DNA from: Paracidobacterium acidisoli
GTDB lineage: Bacteria > Acidobacteriota > Terriglobia > Terriglobales > Acidobacteriaceae
Assembly (NCBI RefSeq): GCF_003428625.2
Contig: NZ_QVQT02000004.1
Span: forward strand, 434,001 to 498,000
Direction of reading: 5' to 3'
Length of the DNA stretch: 64,000 bases
Part shown: positions 1 through 64,000 of the stretch, piece by piece
Layout of the letters: each line of letters starts with the position of its first letter
Position numbering within the stretch: the first letter of the stretch is position 1
Made by a program: the position numbers and the translations under genes
The notes under the pieces: generated by a model
What the model saw: only the letters and a program-made list of their open reading frames with translations
Databases searched by the model: none
Told to the model about the DNA's origin: nothing

Positions 1-841
1 CGATGTCGTAGAGAATCTCCACATGATCGCAAAGGAAGCCGATCGGATCGACGATGATGTTTCGTACGCCCTGACGCTCGAGAGCCGTGAGAGTGTCCTC
101 GACGGTGGGGCCGAGCCAGGGACCTCCGGACATGCCCTGGCTCTGGAAGGCAAAAAAACATTGATCGGGAGCGAGGCCGGCGCGTTCGGCGACGAGGGAT
201 GCCGTGCGCTTTGCCTCGACGGCATAAGGATCAGGCGGCAGCGGCGCAGTGCCAGGGTCGGACGGAGACGGCGAAAGCACGGTTCGGCAGGGAACGCTGT
301 GTGCGGTGAAGAGCACGGGAACAGGCGATCCGGTTTCCGCGACGAAGGGATCGAGGACAGCCCGCAGACGCTCGGCAAAGGCGTCGACTAAGAGAGGGTG
401 ATCGGCCCAGCCTTCGATGAAATGAATCTGCAGCGCGTGTCCGGCAGCATCCTGCTCAGGACCGGCAGCCGTGAAAACAGCTTTGCGATACAGACCCACG
501 CTGGTGCGCGAATTCTGCGGAGCGAGGCAAAGCGTAACGGCGCGGTGGATGCCGTCGGCCTTCATCTGCGCGATGACATCGGCAATATACGGCTTCCAGT
601 TGCGCATGCCGACATAAACCGGCAGACAGAGCTCATCCCGCAGCAGCCGCGCCTGTTCAAGCGTGAGAGCAGTAAGTGGACTACCTCCCACGAGCGAGAA
701 CCGGTGGCTGACCTCTTCGATTACGGCAGGAGGCATGGGGCGTCCGCCGGTGATGTTGCTGAGATACTGCGGAATCTCCTCGACGGAATCGGGCGTGCCA
801 TGCGCGAGCAGGAGGACAGCCGTGCCGGAGTTATGAGACAT
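1..841 (-). CDS. hemH: Ferrochelatase, 3' part cut by window edge
   Basis: Inserts ferrous iron into protoporphyrin (or coproporphyrin) IX in the last part of haem synthesis. The first 280 residues are in the window and the C-terminus lies beyond the left edge. The ATG at 841 lies inside the 3' end of hemE, an 11-bp overlap that implies translational coupling. Seen in the translation: an N-terminal LLLAHGTPDS segment, YVGMRNWKPYI near residues 76-86, LAPQNS near 106-111, the ferrochelatase-type FTAHSVP with the putative catalytic His181, a DPY near residue 204, and FLCDHVEILYDI at the cut end, where Glu275 matches the conserved acidic residue. Length and order agree with the HemH family. The hemE-hemH order is common in bacteria. 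Confidence 0.93.
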   Translation of the reverse strand, partial: MSHNSGTAVLLLAHGTPDSVEEIPQYLSNITGGRPMPPAVIEEVSHRFSLVGGSPLTALTLEQARLLRDELCLPVYVGMRNWKPYIADVIAQMKADGIHRAVTLCLAPQNSRTSVGLYRKAVFTAAGPEQDAAGHALQIHFIEGWADHPLLVDAFAERLRAVLDPFVAETGSPVPVLFTAHSVPCRTVLSPSPSDPGTAPLPPDPYAVEAKRTASLVAERAGLAPDQCFFAFQSQGMSGGPWLGPTVEDTLTALERQGVRNIIVDPIGFLCDHVEILYDI

Positions 842-1931
842 GAGCAGCCTCCGGCACATGCTCCCTGGAGTTGTATTCCCGCACGAATTTCACCACAGCC
901 TGAACGTTTTCAACCGGAGTTCCGGGCACGATGCCATGGCCGAGATTGAAGATGTGGCCAGGCCTGCCCGCTGCCTGATGGAGGATGTGATGCACCCGTT
1001 TGCGCAACAGCTCAGGTTCGGCGAAGAGGGTGATGGGATCAAGATTGCCCTGGACGGCACAGGCGTAATCGAGATTCCGCCAGGCGTGATCCAGCGGTGT
1101 TCGCCAGTCGAGGCCGAGCACGTCGGCGCCCGTTTCGCGCATGGAAGGGAGCAGGCTGGCGGTATCGACGCCGAAGTAGATGATAGGCACACCGTAGGAT
1201 TGCACTTCTCGGACGAGACTCTTTGTAACCGGAAGTACGAACTCGCGATAGTCCTCGATGCTGAGCGCACCGGACCAGCTGTCGAAGATCTGAATAACGT
1301 CGGCTCCGGCCTCGACCTGCTGGCGCGCAAATGCCGAAAGGACGGTAACCAGCTTGTCCAGCAGGCGCTGCCAGACGGCGAGCTGACGGTACATCAGAGT
1401 TTTGGTCTCGATGTAATTTCGTGACCCTCCCCCCTCAATCATGTAGCTGGCTAGGGTAAAGGGAGCCCCGCAAAAGCCGATAATGCCGAGAGTATCTGCG
1501 GAATCAGCACCACCGCGCACGCGGAAGTGCGTACATACCTTTTCGATCGCTTCGGCGACATAGCTGAGCTCTTCAGCGCGGTCGGTGCGCAGGCGGTCAA
1601 CATCGTCGGCGGTACGAATGGGATGATGGATGACCGGACCCTCTCCCGCCTGGAACTCGAAATCGAGCCCCATCGGCGTGAAGGGCAGCAGCAGATCGGC
1701 AAAGATAATGGCCGCATCGACGCCAAGCTTTTCCGCCGCGGTAATGGTCACTTCGGCGGCAAGCTCTGGCCTTCGGCAAATTTCGAGCAGCGTATGGTGA
1801 CGGCGTACCGCCATGTATTCAGGCATATAGCGGCCGGCCTGACGCAGAAACCAGACCGGGGTGCGGTCGACGGGACGGCGCAGGCACGCGCGGACGAAAC
1901 GGCTGACGGGAGTGGATTGTTTTTCCTGCAT
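831..1931 (-). CDS. hemE: Uroporphyrinogen decarboxylase
   Basis: Decarboxylates the four acetate side chains of uroporphyrinogen III to give coproporphyrinogen III; cytoplasmic haem pathway. Both family signatures are visible: WFLRQAGRYMPEY near residue 30 and GFCGAPFTLASYMIEGGGS around residue 150, and DVIQIFDSWSG further on. The ATG at 1931 gives 366 aa, near the usual length; an in-frame TTG at 1967 would add 12 residues with no family support. The 3' end overlaps the hemH start by 11 bp, so the two form an operon. No strong Shine-Dalgarno is seen at either start. Confidence 0.95.
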   Translation of the reverse strand: MQEKQSTPVSRFVRACLRRPVDRTPVWFLRQAGRYMPEYMAVRRHHTLLEICRRPELAAEVTITAAEKLGVDAAIIFADLLLPFTPMGLDFEFQAGEGPVIHHPIRTADDVDRLRTDRAEELSYVAEAIEKVCTHFRVRGGADSADTLGIIGFCGAPFTLASYMIEGGGSRNYIETKTLMYRQLAVWQRLLDKLVTVLSAFARQQVEAGADVIQIFDSWSGALSIEDYREFVLPVTKSLVREVQSYGVPIIYFGVDTASLLPSMRETGADVLGLDWRTPLDHAWRNLDYACAVQGNLDPITLFAEPELLRKRVHHILHQAAGRPGHIFNLGHGIVPGTPVENVQAVVKFVREYNSREHVPEAAHVS

Positions 1932-2054
1932 GAGGGTAACAGAAAAGGTTAGCAGGGACCGAGGCAAAACGCAGAGTGCCGGGCGTCTCTGAATAGACCG
2001 GGTCAGGAAACCGCGCAGCGCCCCCGAAAAGAGAAGAAGGCGGCAGAGCGACCT

Positions 2055-3248
2055 CTACGGAGCCGCGGCAGGTGAATCGGGCAGTACCTGCCTGTAAGCG
2101 GCGTACACATCTTCAAAGACGGAATCCCACGAAGCGCCGAGCGCGTCCCTGCGGGCAGCGGTGCGCATAGTCAGGTGCAGCGCCGGATCGCCCATGATGC
2201 GTGCAACGACTGCGGAGAAGTCCGCGTCCTGCACGGAGAATCCGGTCGCGCCTTCGCGGATGATGTAACGTGGCCCTCCGTCGGGTGTGACCACGGCTGG
2301 CACCCCGGAAGCAAGCGCCTCAAGAACAACGTTGCCGAAGGTGTCCGTATGCGAAGGGAATAGAAAAAGGTCCATATTTGCATAGGCACGGGAGAGCGCC
2401 TCGCCGCGCAGCACGCCGGAGAACTCGGCACGCGGCAGCCGCTCACGCAGCCATTGCTCCTCGGCCCCCTGGCCAACGATGAGGAAGCGAAAATTGCGAA
2501 TGCCGCGCGCTTCCAGTTCCTGCTGAATCTGTGCAAGCAATGCGATGTTCTTCTCTACTGAGAGTCGGCCGACAAAGCCGAGAACAAAGTCGGAATCCTG
2601 AGGAGCCCGATTGCGGTGCTCCGGCGAAAAAAGATACGTGTCGATGCCGCGCTGCATCAGGTGGCAGGGACGGCCTGTCTGTGCTTCAAGCAGGTTGCAC
2701 AGGCCGGGATTGGGAGCAAAAAGAACCCGGGCCGTTGCATAAAAATGGGCGGAGGCATCGAGCGAAAGGCCCTCGATGTACTGCGCCGCGACGGGTGCGT
2801 GTCCCTCAGGCAGCCATCGCAGCAGCCAGTCAGCGCGTTTGGCGGCATACTCGTGTACGTTCGTATGCCATGCTGCGGCCATGGGCAGATGGTAATGATT
2901 GGCGAGCACCGCGCCGAAGATACCGACGTCGCTGGGGCCGGTGATGTGGACGATATCGGGACGAAATTCACGCAGAACGCGTGCAATGGAAGGCAGATGA
3001 CGAATCCAGGCAACGTCGAATCGGAGATCTTTGTCGAGGCCGAAGGAGATCGGTCCGCGGGGCAGCTCCAGTGTCGTGATGTGGCCTTCTCTGACCAGGC
3101 GCGGTCTGCGATTTCCTGCGCGCACGCACAGAAACGGAAGACCCCGGCGGCGGGCGAAGGCCTCAAAATGACGCGAAGTGTGAGCGACTCCGTTGATCTC
3201 GTGAAAGGAGTCGGGAAAATAGGCGACGCGAAGCACCGCAAAGATCAT
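2055..3248 (-). CDS. GT4-family glycosyltransferase
   Basis: Likely transfers a sugar from a nucleotide-sugar donor to a lipid or surface glycan acceptor; 397 aa from the ATG at 3248 (a TTG 15 bp upstream is less likely). The N-terminal half carries FPDSFHEINGVAHTSRHFEA and HITGPSDVG, typical of the acceptor domain of GT-B enzymes related to mannosyl and diacylglycerol glycosyltransferases. The C-terminal half has the GT4 donor site: FVGRLSVEKN, then FLFPSHTDTFGNVVLEALASG with the E-x7-E pattern, then VVTPDGGPRYII. It starts 41 bp after the CRTAC1-like gene and could be the last gene of that transcript. The acceptor cannot be told from sequence. Confidence 0.85.
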   Translation of the reverse strand: MIFAVLRVAYFPDSFHEINGVAHTSRHFEAFARRRGLPFLCVRAGNRRPRLVREGHITTLELPRGPISFGLDKDLRFDVAWIRHLPSIARVLREFRPDIVHITGPSDVGIFGAVLANHYHLPMAAAWHTNVHEYAAKRADWLLRWLPEGHAPVAAQYIEGLSLDASAHFYATARVLFAPNPGLCNLLEAQTGRPCHLMQRGIDTYLFSPEHRNRAPQDSDFVLGFVGRLSVEKNIALLAQIQQELEARGIRNFRFLIVGQGAEEQWLRERLPRAEFSGVLRGEALSRAYANMDLFLFPSHTDTFGNVVLEALASGVPAVVTPDGGPRYIIREGATGFSVQDADFSAVVARIMGDPALHLTMRTAARRDALGASWDSVFEDVYAAYRQVLPDSPAAAP

Positions 3249-3289
3249 ACCGGAAGGCTGCAAAAGTGCTGTTACTGGAATTTGCGGAT

Positions 3290-5206
3290 TCAGGGTTTTT
3301 GCAGACCGGTCAATGGTTCATCCTTCAGGGTTTTGCTGCCCTCCGTGACGGTATAAAGTCGATTGACCGCCAGACCCGTGAAGGTGTCCACCTGCCCGGA
3401 CGGCCATCGGATTTCAAGGATGTCGACAATCTTGGCCTGATCCAGACCGAAATGCAGCCGGAGATCATTTTGTGAGAAGTAGCTCCCGCCGCTGCGTACC
3501 TCGTCGATCTGCACGAGCGGCTTTTGCGCGTCGGGCTGCGTCATGGCCACCACCCGGACGCGTGCGCCGATGCCGGTGCGGTTCGACTTCATGCCCGTAG
3601 TTTTGATTTTGATCCAGTTACGTTTCCAGCCTGAATCGCAGCGCAAAAGCTGCGGGAGCGAGTTAACGCAGTTAACGACAATATCGATGTCACCGTCGTT
3701 GTCGTAATCTCCAAAGGCACATCCGCGGGCCGCCACCGCAGCCGTGATGCCTGGTCCAGCCTGGGAGGTAACCTCCTCAAAGCGTCCATTGCGCAGGTTG
3801 CGATAAAGATATTTGTGCTCGGCATAGGGCGCTTCAGTGCGGGAACCGTTAACCTCCGGATAGACATGCCCGTTGGACATGAAGAGATCGAGCCAGCCGT
3901 CATTGTCCATATCGAAAAAGCCGACACCCCAGCCCAGATACCGCGTGTTAACGCCCAGCCCGGAGAGATAGGTGTGGTCTTCGAAGTTGCCGTCGCCCAG
4001 GTTGGTATAAAGCGAATCGGTATCGCCTGCAAAGTTGGTCTTGACGATATCGAGATTGCCGTCGCGGTTGTAGTCTCCTATAGAGACGCCCATGCCGGCC
4101 TGAGGCTTGCCGTCAGGTGAAAAAGCCGCGCCCGCTTCGATCGCTGCATCTTTAAAGGTGCCGTCCTTCTGATTTTCATAAAGAGTCGCGGCAGTAGAGT
4201 CATTGGCGACATAAATGTCGGGCCAGCCGTCGTTGTCGAGATCGGCGACGGCGACACTGAGCGCATAATTCCCGATTGTGTTCCACATGCCTGCCTTCTG
4301 CGAGACATCGGTGAACGTGCCATCGCCGTTGTTGTGGTACAGCATGTTTTTGCCGCCCGGCAGCCCCGGAGGGCCACAGGCCACAAGGATGCTTTTGTAG
4401 GTGCAGTCGGCGGATTCAGGCGTGGGCGCTGTTTTCAGATCGAAATCGATGTAATTGGCGACAAAAAGGTCCAGATGACCGTCCCGGTCATAGTCGAGAA
4501 ACGCGCAGCCGGTGTTCCAGCGCGTCTTCGGCTGTATCAGTCCGGTTTTAGCTGTGACATCAGTGAAGGTTCCATCGCCGTTGTTGTGAAAGAGGGCGTT
4601 CTGGCCGTAGTAGCTGATGAAGAGATCGTCGTGGCCGTCGTTGTCATAGTCGCCGACGCAGCATCCCTGCCCCCAGCCGCTTCGCGCGAGTCCGGCTTTG
4701 GCTGTGACGTCGGTGAAAGTGCCGTCACGATTGTTTTTGAAGAGATGGCAGGTGGGTTCCATGCCTTTGGGGAAGCCCTCCAGTCGCCATCCGTTGACGA
4801 GGAAGATATCGATCCAGCCATCCTGGTCATAGTCATAGAAGGCAACGCCACAGCCGGTCGTCTCGAGCAGATATTTATTGTGGCCAACGTCGCCGTAAAG
4901 TGTTTCGGCATTCAGCCCTGCCTGTTTCGCGGCATCGACGAACTGCAGGCCGAGAGGGGTTCCGGCAATCGGCGATACGGGACCGCCGGGCGGCGGCGGC
5001 ATGGGCTTTGCGTCGTACGAAGGCTGTGCGCTCGGATGCTGCGGAGGCGCAGCCTGCTGTGCAGCGGCAAAGAGCGCGCGCTTCCACGGAGGCGTGCCCA
5101 TGAGCAGCACCTCTGAAAGGGGCAGTACCAGAGCCGTGCGGCTCAGGGAGCGAAGAAATCTTCGGCGGCTGAGGGAACGATGAGCTGGATTCGTGGGCTT
5201 GTTCAT
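3290..5206 (-). CDS. CRTAC1-like FG-GAP/VCBS repeat protein with ASPIC/UnbV end
   Basis: Exported beta-propeller protein of unknown exact role, 638 aa. The N-terminus has a twin-arginine signal, SRRRFLRSLSRTALVLP, so Tat export of a folded protein is expected. After a Pro-rich stretch come at least seven Ca-binding-like DxDxDGxxD loops, for example DYDQDGWIDIF, DYDNDGHDDLF, DYDRDGHLDLF, DLDNDGWPDIY, DYNRDGNLDIV, DMDNDGWLDLF and DYDNDGDIDIV. The C-terminal part (GIGARVRV, SGGSYFSQNDLRLHFGL, LEIRWPSGQ) matches the ASPIC/UnbV domain. It sits 43 bp after a TPR gene at the end of a receptor-TPR-TPR-CRTAC1 row, suggesting a periplasmic or surface binding role with those partners. Confidence 0.88.
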   Translation of the reverse strand: MNKPTNPAHRSLSRRRFLRSLSRTALVLPLSEVLLMGTPPWKRALFAAAQQAAPPQHPSAQPSYDAKPMPPPPGGPVSPIAGTPLGLQFVDAAKQAGLNAETLYGDVGHNKYLLETTGCGVAFYDYDQDGWIDIFLVNGWRLEGFPKGMEPTCHLFKNNRDGTFTDVTAKAGLARSGWGQGCCVGDYDNDGHDDLFISYYGQNALFHNNGDGTFTDVTAKTGLIQPKTRWNTGCAFLDYDRDGHLDLFVANYIDFDLKTAPTPESADCTYKSILVACGPPGLPGGKNMLYHNNGDGTFTDVSQKAGMWNTIGNYALSVAVADLDNDGWPDIYVANDSTAATLYENQKDGTFKDAAIEAGAAFSPDGKPQAGMGVSIGDYNRDGNLDIVKTNFAGDTDSLYTNLGDGNFEDHTYLSGLGVNTRYLGWGVGFFDMDNDGWLDLFMSNGHVYPEVNGSRTEAPYAEHKYLYRNLRNGRFEEVTSQAGPGITAAVAARGCAFGDYDNDGDIDIVVNCVNSLPQLLRCDSGWKRNWIKIKTTGMKSNRTGIGARVRVVAMTQPDAQKPLVQIDEVRSGGSYFSQNDLRLHFGLDQAKIVDILEIRWPSGQVDTFTGLAVNRLYTVTEGSKTLKDEPLTGLQKP

Positions 5207-5249
5207 AGATGGATTCGCGATCGTATTGCCTTGTCAGATTCGGCCGACG

Positions 5250-7040
5250 TCAGCGATGTGCGGTGTCAAGCGCAGCGGCTCTGTTGCTCTCCTCGAGAGC
5301 ATCGGTAGTTCGGCCTTCGCGCTCATAGGCCATAGCGAGGCGGCGATGGGCCTCAGCGTAGGTGGGATCATCGCTGATGGCGCTCTGATAGCGGCTGACC
5401 GCATCGGAAATCTCCCCTTTCTGCAGCAGAGAATTTGCCGTATTGGTGTCAAACATCGCGCGCTGTCGGTTGACGGCCACGCGCGTGAGGTCGGCGGCCA
5501 TTTTACGCTCCGCACGGGCCTCCTGCTGCTTTCCTTCTTCCTGCAGTACGCTGGCGAGCGTAATGTGAGGGCCAGGCTGGTTCGGCATCAGATCAATAGC
5601 CTTGTGCAGCGCCGCCGCCGCTTCGTCGTATTTTGACTGCTGATGATAAATGCTTCCCAGAACGGCCCATCCATCGCCGTTTGTCGGCCGGCGGTCGAGC
5701 GCGGCACGCAGATTCTTCGCTGCATCGTCGAAGCGTCCGGACTGCATATAGAGAATGCCGAGCGTGTACGGTGCATCGGGTGAAGAGGGATCAAGCCTGG
5801 CCGCAGTTTCCAGCTCTAAGACGGCATTGGGCAGATCGTCTTTCAGCTTCCAGGCAAGGCCGAGGTTATAGTGAAGCTGCGCATTGTCCGGCGCAGCGGC
5901 GAGCCCTTGGCGAAATTCCTGGATGGAATCATCGATATCGCTTCGCTGGAGATAGGCAATGCCCAGATCCTGCAGAACCTGCGGATCAGCAGGTGCAATG
6001 GCGAGCGCGCGCCGGCAGAAATCGACGGCAGTCGTCGCATCGCCGGTCTGGATCAATGCAATGGCAAGGTTGGAGAGAGCAGACACATTACGCGGCTGGG
6101 CGGCAACAACCTGCCGAAACAGCGGGATGGCCTTATCCGCCTCTCCGAGCCGCTGCCAGGCCATCGCGAGCTGGTTTTGCGCTTCGGTCAGTAAAGCTTC
6201 TGGCGGGCTCAGATCGATGGCTTTTTGCAGATGTGGGACAGCATTTTCGTCCTGATCGGCAGCGGCCAGCGCCTTGCCGAGCTCGATCTGTGCGAGAGCA
6301 TTCTGTGGTGCAAGCTGTGTGGCGACGGTCAGCTCCGCAACAGCAGAAAGCGGCTGTTGCTCCCGGGAGAGCGTGATACCGAGATGCAGATGCGCGGCAG
6401 CCAGCGTGGCATCCATCTGTATGGCCTCTTCAAAAGCGGCCTGAGCCTGTGACCAGTGCTCTGTCTGAGCGTAGAGTGAGCCAAGCTGGTCGTACAGCGC
6501 AGCGCTGTGTGGAGAAGCAGCGATGGCATCCCGTGTTTTGGCAATCGCCATATCGCTCTGTCCCGCAGCCGCAAGCGCGCGTGCCCAGGCGGCCAGTAAA
6601 TCAGATGTAAGAGGCGGCGCCTCGGCTGACGTGGAGAGCCTGTCGAAGAGTGCGAGAGCCGCATGCGCATTGCCGCTTTGTGCGTAAGCAAGTGCCAGAT
6701 TCTCCTGCGCGGCGCGATCGGCGGGCTTAAGGCGAAGAGCCTTTTCAAGTTCAACAATCGCGGCAGGATATTCGCCAAGCTGGCAGAGTATGGCGCCCAG
6801 CGCGCTGTGGCCCTCCTCTATAGTGGGAGCCAGTTGCACGACGTGTTCAAAGCGCAGACGCGCGGTGGCGAGATCCCCGCGGGAAGCAGCATCGTAGCCG
6901 GAGCGAAAGGCCGCATTGGCCTCCTGCAGACGCGCATTCTGCGCATCGCTTTGCAGAGCCATAATGGGCAGGGAAAAATAGACGATCGGCAGTATGGCCA
7001 AGATCGGGGCGCACAGCCTGTGAGTAAAGAGCAGATTCAT
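5250..7040 (-). CDS. Exported TPR-repeat protein (long)
   Basis: 596 aa made almost entirely of tetratricopeptide repeats after an N-terminal signal or anchor (residues about 8-28, LCAPILAILPIVYFSLPIMA). Repeats are recognisable from the spaced pattern of small, aromatic and Pro residues, for instance AHLHLGITLSREQQPLSAV, LSNLAIALIQTGDATTAV, LQDLGIAYLQRSDIDDSI and LHYNLGLAWKLKDDLPNAV; about fourteen can be traced. TPR arrays act as protein-binding scaffolds; no enzymatic motif is present. Its ATG lies 2 bp after the stop of the preceding TPR gene, so the two are surely co-transcribed and probably translationally coupled. The partner may be the upstream TonB receptor or the CRTAC1-like protein downstream; that is inference. 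Confidence 0.88.
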   Translation of the reverse strand: MNLLFTHRLCAPILAILPIVYFSLPIMALQSDAQNARLQEANAAFRSGYDAASRGDLATARLRFEHVVQLAPTIEEGHSALGAILCQLGEYPAAIVELEKALRLKPADRAAQENLALAYAQSGNAHAALALFDRLSTSAEAPPLTSDLLAAWARALAAAGQSDMAIAKTRDAIAASPHSAALYDQLGSLYAQTEHWSQAQAAFEEAIQMDATLAAAHLHLGITLSREQQPLSAVAELTVATQLAPQNALAQIELGKALAAADQDENAVPHLQKAIDLSPPEALLTEAQNQLAMAWQRLGEADKAIPLFRQVVAAQPRNVSALSNLAIALIQTGDATTAVDFCRRALAIAPADPQVLQDLGIAYLQRSDIDDSIQEFRQGLAAAPDNAQLHYNLGLAWKLKDDLPNAVLELETAARLDPSSPDAPYTLGILYMQSGRFDDAAKNLRAALDRRPTNGDGWAVLGSIYHQQSKYDEAAAALHKAIDLMPNQPGPHITLASVLQEEGKQQEARAERKMAADLTRVAVNRQRAMFDTNTANSLLQKGEISDAVSRYQSAISDDPTYAEAHRRLAMAYEREGRTTDALEESNRAAALDTAHR

Positions 7041-7042
7041 GA

Positions 7043-8110
7043 TCAGGGCCGTTGCTGTGAATCGGATGAGGATGCCTGTGTCTTTGTGCCGGGATTTTTC
7101 AGCTTTGCCGCGGTTTCAAATTCATGGGCAGCATCCTCTCTGCGGCCGGTAGTGCGATAGGCCTGGCCAAGCAGCATATGGGTCATCGCATTCGCCGGAT
7201 CCATGGCACGGGCTCGTTCGAGATACATCGTGGCCATGACCGGATTTTGCTGATACAGAAGCGCCTTGCCAAGCAGAATGTATGGACCGGTTGAGTTCGG
7301 TTCCAGCAAAATAGCCCGATCGAGTGCCTGCTGTGCATCGGCTCCGCGGCCATTACGGAGATAAGCATCGCCGAGCCGTTCGTAAAGCTCACCATCGAGC
7401 GGATTGATCTCTCGCTCCTTCTCCAGCTCGGCTATTGCACCGGCAGTATCGCCCTTCGCGAGTGCGATTTCGCCCAGCAGCTGATGTGCGAGTGGAATAT
7501 GCGGATCTGCCTGGAGTGCCTTTTGGGCGGCATCGGCAGCAGGCTGTACAAGCTCGCGACGCAGGAGCAGCCGCGCAGTGATGAGCCAGGCAGCCGCCGA
7601 ATCATATGGAAACCCATACTCGGCGGCGAAGGCGTGACGAGCATCGTCGTAACGGCCTGTCGTGATGTAGCACAGCGCGAGCACGTAATTCGGGTCAATA
7701 TTCGAGCTGGAGATGGCCGCATGTGCCTTTTCCAGCAGCGGGATCGCCTCAGCTGCCTGCCCCGTGCGGAAGAGAATGACGCCGCGCATCTGCAGGGATT
7801 CCATATCGGTTGGGTCCTGCCGAACGGCGGCGGCAAAGGCCTCGCTGGCTTCGGTCATCTTGTTCTGCTGATATGCAATGAAGCCGCGCAGGCGTTCAAC
7901 CCCGGCCGGCTCAGGCTGCTGCGCAGCTAATACATCCAGCTCGCGCGCTGCATCCTGCAGTCGTCCCTGTGTGATCAAAGTGCGTGCGTCTGCGATAGAC
8001 GACGTTATCTGCGGCGTAACTGTCGGCGGTGCAGTCCGGGCTTCGGTTTGCGGAAAGCACGCGGGAACGATCATCAGCAGCAAAGAGAACGAGAAGTGGA
8101 TGCGACGCAT
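7043..8110 (-). CDS. Exported TPR-repeat protein (short)
   Basis: 355 aa from the ATG at 8110, which begins MRRIHFSFSLLLMIVPACF, a plausible signal peptide, possibly a lipoprotein. An in-frame ATG at 8158 would add 16 residues, but that codon lies inside a perfect 10-bp stem-loop and destroys the signal, so 8110 is preferred. The rest is TPR repeats (VERLRGFIAYQQNKMTEAS, LAHQLLGEIALAKGDTAGAI, LYERLGDAYLRNGRGADAQ and others). Only 2 bp separate its stop from the next TPR gene. It follows the TonB receptor gene by 86 bp containing two hairpins that may lower expression relative to the receptor. Confidence 0.85.
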   Translation of the reverse strand: MRRIHFSFSLLLMIVPACFPQTEARTAPPTVTPQITSSIADARTLITQGRLQDAARELDVLAAQQPEPAGVERLRGFIAYQQNKMTEASEAFAAAVRQDPTDMESLQMRGVILFRTGQAAEAIPLLEKAHAAISSSNIDPNYVLALCYITTGRYDDARHAFAAEYGFPYDSAAAWLITARLLLRRELVQPAADAAQKALQADPHIPLAHQLLGEIALAKGDTAGAIAELEKEREINPLDGELYERLGDAYLRNGRGADAQQALDRAILLEPNSTGPYILLGKALLYQQNPVMATMYLERARAMDPANAMTHMLLGQAYRTTGRREDAAHEFETAAKLKNPGTKTQASSSDSQQRP

Positions 8111-8146
8111 GATCCAGCCGAAGGAAGTGTACTCCCACATAAAGAT

Positions 8147-8196
8147 GGAGGGGAGCATCGCTCCCCTCCGGATAAACGATAGCGGTTTTCAACCGC
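8147..8196 (-). terminator. Tandem stem-loops between receptor and TPR genes
   Basis: Directly after the receptor stop on the minus strand is a 6-bp stem with a 3-nt loop (8182-8196), followed by a perfect 10-bp inverted repeat with a 3-nt loop (8147-8169). Neither is followed by a clean U-run, so a partial terminator, an mRNA stabiliser or a processing site fits better than a full terminator. The position suggests it sets the ratio of receptor to TPR proteins. Confidence 0.5.
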
Positions 8197-11100
8197 CTAG
8201 AACTGCACACGCAGTGAGAACTGAAGCTGGCGTGGGTCGGTGTAGCCATTAATGCCGGGGCCATTGGTGATAACGCCGGCAGTAGAACCGCCATCGATAT
8301 TGGTGTTGCTTGGGTTGTTGGCATTCATGTAGTTGAAGCCGTTGTAAGCGTCGATGCGGAACTGTGCCAGCAGACTCTCATAGATCGGGAAGTTTTTCTG
8401 CAGCGACAGATCTCCATTGAAGAAGTGTGGCCCATAGACGTTATTCCCGCCCCCGGAGCCGATCTGATCCAGTTGCGTGGCGCTGAAGCCCTGGAAGGGA
8501 GAGTACTGGCCGGTTGTCGTGTTGTAGAGAGGCGTCGATGTGCCCGTAAAATACCTGCGCGTATGGGCAATGGGATCGAATCCTCCCAGGCTGTGCTTCA
8601 GGTGGCTGCCACTGCCGTTCACGTAGCATGGCGCATCACTCGGAACAAATGAGCTGCATTCCTGGAAGCCGAGCGTAAAGGGAAGGCCGCCCGACCAGGT
8701 GAGCACCGGACTGAAATTCCACCCTCCGATAATCTCATCCACAAAGCGCGGTGCGTTGCTGGCAAACATGCGGTTCTTTCCAAAAGGAAGATCGTAGGTT
8801 CCAAAAATCACAATCTGTTGCTCGCGTATTTCCGGATCGCGAACCTTGACCGCGCTGCGATCCCAGGTAGAGAAACCGCTGTTCCAGGCGAAGCCGCGCT
8901 GCCACGCATAAGCGAGGTTGAAGCTGATGCCATGAGAGAGTTGCTTGGCGAGTGTGGCCTGCAGAGCGTTATAGTGCGTGTCCTGATCGCTGCCGTTGTA
9001 CTGGATATCCTGCGACCATCCGCACATACCTGGTGTAATGCCGGCCTCGTTCGGAATATTGGGGTTGATGGCATTGTTGGCCGCATCCGGTGTCATATAG
9101 TTCGAGTCCTGACACGCCGGCAGCGTTCCGCCGTAGTAGCGGCGCAGGAACGTCGAGTTGGTGACTCCTCCGTCCGGATAAATTCCATTGGTATCCGGAA
9201 CCGCGCTTCCTTCCGCGAATTTGGTCGTGTAATGAAGCGTTTTTTGTATAGTGCTGAACGAGGCTGGCAGGAAAATGGCCGGTTCATTCGGGTTGGTGCT
9301 GTTTCCGTCTCCCGAGCTCAGCGTGTGGGTTCCCTTATTGCCGACATAGGCCAGCGTGAAGGACAGTGTCGGGGTAATGGCATGCTGCAGGCTCAGGTTC
9401 CACGCATCCAGCGTGGGCAGACGCAGGGGATTCGGCCTTGCCTTGGAATTCACGCTGTAGCCGGGATCAGGCAGCAGACCGTTTGAAGGAATAGCAGGGA
9501 AGGGATAGGAAGCCGGTCCACCCGCCACGGGCTGGCCATTCGGCTGCGTGCAACCCGGCGACGACGCTCCCAGGCAGAAAGCCGTGCTGGTGGGGCCGCC
9601 CGTCTGGTTAATGGACTGGTTCGCCAGTACCGGCAGGTTTTGCGTAGCCGTGTGCCCAAAGATTGAGCCGAAGACGCCGATGTCAAAGCTGCGTCCATAG
9701 CCGGCGCGGATGACGGTCCTCTCGTCGAACTGATAGGCGATGCCGAGACGCGGATTGAAGCTCCACTTCGCCGGATCCCAGTTCATGTTGGAGCCGATGT
9801 TGCCGTAGCCGGCGACCTGCAGATAACCGGTGCTGAGATTGAGGAGCGCCCCATTGCCCTTGCCGTTGACCGATTCCGGACCATAGAACTCGTATCGCAG
9901 ACCATAGCTCACCGTCAGCTTGGGTGTCGTATGCCAGGTATCCTGCGCGTAAAAGAAAAATCGCTTCTGAAACTCTTTGGCATTGGTGGAAGTGCTGACA
10001 TAGCGGCCAAGGCTGGTGGCGCGTCCTAAAACAAAGGTCGCGAAGCCGAGACCGCCCGAGCTGCCATCCGACGTGGGGCCAGGGGCGAAGCCGAGGATAC
10101 CGGCGCGGTCCGTGTCGCTCGGTACGCGCAGGTTGCGCGCATAGCGCAGGTCTGCGCCGAACTTGATAGCGTGATTGCCGAGAATGCGCGTCCAGTTATT
10201 GACCACCTGGAACTGATCCTCACGTTCGGTAAGCGGACAGTTACAGCGGTTCAGATTCAGGCCGCTGCCGTATTGCGATCCGCCATCGGTGGGATTGTTC
10301 GGGCCGTTGCCACCCTTTACGTCCACATCGGCGATATTGAAGTAGGGCGCTCCGGAGGTATAAAAGTCGCCCATATTCAGACCGGGAATGCCGAGCTGGG
10401 TGGCCAGATCGGTGCCCTGATCGTACTTTCTCGCAATGACGTTATAGCGGTAGTAGCCGATGCGGAAATCCGTCAGCCATTTAGGCGAAACCGCGATGTC
10501 CATGCCCGCCGCAAGACTGTCGTCCGCTCCGGTAGAGGTGCCGCCATAACCGTTCACGCCAAATCCGGCGCCGCCCGCGGGGCCAAAAATCGTGGAGCCG
10601 GAGAGTGTGCTGGTGAACCGGCTGAAGCGAGCAAAGGCGTGAGCCTTGTCCGGAATGACCTGGTCGTCCACGCGGACATCCCACTGATCGTTATTGAAGA
10701 GCCCTGTGCCGCTGGCCGAATAGTTGTTCTTCAGGCCTGCAAACAGCCCGGATGTGTTGGGAGCATAAGGCTGAAGCAGCTTTAGCAGTGCAAGCGCCTG
10801 CGGAGACAGATCAGCCGCAGGAATGACGTTGTTTGGATACGTCTTACCCGTGCTCTGGTCGACGATCTTCGTGTTGGGAACATTATTGACGTATTCGGTG
10901 AAATCACAGCCGGGAGTGCCGCCAGGAGGTGTTGTGAGGCCGAGGCAGGTGGACGTCAGATAAGAGGATGGAACTGTTTGCGTGTCGACGATGCCTGTCT
11001 TCGAGCGCACACCCTGGTAATCGCCGAAGAAAAAGAGCCGGTCTTTGAAAATCGGGCCTCCGAGCGATCCGCCAAACTGGTTCTTCAGGCCCGGCGGAAA

Positions 11101-11949
11101 CGGCCCGCTGCCCGGGAACTGCGCATAAGGATCGCGGGCAAGATTCTTATTGCTCTCGCGGTAATCGAACGCGCTGCCGTGAAAGTTATTCGTTCCCGAT
11201 TTTGTCTGAGCGGTGATGACGGAAGAGACCGCCTTGCCCAGCTCAGCATCGAAGTTCTGCGTCGTGATCTTCGTCTCGGAGAGTGCGTCGAGCGGCGGAT
11301 TGATGACAATGATGCCGAGGATAGGGTCCTGATTGTCGGTGCCGTCCAGCACAAAAGCAACGCCGCCGAAGGCCTGTCCGTCCACCTGAATCTGCTTGCT
11401 GCCCTGTGGGTCCTCGTCAGAGGCATGCGCCCAGCTCAGTTGCTGCGCGCCCGGAAGCAGCAGCTGCAGATTAGTGAAGTTCCGGTCCGGAATCGGCAGA
11501 TCGGAAAGATCTTTGGATGTAAATTCAGTGGCTACGTCCGCGCGATCGGTCTTTATTTGCGGAATCGCATTGGCGCTGACCGTGACGGTCTGACTCGTCC
11601 CTCCGACCGACAGTTGGACATCCACCTTCGGCGAGGTATCGGCGAGCACCTGAATGCCCTTGGTTTCAAACTGCTGGAAGCCGGTAAGCTCCACTTTCAC
11701 ATCGTATGTGTCCGGGATGAGGTGCTGAACCGTGTACTCTCCGGATTCATTGCTGGTGGCGGTGACAGATGTCCCTTTGGATTCGTCGGTGACTGTGATC
11801 GTGGCGCCCGGAATGACTGCCCCGGTGTTATCCGTCACCGTGCCGTAAAGGGAACCATAGATGGCCTGCGCATGAGAGGCGAGAGGAATCAATACAAACA
11901 GAGCGGCGGCCATGCTCCATGCGAGAATCCCGCGGAGTCTGCGAATCAT
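8197..11949 (-). CDS. Oar-like TonB-dependent outer-membrane receptor
   Basis: Very large outer-membrane beta-barrel, 1250 aa. The ATG at 11949 is chosen because a strong GGAGGTAGT Shine-Dalgarno precedes it; a GTG at 12000 is unlikely. A signal peptide (residues about 1-30, ending ASHAQ) is followed by a carboxypeptidase-regulatory-like domain (GSLYGTVTDNTGAVIPGATI, residues about 30-115), a plug region (SDLPIPDRNFTNLQLLLPG, then QVDGQ and FVLDGTDNQDP) and a long barrel, ending in an aromatic residue (SLRVQF) as outer-membrane barrels do. Such proteins are abundant in Acidobacteriota and are thought to import large substrates, perhaps glycans. It is the first gene of the receptor-TPR-TPR-CRTAC1 row. 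The substrate is unknown. Confidence 0.9.
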   Translation of the reverse strand: MIRRLRGILAWSMAAALFVLIPLASHAQAIYGSLYGTVTDNTGAVIPGATITVTDESKGTSVTATSNESGEYTVQHLIPDTYDVKVELTGFQQFETKGIQVLADTSPKVDVQLSVGGTSQTVTVSANAIPQIKTDRADVATEFTSKDLSDLPIPDRNFTNLQLLLPGAQQLSWAHASDEDPQGSKQIQVDGQAFGGVAFVLDGTDNQDPILGIIVINPPLDALSETKITTQNFDAELGKAVSSVITAQTKSGTNNFHGSAFDYRESNKNLARDPYAQFPGSGPFPPGLKNQFGGSLGGPIFKDRLFFFGDYQGVRSKTGIVDTQTVPSSYLTSTCLGLTTPPGGTPGCDFTEYVNNVPNTKIVDQSTGKTYPNNVIPAADLSPQALALLKLLQPYAPNTSGLFAGLKNNYSASGTGLFNNDQWDVRVDDQVIPDKAHAFARFSRFTSTLSGSTIFGPAGGAGFGVNGYGGTSTGADDSLAAGMDIAVSPKWLTDFRIGYYRYNVIARKYDQGTDLATQLGIPGLNMGDFYTSGAPYFNIADVDVKGGNGPNNPTDGGSQYGSGLNLNRCNCPLTEREDQFQVVNNWTRILGNHAIKFGADLRYARNLRVPSDTDRAGILGFAPGPTSDGSSGGLGFATFVLGRATSLGRYVSTSTNAKEFQKRFFFYAQDTWHTTPKLTVSYGLRYEFYGPESVNGKGNGALLNLSTGYLQVAGYGNIGSNMNWDPAKWSFNPRLGIAYQFDERTVIRAGYGRSFDIGVFGSIFGHTATQNLPVLANQSINQTGGPTSTAFCLGASSPGCTQPNGQPVAGGPASYPFPAIPSNGLLPDPGYSVNSKARPNPLRLPTLDAWNLSLQHAITPTLSFTLAYVGNKGTHTLSSGDGNSTNPNEPAIFLPASFSTIQKTLHYTTKFAEGSAVPDTNGIYPDGGVTNSTFLRRYYGGTLPACQDSNYMTPDAANNAINPNIPNEAGITPGMCGWSQDIQYNGSDQDTHYNALQATLAKQLSHGISFNLAYAWQRGFAWNSGFSTWDRSAVKVRDPEIREQQIVIFGTYDLPFGKNRMFASNAPRFVDEIIGGWNFSPVLTWSGGLPFTLGFQECSSFVPSDAPCYVNGSGSHLKHSLGGFDPIAHTRRYFTGTSTPLYNTTTGQYSPFQGFSATQLDQIGSGGGNNVYGPHFFNGDLSLQKNFPIYESLLAQFRIDAYNGFNYMNANNPSNTNIDGGSTAGVITNGPGINGYTDPRQLQFSLRVQF

Positions 11950-12640
11950 ACTACCTCCAGAAAAAGCACCACAGCGGTTTTGTGTGTCACGCCTGCGCAC
12001 ACATCACACCTCAGTCCCTGACAGAGGTGATGTGGCGCCGTCGCGGTTTTTATCCTGCCCGGTGGGCAGCCCTGCTGCGCACAAATCACAGAGTCATACC
12101 GCGGCTCCGTATTCGTGTATTGCTGGAAAGGGGAGAGTCCCAGGCGCGAGTTATCCGGAAGTAATTACAGCGCTCTCGGAAGCTATCCTGTTTCCGGCGA
12201 AAGTTCTAGAAGCTTTGCAGGATAGTTGTCAATATCTCCGCGACGCCACAGGACAGAGATAAAACATGGATAAGCCTGAGCGGGGAACCGGGAAAGAGCT
12301 GCCGGAGCCATTAAATTCGGCATTTTATAGCCGCTGGGATGAGAAGATGACGGCCCTTAAAGATGGCGGATGAGTGGGACGGTATACGGGTGCAAGTTTA
12401 ACGAAAAGTAAACTGATTTAGTCAGTGTGATTATCGAGAAGTATCGGAAGGAAATGGCAGCGATTTCAATCGTGCTGTTTAACCTGGACCTCTCGCCGAT
12501 ATTCCGCCTCTTATTCAGGGAGCGGATGGTTTCCTGCGGCAGGCGAAAAAAAGCATCTTCCGAGAAAATGTGGCGCGCTGGTGACCTGCCAAAACACTTT
12601 TCATGAGATGAAATACCGGAGAAGATAAGGGATACAAAAT
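11950..12640. other. Gene-poor interval upstream of the receptor row
   Basis: About 690 bp without a convincing gene; a 103-codon minus-strand frame at 12357-12668 shows no family features. It should hold the promoter for the receptor row and the 3' end of the trehalase transcript. A perfect 8-bp inverted repeat, CTATCCTG/CAGGATAG, at 12183-12190 and 12218-12225 with a 27-nt spacer lies about 235 bp upstream of the receptor start and could be an operator or leader structure; this is weak evidence. Confidence 0.5.
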
Positions 12641-14335
12641 TCAATGCGACATCGTTTGTGCGGAGCATTCCTGGCGTGGAACATTGATGGGCGTCAGAGG
12701 TATGCCGGAGTGGTTTACCAGGTCCTGCATCTTGATGTATGCAGCATTCGTCCAGCCGAAGCCGACGACATTCGTTTTATATCCACGGGCGACATTGACC
12801 TGAGAGGACGCTGTAATTACGTCATATTTCTCATGAATAGTCTGATCGCAAAGATAGTTCTGGCGAATCGTGGTCATGAATTCACGCGCAACGCGTACCG
12901 CATCACGAATATCACTGCTTTTAGCCAGACCATCGACGGCGATCCAGGTCGTGGGCGCCCAGCCATATGGAAGATCCCATTGCACGCCGGAATCAAAGCT
13001 GCTCATGGCAAGACCGCCGGGCTTTTCAAAGAGCCTTAAATTTGCCTCGACGCTTTTTATCTGCTGCGCATTCGCCAGTCCGGCCCATAAAGGATAGAAC
13101 GTAGTGATGTAGTTATAAGTGGATTGCTTCCGCGCTACAAAGTCGTAATCGAAATACATGCCCTTTTGTGCATTCCACAGATACTTATTGACAGCGGTGC
13201 GGCGCTCGCCGGCGATCTGGCTCCAGTGTGCTGCCCCTGCAGGGCGGTTCAGTTGTCCGGCCATCCACTGCAGGTCGCGCTCGTATTTGTAGAGCAGCGC
13301 ATTCAGTCCGGCGTCGGCGTTATGGTGCGTCCAGCCACTGAAAGGGCCATAGCGAAATGAGGGATCGAAACCCGATTCGCGCATGGCGCGGTCGCCTTTA
13401 TAGAAGTCGCGCGAGAGCCAGTACTCACCGACGTGAGCGTGCGCGCATACGGAAGAGATACCCGGATCGCAGCTGATCGCGGTGAGCTGCGACTGTTCAG
13501 GGGCATGAACAAGATAATCGGTATGAACGCGGGGATGCGCAAGCAGCCAGCGAATGACGTCGGCATAATAGCTGCTGTCGTCGGCCATCTCCGGCACCGG
13601 ACCGTCACCAAGATCGTAGTAGCGGGCAAGACCGGTGTCGCCTGCACGATGAATATCTGTCATCCACAATGCATGATCGCGCTGTGCGTACGCATAGCTG
13701 CGAGCCAGCCAGGTCTTCGCGTCGGCCGTGTGTCCGTCAGCGATCTCCGCATCGTATACGGCGCGAATCATGGAAGAGAGAAAGGGCGGCTGTGAGCGTG
13801 TGAAGTAATAGGTACGATTGGCATTCAGAATGCCGCCGTAATGCTCGATCTCAAAGAAGAAGTTTTCTACCATTCCCTTTGCCAGCGCAGTGCGTCCATC
13901 CTGCAAAAGACCCAGAAGAATGAAGTAGCTGTCCCACCCATACATTTCGTTGAAGCGTCCGCCAGGAACGACATATTTATTGGGCAGGTAAAGCAGACCG
14001 GCCTGTTTTAATTCCCGTGGCATCACGTCGCCGAGATGCTCGATACGTCGCGGAAGACGCTCAACCTGTATACGGCATGAGCTCTGCAGCGATTTAACCT
14101 CGACAGGTTCAGGAAAATCGGCGGGCAGATAAAGGACAGAGATACTGTTCAGTTTAGGATCAACGACCGAAGAGCAATCATTCATCGAGCGCGAGAGTGT
14201 ATCCCACGCGTGGTGAATGTAGGTGTCGATAGGAGGAACCGGTACATCTTTCTGCCCGAAGGATGTCTGCGTGAGGATCAGAGCGCAAAACGTGAAGGCA
14301 AAGAGGGGAATGCGCGTTTTCAGAGGGGATCTCAT
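12641..14335 (-). CDS. treA: Periplasmic trehalase (GH37)
   Basis: Hydrolyses alpha,alpha-trehalose to two glucose molecules, probably in the periplasm. The ATG at 14335 begins a signal peptide (MRSPLKTRIPLFAFTFCALI, ending about TSFG); an upstream in-frame start at 14446 has no family support. 564 aa, close to the usual GH37 length. Signature 1 appears as PGGRFNEMYGWDSYF near residue 145 and signature 2 as QWDLPYGWAP near residue 470; FSGWTHHNADAGLNALLY and RTYYFTRSQPP are also typical. It stands alone between the receptor row and gnd. Acidobacteria often use trehalase for scavenging. The symbol is given by family; periplasmic location rests on the signal peptide. Confidence 0.9.
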   Translation of the reverse strand: MRSPLKTRIPLFAFTFCALILTQTSFGQKDVPVPPIDTYIHHAWDTLSRSMNDCSSVVDPKLNSISVLYLPADFPEPVEVKSLQSSCRIQVERLPRRIEHLGDVMPRELKQAGLLYLPNKYVVPGGRFNEMYGWDSYFILLGLLQDGRTALAKGMVENFFFEIEHYGGILNANRTYYFTRSQPPFLSSMIRAVYDAEIADGHTADAKTWLARSYAYAQRDHALWMTDIHRAGDTGLARYYDLGDGPVPEMADDSSYYADVIRWLLAHPRVHTDYLVHAPEQSQLTAISCDPGISSVCAHAHVGEYWLSRDFYKGDRAMRESGFDPSFRYGPFSGWTHHNADAGLNALLYKYERDLQWMAGQLNRPAGAAHWSQIAGERRTAVNKYLWNAQKGMYFDYDFVARKQSTYNYITTFYPLWAGLANAQQIKSVEANLRLFEKPGGLAMSSFDSGVQWDLPYGWAPTTWIAVDGLAKSSDIRDAVRVAREFMTTIRQNYLCDQTIHEKYDVITASSQVNVARGYKTNVVGFGWTNAAYIKMQDLVNHSGIPLTPINVPRQECSAQTMSH

Positions 14336-14472
14336 GGGAAGGCCAGTCAGCGACGGAGGGTATGGTAAACCAATCGCGTGTTGGCCGCACGGCAGTCTGT
14401 CGCTTCGCAGCAAAGCAGCCCATGTCCTAATCGGGTACCCGAACATAGGCTGCCTGTTTCTGTGCAGTGGCG

Positions 14473-15933
14473 CTAGGCGTTGTAAGTAGTGGAAGAAACA
14501 CGACCGCCGCGGCCGGTCCAGTTGGTGTGGAAGAATTTGCCGCGGGGCTGATCGATGCGCTCGTATGTATGCGCACCAAAGAAATCGCGCTGTGCCTGCA
14601 GCAGATTGGCGGGCAGCCGCTCGGTGCGATAGCCATCGTAAAAGGCAAGCGCAGTGGTGAATGCCGGAGTAGGTATGCCAAGCTCAATGGCATGCACGAG
14701 GGCCTTGCGCCATGAGGCCTGATACTGATTGAGCACGCCGAAGAAGAAGTTATCGAGCAGCAGGTTGTCGAGCGCGTGATTCTTGTCGTACGCCTCCTTG
14801 ATCTTGCCGAGGAAGCGGCTGCGGATGATGCATCCACCACGCCACATGAGCGCAATACCGCCCATATTGAGGTTCCAGTGGTTCTCTTTGCCGGCCTCGC
14901 GAAGAAGCATGTATCCCTGCGCGTACGAGATGATCTTCGAGCAGTAGAGCGCGCGCCGCACATCTTCAATGAAGGCGTCGCGGTCAGAGGGTGCTGCCAC
15001 GCCCGACGGTCCGGTGAGGACTTTTGAGGCTTCGATGCGCTCATCTTTTAATGCAGAGAGGCAGCGGGCAAAGACGGCTTCGCCGATGAGAGTGACCGGC
15101 TGGCCGAGATCGAGTGCACTGATGGCGGTCCACTTGCCGGTTCCTTTCTGCCCTGCCGTATCGAGAATTTTGTCGATGAGAGGTTTGCCGTCCTCATCTT
15201 TCTTGGCGAAGATCTCGGCGGTGATTTCAATGAGGAAGCTGTCGAGCTCGCCCTTATTCCACTCGGCGAAGATGTCATGCAGTTCATCGGGAGTAAAGCC
15301 GAGACCGCGCTTCAGCAGGTCATAGGCTTCGCAGATGAGCTGAATGTCGCCGTACTCAATGCCATTGTGGACCATTTTGACGTAGTGGCCGGCGCCATCT
15401 TCGCCGACCCAGTCGCAGCATGGCGTTCCATCATCTACCTTTGCTGCGATGGCCTGGAAGATGTCCTTCACATGCGGCCATGCGGCAGGATTGCCGCCAG
15501 GCATAATCGACGGTCCGAAGCGCGCTCCCTCTTCGCCACCGGAGACGCCGGTTCCGATAAAGAGGATGCCCTTTTCTGCGAGTGCCTTGGTACGGCGGTT
15601 GGAATCGGTGAACAGCGAATTGCCGCCGTCAATGATGATGTCTCCGGCTTCAAGGTGCGGCAGGACGTGATCGATCATCTGATCGACGGTATCGCCGGCC
15701 TTGACCATCAGCATGACGCGACGGGGGCGCTTCAGCAGGCGGACAAGCTCTTCAATCGAGTGGGCTCCGACGATCTGTGTGCCCTTCGCCTCATCGGCGA
15801 GAAAGTCGTCCACTTTGGAGACGGTACGGTTGAATACGGCCACCTTGAAACCATGGTCGTTCATATTAAGGACGAGATTCTGGCCCATGACTGCGAGGCC
15901 GATCAGGCCGATATCACACGATGCGTCTGACAT
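14473..15933 (-). CDS. gnd: 6-phosphogluconate dehydrogenase, decarboxylating
   Basis: Oxidises 6-phosphogluconate to ribulose 5-phosphate with release of CO2 and production of NADPH; pentose phosphate pathway. The ATG at 15933 is preceded by GGAGAACGT, a good ribosome site; a possible upstream start at 16044 would add 37 unrelated residues. 486 aa. The Rossmann motif GLAVMGQNLVLNM is at residues about 11-23 with NRTVSK as the NADP-binding segment; GTGVSGGEEGARFGPSIMPGG is split across the active-site region, and HNGIEYGDIQLICEAY and the C-terminal TNWTGRGG are diagnostic. Confidence 0.96.
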   Translation of the reverse strand: MSDASCDIGLIGLAVMGQNLVLNMNDHGFKVAVFNRTVSKVDDFLADEAKGTQIVGAHSIEELVRLLKRPRRVMLMVKAGDTVDQMIDHVLPHLEAGDIIIDGGNSLFTDSNRRTKALAEKGILFIGTGVSGGEEGARFGPSIMPGGNPAAWPHVKDIFQAIAAKVDDGTPCCDWVGEDGAGHYVKMVHNGIEYGDIQLICEAYDLLKRGLGFTPDELHDIFAEWNKGELDSFLIEITAEIFAKKDEDGKPLIDKILDTAGQKGTGKWTAISALDLGQPVTLIGEAVFARCLSALKDERIEASKVLTGPSGVAAPSDRDAFIEDVRRALYCSKIISYAQGYMLLREAGKENHWNLNMGGIALMWRGGCIIRSRFLGKIKEAYDKNHALDNLLLDNFFFGVLNQYQASWRKALVHAIELGIPTPAFTTALAFYDGYRTERLPANLLQAQRDFFGAHTYERIDQPRGKFFHTNWTGRGGRVSSTTYNA

Positions 15934-16051
15934 ACGTTCTCCAAAAAATCGACTGTAGGATTGCCAACCGAACGCTGGTCGGGTCGTGGACCAGCGGGAA
16001 ACAATGGATTTCAGTATATCTGCTGAGGTTGCGTGCGGGCGCATAAAGCCG

Positions 16052-17416
16052 TTACCGGGATGTTGTAACCGGTGTCACACTCTTTCCTGCATGCCAGATA
16101 GCGACGATCTTCTCCGTATCACTAATGCTGATTGCGGGATTGCCATCCACTAAAAGAAGATCGGCCTGCTTCCCTGGGATAATCGTGCCGGTATGCGCGC
16201 TGATACCGAGCAACGCAGCATTGGTTCTGGTCGCGCACGAGATCGCCTGGAGCGGCGTAAGACCGGCGTCGACCATCAGCTGCAGCTCCCGATGCTCGGC
16301 AAAGCCGGGAACGCGAGAGGGCATGGCTCCCGAATCGGTGCCGAAGCCCACCTTAACGCCTGCGTCGTAGGCAAGCTTCAGATTCATCGCCGCCTGAGCG
16401 AAGTCATGGCGATGCTGTGCCGTGGAGGGATCGTCGGCGACCTTGCTACGGTAGGCCGCACTTGAAAAATAAGCAAGCGTATCGGCTGAAACGGCATGCT
16501 GAAAGAAGGGCGTGTGCAGCAGTTCAGGATGATCGGCGAAGTCGAAAAATGAAGCGTCGACGGTAAGGGTAGGCAGGTAATAAGTGCCGCGGCGCTTCAT
16601 CGCATCAAGAAGCTGGGCGTCGACCTGGCTGTCGCGAACGCTGTGAGCGAGCACATCGACACCATCGGCAACGAGCTGCTTCGCGTCTGCCAGAGCGTAA
16701 ACATGCGCGGCGACCTGGATGCGACGCTTATGCGCCTCGTCGATAACGGCGCGATAGACATCCGGAGACATCTTCGGCAATGTGCCGTGAGCATCATCCA
16801 CCCACACTTTTACGAATTCAGCATGACGGTCCGCCGCCGCATCGACTGCCTCGCGAGCCTCCTGCGGAGTGCGCGGCTGGTAAAGCTGATCGGGCTGATG
16901 TGGAAGCGCCGGTGCCCCTCCCGGCACGCCGATGCCGCGGTCGGCGGAGAAAACTGTGGTTCCGTCGAGTGTGCCGGCGCGCTGCTGCGCCCGTACCTGG
17001 TAGACCAGATCGCGGTTAAGGCCCAGAGATAGCATCGTGAGCACGCCATAGCGCTCATACTGGCGCAACTCCGCAATAACGTGGGGTTCGGTATAGTAGC
17101 CTGCCGAATTACCGGTGCCGTCGACGAGTGCCAGATGTCCGTGAGCATTAATAAGTCCGGGCAGAAGGGTCTTGCCTGAGCTGTCCACGATCTGCCCCGC
17201 GGGTTTATCGGCAGCGGCAGGGCGAACAGACCGGATACGGCTGCCTGCAATGGTGACGTCCTGATCCTCAAGCGGAGGCTGTCCCGTGCCATCGATCACG
17301 CGGACATGCGTGATGGTGATAACCGATCCGGCAGTCGATGGTTGCGCCGAAGCGGAAAACACACCGGCTCCGGTAGTGATGGTGAGCAGGACGACAGAAA
17401 CGGCAGGCATCCGCAT
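16052..17416 (-). CDS. Exported metal-dependent amidohydrolase
   Basis: 454 aa TIM-barrel hydrolase of the imidazolonepropionase/prolidase-like amidohydrolase branch, probably periplasmic: an N-terminal signal (residues about 1-24, ending SASAQ) is present. Metal-site motifs in order: LINAHGHLAL near residue 93 (HxH), a Lys in FVKVWVDD near residue 200, VAAHVYALAD near 237, DVLAHSVRD near 255, and GFGTDSGAMP near 360. The C-terminal LLGISAHTGTIIPGKQADLLLVDG is the usual composite-domain end. The substrate, possibly a dipeptide or cyclic amide, cannot be told. It begins 62 bp after the end of the MFS transporter on the same strand, so co-transcription is possible. Confidence 0.87.
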   Translation of the reverse strand: MRMPAVSVVLLTITTGAGVFSASAQPSTAGSVITITHVRVIDGTGQPPLEDQDVTIAGSRIRSVRPAAADKPAGQIVDSSGKTLLPGLINAHGHLALVDGTGNSAGYYTEPHVIAELRQYERYGVLTMLSLGLNRDLVYQVRAQQRAGTLDGTTVFSADRGIGVPGGAPALPHQPDQLYQPRTPQEAREAVDAAADRHAEFVKVWVDDAHGTLPKMSPDVYRAVIDEAHKRRIQVAAHVYALADAKQLVADGVDVLAHSVRDSQVDAQLLDAMKRRGTYYLPTLTVDASFFDFADHPELLHTPFFQHAVSADTLAYFSSAAYRSKVADDPSTAQHRHDFAQAAMNLKLAYDAGVKVGFGTDSGAMPSRVPGFAEHRELQLMVDAGLTPLQAISCATRTNAALLGISAHTGTIIPGKQADLLLVDGNPAISISDTEKIVAIWHAGKSVTPVTTSR

Positions 17417-17478
17417 GCTGATTGGACGCGCCGCCTGCGCTCCGGATGCGCAAATCCTGGCGCGTGGAGGCTTCCAGT

Positions 17479-18693
17479 CTATGCAATTGACGAGGAGCGG
17501 GCTCCGGCAACGTGAACCAGCGCGGCGAGCAGCAGCAGTCCGGTCCCGAGAGCGCAGACGCCGGCCCAGTGAAAGTGCATCCAGGCAATGGATGAAAGCA
17601 GTGAGCCGAGCGAGCCTCCCAGAAAGTAAAACGTCATATAAACGGTGTTGATGCGGCTGCGGGCCTTCGACGAAAGACTGAAGATGCGGGTCTGGTTGGC
17701 AATCTGGGTGGCCTGCTGCCCCAGATCCAGCACGATGACGCCGAGAACCAGCCCGAGAAAATGATAGCCGAGCGTCCAGAGAATCAGAAAGCTCAGAATG
17801 AGCAGAACCAGCGAAAGTGTCACCACAGCGCGCGGCCCGCGCCGGTCAGAGAGCCGGCCGGCGACCGGCGCAATCAGTGCTCCACTGGCTCCCAGCAGGC
17901 CAAAACTGCCAGCTACGCCGGGGCCCATTCTGTAATGCGGTGTGCCAAGCAAAAAAACGAGTGTCGTCCAGAAGGCGCTGAATGCGGCAAAGGCCAGCAT
18001 GCCCAGGGCGGTCGACTGGCGCAGCAGGGGCTCAGTACGGAAGAGTGTCCACAGCGAGCGGAGCGCCTCGCGATAGGGCAGCGGATTCGGCGGGGGCAGA
18101 GCCGGAAGCCGGCGTCGCAGCAGAAAGACAAAAAGCAGGTTTACCGCGGCTGCAAGAGCGAAGACGACACGCCAGCCCCACAATGCGGCGATCCACCCGG
18201 CAGCAGAACGGGCCAGCAGCACGCCCAGCAGCAGACCGGTCATGACAGTGCCGATGGCCCGGCCTCGCTCCGATTCGTCGGCCAGTTCGGGTGAGAGAGG
18301 GATAATCACATGCGTAACCGCCGCCGTCAGCCCCAGAAGGACACTGGCAAGGCCCAGCACCCAGAGCGTTGGAGCGATTGCCGCCAACAGCGCCGACAGC
18401 GCGACCCCCGCAAACAACTGCACAATAAGGCGTCGGCGCTCAAAAAGATCGCCGAGCGGCACAAAAGAAAGAATGCCGACGGCGTAGCCGATCTGGGTAG
18501 CAACGGCGACACTGCCGCTGTGTGCGGCCGGCACATGGAAAGTGCTGCTCATCTGCAGCAGCAGCGGCTGATTGTAATAAATATTGGCGACGCTTACGCC
18601 GCAGGTAAGTCCAAGAAAAGGCAGGAGCCCGCGATGCGGGTGCTCAAATCGCGCGGGTAATTCCGGTTGAAATTCTGTGACTGGCTCAGGCAC
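17479..18693 (-). CDS. MFS transporter
   Basis: 404 aa, twelve predicted membrane segments, start GTG at 18693 as the only start that includes the whole first helix. The MFS loop motif is seen as GDLFERRRLIVQ near residue 80 and a second related loop as GRLSDRRGPRAVV near residue 270. The sequence resembles drug or small-molecule exporters of the DHA1 type; IYYNQPLLLQM near residue 40 is a feature of that group. Substrate unknown. Its stop lies 62 bp before the amidohydrolase start. Confidence 0.87.
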   Translation of the reverse strand: MPEPVTEFQPELPARFEHPHRGLLPFLGLTCGVSVANIYYNQPLLLQMSSTFHVPAAHSGSVAVATQIGYAVGILSFVPLGDLFERRRLIVQLFAGVALSALLAAIAPTLWVLGLASVLLGLTAAVTHVIIPLSPELADESERGRAIGTVMTGLLLGVLLARSAAGWIAALWGWRVVFALAAAVNLLFVFLLRRRLPALPPPNPLPYREALRSLWTLFRTEPLLRQSTALGMLAFAAFSAFWTTLVFLLGTPHYRMGPGVAGSFGLLGASGALIAPVAGRLSDRRGPRAVVTLSLVLLILSFLILWTLGYHFLGLVLGVIVLDLGQQATQIANQTRIFSLSSKARSRINTVYMTFYFLGGSLGSLLSSIAWMHFHWAGVCALGTGLLLLAALVHVAGARSSSIA

Positions 18694-18773
18694 GTCCTGT
18701 CTGGATGATACAGGGCCATGTATATGCGTCGGGTGCGTATGGGGTGTGAATATGCCTTACTGCGGCGAAAAGG

Positions 18774-19952
18774 TTACTTCACGGCGCCAAGCACCAGCTT
18801 ACCGATAGTGGCCAGTTGCATATTTGACGTACCTTCGTAAATTCTGCCGATCTTGGCGTCACGATAAAACTTCTCCACCGGATAATCCTTCACGAAGCCA
18901 TAACCGCCATAGATCTCGACGCACTGGCTGGCCACGCGTTCGGCAATCTGAGAGACGAAATATTTGGCCATGGCCGCCTCGCGCACATAATCCAGCTTTG
19001 CATCTTTCAGGCGCGCAGCGTTGTAGACCAGCAGGCGCGCAGCCTCAATGTCCGTGGCCATCTCCGCCAGAGCAAACTGCACCGCCTGAAATTCCGCGAT
19101 AGGCTTACCGAACTGTCTGCGCTCCTTCGCATACTTTGCCGCGCAGTTCCACGCGCCCTGTGCCAGACCAAGCATCTGCGCCCCAATGCCGATCCGCCCT
19201 TCGTTTAGCGTCTCAATGGCAATTTTGTATCCCTTACCCGGCTCTCCCAGGATGTTCTCCTCCGGGACCCGGCAATCCTCAAAGAGAAGCTCACAGGTGG
19301 AGGAGGCGCGGATGCCGAGCTTATCTTCCTTTTTGCCAACGGTGAAGCCGGGCGTGTCCTTTTCGACCAGAAAGGCTGTAATGCCTCTGTATCCGGCCGT
19401 GGAATCAAGCGTTGCGAAGACAATGAAGACCCCGGCCTCCTTCGCATTGGTGATCCAGAGCTTCTGTCCGTTAAGAAGAAAGAAGCCGTCGCGCCGATCC
19501 GCCCGCATCTGAAGGGCGAAGGCATCGGAGCCCGAACCGGCCTCCGACAGGGCGTAAGCGCCGATGGTATCGGCCGCCAGCCGGGGTAGATATCTGCGCT
19601 TCTGTGCCTCTGTGCCCCAGCGGAGAAAGGCATTGATGCAAAGGGTATTTTGTACGTCGACGAGGACCCCGACAGAGGCATCGACAGCAGAAATCTCCTC
19701 CACCGCCAGAATAGCTTCAAAGAAGGTCCCGCCGGCGCCGTTGTACTCTGCCGGAACCTCGATACCCATCAGTCCGAGCTCGAAAAGCTGCGGCAGCAGC
19801 GCAGCATCGAAGTGCTGCTCCTCATCCATTTGGCGAACCAGCGGGCCGATCATCGTCCGTGCAAAGTCCCGCACCGTAGAGCGAAAGAGCTGCTCGTCTT
19901 CGTTGAGAAGAGTGAGTGGAGCGGCTGGGGCGGACAGAGCGTCAGTGCTCAT
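18774..19952 (-). CDS. Acyl-CoA dehydrogenase
   Basis: FAD enzyme that introduces the alpha-beta double bond in acyl-CoA, 392 aa, cytoplasmic. Typical blocks: GLMGIEVPAEYNGAG near residue 56, YALSEAGSGSDAFALQ around 140, LWITNAKEAG, and RIYEGTSNMQ at the end, where Glu373 matches the catalytic base position of short-chain acyl-CoA dehydrogenases. KYAKERRQFGKPIAEFQAVQF is a conserved FAD-contact segment. The ATG at 19952 has a GAGG 8 nt upstream. It stands without other beta-oxidation genes nearby, so the chain length is not shown by context; similarity in length and motifs is closest to the butyryl-CoA dehydrogenase type. Confidence 0.92.
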   Translation of the reverse strand: MSTDALSAPAAPLTLLNEDEQLFRSTVRDFARTMIGPLVRQMDEEQHFDAALLPQLFELGLMGIEVPAEYNGAGGTFFEAILAVEEISAVDASVGVLVDVQNTLCINAFLRWGTEAQKRRYLPRLAADTIGAYALSEAGSGSDAFALQMRADRRDGFFLLNGQKLWITNAKEAGVFIVFATLDSTAGYRGITAFLVEKDTPGFTVGKKEDKLGIRASSTCELLFEDCRVPEENILGEPGKGYKIAIETLNEGRIGIGAQMLGLAQGAWNCAAKYAKERRQFGKPIAEFQAVQFALAEMATDIEAARLLVYNAARLKDAKLDYVREAAMAKYFVSQIAERVASQCVEIYGGYGFVKDYPVEKFYRDAKIGRIYEGTSNMQLATIGKLVLGAVK

Positions 19953-20039
19953 CGGAAAACCTCGAATTTTAAAAGCAGTCAGGGACGGAAAACCGACGAG
20001 TGTAGCATTTTGCGTCGATGTGGCACACGCGCGACTGCG

Positions 20040-20999
20040 TCAGCTGGCGATGGATTTTGTCCTGGGACGCCGCCATACGATCGCCAGCCGCTCTCGATCG
20101 AGAATCTTGCGAGCCTGGCAGCGTGCATGGTTGGCCCAGGGACCAATGGGATCGTAGCGAAGATAGGCCATCCAGTGGCGCAGAGCGCGCCGGCGCTCAT
20201 TCGAGCGTTCACAGGCAAGCGCCAGGTTGTAATGCGCGTCTGCATAACCGGGAACCAGCCGGATCGCAGTCTGATAAGCAGCAATGGCCTCCGGCAGCCG
20301 CTGCAGTTCATCGAGCACATTACCCAGGTCGAAAAACGCCAGTGCATAGCCTGGATCGGCAAGCGTCGCGGAGCGATACAGCTCTTCGGCGCGCAGAAAC
20401 TTTCTCTGGTTATAAAGGATCGTGCCGAGGTTGATAGCGGCCGGTGCATGGTCCGGCTGCAGGGCAAGAATCTCTTCGTAGAGCGTGGTCGCTTCGGTCA
20501 GCCTGCCGCTCTCTTCCTCGTGTACGGCATCCAGAAAGAGGGTGGCAATATGATTTTCGTGCTGCACATGGGAGTGTGGGTTCGGCTCTACCTGAGCCAG
20601 TTGGTGTGGCCTCTCCCCGGCATCGAAATCGAAGACATATTGTTGTGCGATGGGCTCCATGGCATGGCCCAGATACCGGAAGACGACCCGCGAGCCACTG
20701 CGCATGGTGCCCGCCTCCAGCAACGGGTTATCCATGCCGGAGACAGCCCGCATAGCGCGTACGCCGGCACGAATGCTGGATGTGGAAAGTCGCATCGCGC
20801 ACAACTGGCGCAGCGTGCGCAGCTGCACAAGATCCTGAAAACTGTATTCTTCGGAAGCGGAAATAAGTCCCTGGCGTTCCCACGCCCGGAGCTGCGGCGC
20901 GCGAATACGCAGTATGCGAAGCACATCCTGACGACTGTATCGTGTCACAGACCGGATCGACACCCCTCGCCTGAGCCGATTATGCAGGGTTGCGTTCAC
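20040..20999 (-). CDS. MerR-type DNA-binding domain fused to TPR repeats
   Basis: 319 aa. Residues about 18-85 form a MerR-like winged helix (YSRQDVLRILRIRAPQLRAW, then ERQGLISASEEYSFQDLVQL). A middle segment follows, then from about residue 155 tetratricopeptide repeats (AAINLGTILYNQRKFLRAEE, AFFDLGNVLDELQRLPEAI, AHYNLALACERSNERRRAL). The start GTG at 20999 keeps the whole HTH; a GTG 36 bp further in is also possible. The build suggests a regulator that senses a protein partner through the TPR part rather than a small ligand. It lies between the acyl-CoA dehydrogenase and tRNA-Thr; its target is not evident. Confidence 0.82.
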   Translation of the reverse strand: MNATLHNRLRRGVSIRSVTRYSRQDVLRILRIRAPQLRAWERQGLISASEEYSFQDLVQLRTLRQLCAMRLSTSSIRAGVRAMRAVSGMDNPLLEAGTMRSGSRVVFRYLGHAMEPIAQQYVFDFDAGERPHQLAQVEPNPHSHVQHENHIATLFLDAVHEEESGRLTEATTLYEEILALQPDHAPAAINLGTILYNQRKFLRAEELYRSATLADPGYALAFFDLGNVLDELQRLPEAIAAYQTAIRLVPGYADAHYNLALACERSNERRRALRHWMAYLRYDPIGPWANHARCQARKILDRERLAIVWRRPRTKSIAS

Positions 21000-21176
21000 A
21001 GGAACAAGAAGGGCGCAAGAGAAATCAGTGGATAAGGGGGTACCAAACTTTATACGGCCCGAAATGCGGAGCCCGGAGCTCAGAAGCTGTCGGCCGCGAA
21101 GCGGCTTTGTGGAATGGGAAAAAGCATCTGAGCAGGGGTGGCAGCGAGGACACGAGAGCCTGAAAGGCCAGTTCCC

Positions 21177-21252
21177 TGGAGCCGACGATCGGACTTGAAC
21201 CGATGACCTGCTGATTACGAATCAGCTGCTCTACCAACTGAGCTACGTCGGC
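21177..21252 (-). tRNA. tRNA-Thr (anticodon CGT)
   Basis: Full cloverleaf on the minus strand: acceptor GCCGACG pairing with CGTCGGC, D-arm with AGTTGGT, anticodon stem GCTGA/TCAGC with loop TTCGTAA giving anticodon CGT (reads ACG), T-arm with GTTCAAGTC. Discriminator T and the CCA end are encoded (21177-21179). 76 nt with CCA. Confidence 0.97.
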
Positions 21253-21391
21253 CCTGCGCTCTGTCGATTCTATCGTTCACGACGCAGTGCGTAAAGCGAA
21301 CGCTGTCTTCTCAGGCAGCCCGCGATAGGCACAATGCAAAACGGACGGAAAACAGCAGGAATCAGAACGGCGAATCAGCGTGATAAGCCGA

Positions 21392-21421
21392 AAAAGCCGC
21401 CCGGCAACAGGGCGGCTTTTT
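21392..21421 (-). terminator. Rho-independent terminator, bidirectional form
   Basis: GCCGCCC (21396-21402) pairs perfectly with GGGCGGC (21410-21416) across a 7-nt loop, flanked by A5 on the left and T5 on the right, so it can act on both strands. It lies 272 bp beyond the stop of the DUF6599-like gene and before tRNA-Thr, and most likely ends the minus-strand DUF6599 transcript. The rest of the 21253-21692 interval holds no gene; a further 8-bp inverted repeat (GAAATCTG/CAGATTTC, 21653-21671) lies close behind the stop codon. Confidence 0.8.
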
Positions 21422-21692
21422 CGTTTAGGGAGAATAGTTCCAACGGAGGCAAAGCCATCAGAACTTTCTGGCGAAATAGTATGGGCGGGGGGGAAGGGTG
21501 TCAAGGCAAAATCCACCCCCTGTGCAACCCACTGCAAATAAAAAGGTTATGGGGACGAATCGGGAAAGACTTAAAAGTATCTCGTCCAATTATTTTCGCT
21601 TTTTATTCCCGGTAACCATTGGCGACGTTGTTTAATTTGTTGATTTTAAGCAGAAATCTGCACCAGATTTCGGGCATCTTGGCCAAACGTCT

Positions 21693-22823
21693 CTAATCCG
21701 GCCTCGCGCTTCCAGCCGGCGCGGATGCATCCTCGTTCAGCTTCAGGCTGATGAACTGCTCATCGTTCAGTGTCGATGCCGGTTTGCCTCGCAGTACACG
21801 AATCATGGCTCGGCCTCCGCCGAAGAAAATGCCGAGAAAGATGGCTGCAGCCCCAAGGACGACTGTAAGTGTGGCAATGCCTGTCAAAAGCTTAGCGGTT
21901 TTGGCAGCTTCACTTACATAGCTGCCGGTGCGGTTGACGGTGAGATAATCGGCGAATTTCACCTGCTCCAGCAGATGGCGTGCCTCATCCTGAGTGAAAT
22001 CACCGCTGGTGATCGAGACAAGTGGGCCACTCCGCTTTTCCTGCAGGGCAACAGATCCTCCGCGAACGCCACCGTGCTTCAGCAGGGTACCTATGGTTCG
22101 CGCCTGCTCAGCCGCAATCTGCGGCGTGGGGTACATAAGTAGCGTCAGTGTGCCCTTACCGTCACGCGATGCATACTGAGCGGTTACTGCTTCTGCATCA
22201 GCAGCAAAGCCGACTGCATTAGCTGGCAGAGCTCCCCCGCCGTGTGCATAGGCGACAGGACCGATGGCATAGCGAACGCTGCTCGCATCGAGCGCCGTGG
22301 CAGGCAGGTAGTGTGGCAGAGAAGGAGCGACACCGGCTGACCCGAATGGCTGGCGGATACCCGCCGCCAGTGCCTGCAGAGCCGCCCGGTCCGGAGCATC
22401 ACCCGCGCTGAAGGCCGCATCGATGACCGTAGCTCCCGTCCAGAAGACAAAATGACCGCCACCTTCAGCCCCGCCCTTGCCCAGGCTGATCGATTTCATC
22501 CGAGACTGGCGATAGAAGGTAAAGGCGCCATAGGCCCCCGTCGCATCATCGAAGCGCCAGGCGCGCAGCAGGAGTTTTTCCGGACCGTGGGTGTAACTGG
22601 CAGTGCTCGAATCCTTAAGTCCGTATTCCTGGAGCACATCGGCGTTTGCTCCATCGGAGATCGTCTGCGCCGGAGCGCTCTGCGACCAGCCCGCAAAACG
22701 TGCGGGCAGAATGGCCGTGCCGGTAGCTGCCAGCGCCGCGGCGCACACCGAGACCATTCCGGCAAAACACACCGAGACCATTCCAGCAAAAACTGTAATC
22801 GTGCGAAGCAAACGGGATGACAT
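21693..22823 (-). CDS. DUF6599-like exported protein
   Basis: 376 aa from the ATG at 22823 (a TTG at 22847 is less likely). It begins with a hydrophobic export signal, and the mature part has segments resembling the DUF6599 family found mainly in Acidobacteriota: LLLRAWRFDDATGAYGAFTFYR and VTAQYASRDGKGTLTLLMYPTPQIA. Near residues 310-335 is one transmembrane helix (LLTGIATLTVVLGAAAIFLG) and then a short charged C-terminal tail, so it is probably held in the inner membrane with the domain outside. Its function is unknown. The signal region carries a fresh-looking tandem 24-bp duplication that repeats FAGMVSVC. It lies 123 bp after the amidase gene on the same strand. Confidence 0.7.
   Translation of the reverse strand: MSSRLLRTITVFAGMVSVCFAGMVSVCAAALAATGTAILPARFAGWSQSAPAQTISDGANADVLQEYGLKDSSTASYTHGPEKLLLRAWRFDDATGAYGAFTFYRQSRMKSISLGKGGAEGGGHFVFWTGATVIDAAFSAGDAPDRAALQALAAGIRQPFGSAGVAPSLPHYLPATALDASSVRYAIGPVAYAHGGGALPANAVGFAADAEAVTAQYASRDGKGTLTLLMYPTPQIAAEQARTIGTLLKHGGVRGGSVALQEKRSGPLVSITSGDFTQDEARHLLEQVKFADYLTVNRTGSYVSEAAKTAKLLTGIATLTVVLGAAAIFLGIFFGGGRAMIRVLRGKPASTLNDEQFISLKLNEDASAPAGSARPD
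22744..22791. repeat. 24-bp tandem duplication inside a signal peptide
   Basis: Two adjacent 24-bp copies (22744-22767 and 22768-22791) differ at one base. The period is eight codons, so the frame is kept and the peptide FAGMVSVC is doubled within the hydrophobic core. Confidence 0.9.
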
Positions 22824-22946
22824 CACAACCTGATGTGAGAGTACCAAAGAGCGTGCTTCACTGCCGTCGTCGCATCGACCGGATCGAACCCCGGAGTCAT
22901 ATCCGGCGTGGAAATGTCTGCCGGCAGGGAACGCAGGCTCTGAGCT

Positions 22947-25511
22947 CTAATTGCTGTCGCCGTGCGCCGTATTCTCCGCAATACGCACTCCGTTCAGGCT
23001 GCCGACGTACTTTGACACACCGCGATAGAGCGATTCGGCGATGCGTTCGCGGTAGGTGGACTCACGCAGCTCCTGTGCATCGTCCGGATTGGTGAGGAAC
23101 GATATCTCGGCCAGAATCGACGGCATATTGGCTCCGATAAGCACGACGAAGGGCGCTTTTTTCACGCCGCGATCTTTCAGCCCAGGGTTGCCGCGCTCAA
23201 GACCGGTATAAAGGCTGTCTTCCACGTCGGAGGCGAATTCGCGCGATTCGTTGATCTTATCCTGCAGCGCAATCTTTTTCACCAGATCAGAGAGCTGATG
23301 AATCGACTCGTCGGAGACGGCGTTTTCCCGCGCGGCTACCTCGAGAGCATCGGCCGAAGTGGTGAAGTTCAGATAATACGTCTCAACGCCGCGTGCGCTC
23401 GCATCCGGGCTGGAATTGGCATGAATGGAGATAAACAGATCGGCCTGTGCCTTATTGGCGATCGCCGTGCGGGTTTCGAGAGGAATAAAGGTGTCGTCGT
23501 CGCGGGTGTAGATAACATCGGCGCCAAGACGTTGTTTCAGCAGCTTGCCAAGGCGCAGCGCCACGTCGAGCACGACGTCTTTTTCTTCAATGCCGCCAGG
23601 TCCAAGTGTGCCTGAATCATGACCGCCGTGGCCGGCGTCGATGACGATGCGATTGATCTTCAGACCGAGGGCGCGCATCATCGAACGCTGTCCGTTCGGT
23701 AGCGGCTCAGGCCAGGAACCGGAGGCACGGACGCCTGTCGCTCCGGCATCGACCGGAGGCGCGCTGTCGTCGCCGGTGGTCGTGCTGTTTCCGGCGGTGC
23801 GGCGGGTGGCCCGCGACGGTATCGAAGGCGAAGTATTCCGGGCCTCGGTGCTGACGGCGGAGCCATCGCTCTGCGTCTCGCGCTGTGTTCCTGAAACGGA
23901 GGCAACCACGGGAGCTCGCGTGGGGTGCCGCGTTGCTTTGACCGTATCAGGCTGCCGGCTGAGAGAGGCGACGTCTGCCAGGGAAGACGAGTCGTCATCA
24001 TCGTCGACGACAACCGTAGGAGATGGCTTTACCGGCCGTCCGGTGTGCTGGATGGAGGCCGTCGTAGTGCGCTGAGCGGCGTGCGGTACTGTCGCCACCG
24101 GAGGACGAGTCGTTTGCGCCGTTTCGCGGGTGTCAGTTGAGGCCGGCCCGATGCCGAGCGTCGATGAGCCGCCTGCGGAGGGTGTGGATACCGCCGGTGC
24201 ACGCACTGCCGTCCGCGGCGTCGTATTGGATGCCATCTGGCCAGGCGGAACGACCGGTGGGCGGTTATGCTGCGCTCCGCCATGCACATCGATAATCAGC
24301 CGTGGAGGATTCGGCAGAAAGAAGGCCGAATATTCGCTGACGCTGTTCACGTCGAGCACGATGCGCGCTATCTCATTGGAGAACTGTGCCGCCCGGATAC
24401 GGGTCAGAAATCCGTCATCCGTCACCTGGACCGATTTGCCCGTCAGCTCCGGCGAAAGGCGCACGCCATACAGATCGAAGAAGATGCGGTCCGGATTGGG
24501 CACCCGTGCAGCCTCGTATCGCACCTCATCCTGCAGATCGATGGCAACGCGTGTATATCCGGGTGTGGACCAGTAGCGAATCCCGGTCACCAGCGGCGCC
24601 AGCCCCTTGCGCCGTGGCGGAGGCGGCGCATTCAGCTCGGCTTCGCTCATGTGAGCCGGCTCCTCATACGGAGATGCGGGCGCAGTTGGCGTAGGTGTTG
24701 CAGGAATATCGCTTTCCTGAAGACTGTTTCGCTGTGGCTGAAGGCTGCTCTGTTGCGCAGGTGCCGTACTCTGCCGCGTGGGTGCCGCTGCATGCGCGGT
24801 TTCCGGGGTGCGCGCGGGCGGAGCCGCATTCTGCTGTGAACCAATCGCCGCCGTCAGTACGGTATTGTGCCGCGAGCGGGTTGCGGGCACTCCACCTGCC
24901 GCTTCAGCGGGCACTGCTTGATGGTCAGCCGGTCGGCGAGCATTGCGCCCGCTCCGTGCCGACACCTCTCCCCGGCGAATATTCTTCAGTCCAACGCGGG
25001 CCTCATCGGCCAGAGGGCTGCGAGGGTAGAGGCGGAGGAACAGCTGATACGCCGTCTTCGCCTGTGCCGGATCATTGAGATCGCTCTGGTAGATCTCGCC
25101 CTCGGTGAGTAGCGCGCTGAAGCGGAAACGGCTGCCGGGGTACTGGTTGCGGAGAAATTCATATTGCGCGATGGAGTTATGGAGCGCCTTATCGTCCTGA
25201 AAGAGCCGTCCCTCTTCGGCAAGCAGATCGGCGACGGCAATGATGGATGCATCGGCCCTCGGCGAGCCCGGATCGTTGTGATAGATAGCGCGATAGGCGT
25301 CCATCACGCGGTCATACTCGCTGCGTGTGCGCTGCTGTTCGGGACGGCCTTCGAGGGCCTCGCGCAGACGCTGCGCGTGTTCGAAGGAAACCGGCTGCGC
25401 CGCTCCCCGCCGGTAGACGGGAACGCGACTGCCCGACGCTCCCGGCAGGCAAAGGCAGCCCGCGAGAACAAACAGACTGACGCGGCCCGCGGGAAAGAGG
25501 AGAGACGGCAT
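22947..25511 (-). CDS. N-acetylmuramoyl-L-alanine amidase, AMIN + Amidase_3
   Basis: Cleaves the amide between muramic acid and the stem peptide in the periplasm; AmiC-like enzymes act in daughter-cell separation. 854 aa from the ATG at 25511, which starts a signal peptide (MPSLLFPAGRVSLFVLAGCL). Order: signal; helical TPR/outer-membrane-lipoprotein-like repeats (residues about 35-180); a long low-complexity linker; AMIN domain about 300-405 (ITGIRYWSTPGYTRVAIDL to RLIIDVHG); a second Ser/Thr/Pro-rich linker; Amidase_3 about 625-840. Zinc and catalytic motifs: IDAGHGGHDSG, GGIEEKD, FISIHANS and ILAEISFLTN. The N-terminal repeat part is unusual for AmiC proteins and may bind a divisome partner. 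Confidence 0.92.
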   Translation of the reverse strand: MPSLLFPAGRVSLFVLAGCLCLPGASGSRVPVYRRGAAQPVSFEHAQRLREALEGRPEQQRTRSEYDRVMDAYRAIYHNDPGSPRADASIIAVADLLAEEGRLFQDDKALHNSIAQYEFLRNQYPGSRFRFSALLTEGEIYQSDLNDPAQAKTAYQLFLRLYPRSPLADEARVGLKNIRRGEVSARSGRNARRPADHQAVPAEAAGGVPATRSRHNTVLTAAIGSQQNAAPPARTPETAHAAAPTRQSTAPAQQSSLQPQRNSLQESDIPATPTPTAPASPYEEPAHMSEAELNAPPPPRRKGLAPLVTGIRYWSTPGYTRVAIDLQDEVRYEAARVPNPDRIFFDLYGVRLSPELTGKSVQVTDDGFLTRIRAAQFSNEIARIVLDVNSVSEYSAFFLPNPPRLIIDVHGGAQHNRPPVVPPGQMASNTTPRTAVRAPAVSTPSAGGSSTLGIGPASTDTRETAQTTRPPVATVPHAAQRTTTASIQHTGRPVKPSPTVVVDDDDDSSSLADVASLSRQPDTVKATRHPTRAPVVASVSGTQRETQSDGSAVSTEARNTSPSIPSRATRRTAGNSTTTGDDSAPPVDAGATGVRASGSWPEPLPNGQRSMMRALGLKINRIVIDAGHGGHDSGTLGPGGIEEKDVVLDVALRLGKLLKQRLGADVIYTRDDDTFIPLETRTAIANKAQADLFISIHANSSPDASARGVETYYLNFTTSADALEVAARENAVSDESIHQLSDLVKKIALQDKINESREFASDVEDSLYTGLERGNPGLKDRGVKKAPFVVLIGANMPSILAEISFLTNPDDAQELRESTYRERIAESLYRGVSKYVGSLNGVRIAENTAHGDSN

Positions 25512-25632
25512 AGGATCTCGTGGACACCTTAGATTATAGGTGTCGCACATTCACCGGCGGCACGCGCCGGTAATGAAGGGAACCCAGGTGAGAACGCCGG
25601 GTTGCGATCGATCGACACACTTCGGCGAGTGA

Positions 25633-28326
25633 TTATTGTGCAGTAAGACCCTCCACCACGCCGGGAGCACTTCTGAGTGCTGCATCCAGCTGACTTACAT
25701 CTTTTCCGCCGGCTTCCGCCATGTCTGGACGTCCGCCGCCCGAGCCGCCGACCAGCTTCGCAATCTGGCCGACAATTTTTCCCGCCTGCACTTTGCCCGT
25801 CAGGTCTTTCGTCACGCCCACAATCAGCGCGACCTTGCCCTCTTCCTGCGCCGACCCAAGAACCACCACGCCCGATCCCAGCTTGCCGCGCAGATTGTCC
25901 ACCAGCGTCCGCATCTGCCCGCGGTCCAGCGAGTCCACGCGCTGCGCCAGCACTTTAATCCCCGCCACTTCGACCGCCTGGTCGGCGGCATTCGAAACCG
26001 AAGATGCGGCCGACTTCATCCGCACCTGATCCAGCTCGCGGCGCAGCTTCTTCAGCTCCTCATCCTGAGCGGAGAGCCTGTGCCGCAGCGCATCGGCAGG
26101 AGACAAATCTCCCGGCGCAAGCTGCGAGGCAAGCTGCGCCACCTGGTAATCGCGCCGAAACTCATTCAGTGCTCCGAGGCCGGTCACGGCTTCCACACGC
26201 CGTACGCCCGACGACACGCTGCCTTCGCCCAGCAGCTTGATCACACCAATCTCCCCCGTCGTGCCGGTGTGCGTCCCGCCGCACAGCTCCGTCGAGAAGT
26301 CGCCGACCTTCACCACGCGCACCCGCTCACCATACTTTTCGCCGAAGAGCGCCATCGCGTGGTACTCGTTGATGGCCACGTCGATCGGCACATCTTCCAG
26401 CGTCTCCACGCGCAGGTTCCCGAGCGTCTCCTTATTCATCAGGTCCTCGATCTCCTGCATCTCTTCATCGGCAATGGCGTTGAAGTGCGAGAAGTCGAAG
26501 CGCAGCCGCGTCGGATCCACCAGCGATCCCGCCTGCTTTACATGCGTGCCCAGAATTTCGCGCAGCGCCGCATGCAGCAAGTGCGTCGCCGTATGGTTGC
26601 GTCGCGTCGCGTCGCGATACCCTGCATCGACCACCGTATCGATCCTGTCGCCAATCGCCAGCGGCTGCCGCAGAATCGCCCTGTGCGCAAACACGCCCTG
26701 CACCGGCTTCGTGCATCCGCTCACATCCGCGACCACCGCGTTGTGATCATCCGAATACAGCCAGCCCGTGTCGCCAATTTGTCCACCGGAGTCGGCGTAA
26801 AACGAAGTACGATCCAGAACCACTTCGACCTCGTCTCCCGCAGTCGCCGCAGTCACGCCCTGCCCATCCTTAATAAGGGCGAGCACCTGCGCCCCATCGA
26901 CGCGAAGCTGTCGATAGCCTTCAAACACTGTCTTCGGCAGCTCACGGAACGCCGGACTGGCCGACTGCTTCGATCCGCCCTTCCACGAAGCGCGCGCTCG
27001 TGCCTGTTCTTCGGCGCGTGCTTTCTCAAAGCCTTCAAGGTCGAAATGAACGCCCGCATCGTGCGCAGCATCCACCATGAAGTCGAGCGGCAAGCCGAAG
27101 GTTTCATAGAGATGGAAGGCTTTGTCGCCGGACAGAGAGCCCTCCTGAATCGCAGCCTGCAATTGGCGGGACCCAAGCTCTAACACCCGAGCAAACTGCC
27201 GCTCTTCCGCTTCGACAATCTTTGCAACGCGATCCGCGCTCTCCTTCAGCTCCGGATACGCACCCTGCATCTCATCGCGCACCGCGTAGACCATCTCGCG
27301 CATGAACGGCTGTTCCTGTCCAAGCAGCCGTCCATGCCGAATCCCGCGTCGCAGAATCTTGCGCAGCACATAACCGCGCCCTTCATTCGCAGGCAGCACG
27401 CCATCGGAGATCAGAAAGGTCGCGCAGCGCGCATGATCTGCAATGATGCGCAGTGATGCATCCGACGGAGCACTCCCATCCTTATATGTGGTCGAAGTCA
27501 GCTCGCCCGCCCGTTGAATCAGCGGCGTGAACAAATCTGTTTCAAAATTGGACAGCTTGTCCTGCAGCACCGCAGCCGTGCGTTCAAGACCCATGCCCGT
27601 GTCGATCGATGGCCTCGGCAGCAGGTTCAGCTCGCCCTGAGCGCTGCGGTCGAACTGCATAAAGACCAGGTTCCAGATCTCTACATAGCGCGCATCGTCC
27701 TGGCCAAACGGCTTATCCACGCCCGGCACCTCGGCCGCCTCGATCCCCATGTCATAAAAAATCTCCGAGCACGGCCCGCACGGCCCGGTATCGCCCATCT
27801 GCCAGAAGTTGTCTTTGCTCCCGAACTCGTGAATGCGCTCCGCCGGCACGCCCTGCCCCAGCCACAGGTTGTACGCCTCTTCGTCGCGCGGAACACTGTT
27901 CTCGCCCCTGAAGATCGTCACGTACAGCTTGTCTTTCGGCAGCCCGAACCATTCCGGCGAGGTCACCAGCTCCCACGCGTAGGCAATTGCATCCTGCTTG
28001 AAGTAATCGCCGAAGCTGAAATTGCCCAGCATCTCGAAGAACGTATGGTGCCGCCGCGTAAATCCGACATTTTCAAGATCGTTATGCTTGCCCCCGGCGC
28101 GAACGCACTTCTGCGAAGTCGTCGCGCGCGAGTAGTCGCGATGTTCCAGCCCCAGAAACACATCCTTGAACTGGTTCATGCCGGCATTGGTAAACAGCAG
28201 CGTCGGATCGTTGGCTGGAACGAGCGAGGACGAGTGCACGCGGCGGTGCTCCTTCGTCTCAAAAAAGCGCAGAAAGGTCTCGCGAATCTCCGAGCCTGTC
28301 CACTTCTTATCGGAACGGGAAGACAT
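25633..28326 (-). CDS. alaS: Alanyl-tRNA synthetase
   Basis: Charges tRNA-Ala; 897 aa, standard bacterial length. The N-terminal catalytic core shows [11 protein letters not shown] near residue 46 and [20 protein letters not shown] near 91 split over class II motifs; [10 protein letters not shown] near 240 is motif 3. The editing domain has [12 protein letters not shown] around residue 573 and [13 protein letters not shown] around 680, the zinc-binding residues. The C-terminal oligomerisation/DHHA1 domain ends with [15 protein letters not shown]. The start ATG at 28326 gives [19 protein letters not shown], the usual beginning. Confidence 0.97.
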
Positions 28327-28742
28327 ACAGATTGAGTTTACAGGGGGAGCCGCTGTCCAGACACAGGCAGGGCTCGTCGCAAAGGCTGAGGAGAGCCCAT
28401 TCCAGTGCTCCGGAGCAGGAGGCTTGCCAGCCAGGCACAGGCGGGTTCGATTGGCTGGCCGGTTTCCAGCCGGTTCAGGAGTTGTCTGCCACTTATCCCA
28501 TGGAAGTAATCATCCGCTGATTACGACAAATCCATAAACAGGCACGAATGGGCGATGGCAGTGGTAGTCCCGAACATTAAAGTAAAGTCATTGAGTAGCA
28601 CTTGGGGGAGGGCTACTGAATTGCAACGCCTGCGGACTTCACGTTCGCAGGCGTTTTGCATTTCCGGCAATTTTTCAAAGCCTGCAGGCCGAATATCCCA
28701 CACTGCCGGGTTGGAATCAATCCAGAATCTGGCCCGATCGGC
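28327..28742. other. Interval between alaS and the DUF192 gene
   Basis: 416 bp with no protein gene. The alaS-proximal part (28380-28490) is rich in short overlapping palindromes around CCAGCC/GGCTGG. The distal part holds a possible plus-strand small RNA ending in a terminator hairpin, listed separately. Confidence 0.5.
28560..28660 (+). ncRNA. Candidate small RNA with terminator hairpin
   Basis: On the plus strand AGTAGC/GCTACT (about 28594-28615) makes a short stem with a G-rich loop, and AACGCCTGCG (28625-28634) pairs perfectly with CGCAGGCGTT (28646-28655), followed by a short T-run and T-rich sequence. This hairpin is a good plus-strand terminator, but no plus-strand protein gene precedes it within 400 bp, so a short non-coding transcript is the simplest explanation. 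It could also be a weak terminator for the DUF192 transcript on the other strand. The 5' end is a guess. Confidence 0.35.
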
Positions 28743-29213
28743 TCAGGGTGCGTTGAACTTCACTTCCTGTCCCTGTCGCAGATAGTGCTTCTTCGCCGAT
28801 CCAGCCGGAAGCTCCAGCACGTACATCGCGGCCATATGGCCTCCGTAGGTCTGGCAGCTGGAAGCCTTGCCTTTGCACGGTGGTGTGTTCTCGGATATCT
28901 CGACGATGTGGCGATTCTCGTCGATCCACACAATGTCGAGCCCGATTTCGCAGTGGTACATCCAGTAGCCGTAGCGTCCGGGCTGGTCATAAGTGAAAAG
29001 CATTCCGCGGTCTTCCGGTAGTCTGATGCGCCCCATCAGTCCATATTCCCGTTCCGCTTCGGTGTCCGCCAGCTCCGCATGGATGATCGCGCCATCCGGC
29101 AGGGTCACTGCCGTGTTTGCCGGGCGTGGCGGCGCATAGGGAATCCGCGGCTCCTGCGAGCAGGCCGTAATGGTCGCGGCGAGCAGCGATACAAACAGAA
29201 CCGCGGATTTCAT
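28743..29213 (-). CDS. DUF192 lipoprotein
   Basis: 156 aa. An N-terminal lipoprotein signal, MKSAVLFVSLLAATITAC, ends in a lipobox-like ITAC. The mature part is a DUF192 domain: EREYGLMGRIRLPEDRGMLF, GYWMYHCEIGLDIVWIDE, then SSCQTYGGHMAAMYVLELPAG. The family's role is unknown. The ATG overlaps the stop of the phosphatase gene by one base (TAATG), so translation is coupled and both probably serve one membrane process. Confidence 0.85.
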   Translation of the reverse strand: MKSAVLFVSLLAATITACSQEPRIPYAPPRPANTAVTLPDGAIIHAELADTEAEREYGLMGRIRLPEDRGMLFTYDQPGRYGYWMYHCEIGLDIVWIDENRHIVEISENTPPCKGKASSCQTYGGHMAAMYVLELPAGSAKKHYLRQGQEVKFNAP

Positions 29214-31810
29214 TATGAGCCGCCTTCTTCCAGCTTCAGCACCAGCATCGTCATATCGTCGTGCTGCGGGGCGCCGGCTGTGAAGGCGTCAACGGCATGG
29301 AAGATGGCACGCATCACGTCACAGGCGGATTTGCCCGTTGCGGAGCGGGCCGCGGCAATCATGCGTTCCTCTTCCCACTCTTCCTGATCGTGAGTCATGG
29401 CCTCGCTGATGCCGTCGGTGTAAAGCAGCAGAAGATCTCCGGGCTCAAGCGTCAGCGATTGCTCCGTATAGGGTGCAGTGGGCAAAAGTCCTACGACGGG
29501 GCCACCGGTCTCAAGCCGGATCGCCTGAGCTCCGCGGAGCAGCACCGGCGGGTTGTGACCCGCATTCACGCACTCCAGTCGCCGCGTCTTTGGATCGTAC
29601 GATGCGAAGAAAAAGGTGGCATAGCGGTTTGAAGCCGATGCTTCATACACCAGGCGGTTGACCTTGTGCATCAGGTTGGCAAAATCGCGCGGATTGTCGA
29701 GCGTTATGCCGCGCAGCGAAGCGCGCAGGCTGGCCATCAGCAGTGCCGCTGAGATGCCTTTTCCGGAGACATCGCCGACCGCCAGGCCCACGCGTCCGTC
29801 GCCCAGGTCGATCACGTCGTAATAATCGCCGCCCACCCCGAGTGCAGGCCGGCACTCCCCGGCAAGAGTGGCGCCGGGAATCTCGGGCATATATTGCGGA
29901 AAGAGGCGCTCCTGCACCTCGCGGGCAATTTCCATCTCGCGGTTAAAGCGCTCGCGCTGTGCCGCCTCTGACGCTAAAGAGTGCGCCAGCTCGCTGATCT
30001 CGAGCGCCAGCCCGGTCTGAGAGGCAACGGCCTGCAGAATCTTGAGATCGCTGCCGGAGTAAGCGGCCTCCGAACGCCGAGGCCCAAGCGCCATCACACC
30101 CATCAGCCGATTGCGTCCAGGCAGCGGCAGCAGCAGCTCGGCATTGAGCATATCGAGGGCGCGGCGCTCCGCGGTCCCGGCCATCAGGTACCAGGCATCC
30201 GGATCGTTGCGGTAAAGGCGCGCCGGCTCATTCGAGTTCACCATAAAACGCACCGCCGAAGACTGCGCGGGCAGAGTGAGCGTTCCGCCGCCGCTGACGC
30301 CGATCGACTGCTGAAGCTGGAAGTATTCGCCCCTTCGCAGCAGAAGCGCGATCTGGTCGATATGGAGCGTATCGGCTATTCGCCGGGCAACGGTCTCCAG
30401 CAGCGGTTGCGTCTCGGTAAAACGGCGCACCTCGTCGGAGAGGTCGTTGAGCATCTGTTCGGCGTCAAATGCTTCTCGGAAGAATTTACGGTCGAGCCAG
30501 TGCTGGAGCCGTTTCTGCACGCCAAGGCGCAGCGCCAGCAGGAGAGCGCCGAAAACGATTACGCCAAAAATATCGAACGGCTGGGGCTGGCGTTTATGCA
30601 GCGCCGGCAGCAACAGGAGCACACCGACAGCCGCCAGCAGAGCTGCCTGCAGCACCCATAACGTGGCACGAGCCAGCGCATACCGCGTTCCCATGCGCAG
30701 AAGCACGCGGACATCCATAGCCCGCTGCACCAGTACCACATAGGCCAGCGTGAGAGGGGCGAACATAAAGAGCACAGCGCCCAGCCACTGCAGCCAGTAG
30801 TACTTCCGGTCGTGACCGCTGATGCCGAAATGCGGCAGCAGCACAAAGACAATCAGCAGCGCGCCCATGCCCAGGCTCATGCCGGTGGTCAGTACGCGCA
30901 GACGGCGCCTGGCATCTTCTGTCGAAGCGGAACGCAGTTTATCCAGCGTAAGAACGAGGTAGAGAATGACGCAGAGCAGGTTCAGAAAATTGATCGTGCT
31001 GCCGATGACATTCGCGGCCCTGGCGAGGTGCGGGCCGGCACCGGCAAGAAAATACCCGCTGTAGAGATAGGGAAAGAGGAAAATCCCGGCAAGCGCGAGC
31101 GGACCCAGTATGAGCCATTTCAGCCAGGGAAGCCGGGTATCGATCCGTGAGCGCTCCGGAAAATAGATGCCGAAGAGCAGCAGAGTGGGAGAACCCAGGT
31201 ACTGCATCAGCTGGTACCAGAAGGTTCGCAGCAGCAGAGGCGTGCCTGTGGCAAGGCCTGGATTCACAAAAAGGACGCTCGGAAAGGTCAGCAGAATCAA
31301 TAGGAGCCAGGCATTTCGCTCCATTGGCTTGACCAGCACCACCCAGTACCCGATCGCCAGACACGCCAGGGGAAGGAAGCCGATGATGAGGAATTGCTCC
31401 CAGTACCGCAGAACAGAGGATGTGCCGAGCCAGTACGGAGTAATCCGGGTAAGGGTAATCGTTGCAGACCGCAGCGAGCCATTCGGAAGCTGCAGCTCCA
31501 CGTCGACTGTGTCACCGGGATGGTCCTCGGCCAGAACAGCGTCCCACTGCGCCTCGCCACTGTAAGGAGTGCCATTCAGGCCCTCGATGCGGTCGCCCTT
31601 CGTCACGCCGGCAGTCGCAGCTTCCTTCTCGACGGTCGAGATCACGTGCGAGTCATCGTCATAAACAAGCGGAGCGCGAACGCGCTGATCCCAGTGCACA
31701 GTCATCTGCCATGCATCGACTGCTCCTGCGACCCAGTAGCTGACGCTGGCCACAATATAAAGGCCCAGCAGGGCGCGCAGCAGATTAGGAGAGAACCTTT
31801 TCGGCTTCAT
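29213..31810 (-). CDS. Membrane PP2C (SpoIIE-type) serine phosphatase with PDZ and GAF
   Basis: 866 aa from the ATG at 31810; a TTG at 31933 is unlikely. Order: one membrane helix (residues about 13-33), a PDZ-like domain outside the membrane (VTKGDRIEGLNGTPYSG, about 60-120), about nine further membrane helices (about 140-430), a GAF-like domain (about 460-610) and a SpoIIE/PP2C phosphatase domain (about 640-866). Metal-binding motifs are seen as GGDYYDVIDLGDGRVGLAVG, then DVSGKGISAALLM, then LLLYTDGISEAM and HDDMTMLVLKL. The family dephosphorylates anti-sigma-antagonist partners in stress or signalling switches. No anti-sigma antagonist gene lies nearby. It is coupled by TAATG to a DUF192 lipoprotein. 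Confidence 0.9.
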   Translation of the reverse strand: MKPKRFSPNLLRALLGLYIVASVSYWVAGAVDAWQMTVHWDQRVRAPLVYDDDSHVISTVEKEAATAGVTKGDRIEGLNGTPYSGEAQWDAVLAEDHPGDTVDVELQLPNGSLRSATITLTRITPYWLGTSSVLRYWEQFLIIGFLPLACLAIGYWVVLVKPMERNAWLLLILLTFPSVLFVNPGLATGTPLLLRTFWYQLMQYLGSPTLLLFGIYFPERSRIDTRLPWLKWLILGPLALAGIFLFPYLYSGYFLAGAGPHLARAANVIGSTINFLNLLCVILYLVLTLDKLRSASTEDARRRLRVLTTGMSLGMGALLIVFVLLPHFGISGHDRKYYWLQWLGAVLFMFAPLTLAYVVLVQRAMDVRVLLRMGTRYALARATLWVLQAALLAAVGVLLLLPALHKRQPQPFDIFGVIVFGALLLALRLGVQKRLQHWLDRKFFREAFDAEQMLNDLSDEVRRFTETQPLLETVARRIADTLHIDQIALLLRRGEYFQLQQSIGVSGGGTLTLPAQSSAVRFMVNSNEPARLYRNDPDAWYLMAGTAERRALDMLNAELLLPLPGRNRLMGVMALGPRRSEAAYSGSDLKILQAVASQTGLALEISELAHSLASEAAQRERFNREMEIAREVQERLFPQYMPEIPGATLAGECRPALGVGGDYYDVIDLGDGRVGLAVGDVSGKGISAALLMASLRASLRGITLDNPRDFANLMHKVNRLVYEASASNRYATFFFASYDPKTRRLECVNAGHNPPVLLRGAQAIRLETGGPVVGLLPTAPYTEQSLTLEPGDLLLLYTDGISEAMTHDQEEWEEERMIAAARSATGKSACDVMRAIFHAVDAFTAGAPQHDDMTMLVLKLEEGGS

Positions 31811-32042
31811 CACGCTGGCAACTATGGTATCCCGGCTCTTGGCTTCCCTGGAGTGTGGTTTTGGGGCAGGCACGCTTTGCGCATTAAGAGGTAACCGCCC
31901 CCTCAGGTTCCAGGAAGTAGGATCGCAGGTCAAACGTTTTTGCAGAACCCGCAGGCTTTACTCAGGAACCATGAAAGCGATTACGAAACTGGTCTATCCT
32001 CAGATACGCAGAAGATGCGCATATTTTTCCGGAGGCTGTTGG

Positions 32043-32990
32043 ATGCGTTGTTTCCCCCTGATTTTTTCCGGGCTGGCTCTTGCCGCCCTTGTTTCAGGTC
32101 TGTCCGCGGCGGCACAATCGCGGCCGCCGATTACCGGCATTTCGCATATTGCGGTGTACACCACCGATGCTGCCGGTGCCGAGCAGTTTTACATGCATGA
32201 TCTGGGGCTGAAGAAGGCGCCCGATCCCGAAAACCCCGCCGGAGTTCGCTACTACGTAGACGCCGAGCAATTTGTCGAGGTGCTGCCGCTGCCGTCAAAC
32301 ACCACCTATGGCAACCGGCTCGATCATCTGGGCTACATCACCACCAGCGCGAAGCAATTGCGCCTGTATCTGAAGGCGCATGGCGTCGACGTGCCGAACG
32401 AGGTGACGCAGGCCTCCGATGGCAGTTTCTGGTTCGACGTGAAAGACCCGGAGGGCAATACCGTACAGTTCGTGCAGCCGCCCGCGCACCCGCTTCCGGT
32501 TGCGGGGACAGGTCCGATCGGCCATCGCATCATTCATGTGGGAATGAAGATACAAAGCCGGGAAAAAGAGGACACTTTCTATCGGGCAATTCTTGGCTTT
32601 CGGCCTTACTGGTACGGAGGCATGCATGCCGACAAAACCGACTGGGTTTCTCAGCAGGTACCCGACGGTCACGACTGGCTCGAATACATGCTCTCGATGG
32701 GGCAGGCGGGAAAAGACGTGCCGCTGAAGAAGGCGGAAAGCTCCTGGGGCATGGTGAACCATTTTTCCATTGGCGTGATAAATATGGAGAAAGCCGTCAC
32801 CGTGCTGCATGCGGACGACCGTCTGAGCAGCGAACACAGCGGCATGCAGCTTGGGCTCGACGGCAAGTGGCAGTTCAATCTCTTCGACCCGGACGAGACG
32901 CGCGTGGAGTTGATGGAGTACGCGCCTGTGGAGAAGCCCTGTTGTTCGTCCTTTACCGCCTCCAATCCTTCTCCCGTGGGAACGCCGTAG
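32043..32990 (+). CDS. Exported VOC-superfamily protein
   Basis: 315 aa starting at the ATG at 32043, which has GGAGG about 9 nt upstream and begins a signal peptide (MRCFPLIFSGLALAALVSGL, ending SAAAQ). The mature protein has two glyoxalase/dioxygenase-like betaalphabetabetabeta modules: ITGISHIAVYTTDAAGAEQF to GNTVQFVQPP, and GHRIIHVGMKIQSREKEDTF to ETRVELMEYAP. Such folds bind a metal and act in isomerases, dioxygenases or resistance proteins; the reaction is unknown. It is one of two plus-strand genes here and is separated by 233 bp from the divergent phosphatase gene. Confidence 0.82.
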   Translation: MRCFPLIFSGLALAALVSGLSAAAQSRPPITGISHIAVYTTDAAGAEQFYMHDLGLKKAPDPENPAGVRYYVDAEQFVEVLPLPSNTTYGNRLDHLGYITTSAKQLRLYLKAHGVDVPNEVTQASDGSFWFDVKDPEGNTVQFVQPPAHPLPVAGTGPIGHRIIHVGMKIQSREKEDTFYRAILGFRPYWYGGMHADKTDWVSQQVPDGHDWLEYMLSMGQAGKDVPLKKAESSWGMVNHFSIGVINMEKAVTVLHADDRLSSEHSGMQLGLDGKWQFNLFDPDETRVELMEYAPVEKPCCSSFTASNPSPVGTP

Positions 32991-33041
32991 CTCGCGGGAG
33001 CACTACGAAGCAGAAGTGAACTCAACGGAAAGGAAAGTCCC

Positions 33042-33983
33042 ATGCCGCTTCCCAGCGATGAGCGCCTCGTCTCCCTGGCACAGGAGCTTCTTGCGCAGTT
33101 TCATGCCATCTTCGGACCCCATCCCGGCTTTCGTCCCGCACATGCAAAGGGTGCCCTTATAAAGGGCACCTTTACGCCGTCGGCGGAAGCAGCTTTGCTG
33201 ACCAGCGCCCCGCATATTCTGCGTGAGTCGGTTCCGGTCTTGGCCCGTTTCTCTGACTCAACGGGTATTCCGCAGATTCCCGACACCGATCCCAACGCGC
33301 GCCCCTGGGGGATGGCTCTGCGGTTTTATCTCGCCGAGCGTGTCCATACCGATATCGTCAGCCACTCTGTCGACGGTTTTCCCACGCATACAGGGGACGA
33401 GTTTCTGGAATTTTTGCGCGCCATTGCCGCAACCAAACCCGAATCACCCCATCCCAACCCGGTCGAAGCCTTCGTCGGCAGTCATCCGGCGGCACTCGCC
33501 TTTGTGCAGGCTCTCAAACCCTTCCCGGCCAGCTTCGCCAACGAGACTTTCTTCGCCGTCACCGCCTATCGCTTCACCAATAAAGACGGGGTAAGCCGCT
33601 ATGGTCGTTACCGCATCCTTCCCGTCGCGGGCAGCAAATACATTGACGATGCGGAGGTTGCCGGAAAAGCTCCAGACGTCCTCTTCGATGAGCTGACGGA
33701 GCACCTGAAGAGCGGCCCGATCCAGTTCCGTATCGTCGTGCAGGTTGCCGAGCCGGGCGATACTGTCGATAACGCGACCATTCACTGGCCGGAAGACAGG
33801 GATCTGGTCGAGCTGGGAGTCGTTTCTTTGACCGAGCGTGTCCCCGATGACGCAGCGGAACAGAAGCATCTCATCTTCGATCCCATTCCACGTATCGATG
33901 GCATCGAGCCCTCCGATGATCCGCTTTTGGAGCTGCGCGCGGCGCTTTATCTGCTCAGTGGCCGGGAACGGCGCAGCGCATAA
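33042..33983 (+). CDS. Catalase-related peroxidase
   Basis: 313-aa small haem protein of the catalase fold (SrpA/YodE-like group), shorter than true catalases. The distal His is in RPAHAKGALIKGTF (His34), corresponding to the catalase HAKG block; FSDSTGIPQ and RPWGMALRFY follow, and the proximal haem ligand motif RxxxY is seen as RAALY (Arg299, Tyr303). No signal peptide. AAGGAAAG precedes the ATG at 33042. Related proteins have peroxidase rather than catalase activity. It lies 51 bp after the VOC gene and may be in the same transcript. Confidence 0.85.
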   Translation: MPLPSDERLVSLAQELLAQFHAIFGPHPGFRPAHAKGALIKGTFTPSAEAALLTSAPHILRESVPVLARFSDSTGIPQIPDTDPNARPWGMALRFYLAERVHTDIVSHSVDGFPTHTGDEFLEFLRAIAATKPESPHPNPVEAFVGSHPAALAFVQALKPFPASFANETFFAVTAYRFTNKDGVSRYGRYRILPVAGSKYIDDAEVAGKAPDVLFDELTEHLKSGPIQFRIVVQVAEPGDTVDNATIHWPEDRDLVELGVVSLTERVPDDAAEQKHLIFDPIPRIDGIEPSDDPLLELRAALYLLSGRERRSA

Positions 33984-34020
33984 CGTTTCTCTGCAATGGG
34001 GCAGAGGAGAAGCGGCTCCG

Positions 34021-35286
34021 TTACCGGATGGCTTCCAGCGCGTCGCAGGCGGCGCGCACGCCATCTTCTTCCAGCATGGAGCGCGCCACGGCAGCAGCGT
34101 TTTCTGCGCAGGATGAAGTTGACAGCATCTCCTCGATAATGCGCGCCGCGGAGCGGGCGTTGTAGGCTTTGCGCTGAAGAACCCTGGCAACGCCCAGCCT
34201 GCGAACGCGGCGTGCATTGTCGGGCTGGTCATGGCTGTAAGGCATGACCAGCATCGGACGTCCTGCGCGCAGGGCCTGCGCTGTGGTGCCCACGCCTCCC
34301 TGATGAATGATGGCCGACGCGCGGGGAAAGAGAGCGGAGTACGGCGCCCATGGCGTGACGCAGATGCTGTCGGGCACCGGATGCTTCGGGAGGTTGCGCT
34401 CGTCTGTCCCTACCAGCAGCACGGCGCGCTGGCCCAGCATCTCTGCAGCGCGCGCGCTTTGCTCGTAGAAGTCGCCTGCATGCATCACCGCTGCCGAGCC
34501 CAGGGTAAAGACCAGCGGCGGCGGCCCTGCCGCGAGAAAGCGTTCCAGCTCCGGCGTGAGCTCTGTTTTTCCGGCGTCTCCGTCATAAAAAGAGAAGCCT
34601 GTAATCAGCGTCCTGGTCGGCCAGTCCAGCTGAGGCGCAGCCAGCACCTTTGAAAAGAGCGCCAGAACAAGATGCTCGGAGTGTTTGGCGTCGAAAATTG
34701 GATCGCGTCCGCGGCCGAGACCCAGCTCCTGCCTCAGCGCATAAATAGGTTCCGGCCAGGTGCGCGTCACAAACCGTGCAAAACGCGCGACGCCATGGCC
34801 CATTCCCGGAACCATGGCCTGCACCCGTGCCAGCGTTGGGTAAGGTGGCAGCACCGGCGGATCATAGCCGGAGAAGAAGGAAAAAGGCGCCAGCACATAC
34901 GATGCCCAGGGAATGCCGGTCTTTTCGGCGACAATCGGACCGGCATAAGCCAGCTCGCCTGTCACCAGCAGGTCAGCTCCCCCATCGGCCTCAACCGCCG
35001 CCAGCAGATCTTCATAACTGTGGCGCACAACCGGAAAGAGGAATTCGCGCAGTCCGCGCTCCGTACCCTTCTTGATGTCGTAGATCATGGCCACCAGGCG
35101 CGTATCGTTCGGGTCCTGGTCAGGGCGCACGGCATGAAAAGGGATGCCGAGCGGCTCGATTTTTGCGCGAAACATCTCCGGCACAGCGAGCACCGGAGTA
35201 TGACCGCGCCGCTTCAGTTCAAGAGAAAGCGCAATCAGCGGATTGACATCGCCGAAGGTGCCGAAGGTCGAGAAAACAATGCGCAT
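34021..35286 (-). CDS. GT1-type (UDP-glycosyltransferase-like) glycosyltransferase
   Basis: 421 aa GT-B enzyme similar to macrolide, sterol and rhamnolipid glycosyltransferases. The N-terminus STFGTFGDVNPLIALSLELK is the acceptor-domain start. The C-terminal donor motif is intact: APYSALFPRASAIIHQGGVG, then TTAQALRAGRPMLVMP and YSHDQPDNARR, with the HxGGxGT, AGxP and DQ elements. No signal or membrane segment. It ends 37 bp from the convergent peroxidase gene and lies 22 bp downstream of the adenosine-deaminase-like gene, so the two may be co-transcribed. The acceptor is unknown; a lipid or hydrophobic small molecule is usual in this group. Confidence 0.86.
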   Translation of the reverse strand: MRIVFSTFGTFGDVNPLIALSLELKRRGHTPVLAVPEMFRAKIEPLGIPFHAVRPDQDPNDTRLVAMIYDIKKGTERGLREFLFPVVRHSYEDLLAAVEADGGADLLVTGELAYAGPIVAEKTGIPWASYVLAPFSFFSGYDPPVLPPYPTLARVQAMVPGMGHGVARFARFVTRTWPEPIYALRQELGLGRGRDPIFDAKHSEHLVLALFSKVLAAPQLDWPTRTLITGFSFYDGDAGKTELTPELERFLAAGPPPLVFTLGSAAVMHAGDFYEQSARAAEMLGQRAVLLVGTDERNLPKHPVPDSICVTPWAPYSALFPRASAIIHQGGVGTTAQALRAGRPMLVMPYSHDQPDNARRVRRLGVARVLQRKAYNARSAARIIEEMLSTSSCAENAAAVARSMLEEDGVRAACDALEAIR

Positions 35287-35308
35287 CAGAAAACGTCAGA
35301 CTCCGCGT

Positions 35309-36907
35309 TCAGAAGCTGGCTTCAAAGGCATGGAAGCGGCGTTCGAGCTCCCACTCCTGCTGCGCTTTTTCGCTTGACCGGACGAATTCCGCACATCTGC
35401 CGGCCGGTGTCTCATTGCCAACCTGTCCGCGGCATGCAGCCACCGGTGTGCCGAGTTTCTCCAGAGTGAACCGCTCCCACAGGCTTTCGCCGGGTAAAAA
35501 AGCATGCTCGACAGAGGCGCGCGCCATCTGTTTCAGGTCCCCATAGCTCAGCGGATACGTAACCGCTGCACGCACATATTCGTGCGTGAGATCGATGCGG
35601 GAAACACCTTCATCGTCCGTGGACAGTGCGACCGGCACGCCATATTTGCGATAGAGCATAAAGGGATGTTCGTTACCCTTGATATTCAGAATAACGTCAT
35701 TGCTGGTGAGATTGATTTCAACCAGAATATGTTTCGCCGCCATCTCCTTCAGCAGTTCGTACGGGCGATCCTCATACATCACATCCACACCATGCCCGAT
35801 GCGCTCCGCATGCCCCTGTTCGACCGCCGAACGAATGTGAAAGGTCAGCCCATCCGGCGGCACCATGCCCGGCGACAGCTCCCCGGCGTGCAGGCTGATG
35901 TGCACCTTCGGGTAAAAGCGATGCACCGCGTCCAGCATCTGCATCTGCAGACGATAGTCGCGCATGGAGATGTAACCGTCTTCGGGCTGGACGAAATTCA
36001 GGCCGGCGAACTGTGGATCGACGGAAGCCGTTTCGAGCCCCAGAATGACCTGCGCAAAGACCACAGCCGGCGGCATGCCGCGCAGAATCTGGTAAATATA
36101 GCGAACCTGTACATGGCATGCCGGCTCCGCGCCCGGATCGCCGCAATGTTCGAGAGCTTTGCGGTCGGCGTCCACACGGTCATACGTTGCCTGAATGGCG
36201 GGAATACTGTCGCGAATACCGCCATCGAGCAGCTTCTGCCGGTATGCAACGAAGTCACTGGTATAGCCGACCTTTTCCGCCAGCGCCGCAGCGCGGCTAA
36301 AATCCGGCGTATCCATTAACTCCAGATACTGCTCGTTCTGTGCCGCGCCGCGGGTGGCAACCTCATCCACCCATTCGGCCTTATGCCGCTTGTCTGTTCC
36401 TCCAAACCGGTCAAAAGTATCGAAGAAGTGATCGTGCCCGTCCTCTCCGGTCACCGGAATAAATGTGCGCATGGAAAATGCATCGATCAGTTCGTCATAT
36501 AAATGTTGATCGCTGGTGATGGTGCTTGCCGGAACCTCGCCCGTCGGGCACTCCGGCGTGCGCGTGGCGCGGTCGAAGCGCAGCAGGGTGGGGCTGACGC
36601 ACATTCCGTCTTCGCCTGCATCCTTAATAAATGTTTCGGCATAAACGGCTCCCGAAAGGTGAACATGCAAATCGCCACCTTTGGGCATGCGATACAAAAA
36701 CGCATGCAGCGCTGGCGGCCCATCATTGCGAGCGGCGTCGAAGGCGCGTGCGGCGCGTGCTTCGGCAGACGCGGCAGCCGCTCCGGTCGGCGCTTCAGCC
36801 AGAAGTGGCGATACAGCGAGGCAAAACAGAATAACGCCGGGCAGGATCAGACGCGAAACGGCAGAACAGGCAACCGCGGTCGGACAAATGCGGCGGAACA
36901 GGCGCAT
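35309..36907 (-). CDS. Exported adenosine-deaminase-like enzyme
   Basis: 532 aa from the ATG at 36907, chosen for its GAGGAACATCACT ribosome site and because it opens a signal peptide (LILPGVILFCLAVSPLLAEA). The metal-dependent deaminase motifs are complete: MPKGGDLHVHLSGA (His81 and His83), ISLHAGELSPGM with the catalytic His-Ala-Gly-Glu, ERIGHGVD, and VALSTDDEGVSR with the metal Asp pair. The extra N-terminal region and export signal recall secreted ADGF/CECR1-type adenosine deaminases, so it may scavenge extracellular adenosine or related purines. Substrate specificity is not proven. Confidence 0.87.
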   Translation of the reverse strand: MRLFRRICPTAVACSAVSRLILPGVILFCLAVSPLLAEAPTGAAAASAEARAARAFDAARNDGPPALHAFLYRMPKGGDLHVHLSGAVYAETFIKDAGEDGMCVSPTLLRFDRATRTPECPTGEVPASTITSDQHLYDELIDAFSMRTFIPVTGEDGHDHFFDTFDRFGGTDKRHKAEWVDEVATRGAAQNEQYLELMDTPDFSRAAALAEKVGYTSDFVAYRQKLLDGGIRDSIPAIQATYDRVDADRKALEHCGDPGAEPACHVQVRYIYQILRGMPPAVVFAQVILGLETASVDPQFAGLNFVQPEDGYISMRDYRLQMQMLDAVHRFYPKVHISLHAGELSPGMVPPDGLTFHIRSAVEQGHAERIGHGVDVMYEDRPYELLKEMAAKHILVEINLTSNDVILNIKGNEHPFMLYRKYGVPVALSTDDEGVSRIDLTHEYVRAAVTYPLSYGDLKQMARASVEHAFLPGESLWERFTLEKLGTPVAACRGQVGNETPAGRCAEFVRSSEKAQQEWELERRFHAFEASF

Positions 36908-37098
36908 AGTGATGTTCCTCGGGTTCTGAGGCTGTGCGTCAAGTGTATGGCATCCGCCGCGGCTCGCGGCGCATTTACCATTAGAGCGCTGATTGCTATA
37001 CTGGCTGAGGTTGTTTGAAAGGCAGGAGCCCTGTTCGGGCATTTCATTTGCCGTTTCAGGCGACTCTGCGGTGCTGCTTTAGACAGCGCCCCTTGGAT

Positions 37099-38967
37099 TC
37101 AGCATGAATTCCCAAGGCCAGATAGCTCAGTGGTAGAGCGCGGCCCTGAAAAGGCCGGCGTCGGCGGTTCGATCCCGTCTCTGGCCACCACCACCATTAC
37201 ACACCCGCGCCGTGTGCAAAGGCACTCGAACCAGTCCCTGGCCACCATCTGCATTACACTCTTTTTGCCTGCTTGACGGCCCATAGAAGCCTTGACCGCC
37301 AGGCTCATCCCCTCCCGATCCCCGCCGCACAGGTCAATTTCCCCGGAAACGTCGTAGACCGGGCCATCCTCCGTCACCCTGGGCGTCAGGACCAACCTTT
37401 CGATGTGGTTCGCTAGAATCTGCCGTGCCTTGCTCGGCTCCGAATCAAAGGCCAAATTGAAATCCAGCGCCTTTTCGGAAACGAAGTCTCGAATCAATTC
37501 CAACGAGAAGGCCAGATCGAGGGGTTGATTTGCCAACGCAAGGCGTTCATCAATCCTTTCAATCTCTGACTCGATCCCCGCCAGTTGGTGGAGCAGGGTC
37601 GAGGAATGGCCCATTTTAGCGATAGCTTCGCCCAGATTGACCGCCTGCCCTTTCAGTTCGCGGCGTTGATTGTGCAGGGTCGTCACCGTGTCCGCCGCCC
37701 TCAGTGTTTGCTCCTGTAGGTCTTTGAGCCGCTTCTGCAACCCGTCTTGAAATCGCGTCAGCGCATATTCGATGGCTTCCGTCTTCGAGATGCGGTCTTT
37801 CAGTCCCGCGATGAGCTGCGCCTCCAGCCGGTCCTGCCGGATCATTAGCCCGTTGGAGCATGTGCCACGGTAGCGGTGACTCGGACAGCCGTACTTAACA
37901 TAGCCACGCTTCCCCGAACCGGAAGCAATCACCAGCTTGGAGCCACAGACGCCGCAGATCAGAAGCCCGCTAAAGATATAGCGGCGGCTTCGCTCTGTCC
38001 GGGTGAATCCTCCCACATGCTTGCTTGTAAAGCGCTCCCCCACGAAACGAATCCGTTTCTGTACGCGCTCCCATAGCTCCTCGGTGACGATGCGCCATTC
38101 AGGAACATCGACCCGCTTCCATTCAGCCTGTGGACGCGGCCTGCTGGTCTTGCGGCCAGTCTCCGGGTTCCGTTCCTTCTTCGTCCGGTTCCAGACAAAG
38201 ACACCACGATAACGCTCGTTGCGAAGCATCTCGTGAAGCGAAGAGGTACACCACGCTCTTGTCAGTCGGTTCCGCGCAGGTTGAGGAGCCAGTACCCCTT
38301 CCGCGTTCAGTGTCTTGGCAATAGTCGTCTGACTGTTCCCGTCCGCATACATCTCAAAGATGCGCCGCACTACAGCGGCTTCTTCCTCGATAGGTTCCAG
38401 TTGCACACCGCTGACCGCGAACCTCCCATACTTACCGCTCCGGGTAGGATCTTCGATAGGGACGTTGCGGTATCCATAGCATTTGCCGCCAGGCTGAAAA
38501 CCCTTGAGTGCGCGGCCCTCTTGTCCCCTGTGTACCTTTTCGCCCAGGCTTACTAGGAACTGCTCATCCATCATGCCGTGCAGCGTCAGCAGAGGGCGCG
38601 AGGTTTTCTCTCTGCAATCCAATCGCTGTGCGACGGCATAGATAAATACACCGTGGTACTGAAGACTGTCATTCATCTTCAGGACATCGGGGAGATACCG
38701 CGCCAGCCGCGAGGTGTCGTCTACAACCAGACAATCGAACGGCGGCGGCGAAATCTTGGAAGCCGCTAAAAGCGATTGCAGCGCCTCTCTGCCCGCGAGA
38801 GTCGCCGCCGACCTTGCTTCGTCGCAGCGCACGAAATCCTCGACCACGACCCAACCCTGCTGATGGGCATATTCACGGCATCGCCGCAGTTGGTCTTCAA
38901 TGGACGTGAGCCTCTGTAAATCGGAGGAATATCGAGCGTAGATGGCACAACGCACAGTCGCATTCAT
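37099..38967 (-). CDS. Large serine recombinase (integrase)
   Basis: 622 aa; carries out site-specific strand exchange for integration and excision. Resolvase catalytic domain at residues about 5-150 (AIYARYSSDLQRLTSIEDQ, catalytic Ser about 14; DDTSRLAR near 81), recombinase domain about 165-300 (GKCYGYRNV, MLRNERYRGVFVWNRT), zinc ribbon about 335-375 (CGVCGSKL then CPSHRYRGTC), coiled coil about 395-470. The last 20-odd residues (RDGIEPPTPAFSGPRSTTEL) are read from the antisense of tRNA-Phe, so the native end was replaced or extended by insertion. The start ATG at 38967 overlaps the stop of a small upstream gene by 4 nt. Confidence 0.93.
   Translation of the reverse strand: MNATVRCAIYARYSSDLQRLTSIEDQLRRCREYAHQQGWVVVEDFVRCDEARSAATLAGREALQSLLAASKISPPPFDCLVVDDTSRLARYLPDVLKMNDSLQYHGVFIYAVAQRLDCREKTSRPLLTLHGMMDEQFLVSLGEKVHRGQEGRALKGFQPGGKCYGYRNVPIEDPTRSGKYGRFAVSGVQLEPIEEEAAVVRRIFEMYADGNSQTTIAKTLNAEGVLAPQPARNRLTRAWCTSSLHEMLRNERYRGVFVWNRTKKERNPETGRKTSRPRPQAEWKRVDVPEWRIVTEELWERVQKRIRFVGERFTSKHVGGFTRTERSRRYIFSGLLICGVCGSKLVIASGSGKRGYVKYGCPSHRYRGTCSNGLMIRQDRLEAQLIAGLKDRISKTEAIEYALTRFQDGLQKRLKDLQEQTLRAADTVTTLHNQRRELKGQAVNLGEAIAKMGHSSTLLHQLAGIESEIERIDERLALANQPLDLAFSLELIRDFVSEKALDFNLAFDSEPSKARQILANHIERLVLTPRVTEDGPVYDVSGEIDLCGGDREGMSLAVKASMGRQAGKKSVMQMVARDWFECLCTRRGCVMVVVARDGIEPPTPAFSGPRSTTELSGLGNSC
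37116..37190 (+). tRNA. tRNA-Phe (anticodon GAA), insertion site of the element
   Basis: Cloverleaf on the plus strand: acceptor GGCCAGA/TCTGGCC, D-arm GCTCAGTGGTAGAGC, anticodon stem CGGCC/GGCCG with loop CTGAAAA giving anticodon GAA, T-arm with GGTTCGATCCC, discriminator A and encoded CCA (37188-37190). The gene lies wholly inside the antisense 3' end of the serine recombinase frame, and its 3' end marks the left end of the conjugative element. Confidence 0.95.
37181..37259. repeat. Imperfect direct repeats at the tRNA-Phe 3' end (candidate attL)
   Basis: 37181-37202 and 37238-37259 are 22-bp copies identical at 19 positions, both containing CTGGCCACCA, the tRNA 3' end with CCA. The offset is 57 bp. 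They make the recombinase C-terminus repeat itself (VARDWFE / VARDGIE). This may be a pair of crossover sites or the mark of two successive insertions. Confidence 0.6.
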
Positions 38968-39185
38968 GGGGTCGAGTTTAACTCGGTATCGGGTTGAAAT
39001 TCGCCCGTCGATGAGTCTTTTTTAGCCTTTGATGCTGGCCCATATTGACGCAGGAATTCTTCAATCAACATAGGCACAATCAGCTCATCAATTAGGTCTT
39101 TCACGAGCGCGTCGATAGGGGAGGCGGATTCTGTTGCCGCCAGAGATGAGGCTTCAATCCGACTTTTCCGCGTTGCTCGTGCCAT
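38964..39185 (-). CDS. Small protein coupled to the recombinase
   Basis: 73 aa from the ATG at 39185, with a GGATGGGG ahead of it; a GTG at 39224 would add 13 residues. Basic N-terminus (MARATRKSRIEAS), a likely amphipathic helix in the middle (PIDALVKDLIDELIVPMLIE) and a polar tail. No family recognised. The stop overlaps the recombinase ATG (ATGA), so the two are made together; a recombination directionality factor or regulator would fit the place, but nothing in the sequence proves it. Confidence 0.6.
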   Translation of the reverse strand: MARATRKSRIEASSLAATESASPIDALVKDLIDELIVPMLIEEFLRQYGPASKAKKDSSTGEFQPDTELNSTP

Positions 39186-39364
39186 GCCCCATCCTGAAAG
39201 CGACCCGGTAAGTGAGCGCCTCACAATGGAGCGTAGGAGAACTTCCTATCTTCCTCCCCGAAGATTTTTGCGTGTGATTGCCCGACAGGAGAACCAAACC
39301 ACCTACAAAAGGGCGTTATGTACGTCCCTGCCAGCTCTTACTAAAAGCAAGCCGTGGAAATGAC

Positions 39365-39420
39365 AGAGTGTGGAAAGCATGGAAAGCCATAAAACCGGCT
39401 TTCCACCCTTCCCACACTCT
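39365..39420. repeat. Long inverted repeat upstream of virB2
   Basis: 24-bp arms (39365-39388 and 39397-39420) match at 21 positions around an 8-nt loop. A second, perfect 8-bp inverted repeat, GAAATCCC/GGGATTTC, follows at 39424-39442, and GTGGAAA/TTCCCAC-like words recur through 39361-39455. The interval 39240-39657 holds no gene. Possible roles are an operator array for the transfer operon, an oriT, or an attenuator. Confidence 0.75.
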
Positions 39421-39657
39421 TTGGAAATCCCGTTGGGATTTCACACATTCCCACCGCTTTCGACGGCGGTTCATATCTTTGATAAGACCGAACACTTACA
39501 CAACAGCCAACCGCAACGGCTGACAAATCGGCTTCTCCTGTCAGGAAATACCGACGAAAACGATTCCCGTCGCAGGTCCAATTTCCGACCTACCTTCACA
39601 TTCAGCGCCCCGCCGAAATGCTTCGTCAGGCAGCCATTTCACAAAGGAGAACTGTTT

Positions 39658-39987
39658 ATGAAGGTGCGTTATCGCCTCAAAATCCCTCGTATCCACCGGG
39701 CGCTTAAGCGTCCCCTCACCCTGCTTGCCCCGGCGCTTCTCGCGCTAACCGCGCTGCCTGTGTATGCCCAAAGCAGCAGCGATCCGTGGGACAACGCAGT
39801 GAATGTCCTGAAGACCGCTTTTACCGGAACCATCGCTACGGGATTGTCGCTGGTCGCCATTGTCGTCGGCGGCTTGATGTTCGCCTATGGCGAAGGCCAG
39901 AGCAAGAAAACCCTTGCTGGCATCGTGTTTGGCGTGGGTATGGCTATAGGCGCGGTGAATTTTATGAGCTGGCTGTTCCCAAGCTAG
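39658..39987 (+). CDS. virB2: VirB2/TrbC-like conjugative pilin
   Basis: 109 aa, major pilus subunit of the mating channel. The ATG at 39658 has AAAGGAGA 8 nt upstream. A long basic signal peptide (residues about 1-38) ends PVYAQ; the mature protein has two membrane helices, TIATGLSLVAIVVGGLMFAY and LAGIVFGVGMAIGAVNFMSW, with a short basic turn (GEGQSKKT) between them, the standard layout of VirB2 and TrbC. First gene of the transfer operon. Confidence 0.88.
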   Translation: MKVRYRLKIPRIHRALKRPLTLLAPALLALTALPVYAQSSSDPWDNAVNVLKTAFTGTIATGLSLVAIVVGGLMFAYGEGQSKKTLAGIVFGVGMAIGAVNFMSWLFPS

Positions 39988-40001
39988 AGAGGAGGTGATC
40001 C

Positions 40002-40316
40002 ATGTCTCAGTCAGCGGATAGCAGGGTGAGTCCGGTGTTCAAGGCCATGAACCGCCCGCTGACTGTCCTGGGAGCGGAGCGACGGTTGTTCTTCGTCGCT
40101 CTGATCTCGGGAGGTGCGATCTTCTCCCTTTTGCATTCTCTCATAGGCGGAATCGTCCTGTTCATCGTTGGCGTGGTGATCGCCCGGCGTGCCACCAAAT
40201 ACGACGTGGAGATTCTGCGCGTGCTTTTCAACTCCAGCAAATTTCGCCGACGCTACGACCCGATGAAATGGCAGGCCACAGAGATACGCATAACGAGGCG
40301 CGATGTTCAAGGTTGA
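40002..40316 (+). CDS. virB3: VirB3/TrbD-like inner-membrane component
   Basis: 104 aa with two adjacent membrane helices near residues 30-65 (RLFFVALISGGAIFSLLHSL and IGGIVLFIVGVVIA). Preceded by an almost ideal ribosome site, GGAGGTGATCC. Its position between the pilin and the VirB4 ATPase, and the 14-nt overlap with virB4, fit VirB3, which recruits VirB4 to the inner membrane. Confidence 0.85.
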   Translation: MSQSADSRVSPVFKAMNRPLTVLGAERRLFFVALISGGAIFSLLHSLIGGIVLFIVGVVIARRATKYDVEILRVLFNSSKFRRRYDPMKWQATEIRITRRDVQG

Positions 40317-42789
40317 GCACATCACGAAGGATTGGAAGGAGGCAGGCTCCCTCCAGGCACACATCAACCTGTACGGCTTTTGGGATGAGCATTGCTTTCT
40401 GACCAAGACCGGCGACATGGGCGCTGCTCTGCGTATCGGAGGCATCGACTACGAAAGCCTCGACCATGCCGGACGTGATTATGCGGTGAAGCGGCTGGAG
40501 GCAGCCTTCCGCTCCCTCGATGATAAGTGTCGCCTGTACCAGATTCTTTTCAAGCACAACCGGCCCGCGATACCACACGCCGAGTATGACAACCCTTTAG
40601 TACGTGCGGCTGTCGAGCAGCGTAGCGCCTTTCTTCAATCGAAGGCCGACCGGCTCTACAGCATTGAAATCTTCTGGATCGTCATGGTCGATGGCAACTA
40701 TGCCAAGACCGGCCTGCTCCATGCGCTGTCCCAGCTTACGAAATCTCCACGCGCAGGCATGAAGGAATTGAAATCGCTCTTTGCCGGTAAGCAGCAACGC
40801 ACGCTGCTGTATGAGCAGATCGAGCGTGACCGGCTGTTATTGCAGCAGAAGGTACAGAGTTTGAGTGGGCAGTTAAACGACCTTACTACGGTCGAACTGC
40901 TAGGGGCGGAGAAGACCTTCCGGCTTGTCCGGCGTCTCGTAAACTTCCGCCCCTCAAAGATCAACGACGCGCCCCTGTGCGGGGCACGCCATCTCGACTG
41001 GCAGGTATGCGACTCGGAGCTGGAGGCGCATCGCGGCCACCTGCGAATGGATGACGATTATCTCCGCGTCCTGACCCTGAAAGAGCTCCCCGGCGAAACG
41101 CGGCCCTTAATCCTCAATGGCCTGCTCGACATACCGGCGAACTTTCATGTCGTCACGGAGTGGCACCCCGTAGACAATGCGAAGGCCCGCAAGGAAATCG
41201 CCTCACGCCGCCGCCATCATCACAATTCCAAAACCAGCTTCGTATCGAACTTGCAGGACCGTGAGAATACTGGGAACCAGGACAACCTCGTAGACGACTC
41301 CAAAGCCGCCGCAGTCGCGGAACTCGGTAATGCCCTCACAGCGATGGGCATGGAGGGTAAGAGCTTCGGAGAGTTCACGCTTTCCGTCGTGGTCTACGAC
41401 CAGGACCGGGCAAAGGTTGAACGGGCTGTAGCCGAGTTTCAAAAGCTGTTCACGCAGCACGACGGCCTGCTCTATGAGGAACGCTACAACCTGCTCAATG
41501 CGTTCTTTGCGACGGTCCCAGGCAATCGCCAATTCAACCTTCGCAAACAGTGGGCGCTCAATTCCAACTACGCCGACTTGTCATTTCTCTTTACCGTCGA
41601 TACCGGCAAGCAATGGAATCCGCATCTCGAACGCGAGTATCTCGCTGTTCTCGAATCAATGCACGGCTCCCCGTATTACCTCAACATGCACTCGGGCGAC
41701 GTAGCCCACACGCTGATGCTTGGGGCAACCGGGGCTGGTAAGAGCTTCTGTGCATCAACCATCATTCAGTCCGCGCAGAAATATGAACCGCTGACGTTCA
41801 TCTTCGACCTCGGCGGAAGCTATGAAACGCTGACTCGCGCCTTCGGCGGATCGTATCTGAATGTCGGCCTGAAAAATCCCGGCTTCAGTATCAATCCGTT
41901 CTCCCTGGAGCCGACGCACGAGAACCTTAATTTTCTGTACCTGTTCCTGCGCGTGCTCATCGAGGCAGGCGGACGTTATGAGCTGACCACCGCCGATGAA
42001 AAGGCGCTCTACGCCGGGCTGGAACGTATCTATAAACTGCCCCGCGAGATTCGGACGTTGACCAACTTCGCGTCCATCCTCGGCCCGTTGGGAGAGCGGC
42101 TGCACCGCTGGACGCAGGCCGGGCAGTTCGGCTACCTCTTCGACAACGTAGAGGACACGCTGACGTTCTCACGCTTCCAGACATTCAACTTCGATGGCTG
42201 GAGTGATTACCCCGACATTCTGGAGCCGTTGTTGTTTTATGTCTTGCAGCGTGCATCGTCCGAGATCGAGAGGCCGGAAAACACCGGCATCTTCAAAATC
42301 TTCCTGATTGATGAGGCTTGGATCTTCCTTAAGAACCAGATTATCCGCGCATGGATCATCCGCGCAGAGCGGACGTGGCGCAAGAAGAATGGTGCGATGG
42401 TGCTGGCTACGCAGTCGGTCGTGGAGCTGGCAGCCTCCGACATGCTGCACGTCGTCAACGAGTCCTGCCCCACCAAGATATTTCTTGCCAATCCCAACAT
42501 CGACCGCAAGCTCTATTCCGAAGTCTTCCAGTTGAACGACACCCAGCTTGAGTTGCTGGAATCGCTAGTGCCCAAGCGTGAGCTGCTGCTGATACAGCCG
42601 GAAGGCACCAAAAAGCTGGTGCTCGAAGTCGATGCGCTTGGCTACTGGACGGCGACAAACAACGCCCGCGACAACCTCCGCAGACAGGATTACTTCAACC
42701 GCTTCGGCCCGGAGCAGGGACTTCTGCGCTTGGCCGAGGACTACCCCAACCCCACTAACCCAACACGCGATAACAAGGAGGCTGCATGA
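40303..42789 (+). CDS. virB4: VirB4/TrbE conjugative ATPase
   Basis: 828 aa cytoplasmic/inner-membrane ATPase that powers pilus assembly and substrate transfer. Walker A is GATGAGKS at residues 474-481 and Walker B is FLIDEAW with Asp670-Glu671. The N-terminal half (residues about 1-420) is the VirB4 membrane-association domain (CagE/TrbE type). Length is standard. The stop overlaps the virB9 ATG (ATGA). Confidence 0.95.
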   Translation: MFKVEHITKDWKEAGSLQAHINLYGFWDEHCFLTKTGDMGAALRIGGIDYESLDHAGRDYAVKRLEAAFRSLDDKCRLYQILFKHNRPAIPHAEYDNPLVRAAVEQRSAFLQSKADRLYSIEIFWIVMVDGNYAKTGLLHALSQLTKSPRAGMKELKSLFAGKQQRTLLYEQIERDRLLLQQKVQSLSGQLNDLTTVELLGAEKTFRLVRRLVNFRPSKINDAPLCGARHLDWQVCDSELEAHRGHLRMDDDYLRVLTLKELPGETRPLILNGLLDIPANFHVVTEWHPVDNAKARKEIASRRRHHHNSKTSFVSNLQDRENTGNQDNLVDDSKAAAVAELGNALTAMGMEGKSFGEFTLSVVVYDQDRAKVERAVAEFQKLFTQHDGLLYEERYNLLNAFFATVPGNRQFNLRKQWALNSNYADLSFLFTVDTGKQWNPHLEREYLAVLESMHGSPYYLNMHSGDVAHTLMLGATGAGKSFCASTIIQSAQKYEPLTFIFDLGGSYETLTRAFGGSYLNVGLKNPGFSINPFSLEPTHENLNFLYLFLRVLIEAGGRYELTTADEKALYAGLERIYKLPREIRTLTNFASILGPLGERLHRWTQAGQFGYLFDNVEDTLTFSRFQTFNFDGWSDYPDILEPLLFYVLQRASSEIERPENTGIFKIFLIDEAWIFLKNQIIRAWIIRAERTWRKKNGAMVLATQSVVELAASDMLHVVNESCPTKIFLANPNIDRKLYSEVFQLNDTQLELLESLVPKRELLLIQPEGTKKLVLEVDALGYWTATNNARDNLRRQDYFNRFGPEQGLLRLAEDYPNPTNPTRDNKEAA

Positions 42790-43538
42790 ACCGTTTCCCT
42801 ATCTTTCCTTTGGTGCTTGGCCTGGTTGCTACCGTTGCCCACGGTCAGCAATCGGCCCGCATCGTGAAGTACCACGCCAACGACATTGTGAGCATCCGCG
42901 CAAAGATGCGCTACACCACCCTGATTCAGTTGCCAGCCACCGAGAAGATTCTCGAAGTCGCTACCGGAGATAAAGATTTCTGGATCATCGACACGGTACA
43001 GAACTATTGCTTTTTGCACCCCGCCAAAGAAGGCATCCACTCCAACCTGAATCTCATTACCGACAAGGGCAGCGTGTACTCGTTCACGCTCAACGACGAT
43101 GAAAGCACCGATCCCGATCTAAAAGTCGTCATTGAGCCGTCAGACCCTTCTTCGCTCGCCGCCGCTAACGGCGTCAGCCACCTCGTGCCAGCCGGTGAGA
43201 TCGAAGTAGCCCGCGTCCAGATGCAGGCTGCTCAGACCCGCGCGGCGAATGCCGTAGAGCAGTTTCGCGCCGAGTACCCCGTAAAGGCGTTGAAGTTCGA
43301 CTACACCTTCCACAATGAAAGCCCCTTCGATGTGGCGGCCATCTATCACGATGACAAGTTCACCTATATCAAGTCGTCGGCCTCGGAGAAGTTCTCCATC
43401 TATGAACTGAAAGACAAAAAGCCCGACCTCATTACCTTCCAGTTGCAGGACGGCACCTACATCATTCCCACGGTGGTCGATAAGGGATACCTCCAGATCG
43501 GCAAGCACAAGCTCGACTTTGAGCGGAAAGCGCAGTAG
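42786..43538 (+). CDS. virB9: VirB9/TrbG-like channel protein
   Basis: 250 aa, exported (signal MNRFPIFPLVLGLVATVAHG). The N-terminal beta domain (ARIVKYHANDIVSIRAKMRY, TLIQLPATEKILEVATGD) and the C-terminal OMC-binding part (FDYTFHNESPFDVAAIYHDD, FTYIK) match the VirB9/TrbG/CagX family. It contributes to the outer-membrane core ring with VirB10. No VirB7 lipoprotein gene accompanies it, as in many Trb-type systems. Confidence 0.88.
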   Translation: MNRFPIFPLVLGLVATVAHGQQSARIVKYHANDIVSIRAKMRYTTLIQLPATEKILEVATGDKDFWIIDTVQNYCFLHPAKEGIHSNLNLITDKGSVYSFTLNDDESTDPDLKVVIEPSDPSSLAAANGVSHLVPAGEIEVARVQMQAAQTRAANAVEQFRAEYPVKALKFDYTFHNESPFDVAAIYHDDKFTYIKSSASEKFSIYELKDKKPDLITFQLQDGTYIIPTVVDKGYLQIGKHKLDFERKAQ

Positions 43539-43541
43539 GTG

Positions 43542-44789
43542 ATGCCGATGGCAGACGAAAAACAGATCAACACAGTACCGGAGTCGCAGGCTGCACCGCC
43601 CTCGCCTGAGAACGCCTCCGGCCTCCGCGACAAGCGCATCCGGCCAGAGGGTGTCGTGCCGAAACAGGCACAGGGCTATGTCGTCGCCGGGCTTGCTGTG
43701 CTCATTCTTATGGCGGTCATGTTCTCAAAGCAACATGCCAGGCCAGCGGCGAAGGACGCCGCGCCTGCTTCCGTTGCTGTTTCCACTGATATGAACCAGC
43801 GGAAGATTCAGGAACTGGAGCAGGATTTGAGCGCCGACCAGCGCCAGAGCCAGCAACAGGCGATGGCGCAGAGAGCGGGTACGATAGCCTCGCCCGCAGG
43901 AATAGCGACCACCACCAATCCGGCGCAACCCGGCGTTGCGGCCCCAGTAGCGCCCATGCCACCGGCCACCACGGAGCCGCCCCGCGATCCCATCGCAGAT
44001 GCAGAGAAGGCGATGGCCTTCAAAGCCAGGTTTGCCTCCAATCTTGTCTCTGCACAAGAGAGTGCCCCACGCTCACCGGAAAGCACTGCCGAGAACACCC
44101 CGGCGCGACCTGCAAACGCGTCGCAGGCCCAGGCAGCGCAATCTGCCGCTGTTGCTACGGATACCAAGCGCGCGCCGGAGATCAATCTTAACGCCGCGCA
44201 CGGCCAGCCCTATGCGCTCTTCGAGGGCACCACCATCGACACCGTTCTCGTGGACCGCCTCGATGGAGAGTATGCCGGGGCTGTCAAAGTGATGGTGTCG
44301 AATCCGGTCTACAGCGAGGATCGTCAGCATGTACTCATCCCCGCAGGGACATTCATTCTCGGCGACACGCAGAAGGTATCGAGCTTAGGCCAGAAGCGCC
44401 TTGCGCTCACGTTTCACCGGATGCTGATGCCGGATAAGTATTCCGTGGACCTCGACAAGTTCCAGGGGCTTGACCAGGCCGGAGAAACCGGCGTCAAAGG
44501 CAAAATCAACAACCACTACATGGAGATCTTCGGAGCAAGCATTGCTCTCGGCGTCATCGCCGGGGCTGCCGAGGCCACCACCAACAGCGGCTACAACGAA
44601 ACCGGCTCCGATGCCTACCGTCAGGGCATCGCATCAAGCCTCTCCATGTCAGGCGCAAATGTGCTCGACCGCTTCATCAACATCATGCCCACTCACACGA
44701 TCCTCGAGGGGCACCGCATCAAGGTCTACATCACCCAGGACATGCTGCTGCCCGCATACGAAAACCACGACATGCCGAAGGTGATGTGA
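43542..44789 (+). CDS. virB10: VirB10/TrbI-like channel protein
   Basis: 415 aa (ATG 43542; ATG 43548 or GTG 43539 are possible). A cytoplasmic tail is followed by one membrane helix (GYVVAGLAVLILMAVMF, about residues 46-62), a long Ala/Pro/Gln-rich periplasmic linker and a C-terminal beta-barrel domain (INLNAAHGQPYALFEGTTID, VLIPAGTFILGDTQ, GVKGKINNHYMEIFGASI). This spans both membranes and makes the outer-membrane pore in VirB10 proteins. Confidence 0.9.
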   Translation: MPMADEKQINTVPESQAAPPSPENASGLRDKRIRPEGVVPKQAQGYVVAGLAVLILMAVMFSKQHARPAAKDAAPASVAVSTDMNQRKIQELEQDLSADQRQSQQQAMAQRAGTIASPAGIATTTNPAQPGVAAPVAPMPPATTEPPRDPIADAEKAMAFKARFASNLVSAQESAPRSPESTAENTPARPANASQAQAAQSAAVATDTKRAPEINLNAAHGQPYALFEGTTIDTVLVDRLDGEYAGAVKVMVSNPVYSEDRQHVLIPAGTFILGDTQKVSSLGQKRLALTFHRMLMPDKYSVDLDKFQGLDQAGETGVKGKINNHYMEIFGASIALGVIAGAAEATTNSGYNETGSDAYRQGIASSLSMSGANVLDRFINIMPTHTILEGHRIKVYITQDMLLPAYENHDMPKVM

Positions 44790-44830
44790 TTCTCCACTCC
44801 ACTTTAACCACGTTCCACGGAGGTATCACC

Positions 44831-45736
44831 ATGAAGTCCGCAAAGCTATATAGCCTTATTCTCCTCACCCTTACCGTACTCGCGCCTGCCGCGCACGCAC
44901 AGTTCGGCTCCGGCATCGTTTATGACCCCACGCAGAGCGCCCATGCTCTCCAGCAGATCGAGCAGGGCGAATCGCAGTTGCAGAAATGGGCGACCGAACT
45001 CAACAACTGGCAGCAGCACCTTTTGAAAGAGGCGCAGATTTATACGACTGCCGAGCAGACCCGGACGCAGATCGTCACCATGTACAACCTCGCTTACCAA
45101 ATGGCGACCATGCCGCAGAACCTCGAAGCCCGGTACAAAGCGGATTGGGCGCAGTGGCAGAGCCTCGCGGCACCGCCAAACACTTACGGCAACACCTCTC
45201 CGCTGGTAAATGCCCTTAACTTTGGCGGCATTCCCCAGGCGCAGCAGGGTTACAACAGCGCCTATGTTCAGCCTCAAAGCTATCCATCGGGTAACTACTC
45301 CTCTCTCGACGCCCGCACCCAAGCCACAGTAGCCAATCAGTATGCAACCTCGGAGCTGGCGCAAAGCACCACCACCAACACGCTCGCCACTCTCGGCACC
45401 ATCCGCACAGACGCGCAGGCGTTCGCCTCGAAACTCTCCAACCTCGAATCGGACACCTTTTCGACTGACCCATCTCAGCAGAGCACAAATGCACTGCTTG
45501 GCAAGATCAACTCGGCCACGCTGCTTCAGATTCATTCACAGCAGGACACCAATCAGTTGCTCATGGCTGAAATCCAGCAGCAACTCATCGCGCAGAAGCA
45601 ACAGATTGACGCGCAGAACCGCGCCATCAACAACGCCATCTACTTCCAGCAGAACTTTCCCAACACCATGCAGAACGTCTCCAGCGGCGTAAGCAATTCC
45701 ATGCACGCGATCTCCCTCTCGACCACAGGACAGTGA
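44831..45736 (+). CDS. virB5: VirB5/TrbJ-like exported protein
   Basis: 301 aa; ATG at 44831 with CGGAGGTATCACC upstream; signal peptide ends AAHAQ. The mature part begins FGSGIVYDPTQSAHALQQ, the conserved start of TrbJ/VirB5 proteins, and is otherwise helical and Gln/Ala-rich with coiled-coil tendency at the end (IQQQLIAQKQQIDAQNRAIN). It is probably a minor pilus-tip component. Confidence 0.82.
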   Translation: MKSAKLYSLILLTLTVLAPAAHAQFGSGIVYDPTQSAHALQQIEQGESQLQKWATELNNWQQHLLKEAQIYTTAEQTRTQIVTMYNLAYQMATMPQNLEARYKADWAQWQSLAAPPNTYGNTSPLVNALNFGGIPQAQQGYNSAYVQPQSYPSGNYSSLDARTQATVANQYATSELAQSTTTNTLATLGTIRTDAQAFASKLSNLESDTFSTDPSQQSTNALLGKINSATLLQIHSQQDTNQLLMAEIQQQLIAQKQQIDAQNRAINNAIYFQQNFPNTMQNVSSGVSNSMHAISLSTTGQ

Positions 45737-45739
45737 GCC

Positions 45740-46561
45740 ATGCAACAGAATCCCTTTACCTTTATCGGGCAGGCAATCACGCAACTGCTCTCCTCACATA
45801 GCGCCGCGCTTCAGGCCACGGGATTAGACATATTCCGTGGCCTCGCGGTGATCCTCATCGTCTGGTTTGGCGTGAAGTCCGCCCTCTCTGCTTCGCAGGG
45901 AGGGGGCGGCTTTCACTTCGCCAAGTTCGCGGACCTCATTCTGATGATTGCCTTCGGCCTGGGGATGCTGACCTATTACTCCACCCCCATTCCCGGCACC
46001 AGCTACAGCTTCAGCGACCTCATCACCAAAGAGGGCCTGAACATCTCCGCGCAAATCGAGTCCGACCAGACGCAACAAATCGCCGACGCCATCACCAACG
46101 AGGAACAGCAACTCGGCGTGCCTCCCGGCAGCTTCAATATCCTCGAAGACCTTACCTATTTATTGATAGCCGTCATCCTCGCTGCAATGGAGGCCGTGGC
46201 CTTCGCAGTTATTGCGTATGGCTATGTCGCCTCTGCCGTCTGCGTCCTGATAGGCCCGCTCTTCATTCCGTGGTTCATTGTGCCGAAGATGGACTGGCTG
46301 TTCTGGGGTTGGCTGAAAGCCTTTATCGGCTTTTCGTTCTACCAGGTCATCGCCGCGGCGTTCATCTTTGTGTTCTCCAAAGTCCTCACGTCGATGTTTC
46401 AGGTCATCGGCAACATCACCATCTCGAATGCCCTGGCCGTGCTGCCCGCGCTGCTTATCACCCTGTTTGTCTGCATCTATGGCTTGGTCAAGATACCGGA
46501 GCTTACTAGCGCAATCTTGAGTGGACGCACCGGCACCTGGGTCAACCCAATGGGGAACTAA
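45740..46561 (+). CDS. virB6: VirB6/TrbL-like polytopic membrane protein
   Basis: 273 aa with about six membrane helices, including IFRGLAVILIVWFGVKSAL and ALAVLPALLITLFVCIYGLV. The hydrophilic loop between the first and later helices and the position between virB5 and virB8 are as in TrbL/VirB6, the inner-membrane channel part. Begins 3 bp after the virB5 stop. Confidence 0.85.
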   Translation: MQQNPFTFIGQAITQLLSSHSAALQATGLDIFRGLAVILIVWFGVKSALSASQGGGGFHFAKFADLILMIAFGLGMLTYYSTPIPGTSYSFSDLITKEGLNISAQIESDQTQQIADAITNEEQQLGVPPGSFNILEDLTYLLIAVILAAMEAVAFAVIAYGYVASAVCVLIGPLFIPWFIVPKMDWLFWGWLKAFIGFSFYQVIAAAFIFVFSKVLTSMFQVIGNITISNALAVLPALLITLFVCIYGLVKIPELTSAILSGRTGTWVNPMGN

Positions 46562-46563
46562 TC

Positions 46564-47244
46564 ATGGCCGACAAAAACACACTTCCGACCACCGATGCCG
46601 GGCAGAGGTTCCTGGAGCTGTACGCGGAGCCAGTCGTTACCAACACCTATCTCAAGGTTGCCATCCTTGTGCTCTCCGTCGTCACGCTTGCATTGATCGT
46701 GCTCTTTTATCGCGCCCAGACCGCTGCCTTGCGGCTCAAGCCGCTCGTGATCCCGGTCTACGACATCGGACGTGCAGAGGCGGTGAAATACGACGACTTC
46801 TCCAAGATTCCCATCGAGCGCGTCAGTAAATACTATTTGGCGCGATGGGCACAGCTTTATTACGGACGGAATCATGCCACGTTGCAGCGGGATTTTACCG
46901 AATCCCTGAATTTCTTCTCTGACCCCCTGGGGAATGCAACGCTGGCCCGCATCGCTAAAGCAAAGACGCTTGAGACCTTCCTGCTCGATCCCAGCGCCCC
47001 GAATGTAGACATCGAGATTAAGGCCGTCGTTCTCGACGACACACGCCAGGCCCCGTACCGCGCCCACATCGAGTTTGAAAAGGTCTTCTATTCCCTGGGC
47101 GATCAGCAGGAGCAGAGCCGGGAACGCTGGACCGCAAACGTCGTCTATGGATTCCGCGATGAGGTTCCAAACGCCATGCTGCTGACGAATCCTCTCGGCG
47201 TCGTCATCAGCTATGTCCACGAAGATCAGGCGTTCGGTAACTAA
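46564..47244 (+). CDS. virB8: VirB8/TrbF-like inner-membrane protein
   Basis: 226 aa bitopic protein: one helix at about residues 32-54 (VAILVLSVVTLALIVLFY) and a periplasmic NTF2-like domain (YYLARWAQLYYGRNHATLQR, then FYSLGDQQEQSRERWTANVV and VNPLGVVISYVHED-type end). VirB8 scaffolds channel assembly. Starts 2 bp after virB6. Confidence 0.85.
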   Translation: MADKNTLPTTDAGQRFLELYAEPVVTNTYLKVAILVLSVVTLALIVLFYRAQTAALRLKPLVIPVYDIGRAEAVKYDDFSKIPIERVSKYYLARWAQLYYGRNHATLQRDFTESLNFFSDPLGNATLARIAKAKTLETFLLDPSAPNVDIEIKAVVLDDTRQAPYRAHIEFEKVFYSLGDQQEQSRERWTANVVYGFRDEVPNAMLLTNPLGVVISYVHEDQAFGN

Positions 47245-47247
47245 CGC

Positions 47248-47901
47248 ATGAAACCGTACTACGAACACGCTGGCATCACGATCTATCAAGGTGACTGCCG
47301 CGAGGTTCTGTCGGAGCTTCCGCCAATAGACGCAGTTATCAGCGATCCGCCTTACGGTATCCACTTCGACACGGACTACCGGAAGTTCACATCGGGGTTA
47401 GATGTGAAGCGAAACGTCCATAAGCCTGTGTACGGCGACGATGAACCGTTCGACCCGTCACCCTGGCTCCGATTTCGCTCCGTCGTGTTATGGGGTGCCA
47501 ACATCTATTCCTCTCGTTTGCCGCGAGGTAGCTGGCTGGTATGGGATAAGCGCTTCTCCAACGGGAGCGCGTTTCTAGCCGATGCCGAGGCAGCATGGAT
47601 GAACTCGGGATATGGAATCCATTTGCTGTCCGTCACGCAGCAGGGATTCATTCGACCGGAGCCTATTGAACACCCGACGCAGAAACCCGTTGCAGTCATG
47701 CGATGGTGCATCGAGAAGGCCCGGCCCAAAGGCATCATCCTCGATCCCTATATGGGCAGCGGAACCACGCTGGTAGCCGCGAAGCACCTGGGCCACACGG
47801 CCATCGGTATTGAGATCGAAGAAGAATACTGCGAGATCGCGGCCCGGCGGCTTAGCCAGGAGGTTCTCCCCTTTGATCGTTCAAAGCAGAAAGGACACTG
47901 A
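47248..47901 (+). CDS. DNA methyltransferase (N6-adenine/N4-cytosine type)
   Basis: 217 aa orphan methyltransferase inside the transfer operon, 3 bp after virB8. Catalytic motif IV is DPPYG (Asp33-Pro-Pro-Tyr36), suggesting adenine-N6 methylation, and the SAM-binding motif I follows later as DPYMGSGTTLVAAKHLGH (from Asp166); this order is the beta class. EHPTQKPVAVMRW precedes it, as in many type II-like enzymes. No restriction partner is adjacent, so protection of transferred DNA from host restriction, or marking of origin sites, is likelier than restriction-modification. The stop and next ATG share one base (TGATG). Confidence 0.9.
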   Translation: MKPYYEHAGITIYQGDCREVLSELPPIDAVISDPPYGIHFDTDYRKFTSGLDVKRNVHKPVYGDDEPFDPSPWLRFRSVVLWGANIYSSRLPRGSWLVWDKRFSNGSAFLADAEAAWMNSGYGIHLLSVTQQGFIRPEPIEHPTQKPVAVMRWCIEKARPKGIILDPYMGSGTTLVAAKHLGHTAIGIEIEEEYCEIAARRLSQEVLPFDRSKQKGH

Positions 47902-48209
47902 TGCTTGCTAACGCTGTCTTCGTCGCCACGCTTATCTTTCTCGCGCTTGGGTTCGGACTGATGCACGAACTGCATTTCCTCGTGCCCTGGCGCAACCTGA
48001 TTCTTCATCGCTACTGGCAACCTATCGCCGTCTATTGCGCCTTGCTGTTCGTGAACATCCTGGGACTCACCATCTGGATCGAGCGCAAGTTTTTCTTGCG
48101 CGATGCTGGCCGAAAACTTACCCATCTCGATCAGGAGATTCATAGCGGCCACAGCGCACTTTCAGAAGAAATCCTCTCGCAGTTCGGGAACGACGAGGAG
48201 CAGCTATGA
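47901..48209 (+). CDS. Small membrane protein of the transfer operon
   Basis: 102 aa with two membrane helices (NAVFVATLIFLALGFGLMHE and PIAVYCALLFVNILGLTIWI) and a charged C-terminal tail (RKLTHLDQEIHSGHSALSEE). No family recognised; no lipobox, so not an obvious VirB7. Joined to both neighbours by overlaps (TGATG before, ATGA after). Confidence 0.72.
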   Translation: MLANAVFVATLIFLALGFGLMHELHFLVPWRNLILHRYWQPIAVYCALLFVNILGLTIWIERKFFLRDAGRKLTHLDQEIHSGHSALSEEILSQFGNDEEQL

Positions 48210-48385
48210 GCAACCGTGACAGCGAACACTTTGAAGACTCTCACGACATGATCGAACGTATTCGCAAACTGCGGGAGGCGGCAGAGAAAAAGATGAATGC
48301 CTTTGGCGATCCCGCTGAGTATGACGTGAGAATCATCCGTGGCCGGAAGCGTGAGCCAGAGGCCCACGCAGAGGACGGCCAATGA
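48206..48385 (+). CDS. 59-aa charged protein
   Basis: Begins MSNRDSEHFEDSHDMIERIR and ends in a basic then acidic tail (RGRKREPEAHAEDGQ). A helix at residues about 12-32 is predicted from the pattern. Supported by ATGA overlaps at both ends, in frame with the chain of overlapping genes. Function unknown; it may be an accessory of the following DNA-binding-like proteins. Confidence 0.65.
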   Translation: MSNRDSEHFEDSHDMIERIRKLREAAEKKMNAFGDPAEYDVRIIRGRKREPEAHAEDGQ

Positions 48386-49395
48386 GACTGAATCTGCCCC
48401 ACGAGCCGGAGATTTCACGGCGGCGCGATCAGGAGCCTTCAGCACCGCAAACAACCCGCGTGTCCGTACCGGAGTCGCCCCTTGAAAGCAGGCTGCCGCG
48501 CCTGCGCCAGTCGTCTGCCGAGCGCACGGCCCATGCTGTACCGCCGCCACGTCGGGAACGCCGTCGAGAGCCGCAAGTAACGGAGCGCAGCCGGGAGCCG
48601 GAGCACCGCCCCCGCCGCACGCGGGAAGGCGTTGCCGTGGAGGTCCGTGGCACGCGCCTGCGCCCGCAGGAACAGCAGTTGCTTCGAGAGACAGGCCGCT
48701 TCCGCGTCCTCAATCTCAAGGATGTAGAACGCACCATCTATAACGGCGACAGACGTGCTTTACAGACAGACCTTGAATATCTGCGGGAGCGTGGCCTCGT
48801 ATCGGTCGATTCGGTTGCTCCACGCAACGATGGGCACTGGCTCCCGCAGAAACGAATTGAAGTCGTAACCCTCACTAAAGAGGGGGAACGGCTTGCCCAT
48901 GAAACCAGCGGCTATGCCCCGGAGCAAAAGCTCTATCACGGTTTGGTGAAACCGCGTGAAGCCGAGCACGATACGCAGATTTACCGCGCCTATCTGAAAG
49001 AGTCCGAGCGTATCGAGAAAGCTGGGGGCAGCAACCTCCGAGTGGAGCTTGACTTCGAGTTGAAGTCGAAAATCCAGAAGGCCATTCGTGCCGCCAGAAA
49101 AGCCGACCCGCAGCGCGACATGGGCGAGATCAAACGCGAGGTGGCCGAGCAGTACGAGCTGCCATACGTCCGCAACAAGATCGAGATTCCCGATGCGCGG
49201 ATTCACTACGACATGGACCAGGGTTCGCGTACCGGGTTCTCCGATGTTGAAGTCGTGACGGCGGCCTACCGGCCCGGACACATGAAGGCCAAGAGTCAGG
49301 CGGGCTTTCGCATGTATGCGTCTGCTTCGGATCGTGCCCGCCTCGCCACCATTGAGGACGAGCAGCACATGCTCGATTGGGTGATGGACCTATGA
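48382..49395 (+). CDS. Winged-helix protein, replication-relaxation-like
   Basis: 337 aa. The first 85 residues are Arg/Pro-rich and likely disordered and DNA-contacting. Residues about 92-180 read as a winged helix (RPQEQQLLRETGRFRVLNLK, LEYLRERGLVSVDS, VVTLTKEGERLA), resembling the start of the Replic_Relax family. The C-terminal part has a helix-rich segment (LRVELDFELKSKIQKAIRAA) and then PDARIHYDMD, FSDVEVVTAAY and GHMKAKSQAGFRMY; this spacing of acidic residues and Lys is loosely nuclease-like. No HxH relaxase motif is visible. Given its place near a candidate oriT and virD4, a relaxosome role is inferred. Confidence 0.6.
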   Translation: MRLNLPHEPEISRRRDQEPSAPQTTRVSVPESPLESRLPRLRQSSAERTAHAVPPPRRERRREPQVTERSREPEHRPRRTREGVAVEVRGTRLRPQEQQLLRETGRFRVLNLKDVERTIYNGDRRALQTDLEYLRERGLVSVDSVAPRNDGHWLPQKRIEVVTLTKEGERLAHETSGYAPEQKLYHGLVKPREAEHDTQIYRAYLKESERIEKAGGSNLRVELDFELKSKIQKAIRAARKADPQRDMGEIKREVAEQYELPYVRNKIEIPDARIHYDMDQGSRTGFSDVEVVTAAYRPGHMKAKSQAGFRMYASASDRARLATIEDEQHMLDWVMDL

Positions 49396-50438
49396 GTTAT
49401 GACGGTATCGACAATCTGACCGGCTGCGGATATTCGGAGCGCGAGGCTGCCTTCCTATATATAGTGGCCGTTCATTCAGGCTATTTTCTGCGGCGGCAGT
49501 TCAATCAGTTCGTCTCCCGCGAGCGCGGAGCCATCGCAACGTACTTCCTGCGTAGAGCCACGGAGCTGAATCACATCACAGCGTTGCCATGCGCGGAAGG
49601 CCGCCGTATCTATCACCTCTCCGACCGGCAGGTTTATAGGCTAGTTGGACTCGATAGCTCCCAGGGCCGTCGCATCAAGTCCTCCGGCGAGATTCTTCGC
49701 AGGTTGATGACGCTTGACTATGTACTCCGGCATCTTGACCGGGAACGATTTGTAGAGACGCAGGAGGCAAAGCGCCAACTGTTTGCGCAACTCCGGGTAC
49801 GGCCAGAGGCGATTCAAGACGCGGAATCCTTCCGGCACCTCGTGCCGTTGTCACTTGTAGAGAGTCCAGAGTCGCTGGCTGTTCATCTAGTTTTCCTTGA
49901 TGAAGGGCAGCGTTCATCTTCTCTGTTTGTACGTTTTCTTAGTACCCACGCCCAACTTTTACGGAGCCTGCCCGTCGCCGAGATTATCTATGTCTCGACC
50001 GTAACGACGCAGTTCATGCAGGCGCAGCGTCTTTTCGAGAGGCACACGCCCCTCCGCAATACCATGACTCCCGCGTGTCCGCGTGGAGTGGAGCACCTTG
50101 TCGCATGGCTGGAGGTCCGCTACAGGTTCCATGAAAAGGGCGGCTCCATCTCGCCATCCGATCACCGGCTGTTACTCGAAGGGGACGGCGTGTACAACGC
50201 TCCCGTTCACAAGGGACTCATCGCATCGTGGAAGAACGGCGCGATGAACGCCGACAAGGTGCGTGAACTCTTCCGTCGTGAGCAGCATCGTGTCTCGTTT
50301 GTGACGGAGCTGCTGGACACCGATTATCCCCGTTCCATAAACCCTGCACCGGGCTATAACGCGGGCTATGACGATTCGCAGAACTCCCTGTTCGACAAGG
50401 ACATAGAGCCGGAGAAGCAGGAAATACAAAACGGCTGA
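49392..50438 (+). CDS. Unknown transfer-region protein with HTH-like start
   Basis: 348 aa from the ATG at 49392 (ATGA overlap with the gene before). Residues about 10-75 could fold as a helix-turn-helix (GYSEREAAFLYIVAVHSGYF, LRRQFNQFVSRERGAIATYF, YHLSDRQVYRLVG). The rest is not recognised; motifs such as LMTLDYVLRHLDRERF and YRFHEKGGSISPSDHRLL are probably structural. No HUH or tyrosine-relaxase signature. Its stop codon lies within the first arm of a 17-bp inverted repeat. A partner of the preceding protein is likely. Confidence 0.6.
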   Translation: MSYDGIDNLTGCGYSEREAAFLYIVAVHSGYFLRRQFNQFVSRERGAIATYFLRRATELNHITALPCAEGRRIYHLSDRQVYRLVGLDSSQGRRIKSSGEILRRLMTLDYVLRHLDRERFVETQEAKRQLFAQLRVRPEAIQDAESFRHLVPLSLVESPESLAVHLVFLDEGQRSSSLFVRFLSTHAQLLRSLPVAEIIYVSTVTTQFMQAQRLFERHTPLRNTMTPACPRGVEHLVAWLEVRYRFHEKGGSISPSDHRLLLEGDGVYNAPVHKGLIASWKNGAMNADKVRELFRREQHRVSFVTELLDTDYPRSINPAPGYNAGYDDSQNSLFDKDIEPEKQEIQNG

Positions 50439-50495
50439 GGGCGGGAACGACCCGCCCTTTCGGGCTTTCGCTGTCGCTGGTCGTTCCCGCCCTCA
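50436..50495. repeat. 17-bp perfect inverted repeat (candidate oriT or terminator)
   Basis: Arms 50436-50452 and 50479-50495 are perfectly complementary, separated by 26 nt; within the loop GCCC/GGGC makes a further short stem. It starts at the stop codon of the 348-aa protein gene and lies 75 bp before the ribbon-helix-helix-like gene. No T-run follows the right arm on the plus strand, which weakens a simple terminator reading. Confidence 0.8.
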
Positions 50496-50569
50496 GCAGA
50501 AGCAAAGACAACGGCAGTACGGCGAACGGACTGCGCTAGGACCAACACAGTACAGGAGGAGTACCAGGC

Positions 50570-50794
50570 ATGAGCAAACTACGAATCGAAAAGGGAGCAA
50601 GCCGGGTCCGGCGAGTGGCGCTCAAGACGACCATCGACGGCACGGTTGCGGACGACGTGGAGCTGATGTGCCGGTGGTCGGAGAACGACACCAGCTACAT
50701 CGTGAATCATCTTCTGCGCTTCGCTCTGAGCCAGAGCGAGGACTTCCAGCAGTACAGGCAATCGCTGCCATCGACCACGGAGGATGAAAAGTGA
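50570..50794 (+). CDS. Ribbon-helix-helix-like protein
   Basis: 74 aa. A basic N-terminus and beta-like segment (SRVRRVALKTTIDGTVADDV) precede two helices (ELMCRWSENDTSY, IVNHLLRFALSQ), the layout of RHH DNA-binding proteins such as TraY or MobC-like relaxosome accessories. ACAGGAGGAGTACC lies ahead of the ATG. Overlaps virD4 by GTGA. The nearby inverted repeat is the obvious candidate target. Confidence 0.6.
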   Translation: MSKLRIEKGASRVRRVALKTTIDGTVADDVELMCRWSENDTSYIVNHLLRFALSQSEDFQQYRQSLPSTTEDEK

Positions 50795-52830
50795 ACGCTG
50801 TGCGTGCGTCTCTCCAGAGTCTTACCCGTATCGTCATCGCATACCGTCTGGTGCTCTCGGTTGGCGCGGCAGCCTCGGCCAGCATCATGCTTCATGCGCT
50901 GTGGCCGTGGCCCGCGAGTGTTCCGTTACTGCACTACTTCGCGTTGGAGCGGCCTCGCCTTTATATAGTCGTGGCGCACGGCTACGATGTGTTCCTGTTC
51001 ACCACGCCGTTTCTCTTCTGCTCCATGCTGTTCTCGCTCCTGTACGTCCATGTATACCGGCGCGAGACGGAGGCCAGCGCCGGAACGCTTCCCCCGTTTC
51101 CCAATCCCTTGTCCCGGCGAAACCTTGCATTGGTGCTTGGCGAGGTTCACCAGCAGTTGCAGCCGGAACCATCTCCGGCTCCACGTTGGCTGGAGATTCC
51201 AGAGCGCGGCCTGTACACCGGCATCGCCGTCATTGGCTCGATTGGTTCGGGTAAAACGCAAGGCATCGTAATACCAGCCATGCGCCAGCTTTTCGCGTAC
51301 TGTGCGGCGGACCCGGCGCGGCGACTCTCCGGCATCGTTCTGGAGGTGAAGGGCGACCTTTGCCGTCAGCTTCGGCAGATTCTTGAGGGCTGCGGCAGGA
51401 CGGAGGATTACATCGAAGTGTCCCTCGATGGCCCTATGCGCTATAACCCATTGAACAACTCGCTTGACCCTTACGCGCAGGCATTTAACATCGCCTCCGT
51501 CATCACCGCGATTTGGGGGAAAGGCAAAGAACCGTTCTGGCAGCAGAGCTATACCGATCTTGTACGGTACGTCATCATTCTTCATCGCGTCCGTGATGGG
51601 TACGTCACGATGGTTGATATTTTCCGCACCGTAGTCAGCGCCGGGCAGCTTGAGGCCATGCTTATTGCCGTTGGAACGCGCTTCAGTTCATCGGTCTACG
51701 TGGGAGTGAGCGCGGAACAGTACCTGCATCATGCCGAGTTGCTGGCTGCCTTCGGTTTTGAAATCGACCGGCGAATGAATGAATACATCGCTCCCTGGAG
51801 CGAGGCCCTGGAGAGCGTATTGATAGAGCAGACGGATGCCGAGGTACGGATCTACAGCCGCAAACCGTTCGACCCGGCGCAGAGAGACCGCTGGCAGAGC
51901 GTCCACTATTGGTATTGGGAACATTGGCGGTTTTTTCGTGCCGAGGTCAAAACCAGCATCATCCAGGGAATCGCCGTTTTCCTCTCGTTGTTTGAGACGG
52001 ACCCCGACGTGCGGCGGGTGTTCTGCCCACCCAAAGAACTGTACGATGGCAAGCCGTGTGCCGCCGACCCGCACGGTCGCGTTCTCTCCCCGTTCGATGA
52101 GTTGATCGAATCGGGTGCAGTCGTCGGCCTCAACTTTCCCGTTGCCCTGAATCCGGCACTTGCCAAAACGATCGGCACGCTCATGAAGGTGGACTATCAG
52201 CGTGCCGTCCTGCTCCGTATTCCAAAGATGGACCGGGAACCACAGAAGCACTTCCGACCGACCGTGTTTGTTTGCGATGAGTACCAGAACTTCGCTACGG
52301 TCGGCGGCGACAATCCGAGTGGTGACGAACGCTGGCTGAGTCTCTCCCGGCAGCCCAGGTGCATTCCGATTGTCGCCACGCAGAGCGTCTCGTCGCTCAA
52401 AGAGGCGTTACCCAATGAAGGTGTGAAGACCTTGCTGCAGGCTTTTCGCACAAAGGTTCTTCTCACCACGTCTGACCCGGACACGGCCCGGTACGCCTCC
52501 GAGATATGCGGCAAAGCAGACCGCACGCGCATCAGCTATACCGTTTCGGAGTCCAGCAGCAACGCGAATGTTGGCTGGCTCAGTGGCCGCACGTCTTCCA
52601 GCAAAGGGTCCGTCTCTGCCTCGAAGCAGTACCAGCGACATAAGGAACCGCTGTTTGAAGAAAAGGTGTTCTTTGAGCTGAAGAACGCGCAGGCCATCGT
52701 CGCGGCCTTCAATGGCGTAAGTCCCTTGCCGCCGACCTATTGCTACCTCAAGCCGGACTTCTTGCCCACGAATATGACGTGGTTCGAGCAGGAGCGCATC
52801 GGCTTCGATCCAGGGAGGATACTCGCGTGA
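50791..52830 (+). CDS. virD4: VirD4/TraG type IV coupling protein
   Basis: 679 aa ATPase that links the relaxosome to the channel. Start GTG at 50791 with CGGAGGATGAAAA upstream. Two N-terminal membrane helices (residues about 18-80), then the RecA-like motor: Walker A GSIGSGKT at 149-156 and Walker B VFVCDEYQNF with Asp496-Glu497. YASEICGKADRTRISY and a C-terminal Ser-rich part follow. Its presence shows the element transfers DNA rather than only protein. The stop overlaps the virB11 start (GTGA). Confidence 0.93.
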   Translation: MNAVRASLQSLTRIVIAYRLVLSVGAAASASIMLHALWPWPASVPLLHYFALERPRLYIVVAHGYDVFLFTTPFLFCSMLFSLLYVHVYRRETEASAGTLPPFPNPLSRRNLALVLGEVHQQLQPEPSPAPRWLEIPERGLYTGIAVIGSIGSGKTQGIVIPAMRQLFAYCAADPARRLSGIVLEVKGDLCRQLRQILEGCGRTEDYIEVSLDGPMRYNPLNNSLDPYAQAFNIASVITAIWGKGKEPFWQQSYTDLVRYVIILHRVRDGYVTMVDIFRTVVSAGQLEAMLIAVGTRFSSSVYVGVSAEQYLHHAELLAAFGFEIDRRMNEYIAPWSEALESVLIEQTDAEVRIYSRKPFDPAQRDRWQSVHYWYWEHWRFFRAEVKTSIIQGIAVFLSLFETDPDVRRVFCPPKELYDGKPCAADPHGRVLSPFDELIESGAVVGLNFPVALNPALAKTIGTLMKVDYQRAVLLRIPKMDREPQKHFRPTVFVCDEYQNFATVGGDNPSGDERWLSLSRQPRCIPIVATQSVSSLKEALPNEGVKTLLQAFRTKVLLTTSDPDTARYASEICGKADRTRISYTVSESSSNANVGWLSGRTSSSKGSVSASKQYQRHKEPLFEEKVFFELKNAQAIVAAFNGVSPLPPTYCYLKPDFLPTNMTWFEQERIGFDPGRILA

Positions 52831-53747
52831 GCTTTGAAATCATCCTGCCGTTTCTGAAGCCAATCGAACACCTGCTCATGAGTGAGACAGTCAGCGAGAT
52901 CATGGTGAACTCCGACTCGTCTGTTTGGATGGAAGAGAACGGCCAGAAACAGTTGCTTCCCGACGTGCGGTTCGAGGACGGCGCATTGAACGCCGGTCTG
53001 GAGGTGATTGCGAATCGTTTTGGCAAAAGGCTCGATGCAGACTCACCCATTTTGAACCTCCGTCTGCCTGATGGCAGCCGGCTGGCTGCCATCATCCCTC
53101 CAGTAGTGAATCCACATCCCCTTCTTACGATAAGGCGATTCACCTCACGAAATTTTGGTATCGGCGACCTTATCTCGCGGGGCATGTTGACGCCGGAGCT
53201 GGCGGATACTTTGACGGAGAGCGTCCGCCGTGGCGACAACATTTTGATTGCCGGTGGAACGGGATGTGGCAAGACCACACTCGCTAATGTGATCGCTGAT
53301 TTCATACCCGAAGACGACCGCATCCTCGTCATCGAGGACACCGCAGAATTGCATATTCGTAAACCGCACGTTGTCTCGTCGGAGTCACAGACCGACACCC
53401 ACCACGGCACCGTGACCTTTGACGACCTGTTACGGGCTGTTCTCCGTCATCGGCCCGACCGGATCATCGTTGGCGAGGTACGCGGGGCCGAGGCCCGCAC
53501 CTTACTGGACGCTATGAACACCGGCCATCGGGGAACTCTGGCGACGATTCACGCCAGCAGCGCCGAGGAAGCAATTCATCGACTGGCGACCTTAGCGATG
53601 CGTGCCAGTGGTGGCCTCAGCCTGGCCGCAGTTGTTGACGAGGTTGAGCGTTGCCTGGACCTTGTTGTTTATATCTCTCGTCGTAACGGTATGCGTTCAG
53701 TAGAGAACCTCATGCAGGTAAGCCGCAGCGGAAAGTCTCCCGACTAG
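52827..53747 (+). CDS. virB11: VirB11/TrbB hexameric ATPase
   Basis: 306 aa from the GTG at 52827, placed at the end of virD4. Contains [19 protein letters not shown] near the N-terminus, Walker A GGTGCGKT at 143-150, the Asp box VIEDTAEL, and [20 protein letters not shown], a family hallmark. VirB11 switches the machine between pilus assembly and DNA transfer. Unlike in trb operons it stands last, not first. Confidence 0.94.
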
Positions 53748-53786
53748 CGGCGGCTTCCGATGAAACGGTTCGGCGTGGGATCTGGA

Positions 53787-54023
53787 TCAACCCTCGCGCG
53801 AGGGACGTTCATGGTGCTCGTGAAGAATGTCCAGATTGCCACCTCTGTCACCGCGATAGTGTCTAGCCTTCACGACCGTCTTGATTTCCAGATCAATCGA
53901 GATTTGAGTTCCATCGGTGAATATGAGATGCACTTCGCGTCCGTAGGGCGGATCGTCGTACACACGCAGGGTCTGCACCGTCAGGTTTGCGGCTTCCGGG
54001 AGTTCCAGAAAAGGGCGGTTCAT
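53787..54023 (-). CDS. Small hypothetical protein divergent from XRE gene
   Basis: 78 aa; ATG at 54023 with TTGGAG 8 nt upstream. The beta-rich pattern TVQTLRVYDDPPYGREVHLI and FTDGTQISIDLEIKT looks like a folded small domain; the overlapping plus-strand frame (53760-54056) is less protein-like. No family recognised. It converges on virB11 and diverges from the repressor gene. Confidence 0.6.
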   Translation of the reverse strand: MNRPFLELPEAANLTVQTLRVYDDPPYGREVHLIFTDGTQISIDLEIKTVVKARHYRGDRGGNLDILHEHHERPSREG

Positions 54024-54078
54024 GGTTCGCTCCAATCGTGGGTCATTTCCTCGTAAAAGACAGCATATCGCAGAGCTT

Positions 54079-54095
54079 AGTCCTTATTAGGTACT
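54079..54095. promoter_or_regulatory. Candidate repressor operator
   Basis: A 17-bp imperfect palindrome (AGTCCTTATTAGGTACT, six of eight pairs complementary) lies in the 100-bp space between the divergent small gene and the XRE gene, 28 bp ahead of the latter's start. Confidence 0.3.
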
Positions 54096-54123
54096 TTACC
54101 CCCAATTCACCAGACTGTCATTT

Positions 54124-54387
54124 GTGAAGAAACAGACCCCGGAAAAGACGCGAAAGTCGCGTAAGGCCAGAACTGCCCAGTTTCAAGATGCCTACGATAC
54201 GCTCCTGGAGCGTCTAGTTGCCGCGCGTGAGAAAGCCGGTATGACGCAACATGAGGTGTCAGCCGCGATGGGCCGGTCGCCCAATTTCATGACGAAATGC
54301 GAGAGCGGGGACCGCAGCATCGACGTGATGGAACTGTTAGAGTTGGCGACGATCTACAAAAAGCCAGTCAGTCACTTTTTGCGCTGA
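54124..54387 (+). CDS. XRE-family HTH regulator
   Basis: 87 aa, GTG start at 54124. A basic N-terminus precedes a Cro/CI-type helix-turn-helix (LVAAREKAGMTQHEVSAAMG, then RSPNFMTKCESGDRSIDVME, then LLELATIYKKPVSHFL). Only a DNA-binding domain is present. Its position at the end of the element and the divergent neighbour suggest a repressor of element genes. Confidence 0.85.
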   Translation: MKKQTPEKTRKSRKARTAQFQDAYDTLLERLVAAREKAGMTQHEVSAAMGRSPNFMTKCESGDRSIDVMELLELATIYKKPVSHFLR

Positions 54388-54406
54388 TAGCAGCGGAAAC
54401 TTCCGG

Positions 54407-55309
54407 CTAGTGGAACCCACCGATCTTTTCGAGTGCCATATCGACATAAGCTTTGACGATAGGGTGGTGATTGTCATCACGGACGAATATCCCGCTTTTG
54501 CGAGTAAGCGTCTGCGGCGTAAGCGGTCTGCCGACGATTCCGGGGCGCGCGACTGCCGCCGCTCCAACCATACAGATACCAACCTTTTGCTCAACCATCG
54601 TTACCGCCTCATGAGGCCCTAGCGCATTCGTGACGGTCTTGAGGCTGACCCCAAAGCCTGCAAAGTAGTTTTCGATCTCCTCATGAATTGCGGGCAACGA
54701 CTTCCGCGAGACGGTGATGATGGGTTCATCTTCGAGGTCCTGCGGGCGAATGGATGCCCGAGCCGCAAGCCTGTGGTTGGTTGGCATACAAACCACCACA
54801 GGATCTTCGTAGAGGACGCGCGAGAACAGGTCAGGATGCTGGGCCGGAAGAACTCCAAAGCCAGCGTGCAAGGTTCCTTCGACCACCCGTTGTGCGACGT
54901 TAGCGGTCAGGTCGGAATGATGTTCGATGTGGACGCCGGTTGAGTCCTGAAAGTTGAGATTCAGAACTGACGCCAGTAACTTCGGCGGCAGGTAGGTGGT
55001 GTGCCCCACGCGCAGATGACCAGCTCTCAAATCGTGAAGTGCCGCTATCTTTTCTTCCGCCAGGAGAACCTGCTCGACGGCGCGCAGCGCGTCGGGATAC
55101 AGGGCCTCTCCAACTTCTGTAAGCACCATGCCCTTTTCTGTGCTGAGGAAAAGCGGCTCACCGTAGAGTCTGCCTATAGCTTGTATTCTCTTCTGCGCTG
55201 CGGATGGGGTTATCAAACCAATCTCTTCCGCTGCGTGTTCCAATGTTTTCTTCTGAGCCAGCGCAATGACAGCGACCAGCATATCAATCGTGGTCCGGGG
55301 GATACGCAT
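54407..55309 (-). CDS. LysR-family transcriptional regulator
   Basis: 300 aa; ATG at 55309 with GAGGTG upstream. N-terminal winged HTH (LVAVIALAQKKTLEHAAEEI, GLITPSAAQKRIQAIGRLYG, EPLFLSTEKGMVLTEVGEAL) and a substrate-binding domain from about residue 90 (LRVGHTTYLPPKLLASVLN, VVCMPTNHRLAAR). Its effector and targets are unknown. It diverges from the sigma-factor gene across a 319-bp interval; a TTGCGCAA palindrome at 55331-55338 just upstream of its start may be an autoregulatory site. It may belong to the element or to the host. Confidence 0.88.
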   Translation of the reverse strand: MRIPRTTIDMLVAVIALAQKKTLEHAAEEIGLITPSAAQKRIQAIGRLYGEPLFLSTEKGMVLTEVGEALYPDALRAVEQVLLAEEKIAALHDLRAGHLRVGHTTYLPPKLLASVLNLNFQDSTGVHIEHHSDLTANVAQRVVEGTLHAGFGVLPAQHPDLFSRVLYEDPVVVCMPTNHRLAARASIRPQDLEDEPIITVSRKSLPAIHEEIENYFAGFGVSLKTVTNALGPHEAVTMVEQKVGICMVGAAAVARPGIVGRPLTPQTLTRKSGIFVRDDNHHPIVKAYVDMALEKIGGFH

Positions 55310-55628
55310 TAACACCTCTACAAGAAACGCTTGCGCAAACTCTGGCAGAAACGATCATCGAAGAGGTACAAGCATCAACCGCAAGCATCTTTCAGTACTT
55401 GGCTACACGTTCGTTTCCTCGCATTGGCATACAGACTATGCTCTTTGTTGAGGCTGACTCCGCAACCCCATTTTTAGTCTGCCCGCTGGAGCGGACTTAT
55501 TTGCCAGGCGTCACGAAATTTTGTTGATTAAAATATCGAGAGCGAAAAGCCCTGCAAACAAAGGCATTTTCCGCGCTCCCTTCCGGCTAAACTCAGGTAT
55601 TCTGCGATTCAGGGGAGATGTCGTCTTG
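55310..55628. other. Divergent promoter interval (lysR / sigma factor)
   Basis: 319 bp without a gene. Apart from the TTGCGCAA palindrome at 55331-55338, nothing specific is seen. Confidence 0.5.
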
Positions 55629-56276
55629 ATGGACGATTCGCCAACATCCAATGATTCGTTTGCCTGGGTGACGCTGAATGAACTCAGCGACGAAGACCTC
55701 TTGTTGCGCCTGATTTCGGGCGACCATGACGCTCTCACGGTCCTCTTCGACCGATACAACCGCCTCATCTATTCGGTGGCTATTCGTATCCTCCGCGATG
55801 CGGGTGAGGCAGAGGATGTGGTGCAGACCGTCTTCCTCAATATTTTTACGGATGCGGCAAACTTCGACCCTCTCAAGGGCACACTAAGAGTATGGCTGTT
55901 GCAGTATGCGTATCATCGGTCGATCAACAGGCGTCGAGGGTTATCCGCGCAAGGGGTCTACCTATGGGATGAACTGGATGGTGTCAATGAGCGGAGCCAA
56001 GCGCCGGAGATGGAACTTATCCGTCTCTGTGAGCAGATGCTTATGAGACTGAAGCCTATGCAGCGGCAGGTATTTGAACTCACCTACTTTGAGGGATGGA
56101 CGGCACAGGAGATTGCGTCACGGCAAGACAGGCCTGCCGTGAATGTCCGTCACGATCTCTACCGGGGGTTAGCCAGGCTGCGAACGGCGTTGACGATGCC
56201 GGTCAAGAATCAGATGCGTGATGAATCAGCCACTAAAGAAAGGAAGAAACAGATTGCCAACGCACGCATACTTTGA
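55629..56276 (+). CDS. ECF-type RNA polymerase sigma factor
   Basis: 215 aa from the ATG at 55629. Region 2 is clear (LLLRLISGDHDALTVLFDRY, DAGEAEDVVQTVFLNIF, KGTLRVWLLQYAYHRSINRR) and region 4 has the helix-turn-helix (QRQVFELTYFEGWTAQEIAS, then PAVNVRHDLYRGLARLRTAL). Region 1.1 and most of region 3 are missing, as in ECF sigma factors. Its end overlaps the anti-sigma gene by 56 nt, so the pair is coupled. Likely target: the downstream receptor and exo-enzyme genes, possibly with autoregulation. Confidence 0.92.
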   Translation: MDDSPTSNDSFAWVTLNELSDEDLLLRLISGDHDALTVLFDRYNRLIYSVAIRILRDAGEAEDVVQTVFLNIFTDAANFDPLKGTLRVWLLQYAYHRSINRRRGLSAQGVYLWDELDGVNERSQAPEMELIRLCEQMLMRLKPMQRQVFELTYFEGWTAQEIASRQDRPAVNVRHDLYRGLARLRTALTMPVKNQMRDESATKERKKQIANARIL

Positions 56277-57549
56277 GGAACTTTGCGCCCTTGCTACCTC
56301 GGGGCAGCTTACCTCTACTGAGGCGAGCCAGCTCGACGCACATTTGCAAGAGTGCGACGAGTGCTGCCGCTTCCTCAGTGATGCGCGCATCGTCAGCGAT
56401 AAGGTAATCCCCCGCGTTCTGCCCATCCCACAACGCGAGGCAGCCGTGCCCGAAGGAATGCGCGAACGGTTCCTGGCGCGGGCTGCGGCGCAAGGATTGC
56501 GAATGAACCCAGGAGCACCGATTGCGGCTCCATCTTTCGCCTTTGCGGAATCCCACGCGGTTTCCTCTGAGCATGGGGGACAGATACACGACGGTCACTT
56601 AGCTTCTCTTCTCGCTTGGTTCAGCGCTCCCCGTCATTGGAAGACCGTGGCGATAGCAGCCTCTGCGTGCGGCGTATGTTTCGCACTCGGAACCATGCTG
56701 CATCTGCCTTCCCGTAGCGAAGTCCCTGCCGTAGCGGTAGCTCCCCCGGCAGCAACAACTTCGAATGTGGTAGCGGATACCCATCTCGACGAGATTCGGG
56801 CGCTGACGGCAGATCGGGACAAACTTGTGCAACAACATGCCGAGCTTGTGAGCCAATTAGAGGCAGTAAATAAAGCGAGACAGGACACCGAAGCGGCTTT
56901 GCAGCAGAAGATCGCATCGCTTACGGCAGATGCTGCGCACGATCACGACGCCCTCGCGCAGCAGACTGTCGCGTTAAATGACCGGGCGGCAGCATTGCAA
57001 TCCCAATTGGAAGCGCTTCGGCAGAAACAGGCGATTACAGAAGCGGCACTCACCGTTCAGGAACAGGAAACCAATAGATACAGGGTGAGTTCGCTTCAGG
57101 CCCAGGTAACAGACCGGCCACAACTACCACAGCCAAATGTAGATGAAGTAAGCAGTCTCGTAGCCGCTCGCAATCTTCACATCATCGACGTGTACGACTC
57201 CGACGGAGAAGGCAAGCGCCAGCGTGCATTCGGTAGAGTGTTCTATGTTGAAGGGCGCTCGTTAGTCTTCTATGCCTACGACTTGGCGAAGGTGCATTCG
57301 GAAAAGAAGATTACGTTTCACGTTTGGGGTGAACATGCGAACAATAAGGAGACCACGCTTAGTCTCGGCGTTCTGCATGATGACGATCCACGCGAACAGC
57401 GCTGGGCTTTGACCTACGACGATCCAAAGGTTCTGGCCGAGATCAACTCCGTTTTCGTCACCATTGAACCCAGCAATCGTGACGTGACGGCACCCACAGG
57501 AAAGACAGTGCTCTATGCCTTCCTGGGTGGAAAGCCGAATCATCCCTAG
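56221..57549 (+). CDS. Anti-sigma factor: zinc finger, membrane helix, coiled coil, RskA-like end
   Basis: 442 aa from the ATG at 56221. The N-terminal zf-HC2-like domain contains HLQECDECC (HxxxCxxC). A helix at about residues 140-162 (KTVAIAASACGVCFALGTML) is the membrane anchor. A long coiled coil follows (DKLVQQHAELVSQLEAVNKA to LEALRQKQAI, about residues 200-290), which is rare in this family. The C-terminal part ends INSVFVTIEPSNRDVTAP with TGKTVLYAFLGG, similar to the periplasmic RskA/anti-sigma-K domain. It should hold the sigma factor at the membrane until a signal outside releases it. The 56-nt overlap with the sigma gene supports the pairing. Confidence 0.86.
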   Translation: MNQPLKKGRNRLPTHAYFEELCALATSGQLTSTEASQLDAHLQECDECCRFLSDARIVSDKVIPRVLPIPQREAAVPEGMRERFLARAAAQGLRMNPGAPIAAPSFAFAESHAVSSEHGGQIHDGHLASLLAWFSAPRHWKTVAIAASACGVCFALGTMLHLPSRSEVPAVAVAPPAATTSNVVADTHLDEIRALTADRDKLVQQHAELVSQLEAVNKARQDTEAALQQKIASLTADAAHDHDALAQQTVALNDRAAALQSQLEALRQKQAITEAALTVQEQETNRYRVSSLQAQVTDRPQLPQPNVDEVSSLVAARNLHIIDVYDSDGEGKRQRAFGRVFYVEGRSLVFYAYDLAKVHSEKKITFHVWGEHANNKETTLSLGVLHDDDPREQRWALTYDDPKVLAEINSVFVTIEPSNRDVTAPTGKTVLYAFLGGKPNHP

Positions 57550-57612
57550 CTTTCATTCATAAATAGTTAACAATCCCGCTGGCAAATTACTTTCGGTATT
57601 GGGGCATACCGT

Positions 57613-57629
57613 GCAGGAGGCAGTCCTGC
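57613..57629 (+). promoter_or_regulatory. Hairpin over the receptor ribosome site
   Basis: GCAGGA (57613-57618) and TCCTGC (57624-57629) pair across 5 nt and enclose the AGGAGG (57615-57620) ahead of the receptor ATG at 57633. In the folded state the site would be hidden, suggesting translational control, though the spacing to the ATG is long. Confidence 0.4.
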
Positions 57630-57632
57630 CAC

Positions 57633-60600
57633 ATGCGAATTTTGAATTACTTTTCCTTCGGTCTACTTATTGTGTTTACGATTCTCTGCGGGGTGCCCCT
57701 TGCCTCTGCCCAAACGGATTCCGGCACGGTTGCTGGGCGGATCACTGATGCCAGCGGCGCAGTTGTACCCAATGCCGAGGTAGACCTCACAAGCGTTGAC
57801 CGTGGCGTTGTCAGCCATACCAAAAGCAATAGCTCAGGCATCTATGTTCTCCCAAGCGTGGCCCCCGGAATATACAACCTCTCTGTGAGCCATGCTGGCT
57901 TCCGTCAGGTCGATTTGACGAAGTTGGTCGTCAACGTCCAGTCAAACATCGAACAGAACTTCAAGCTGCAGGTAGGTTCTGTCTCCGAATCAGTAACGGT
58001 GACTGCCGGTTCGCAGCAAGTCGAAACAGGCGGGGCTGTCAGCACTGTCATAGATCACACCTTCATCGAGAACATGCCGCTGAACGGAAACAGCCTGTCA
58101 ACATTATTTGAATTGACTCCTGGTGTAGTCACCAATGCTGGATCAAGTGGAGGAAATCAGGCTCAAGGTGGGGGCCTTTCAGTCAACGGGCAACGCGGAA
58201 CTTCCAACTACCTGACCCTTGATGGGGCCAGTGAGAATATCTATGTACCGCCCACAGTTAATAGTAGTAGCGCGAATGTCACAGGACAGGGTATTGCGGT
58301 CTCTGCATCTGGCGGAACAAATGGTCTGCTTCCAATTGATGCCGTTGAGGAGTACCGCATTCAGACCTCCACATATTCCGCAGAATTTGGCCGTACTCCA
58401 GGCGGACAAATCGGTATCAGGACACGCGGCGGCACCAATGAATTTCATGGATCTGTCTTTGAAAATTTCCGTAATCAAGTGATGGATGCGACTGACTATT
58501 TCATCAAATTCTTGAATGAAACTCAGACTCCACTCCGCATGAATGATTTCGGCGGAACGCTTGGTGGTCCCATTCTGAAAAACAAGCTCTTTTTCTTTGT
58601 CGCGCATGAAACTCTACTGATGACGCAACCTCAGCCCGGATATAGTGAGGACGTTCCAAGTACGTGTGCAGTTCAAACTGCGGCGAGTGTATTCCAGCCG
58701 TTTCTTAAGGGGTTCCCGGTTGGCAACGCTGGTCCAGACGCAAGCCAACCCCTCTGCAATCCAGGCCAGCCGGAATCTAGTACCAATCAGCCAATCTCAG
58801 ATATTTTTAACGAATCGTACTCTACGAGGATCACAGACCATAGTACTTCCGCTCGCCTAGATGCGGATCTGCCGTGGCGCTCGAAGGCATTCTTCCGATT
58901 TAATATAGCTCCGTCGAACACAGTCTACACAGGCTGGAATCCTAACAATTCCTCGAATAACATCTCGACATTCACGGGAGGCATCACAAGTCAAGTTACT
59001 CAGAAGATGGTCAACGAGGTGACCATCAACTACAGCCGTAATGACGCTAGTTTTGGCCAATCTTTGATTTCTTATGGCGGGAACGATCCGGCCGCATTTA
59101 CCAATGCGGTCTCGAGCATTGCGAATCCGGCTACTACCCAGTTTCAATTCAATGATTACGTTTGGACAGGATATCCAACCATTGGACCGGTGCAAGATAA
59201 CTCCCTGAGGGCATGGAATGCGATCGATACGGTTTCATGGACATTGGGACGTCATTCCCTGAAGTTTGGTGCCGACTACCTTTGGAGGAACCCGGTATTG
59301 AAACCCTATACGTTAGCCCTATCGCCAACGATTTATGACTTTAGCGGCATTCAGTCAGGGATATTAGATGGATTAAGCTACAGCGAATATTATTCAAACC
59401 CGAATATTAAACTTCGCAATCTATCGTTCTTTGCGAATGATACTTGGCGCATCACTAAGGCTCTTACTTTGAACTACGGGGTCCGGTGGGAAATCAATCC
59501 GTCGCCTTCAGCCTCAGGTCCGGGTTTGTTTGCGGTTCAAGGGAATGTTGCTGACTCGGCGAGCATTACGGAGGCACCTGCGGGATCAGCGCTCTTCTCA
59601 ACGGTCTACACCAATTTTGCGCCTCGTATCGGCGCTTCCTATTTGGTGAGCGACGATCCGAAGTTCGGGATCGTTTTGCGCGGAGGGTTTGGCATCTTCT
59701 ATGACACCGGGACTGCTGCGAGTGCTGCACAGGCTGCTGGGGAGGGGTATCCATATATGGGAAACGGGCAACTTTCGAACGTTCCTTACTCCTCAATCAA
59801 CTGGAAGAGCCTCGTGAGTAGTACGCCGTCACTGCCGCAGAGCACTCTGTATATTACAGACCCGGATCTTCAAGCTCCTCGTACCTACCAGTGGAGTGTG
59901 ACGCTCGAACAGAAGCTTGGTTCGAACTCAACATTGACAACAAGCTATGTGGGGAACACTGGTCACAAGCTCGCCAGTACAGTAGAAGAATTCAATTTTT
60001 CTGCTAATGACACCCCACTAATCGTTTCTGGAGGCGACTTTAAGCTCCTTACAAATGGAGCCAGCTCCAACTATCAATCGTTACAGATGCAATTTCGTAG
60101 CCGAATAGGGCGGCGGCTCGATGCCATCGCTTCCTGGACATGGGCGCACAACATAGACAGTGGAGACAGCGATTTCGCGGGTTCAAATACCGTCGCAGAA
60201 TATAGTCTCCGCTCAGACTCGTCCAATGACATCCGCCACATCTTTTCTGCTGCGCTACATTACAGCCCTACTGGCGTCAATTCCGGTCGCACATTGAGTG
60301 GAATAACGAGCGGATGGTCCCTTGATACTATAGCGCTCCTGCAGACAGCTTCGCCTATCAGTGTGTATGCGAACCTTCCCTATAACCCAAGCGATCCTGA
60401 AGAATACGAACAGTTCAACGGCTTGGCATCCATTGTCCCCGGTATTGCCCAAATCATCAGTGATCCGACAGCGCCTGGAGGGAAGCGTCTTAACCCAGCA
60501 GGTTTTTCAGTGCCTAATTGTCTTTGTAACGGAAATAGCATTCAAAATGGATATCGTCTCTTTGGGCTCACACAGTGGGATATGGCAGCTAATCGAAGCT

Positions 60601-60827
60601 GGAAGATTTGGCGAGAAACCTCACTCACTTTTAGGGTAGATGCGTTCAATATCCTGAATATCGCTAGCTTTGCGAATGTCAACACTCAGTTCAACCCAAG
60701 CAGCTTGAGAACATTCGGCGAAGCGCGCAACACATATGCAGGGAACTCTGGCACTGGTGAGTTGAATCCAGTCTTTCAGAATGGCGGAGCTAGATCCCTT
60801 CAACTCTCTGCCAAAATCAAATTCTAA
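57633..60827 (+). CDS. Oar-like TonB-dependent outer-membrane receptor
   Basis: 1064 aa. Signal peptide (residues about 1-27, ending PLASAQ), carboxypeptidase-regulatory-like domain (DSGTVAGRITDASGAVVPNA, about 30-115), plug (VIDHTFIENMPLNGNSLSTL, LSVNGQRGTSNYLTLDGASE, IQTSTYSAEFGRTPGGQIGI) and a long barrel ending in the aromatic KIKF. The first receptor in the window has the same build but a quite different sequence. The gene is visibly more AT-rich than the chromosomal genes to the left, hinting at separate ancestry. It follows the sigma/anti-sigma pair by 83 bp, as in sigma-controlled uptake systems. Confidence 0.9.
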   Translation: MRILNYFSFGLLIVFTILCGVPLASAQTDSGTVAGRITDASGAVVPNAEVDLTSVDRGVVSHTKSNSSGIYVLPSVAPGIYNLSVSHAGFRQVDLTKLVVNVQSNIEQNFKLQVGSVSESVTVTAGSQQVETGGAVSTVIDHTFIENMPLNGNSLSTLFELTPGVVTNAGSSGGNQAQGGGLSVNGQRGTSNYLTLDGASENIYVPPTVNSSSANVTGQGIAVSASGGTNGLLPIDAVEEYRIQTSTYSAEFGRTPGGQIGIRTRGGTNEFHGSVFENFRNQVMDATDYFIKFLNETQTPLRMNDFGGTLGGPILKNKLFFFVAHETLLMTQPQPGYSEDVPSTCAVQTAASVFQPFLKGFPVGNAGPDASQPLCNPGQPESSTNQPISDIFNESYSTRITDHSTSARLDADLPWRSKAFFRFNIAPSNTVYTGWNPNNSSNNISTFTGGITSQVTQKMVNEVTINYSRNDASFGQSLISYGGNDPAAFTNAVSSIANPATTQFQFNDYVWTGYPTIGPVQDNSLRAWNAIDTVSWTLGRHSLKFGADYLWRNPVLKPYTLALSPTIYDFSGIQSGILDGLSYSEYYSNPNIKLRNLSFFANDTWRITKALTLNYGVRWEINPSPSASGPGLFAVQGNVADSASITEAPAGSALFSTVYTNFAPRIGASYLVSDDPKFGIVLRGGFGIFYDTGTAASAAQAAGEGYPYMGNGQLSNVPYSSINWKSLVSSTPSLPQSTLYITDPDLQAPRTYQWSVTLEQKLGSNSTLTTSYVGNTGHKLASTVEEFNFSANDTPLIVSGGDFKLLTNGASSNYQSLQMQFRSRIGRRLDAIASWTWAHNIDSGDSDFAGSNTVAEYSLRSDSSNDIRHIFSAALHYSPTGVNSGRTLSGITSGWSLDTIALLQTASPISVYANLPYNPSDPEEYEQFNGLASIVPGIAQIISDPTAPGGKRLNPAGFSVPNCLCNGNSIQNGYRLFGLTQWDMAANRSWKIWRETSLTFRVDAFNILNIASFANVNTQFNPSSLRTFGEARNTYAGNSGTGELNPVFQNGGARSLQLSAKIKF

Positions 60828-60859
60828 TCTCAGCGAAGTAGCAGCCGTATAGGAGTGGT

Positions 60860-62698
60860 ATGTATTCTGTAAGGATATTCTGTTTTGTCGTGTTAATCGC
60901 GTGCTGTTCCGTTCTGAATTCACAAGAGATCAAGATCAACTCGAACACAAGCACCACCGCCGCAAGCAGTGGTTGGTATCCCTGGTACGAGATTCACGCC
61001 GATCCCGAAAACCGCAACAACATAATCGTCTGCGGTGCTCGCTGGGTGGCTAAGGATAATGCTCAATACGGTTTCGTTTATTTCTCATCCGATGGTGGCA
61101 AGAATTGGCATTCGACGCTCGAAGACAAACACAGCACATGGGTCTCCGAAGAGTCATGTGCCTTCGGCGTGCATGGTGTGGCATATTACGTCGCTGATGC
61201 CTCGAAAGTAGATGAAGCAGGAAACTTGCATCACGATCTGGGGACGACCTACGTATACTCCTCGCAGGATGGAGGCCGAACCTGGAAAGAACCTATCAAG
61301 ACGGGATGGACAGACTATTCGTCCTCTGTCGTCGATACCTCTCCCGGCCCGAATCAGAACCGGCTGTATGTTTCCTTCAACAATCTGGAGACCTTCTACC
61401 ACTCCCTCGGCGACCAGAAAGCACTCGACAGCCTTCCCAAAGGCGGTAACACGGTTGGACTCATCAGCTATAAGGACGGCGATGCGAAGGTCGATGGGCC
61501 TGTCTTCAATTCGGATATGGCAGCCTCAAACTATCGCGGTTCCTATCCCGCACCTTCGTTCGTACTGAAAGACGGCACATTGCTGACGTTCTTCTCTTCC
61601 CACCTTAACCTCGATCCAAAGGACAGAGAGAAGCGTGAATTTCTGATCGCGTCCATCCGCTCCAATCCTGATCGCACAGCGTTGGAGAACCCCGTCAACG
61701 TGGTCACTGACACCCCGAAGCCGGATGAAAGCGAGAAGTGCGGCTTCGGCCTCACGTCGGCTGGAGCCTATGATCCAGTGAAGGACATCATCTACTTCGC
61801 CTACCCACTCGGCGATGAGAAGTCCTGTCATCTGATGCTGATAAGCTCGACTGACGGCGGCAAGACGTGGAAGCCCGCGCAGCGTATCCACCTGCCCGAC
61901 GAGAACTCCGACAGCACCTACGAAAGTCCTGCGCTCGCCGTGAATAAGGAAGGTGTGCTTGGCCTAATGTGGACCGATGGGCGCACCGGTTGCTGGAACT
62001 TCGCCGCCTCTACCAGCGGCGACAGGTATTTCAACGTCAGCAAGAGACTGAATGACTGCTCCTCGCCTGCAAAGGATGTTCAGGCGATTACGGATGCCTA
62101 TCTGTGGTCAGTGCTGTTTCAGCCTAGTCCCAAGAACGCTGACGGCGAGAACCGCGTTGCCATCCGCAACATGAAGAATGCTGACTGGCGAAACAATCAC
62201 GCCATCGCAGTTACGCCCGATGGCGTCTTCCATCCTGTTTGGATCGACGCTGGAGATGGCAGGGGAGAGATTCGCACCGCCGCAGTCACAGTAACGAGCG
62301 TGCAACAGCTTGCCGCAACGCAGATCTCGGGGCTAACGCCAGTCAGCAACAAGGTTGCCGTCCTCTATGGTGGTACGCAGCATTACGACGACAAGAGCGG
62401 AACTCTGACGCTTGCGGTCACCTTCCGTAATAACAGCGGGTCTGCAGTCAAAGCCCCTTTCAAGCTGGAAGCGATGAGCGTGGATTCCGATTATCTCAAC
62501 GTCGAGGTTGCCAACGCCGCAAATCACGCGATTGGTGGAGGTGCCGTGTGGGACGTGACGAGTTCAGTCCCCGGCGGCGTGCTTGCGCCCGGTGCGACCA
62601 GCCAGCCCTACACGCTGACGTTTCACACGACGCCGAAGGATCACTTCACTCTTGGAGATGTCCTCTCGCTCAACACGAAGCTCTACGCCAGGCCATGA
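60860..62698 (+). CDS. Exported Asp-box (sialidase-fold) protein
   Basis: 612 aa; ATG at 60860 with AGGAGTGGT ahead. Signal or lipoprotein-like start (MYSVRIFCFVVLIACCSVLN). A six-bladed propeller is indicated by Asp boxes: SSDGGKNW near residue 75, SSQDGGRTW near 136 and STDGGKTW near 330; SSGWYPWYEIHADPENRNN opens the domain. The last 110 residues form a beta-sandwich-like domain. Known relatives are exo-sialidases and other glycosidases or carbohydrate-binding propellers, but the Arg triad of true sialidases could not be confirmed by eye. Probably works at the surface with the receptor encoded 33 bp upstream. Confidence 0.75.
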   Translation: MYSVRIFCFVVLIACCSVLNSQEIKINSNTSTTAASSGWYPWYEIHADPENRNNIIVCGARWVAKDNAQYGFVYFSSDGGKNWHSTLEDKHSTWVSEESCAFGVHGVAYYVADASKVDEAGNLHHDLGTTYVYSSQDGGRTWKEPIKTGWTDYSSSVVDTSPGPNQNRLYVSFNNLETFYHSLGDQKALDSLPKGGNTVGLISYKDGDAKVDGPVFNSDMAASNYRGSYPAPSFVLKDGTLLTFFSSHLNLDPKDREKREFLIASIRSNPDRTALENPVNVVTDTPKPDESEKCGFGLTSAGAYDPVKDIIYFAYPLGDEKSCHLMLISSTDGGKTWKPAQRIHLPDENSDSTYESPALAVNKEGVLGLMWTDGRTGCWNFAASTSGDRYFNVSKRLNDCSSPAKDVQAITDAYLWSVLFQPSPKNADGENRVAIRNMKNADWRNNHAIAVTPDGVFHPVWIDAGDGRGEIRTAAVTVTSVQQLAATQISGLTPVSNKVAVLYGGTQHYDDKSGTLTLAVTFRNNSGSAVKAPFKLEAMSVDSDYLNVEVANAANHAIGGGAVWDVTSSVPGGVLAPGATSQPYTLTFHTTPKDHFTLGDVLSLNTKLYARP

Positions 62699-62826
62699 GA
62701 GCGAGGCCCATGCGCCGCAGCTTCAATTTCATCGTGCGTTATGCAGGGGCAATCAATCTTCTGCTGGTGCTCTTGGCAGCATTCATTGTCTGGATGGCCG
62801 TTCAACTTACGCGATTAAGGCGCTAA
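62695..62826 (+). CDS. 43-aa single-helix membrane peptide
   Basis: Basic N-terminus (MRARPMRRSFNFIVRYAG), one membrane helix (AINLLLVLLAAFIVWMAVQL) and a basic end (TRLRR). Its ATG overlaps the stop of the Asp-box gene (ATGA). No family recognised. The composition and coupling make a real gene likely; it may tether or partner a neighbouring exported protein. Confidence 0.55.
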   Translation: MRARPMRRSFNFIVRYAGAINLLLVLLAAFIVWMAVQLTRLRR

Positions 62827-62847
62827 GAAGCTAAAACGGAGAAATAT

Positions 62848-63387
62848 TTGCGAAGAGGGAATATGGCGGGAATCATTCTGGCGTGTGTAGTGGCAGTCAC
62901 TACGCACGCACAGTCTCATGCGTCTGAGAAACCGCAGACTGACACCAGCGCCGATCTGCTTGGCAAGCCTGCACCATCGTTCGTTGTTCTAACCCTCGAT
63001 GGCCGACAAGTCTCTCTTGCCGACTACAAAGGCAAAGCTCTCATCGTGAACTTCTGGGCGACGTGGTGTGGCAACTGCAAACTCGAAATGCCCTGGCTGG
63101 CTCAGTTGCGCGAGCAGTATGTGAGTCAGGGATTCGAGGTCGTTGGCATAGTGACGGACGGCGCGACAGAACAAAAGGTGCGGCAGATCGCCGACAAGTA
63201 TGGCGTCAAGTATCCAGTCCTTCGCTGCAATCACAAGACTGCCCAGGCATACGGTGGACTGCCGTATCTACCGGAGTCTTTCTACATCGACAAGACGGGG
63301 AAGGTGGTGCTGGAGGCCGCTGACGCCAGCTCGAAGGAAGAGGTCGAGGCAAACATCCGCAAGCTGCTAGGGCTCGGAGCAAAGTAG
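62848..63387 (+). CDS. TlpA-like thiol-disulfide oxidoreductase
   Basis: 179 aa from the TTG at 62848, which has ACGGAG 7 nt upstream and gives the signal peptide a charged start (MRRGNMAGIILACVVAVTTH); an ATG at 62863 is the alternative. Thioredoxin fold with FWATWCGNCKLEMPWL; the redox pair is Cys74 and Cys77. YLPESFYIDKTGKVV provides the cis-Pro region. Periplasmic TlpA proteins reduce specific disulfides, often in cytochrome or copper-site assembly. It may keep a neighbour's cysteines reduced. Confidence 0.88.
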   Translation: MRRGNMAGIILACVVAVTTHAQSHASEKPQTDTSADLLGKPAPSFVVLTLDGRQVSLADYKGKALIVNFWATWCGNCKLEMPWLAQLREQYVSQGFEVVGIVTDGATEQKVRQIADKYGVKYPVLRCNHKTAQAYGGLPYLPESFYIDKTGKVVLEAADASSKEEVEANIRKLLGLGAK

Positions 63388-63595
63388 ATGTCGGCTACCA
63401 ACCGCCAGCCCACCGACAGCCGCAAACCCCGCAGAACGAGAACCGCTATGCACTTGAAATCGCTTACCAAACTACTCCATATCCGGCGAAACTCATCGCG
63501 CCGACCACCGGCGAAATCCGTCGCTTGCTGGCGGCGAAACTCGTCGCCTGGAATGGCGACGCGGCAAAAACTATCGCCATAGGGGGAGCAATCGT
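63384..63595 (+). other. Short interval with a residual open frame
   Basis: One plus-strand frame stays open from within the end of the TlpA gene to the next gene and reads plausibly (RYALEIAYQTTPYPAKLIAP, TTGEIRRLLAAKLVAW) but has no good start codon. It may be a gene remnant. Not called as a gene. Confidence 0.3.
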
Positions 63596-64000
63596 ATGGA
63601 GACCTACATCCTCAGTCGTCGCCGCTTTCTCCGACAGAGTTTTGCGTTCAGTGCGCTGGCCACGCTTGGATCGCTGCCCGGTACTGCTGCTCCTCTGCTC
63701 TCCGATCCCACGGCAGCGGAGTCGCTGATGGTTGGAGATTGGGGATATGAGGACGACCACACCGCTCAATCAGGCGTAGCCGTCGGGATGCAGAAGTATA
63801 CGAAACAGCGTGGACTCAAGCCCCAGGCGTTACTCATGCTTGGCGATAACTGGTACGGAGAACTTGCTGGAGGCGTTCATTCTTCCCGCTGGCAAACACA
63901 GTTCGAGGAGATGTATCCGGCTGATGTGTTTCCGTGTGCCGCCTATGCGATCCCTGGGAACCATGACTATCAGCGATGGCCTGAAAGCAAGGTAGCTGCC
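63596..64000 (+). CDS. Tat-exported metallophosphoesterase, cut by window edge
   Basis: The first 135 residues are present. GGGGGAG precedes the ATG at 63596. A twin-arginine signal, SRRRFLRQSFAFSALATL, directs Tat export. Calcineurin-like metal motifs follow: MVGDWGYEDD, MLGDNWYGE and AIPGNHDY, the GD...GDN...GNH(D/E) pattern of purple-acid-phosphatase-like enzymes. It probably hydrolyses phosphate esters outside the cytoplasm. The last visible member of the sigma-led row; the C-terminal metal ligands lie beyond the edge. Confidence 0.85.
   Translation, partial: METYILSRRRFLRQSFAFSALATLGSLPGTAAPLLSDPTAAESLMVGDWGYEDDHTAQSGVAVGMQKYTKQRGLKPQALLMLGDNWYGELAGGVHSSRWQTQFEEMYPADVFPCAAYAIPGNHDYQRWPESKVAA

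Follow-up and report, generated by a model that had tools for sequence, protein, structure and literature searches.

Relaxases of the MOBC class, represented by the Replic_Relax family (PF13814) with TraX of pAD1 and MobC of CloDF13, combine a winged helix with a restriction-endonuclease-like domain and are found alongside a VirD4-type coupling protein and integrases. TraX reportedly binds five direct repeats, and a covalent DNA intermediate is described as not observed for MOBC enzymes (PMC12857230). The Replic_Relax protein of pTEF1, a pAD1-like plasmid typed as MOBC, matches PF13814 and is taken to be TraX. In the CloDF13 record mobC is not annotated, and no clean reading frame for it was found. 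A winged-helix protein also acts in transfer beside a non-HUH relaxase on pCW3, TcpK and TcpM respectively. TcpM is tabulated as tyrosine-recombinase-like.

Why some type IV secretion systems (T4SSs) have no recognisable relaxase is a long-standing question. An artefact, unknown relaxases and protein secretion have been put forward as explanations, the last being favoured for many such systems in proteobacteria (Guglielmini et al. 2011, PMC3158045).

The window analysed here, the whole stretch of 64,000 nt from Paracidobacterium acidisoli, encodes a 337-aa protein (p337) with similarities to the MOBC and TcpK/TcpM systems. As in MOBC proteins, its predicted winged helix is followed by a predicted restriction-endonuclease-like domain, the motifs come in the same order (H..D, E, PD, E, K), and a VirD4-type coupling protein and integrases occur alongside. 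Unlike them, p337 falls under the Pfam cut-off and is encoded with a second, degenerate and putatively paralogous protein of 348 aa (p348). Judged by eye, it also has a longer helical segment separating strands one and two than would be expected from TraX. The system resembles TcpK/TcpM in using a winged-helix protein and a putative non-HUH relaxase; however, TcpM is tabulated as tyrosine-recombinase-like whereas p337 is predicted to be nuclease-like, and p348 bears a predicted nuclease-fold domain of its own. Finally, the locus has a hairpin with the core GGGNGGGARCGACC, in contrast to the five direct repeats reported for TraX (PMC12857230).

The integrative element and the search for a known relaxase

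An integrative conjugative element sits at tRNA-Phe in the window and encodes homologues of VirB2-6, VirB8-11 and VirD4. It has a large serine recombinase (37099-38967, minus strand; PF07508, PF00239, PF13408), and the 3' end of this ORF extends into the tRNA. A 16-nt attachment-site repeat (37175-37190) equals the 3' end of tRNA-Phe (37116-37190). An exact second copy at C10:502715-502730, next to a second serine recombinase, suggests that the element may extend to about 68.7 kb in window coordinates. The right end of the second element was sought and not found.

The channel genes VirB2, B3, B4, B9, B10, B5-like, B6 and B8 lie at 39370-47244 on the plus strand, in the same order as in related loci, with the VirB5-like gene assigned by position only. 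The VirD4-type coupling protein (50791-52830, plus strand; PF12696 3e-13, PF10412, PF02534) is followed by a VirB11 ATPase of uncertain start (52740-53747, plus strand; PF00437 6e-51, TIGR02788 below cut-off). The coupling protein and channel are located where the original prediction had them; no VirB1 or VirB7 was recognised. The chain of four unrecognised genes is also there, all on the plus strand and none matching at the Pfam or NCBIfam cut-off: a 102-aa membrane-type protein 5' of p337 (47901-48209), a 59-aa protein (48206-48385), p337 (48382-49395) and p348 (49392-50438). The two small genes precede p337 in many loci (62 and 36 of 80, respectively), and no tie to DNA processing was seen for them.

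Known relaxase families have no match among the 20 genes scanned against Pfam between 37.1 and 55.3 kb, a scan that some short ORFs fall outside. Ten more genes were scanned out to the presumed element end, an inspection past 64 kb that had been suggested earlier, and no canonical relaxase was found (30 genes in all). The HUH families TrwC (PF08751), Relaxase (PF03432) and MobA_MobL (PF03389) have no match in these 30 genes in and beyond the element. The all-Pfam comparison covers the scanned element genes; the genome-wide search covers the three HUH families in 13 p337-bearing genomes. Here, PF03432 and PF03389 are found in none and PF08751 in five, never on the p337 contig. The description of a conjugation module without a relaxase stands for known families among the scanned element genes, and fails in the wider sense, as p337 is itself very probably the relaxase.

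Predicted fold and conserved residues of p337 and p348

According to the AlphaFold2 model (pLDDT 85.9), p337 consists of an N-terminal winged helix (residues ~86-175, at its widest ~77-182) and then a PD-(D/E)XK-type nuclease domain (~191-313) with the order alpha-beta-(alpha alpha)-beta-beta-alpha-beta. This agrees with the earlier impression of a winged helix with a loosely nuclease-like C-terminus, and the model is not that of a pure transcription factor. In a Foldseek search against BFVD, three of 588 matches have E <= 0.001, across 282-317 alignment columns. Among them is phage G gp146 (E 2.3e-6, prob 1.00, 282 columns), a Replic_Relax protein (PF13814, 4.1e-25), which superposes on p337 with modest TM-scores of 0.40 and 0.47 (rmsd 6.6).

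Profile comparison points the same way. The hhalign score of p337 against a 16-sequence Replic_Relax profile is 46.2 (prob 75.6, E 2.4e-5), compared with 14.3 for the best of 20 shuffled decoys and 12.3 for the reversed control. In a relaxed alignment IPDARI, DVEVVT and K304 fall on the Replic_Relax PD, E-x-D-x-G-T and K. The significant similarity comes from the winged helix plus the helix after it, as the nuclease half alone gives an hhalign E of 0.13 and no hmmsearch match. The p337 of the window does not match PF13814 at E up to 10, and five of 57 relatives do, at best with 21.8 bits against the cut-off of 25.3. Searching PDB sequences with the p337 and p348 profiles brought up nothing useful, namely four winged-helix regulators (A3, best E 0.18) and one unrelated chain (A4, E 0.92). 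In viral contigs, 55 pattern matches to p337 included no relatives.

The p337 alignment contains the window and 56 of the 80 loci, excluding near-duplicates and cut or broken copies. E193, H196, D197, D224, E226, K228, D271, E290 and K304 are each invariant in all 57 sequences. When the window and all 80 loci are counted, the first six are present in 81/81, D271 in 80, and E290 and K304 in 78; the exceptions are broken or cut copies (L074, L097, L111). From their conservation, these acidic and lysine residues are candidate catalytic residues.

Both proteins could instead be winged-helix regulators of the coupling-protein operon that act by binding the repeat, in which case a relaxase encoded at another place in the genome would work in trans. 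Most solved structures matched by p337 are winged helices of MarR/PadR type (for the winged helix of the predicted model, VIA Z reaches 11.5); they filled the PDB fold search, which therefore hardly reached the nuclease domain. In addition, the repeat sits in the gap before the RHH-virD4 genes, and a TrwC relaxase is encoded on a different contig of the source genome. However, a pure regulator would not need the invariant C-terminal residues. Further, PF03432, PF08751 and PF03389 are all absent from eight of the 13 p337-bearing genomes, and an orphan repeat, described below, lies in an integrative element without a p337, p348 or T4SS match. We judge regulation with a relaxase in trans unlikely. 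p337 is most likely the element's relaxase, of PD-(D/E)XK type by predicted fold. It is not of a wholly unknown kind, though below the Replic_Relax sequence cut-off, because it shares predicted fold and order of motifs with the Replic_Relax/MOBC relaxases.

p348 is predicted to be a second winged-helix and nuclease-fold protein with degenerate active-site positions. It matches the Replic_Relax profile with an hhalign E of 4.4e-4 (decoys run), and the glutamate and lysine of that family are lost. A comparison of the p337 and p348 profiles gave nothing by itself. p348 is present in 78 of the 80 p337 loci, at most 60 nt from p337 in 74 of the 78. Its alignment comprises the window and 54 of the 78 loci, with the same exclusions, and the all-loci recount used 80 loci for p337 and 78 for p348. 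One genome (G138) has p348, the hairpin, VirD4 and the T4SS, and p337 was not found anywhere in it. p348 is probably a DNA-binding partner subunit of p337.

Fold searches with p348 also return restriction endonucleases, all weakly. SdaI (2ixs) is aligned with residues 97-312 at VIA Z 6.9 (rmsd 4.4, 121 aligned), where a Z under 8 may reflect a common arrangement only. Together with the DNA methyltransferase gene at 47248-47901, this could point to a role of p337 as a nuclease in defence or restriction, with the repeat unrelated. Unlike SdaI, p348 has a conjugation context, no fixed partner methyltransferase and none of the family's active-site residues. In four of five relatives' loci with a methyltransferase match the methyltransferase is upstream of VirB2, and in the fifth (L027) it is 3 kb before the 102-aa gene, while L025 has the 102-aa gene directly after VirB8. 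As p337, p348 and the repeat stay together across many loci, we find a defence role very improbable.

The inverted repeat downstream of p348

The strong inverted repeat noted earlier near 50.4 kb is real. It spans 50434-50497, with 22-nt arms that are 95% complementary and 20 nt between them, and its predicted folding energy as single-stranded DNA is -30.2 kcal/mol, which corresponds to z = -6.5 relative to 200 shuffled sequences. A hairpin above threshold is found downstream of p348 in 68 of 73 loci and is missing in five, compared with 0/73 and 0/69 for control stretches. The core motif pair is present in 60 of the 73 loci and absent as written in 13. Among 150 genomes the hairpin pattern occurs in nine, seven of them p337-bearing, and the reversed control in none. 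In 2.9 million viral contigs it occurs in three places, and as the available DNA around them shows no match to p337, p348, an RHH protein, a T4SS or an integrase, we regard these as chance or unrelated.

The arms covary, with positions 16 and 17 paired at 0.51 and 0.56 against 0.18-0.31 when slid, and pairing fades further out. The sequences for this count were picked by pairing at positions 0-15 (18 of 79 loci without an anchor were excluded), therefore only positions >=16 are free of selection.

A transcription terminator or RNA element would also come after a stop codon and fold well, as this repeat does, and RNA stems covary too. However, 50300-50800 contains neither a terminator-like site nor an Rfam match. 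The core of the arms hardly varies even where the proteins are ~30% identical, and one element that lacks p348 has the repeat along with an integrase and a gene of the RHH family. A terminator or RNA element is unlikely, and the conserved hairpin is likely the transfer origin, a candidate oriT of ~64 bp.

The element without p348 (in genome G148) is an 8.9-kb integrative element between 48-bp tRNA-Pro repeats. It carries the integrase, the RHH-family gene and the hairpin, and no p337, p348 or T4SS match; no p337 helper was found in that genome. Its content is as an oriT-only satellite would have, and it is the one candidate. Two other loci (L075, L089) show p337, p348 and the repeat followed by small genes and a tRNA-adjacent tyrosine integrase, and look like mobilisable elements. 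The contig of L075 starts with p337 and that of L089 has 2.7 kb before it, and because the other ends of both were not found, they may yet have a T4SS. L106 was rejected as a mobilisable element; a frameshift joins its p337 to p348, no repeat was found, and it is probably a decayed relic.

A proposed two-subunit relaxosome

The gap between the repeat and VirD4 encodes a 74-aa ribbon-helix-helix-like protein (50570-50794, plus strand), and the same family occurs in 66 of 78 gaps downstream of p348. The RHH label is based on a sequence pattern and on two distant members whose matches to the BrnA antitoxin model are weak and do not reach its cut-off (E 0.0012 and 0.011). The protein is probably a relaxosome accessory protein.

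We think it quite probable that p337, p348, the hairpin and the RHH-like protein form a deeply divergent two-subunit MOBC-like relaxosome, with p337 as the relaxase and p348 as its dead paralogue. The observations behind this reading are the conservation of the genes, the invariant residues, the folds as predicted, the hairpin with its conservation and covariation, and the co-occurrence; from these we infer the nicking, the place of nic, the formation of the complex and the direction of transfer. The missing PF13814 match, the lack of a profile match for the nuclease half, the modest TM-scores, the genomes G138 and G148 and the loci without hairpin or core pair count against it. The winged helices of p337 and p348 would read the two arms of the repeat downstream of p348, and the RHH-like protein would bend or bridge the site. 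The nuclease domain of p337 would nick one strand using D271, E290 and K304, with E193, E226 or K228 in support. p348 would be catalytically dead, giving a two-subunit enzyme, and VirD4 would pass the nicked strand to the T4SS. Of the undescribed relaxosome in the original prediction, the assignment of unrecognised genes, repeat and RHH gene finds good support in conservation and in the one oriT-only-like satellite. The system is, however, not undescribed in kind, as it is Replic_Relax/MOBC-like, and the 102- and 59-aa genes are not tied to DNA processing.

A broader version is tentative and, in our judgement, falls slightly short of an even chance. Here, a hetero-oligomeric relaxase, in which a catalytic MOBC-like subunit and a dead paralogue read the two hairpin arms, would be widespread in integrative conjugative elements of Acidobacteriota that are missed by Pfam relaxase scans. 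It would be exploited by oriT-only integrative satellites that keep the integrase, the RHH protein and the hairpin.

For a group of T4SSs with no recognisable relaxase, this analysis names a specific protein as candidate relaxase, together with a candidate oriT and a single candidate for a minimal satellite. If searched with profiles of p337, p348 and the hairpin, such elements in soil bacteria could turn out to be self-transmissible or mobilisable and be reclassified accordingly. The split into a catalytic and a dead subunit, if true, bears on how MOBC enzymes hold the cut strand.

Layout of the element and its neighbours at tRNA-Phe

The window occupies C10:434001-498000 of its own 5.0-Mb genome (G000). 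A large serine recombinase adjoins the tRNA-Phe gene (37116-37190), and on the opposite strand come the channel genes VirB2, B3, B4, B9, B10, a VirB5-like gene, B6 and B8 (39370..47244, +), a DNA methyltransferase, four unrecognised genes, an inverted repeat, a small RHH-like gene and finally VirD4 and VirB11. The four genes lie where the original prediction of a conjugation module without a recognisable relaxase had placed them, and none reaches a Pfam or NCBIfam cut-off. The methyltransferase has a match in five loci of relatives, four times upstream of VirB2 and, in locus L027, 3 kb ahead of the 102-aa gene (47901..48209, + in the window), and we treat it as cargo.

The 16-nt end of tRNA-Phe (window 37175-37190) is repeated exactly at C10:502715. 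There it adjoins another serine recombinase and a further element of this kind, so the window element may be about 31.5 kb long and part of a tandem array. The two are related ICEs (site of the second copy: L017:4625-6466, C10:502625-504466) that share the attachment-site repeat and apparently stand in tandem. A third element with the 337-aa protein lies on contig C13. A family search of ten genes from 55.5 kb to C10:502715 found no relaxase; eight encode a sigma factor, an outer-membrane barrel, a BNR-repeat protein, a thioredoxin, a phosphoesterase, a PRTase, a ParB-like protein and a D12 methylase, and two belong to no family. The PRTase-CE, ParB-like and D12 methylase genes (L017:1825-4537) adjoin the second integrase and are possible defence or maintenance cargo.

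Relation of the two proteins to Replic_Relax

The 337-aa protein (p337, 48382..49395, +) is by its AlphaFold2 model (pLDDT 85.9, alignment of 57 sequences) a nuclease-fold protein. A winged helix is followed by a helix (191-213), a strand (217-223), two helices, two strands (272-277 and 284-291), a helix (298-306) and a strand (310-313). The residues E193, H196, D197, Y201, R220, D224, E226, K228, D271, E290, T293, Y296 and K304 are each identical in all 57 aligned sequences. When the window and all 80 loci are counted, broken copies included, E193, H196, D197, D224, E226 and K228 are kept in 81 of 81, D271 in 80, and E290 and K304 in 78; the exceptions (L074, L097, L111) are broken or cut.

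Against solved structures, the fold search matched only the winged helix. Of 588 Foldseek matches among viral models, three reach E <= 0.001, with alignments of 282-317 columns. One of the three, phage G gp146 (E 2.3e-6, TM 0.40/0.47), was compared with Pfam and matches Replic_Relax (PF13814) at 4.1e-25. We compared the p337 profile with 16 Replic_Relax sequences, including that of pTEF1, which we take to be TraX, and obtained a score of 46.2 (probability 75.6, E 2.4e-5) over residues 91-200, against at most 14.3 for 20 shuffled decoys and 12.3 for the reversed one. The nuclease half alone gave no signal with Replic_Relax by profile comparison or search; in a relaxed alignment its motifs fall on those of the family. 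The PF13814 model matches five of the 57 family members, the best at 21.8 bits and below the cut-off of 25.3 bits, and we therefore call p337 MOBC-like and do not claim formal MOBC membership for it. PF13814 proteins are recognised as MobC relaxases (PMC5357655); MOBC enzymes are restriction-endonuclease-like and TraX bears a winged helix (PMC12857230).

The 348-aa neighbour (p348, 49392..50438, +) also has a winged helix in its model (pLDDT 88.7). In fold searches its second half shows weak resemblance to SdaI, Kpn2I, FokI and Cap4 (E no better than 0.046; SdaI Z 6.9), and other, unrelated entries rank equally high. Its profile aligns with Replic_Relax over 202 columns (probability 33.6, score 37.0, E 4.4e-4; shuffled decoys at most 12.7, reversed 18.2). 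In this alignment F168 stands at the Replic_Relax glutamate and F182 at the lysine of that family. Counted over the window together with 78 loci, 75 of 79 sequences carry F or Y at position 168, and none carries lysine at 182 (F 36, H 20, Y 18, W 1, V 1, gap 3). This pattern suggests that p348 is a degenerate cousin of Replic_Relax, a dead partner subunit.

Conservation of the gene pair and the hairpin

Matches to p337 occur in 13 of 150 genomes, including its own, which has three copies; the match in G045 is only a 45-residue piece. A scan of genome contigs yielded 120 pattern matches, of which 91 were relatives, and 80 loci were kept. Almost all of them bear the label Acidobacteriota; Nitrospirae, Chloroflexi and Betaproteobacteria appear in single records. 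The closest relatives in named genomes are from Acidobacteriaceae and other Acidobacteriota, which is the basis for placing the host in that phylum. p348 is present in 78 of the 80 loci; of the other two, L097 stops within p337, and in L111 p337 is shortened and 396 nt remain to the contig end. The p337 stop and the p348 start are at most 60 nt apart in 74 of 78 loci (median overlap 4; exceptions L074, L092, L106, L108). VirD4 is found in 59 loci, the 102-aa gene in 62, VirB8 in 56 and VirB11 in 53, counts to be read with many loci cut by contig ends.

The inverted repeat (50434-50497) recurs with the pair. Among loci with at least 400 nt readable downstream of p348, 68 of 73 have a hairpin scoring at least 12 there (all except L074, L088, L103, L106, L107), while the same test gives 0/73 inside p348 and 0/69 further downstream. 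A looser core-pair test finds 60 of 73, with a variant core in several of the other 13. In the 61 of 79 loci that have an anchor, the core GGGNGGGARCGACC hardly varies, and neither does its complement. Outside the core the arms covary, with several pair types per position; the counted sequences were picked by pairing over positions 0-15, and only positions from 16 onwards are free of that choice. No terminator-like site and no Rfam match were found at the repeat. In five distant loci (L076, L077, L079, L083, L095) an outer second inverted repeat, seen by eye, flanks the hairpin downstream of p348, e.g. GTCACCGTGG...CCACGGTGAC in L076.

The repeat is present at all three p337 copies of the own genome, where the exact core pattern occurs at two places, both p337 loci. 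Nine of 150 genomes contain the pattern, seven of them with p337, and the reversed control is found in none. The G009 copy is on a different contig from p337, next to a p348 piece and VirD4.

Incomplete sets and matches to known relaxase families

The main contrary fact is a plasmid-like contig (G138:C105; L157, L159) with RepA_C, a T4SS, p348, the repeat, VirD4 and VirB11, and no p337 on it or anywhere in that genome, which argues against an obligatory p337-p348 pair. Loss or decay of p337 would explain this, as would another nuclease.

The second case is an 8.9-kb integrative element (L156:6779-15733, G148:C62) between two copies of a 48-bp direct repeat, each at a tRNA-Pro gene, with an extra 40-bp tRNA-Pro 5' piece about 3.7 kb upstream. 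About 0.6 kb separates the inverted repeat from a tyrosine integrase, and the small gene between them is a member of the RHH family seen in the ICEs (E 8.5e-18, against 0.18 for the best of 200 shuffles), to which the window gene (50570..50794, +) belongs. The element has no T4SS match. In the surrounding 58 kb p348 was not found and the p337 profile gave only two short weak winged-helix matches (best E 5.8e-4); p337 was not found anywhere in the genome. With only integrase, RHH gene and repeat kept from this set, the element has the make-up expected of an oriT-only satellite and is a candidate for one, as a single case with the helper absent from its genome.

Other arrangements were observed. 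In L075:2333-4481 and L089:5206-6964 the pair and repeat stand beside small genes, a tyrosine integrase and a tRNA (Arg, Thr), with no VirD4 or VirB11 on that side; these are possible mobilisable elements. In L059:808-12178 they occur with a tyrosine integrase, and the other strand carries a distant T4SS (VirB4 27% identical); the module seems to be combined with another channel. In L038:4125-18991 the pair and repeat have no T4SS match within 10 kb, and their neighbours (response-regulator, RES-domain and possible CAP12-TIR proteins) are perhaps defence cargo.

Among the 13 p337-bearing genomes PF03432 and PF03389 are absent and PF08751 occurs in five, always on contigs apart from p337; eight have none of the three. 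A relaxase of TrwC type (MOBF) is encoded on a different contig of the own genome (G000:C1:152063), presumably as part of another element. We consider it probable, with fair confidence, that p337 is the relaxase acting at the repeat, a candidate oriT. In the literature searched, mostly outside subscription journals, no account of the p337-p348 pair, the hairpin or a two-subunit MOBC-like relaxase was found. The module is likely to be a hidden relaxosome that would work in the manner of MOBC while falling short of the family's sequence cut-off, with p348 as degenerate partner and a conserved hairpin as the probable oriT.
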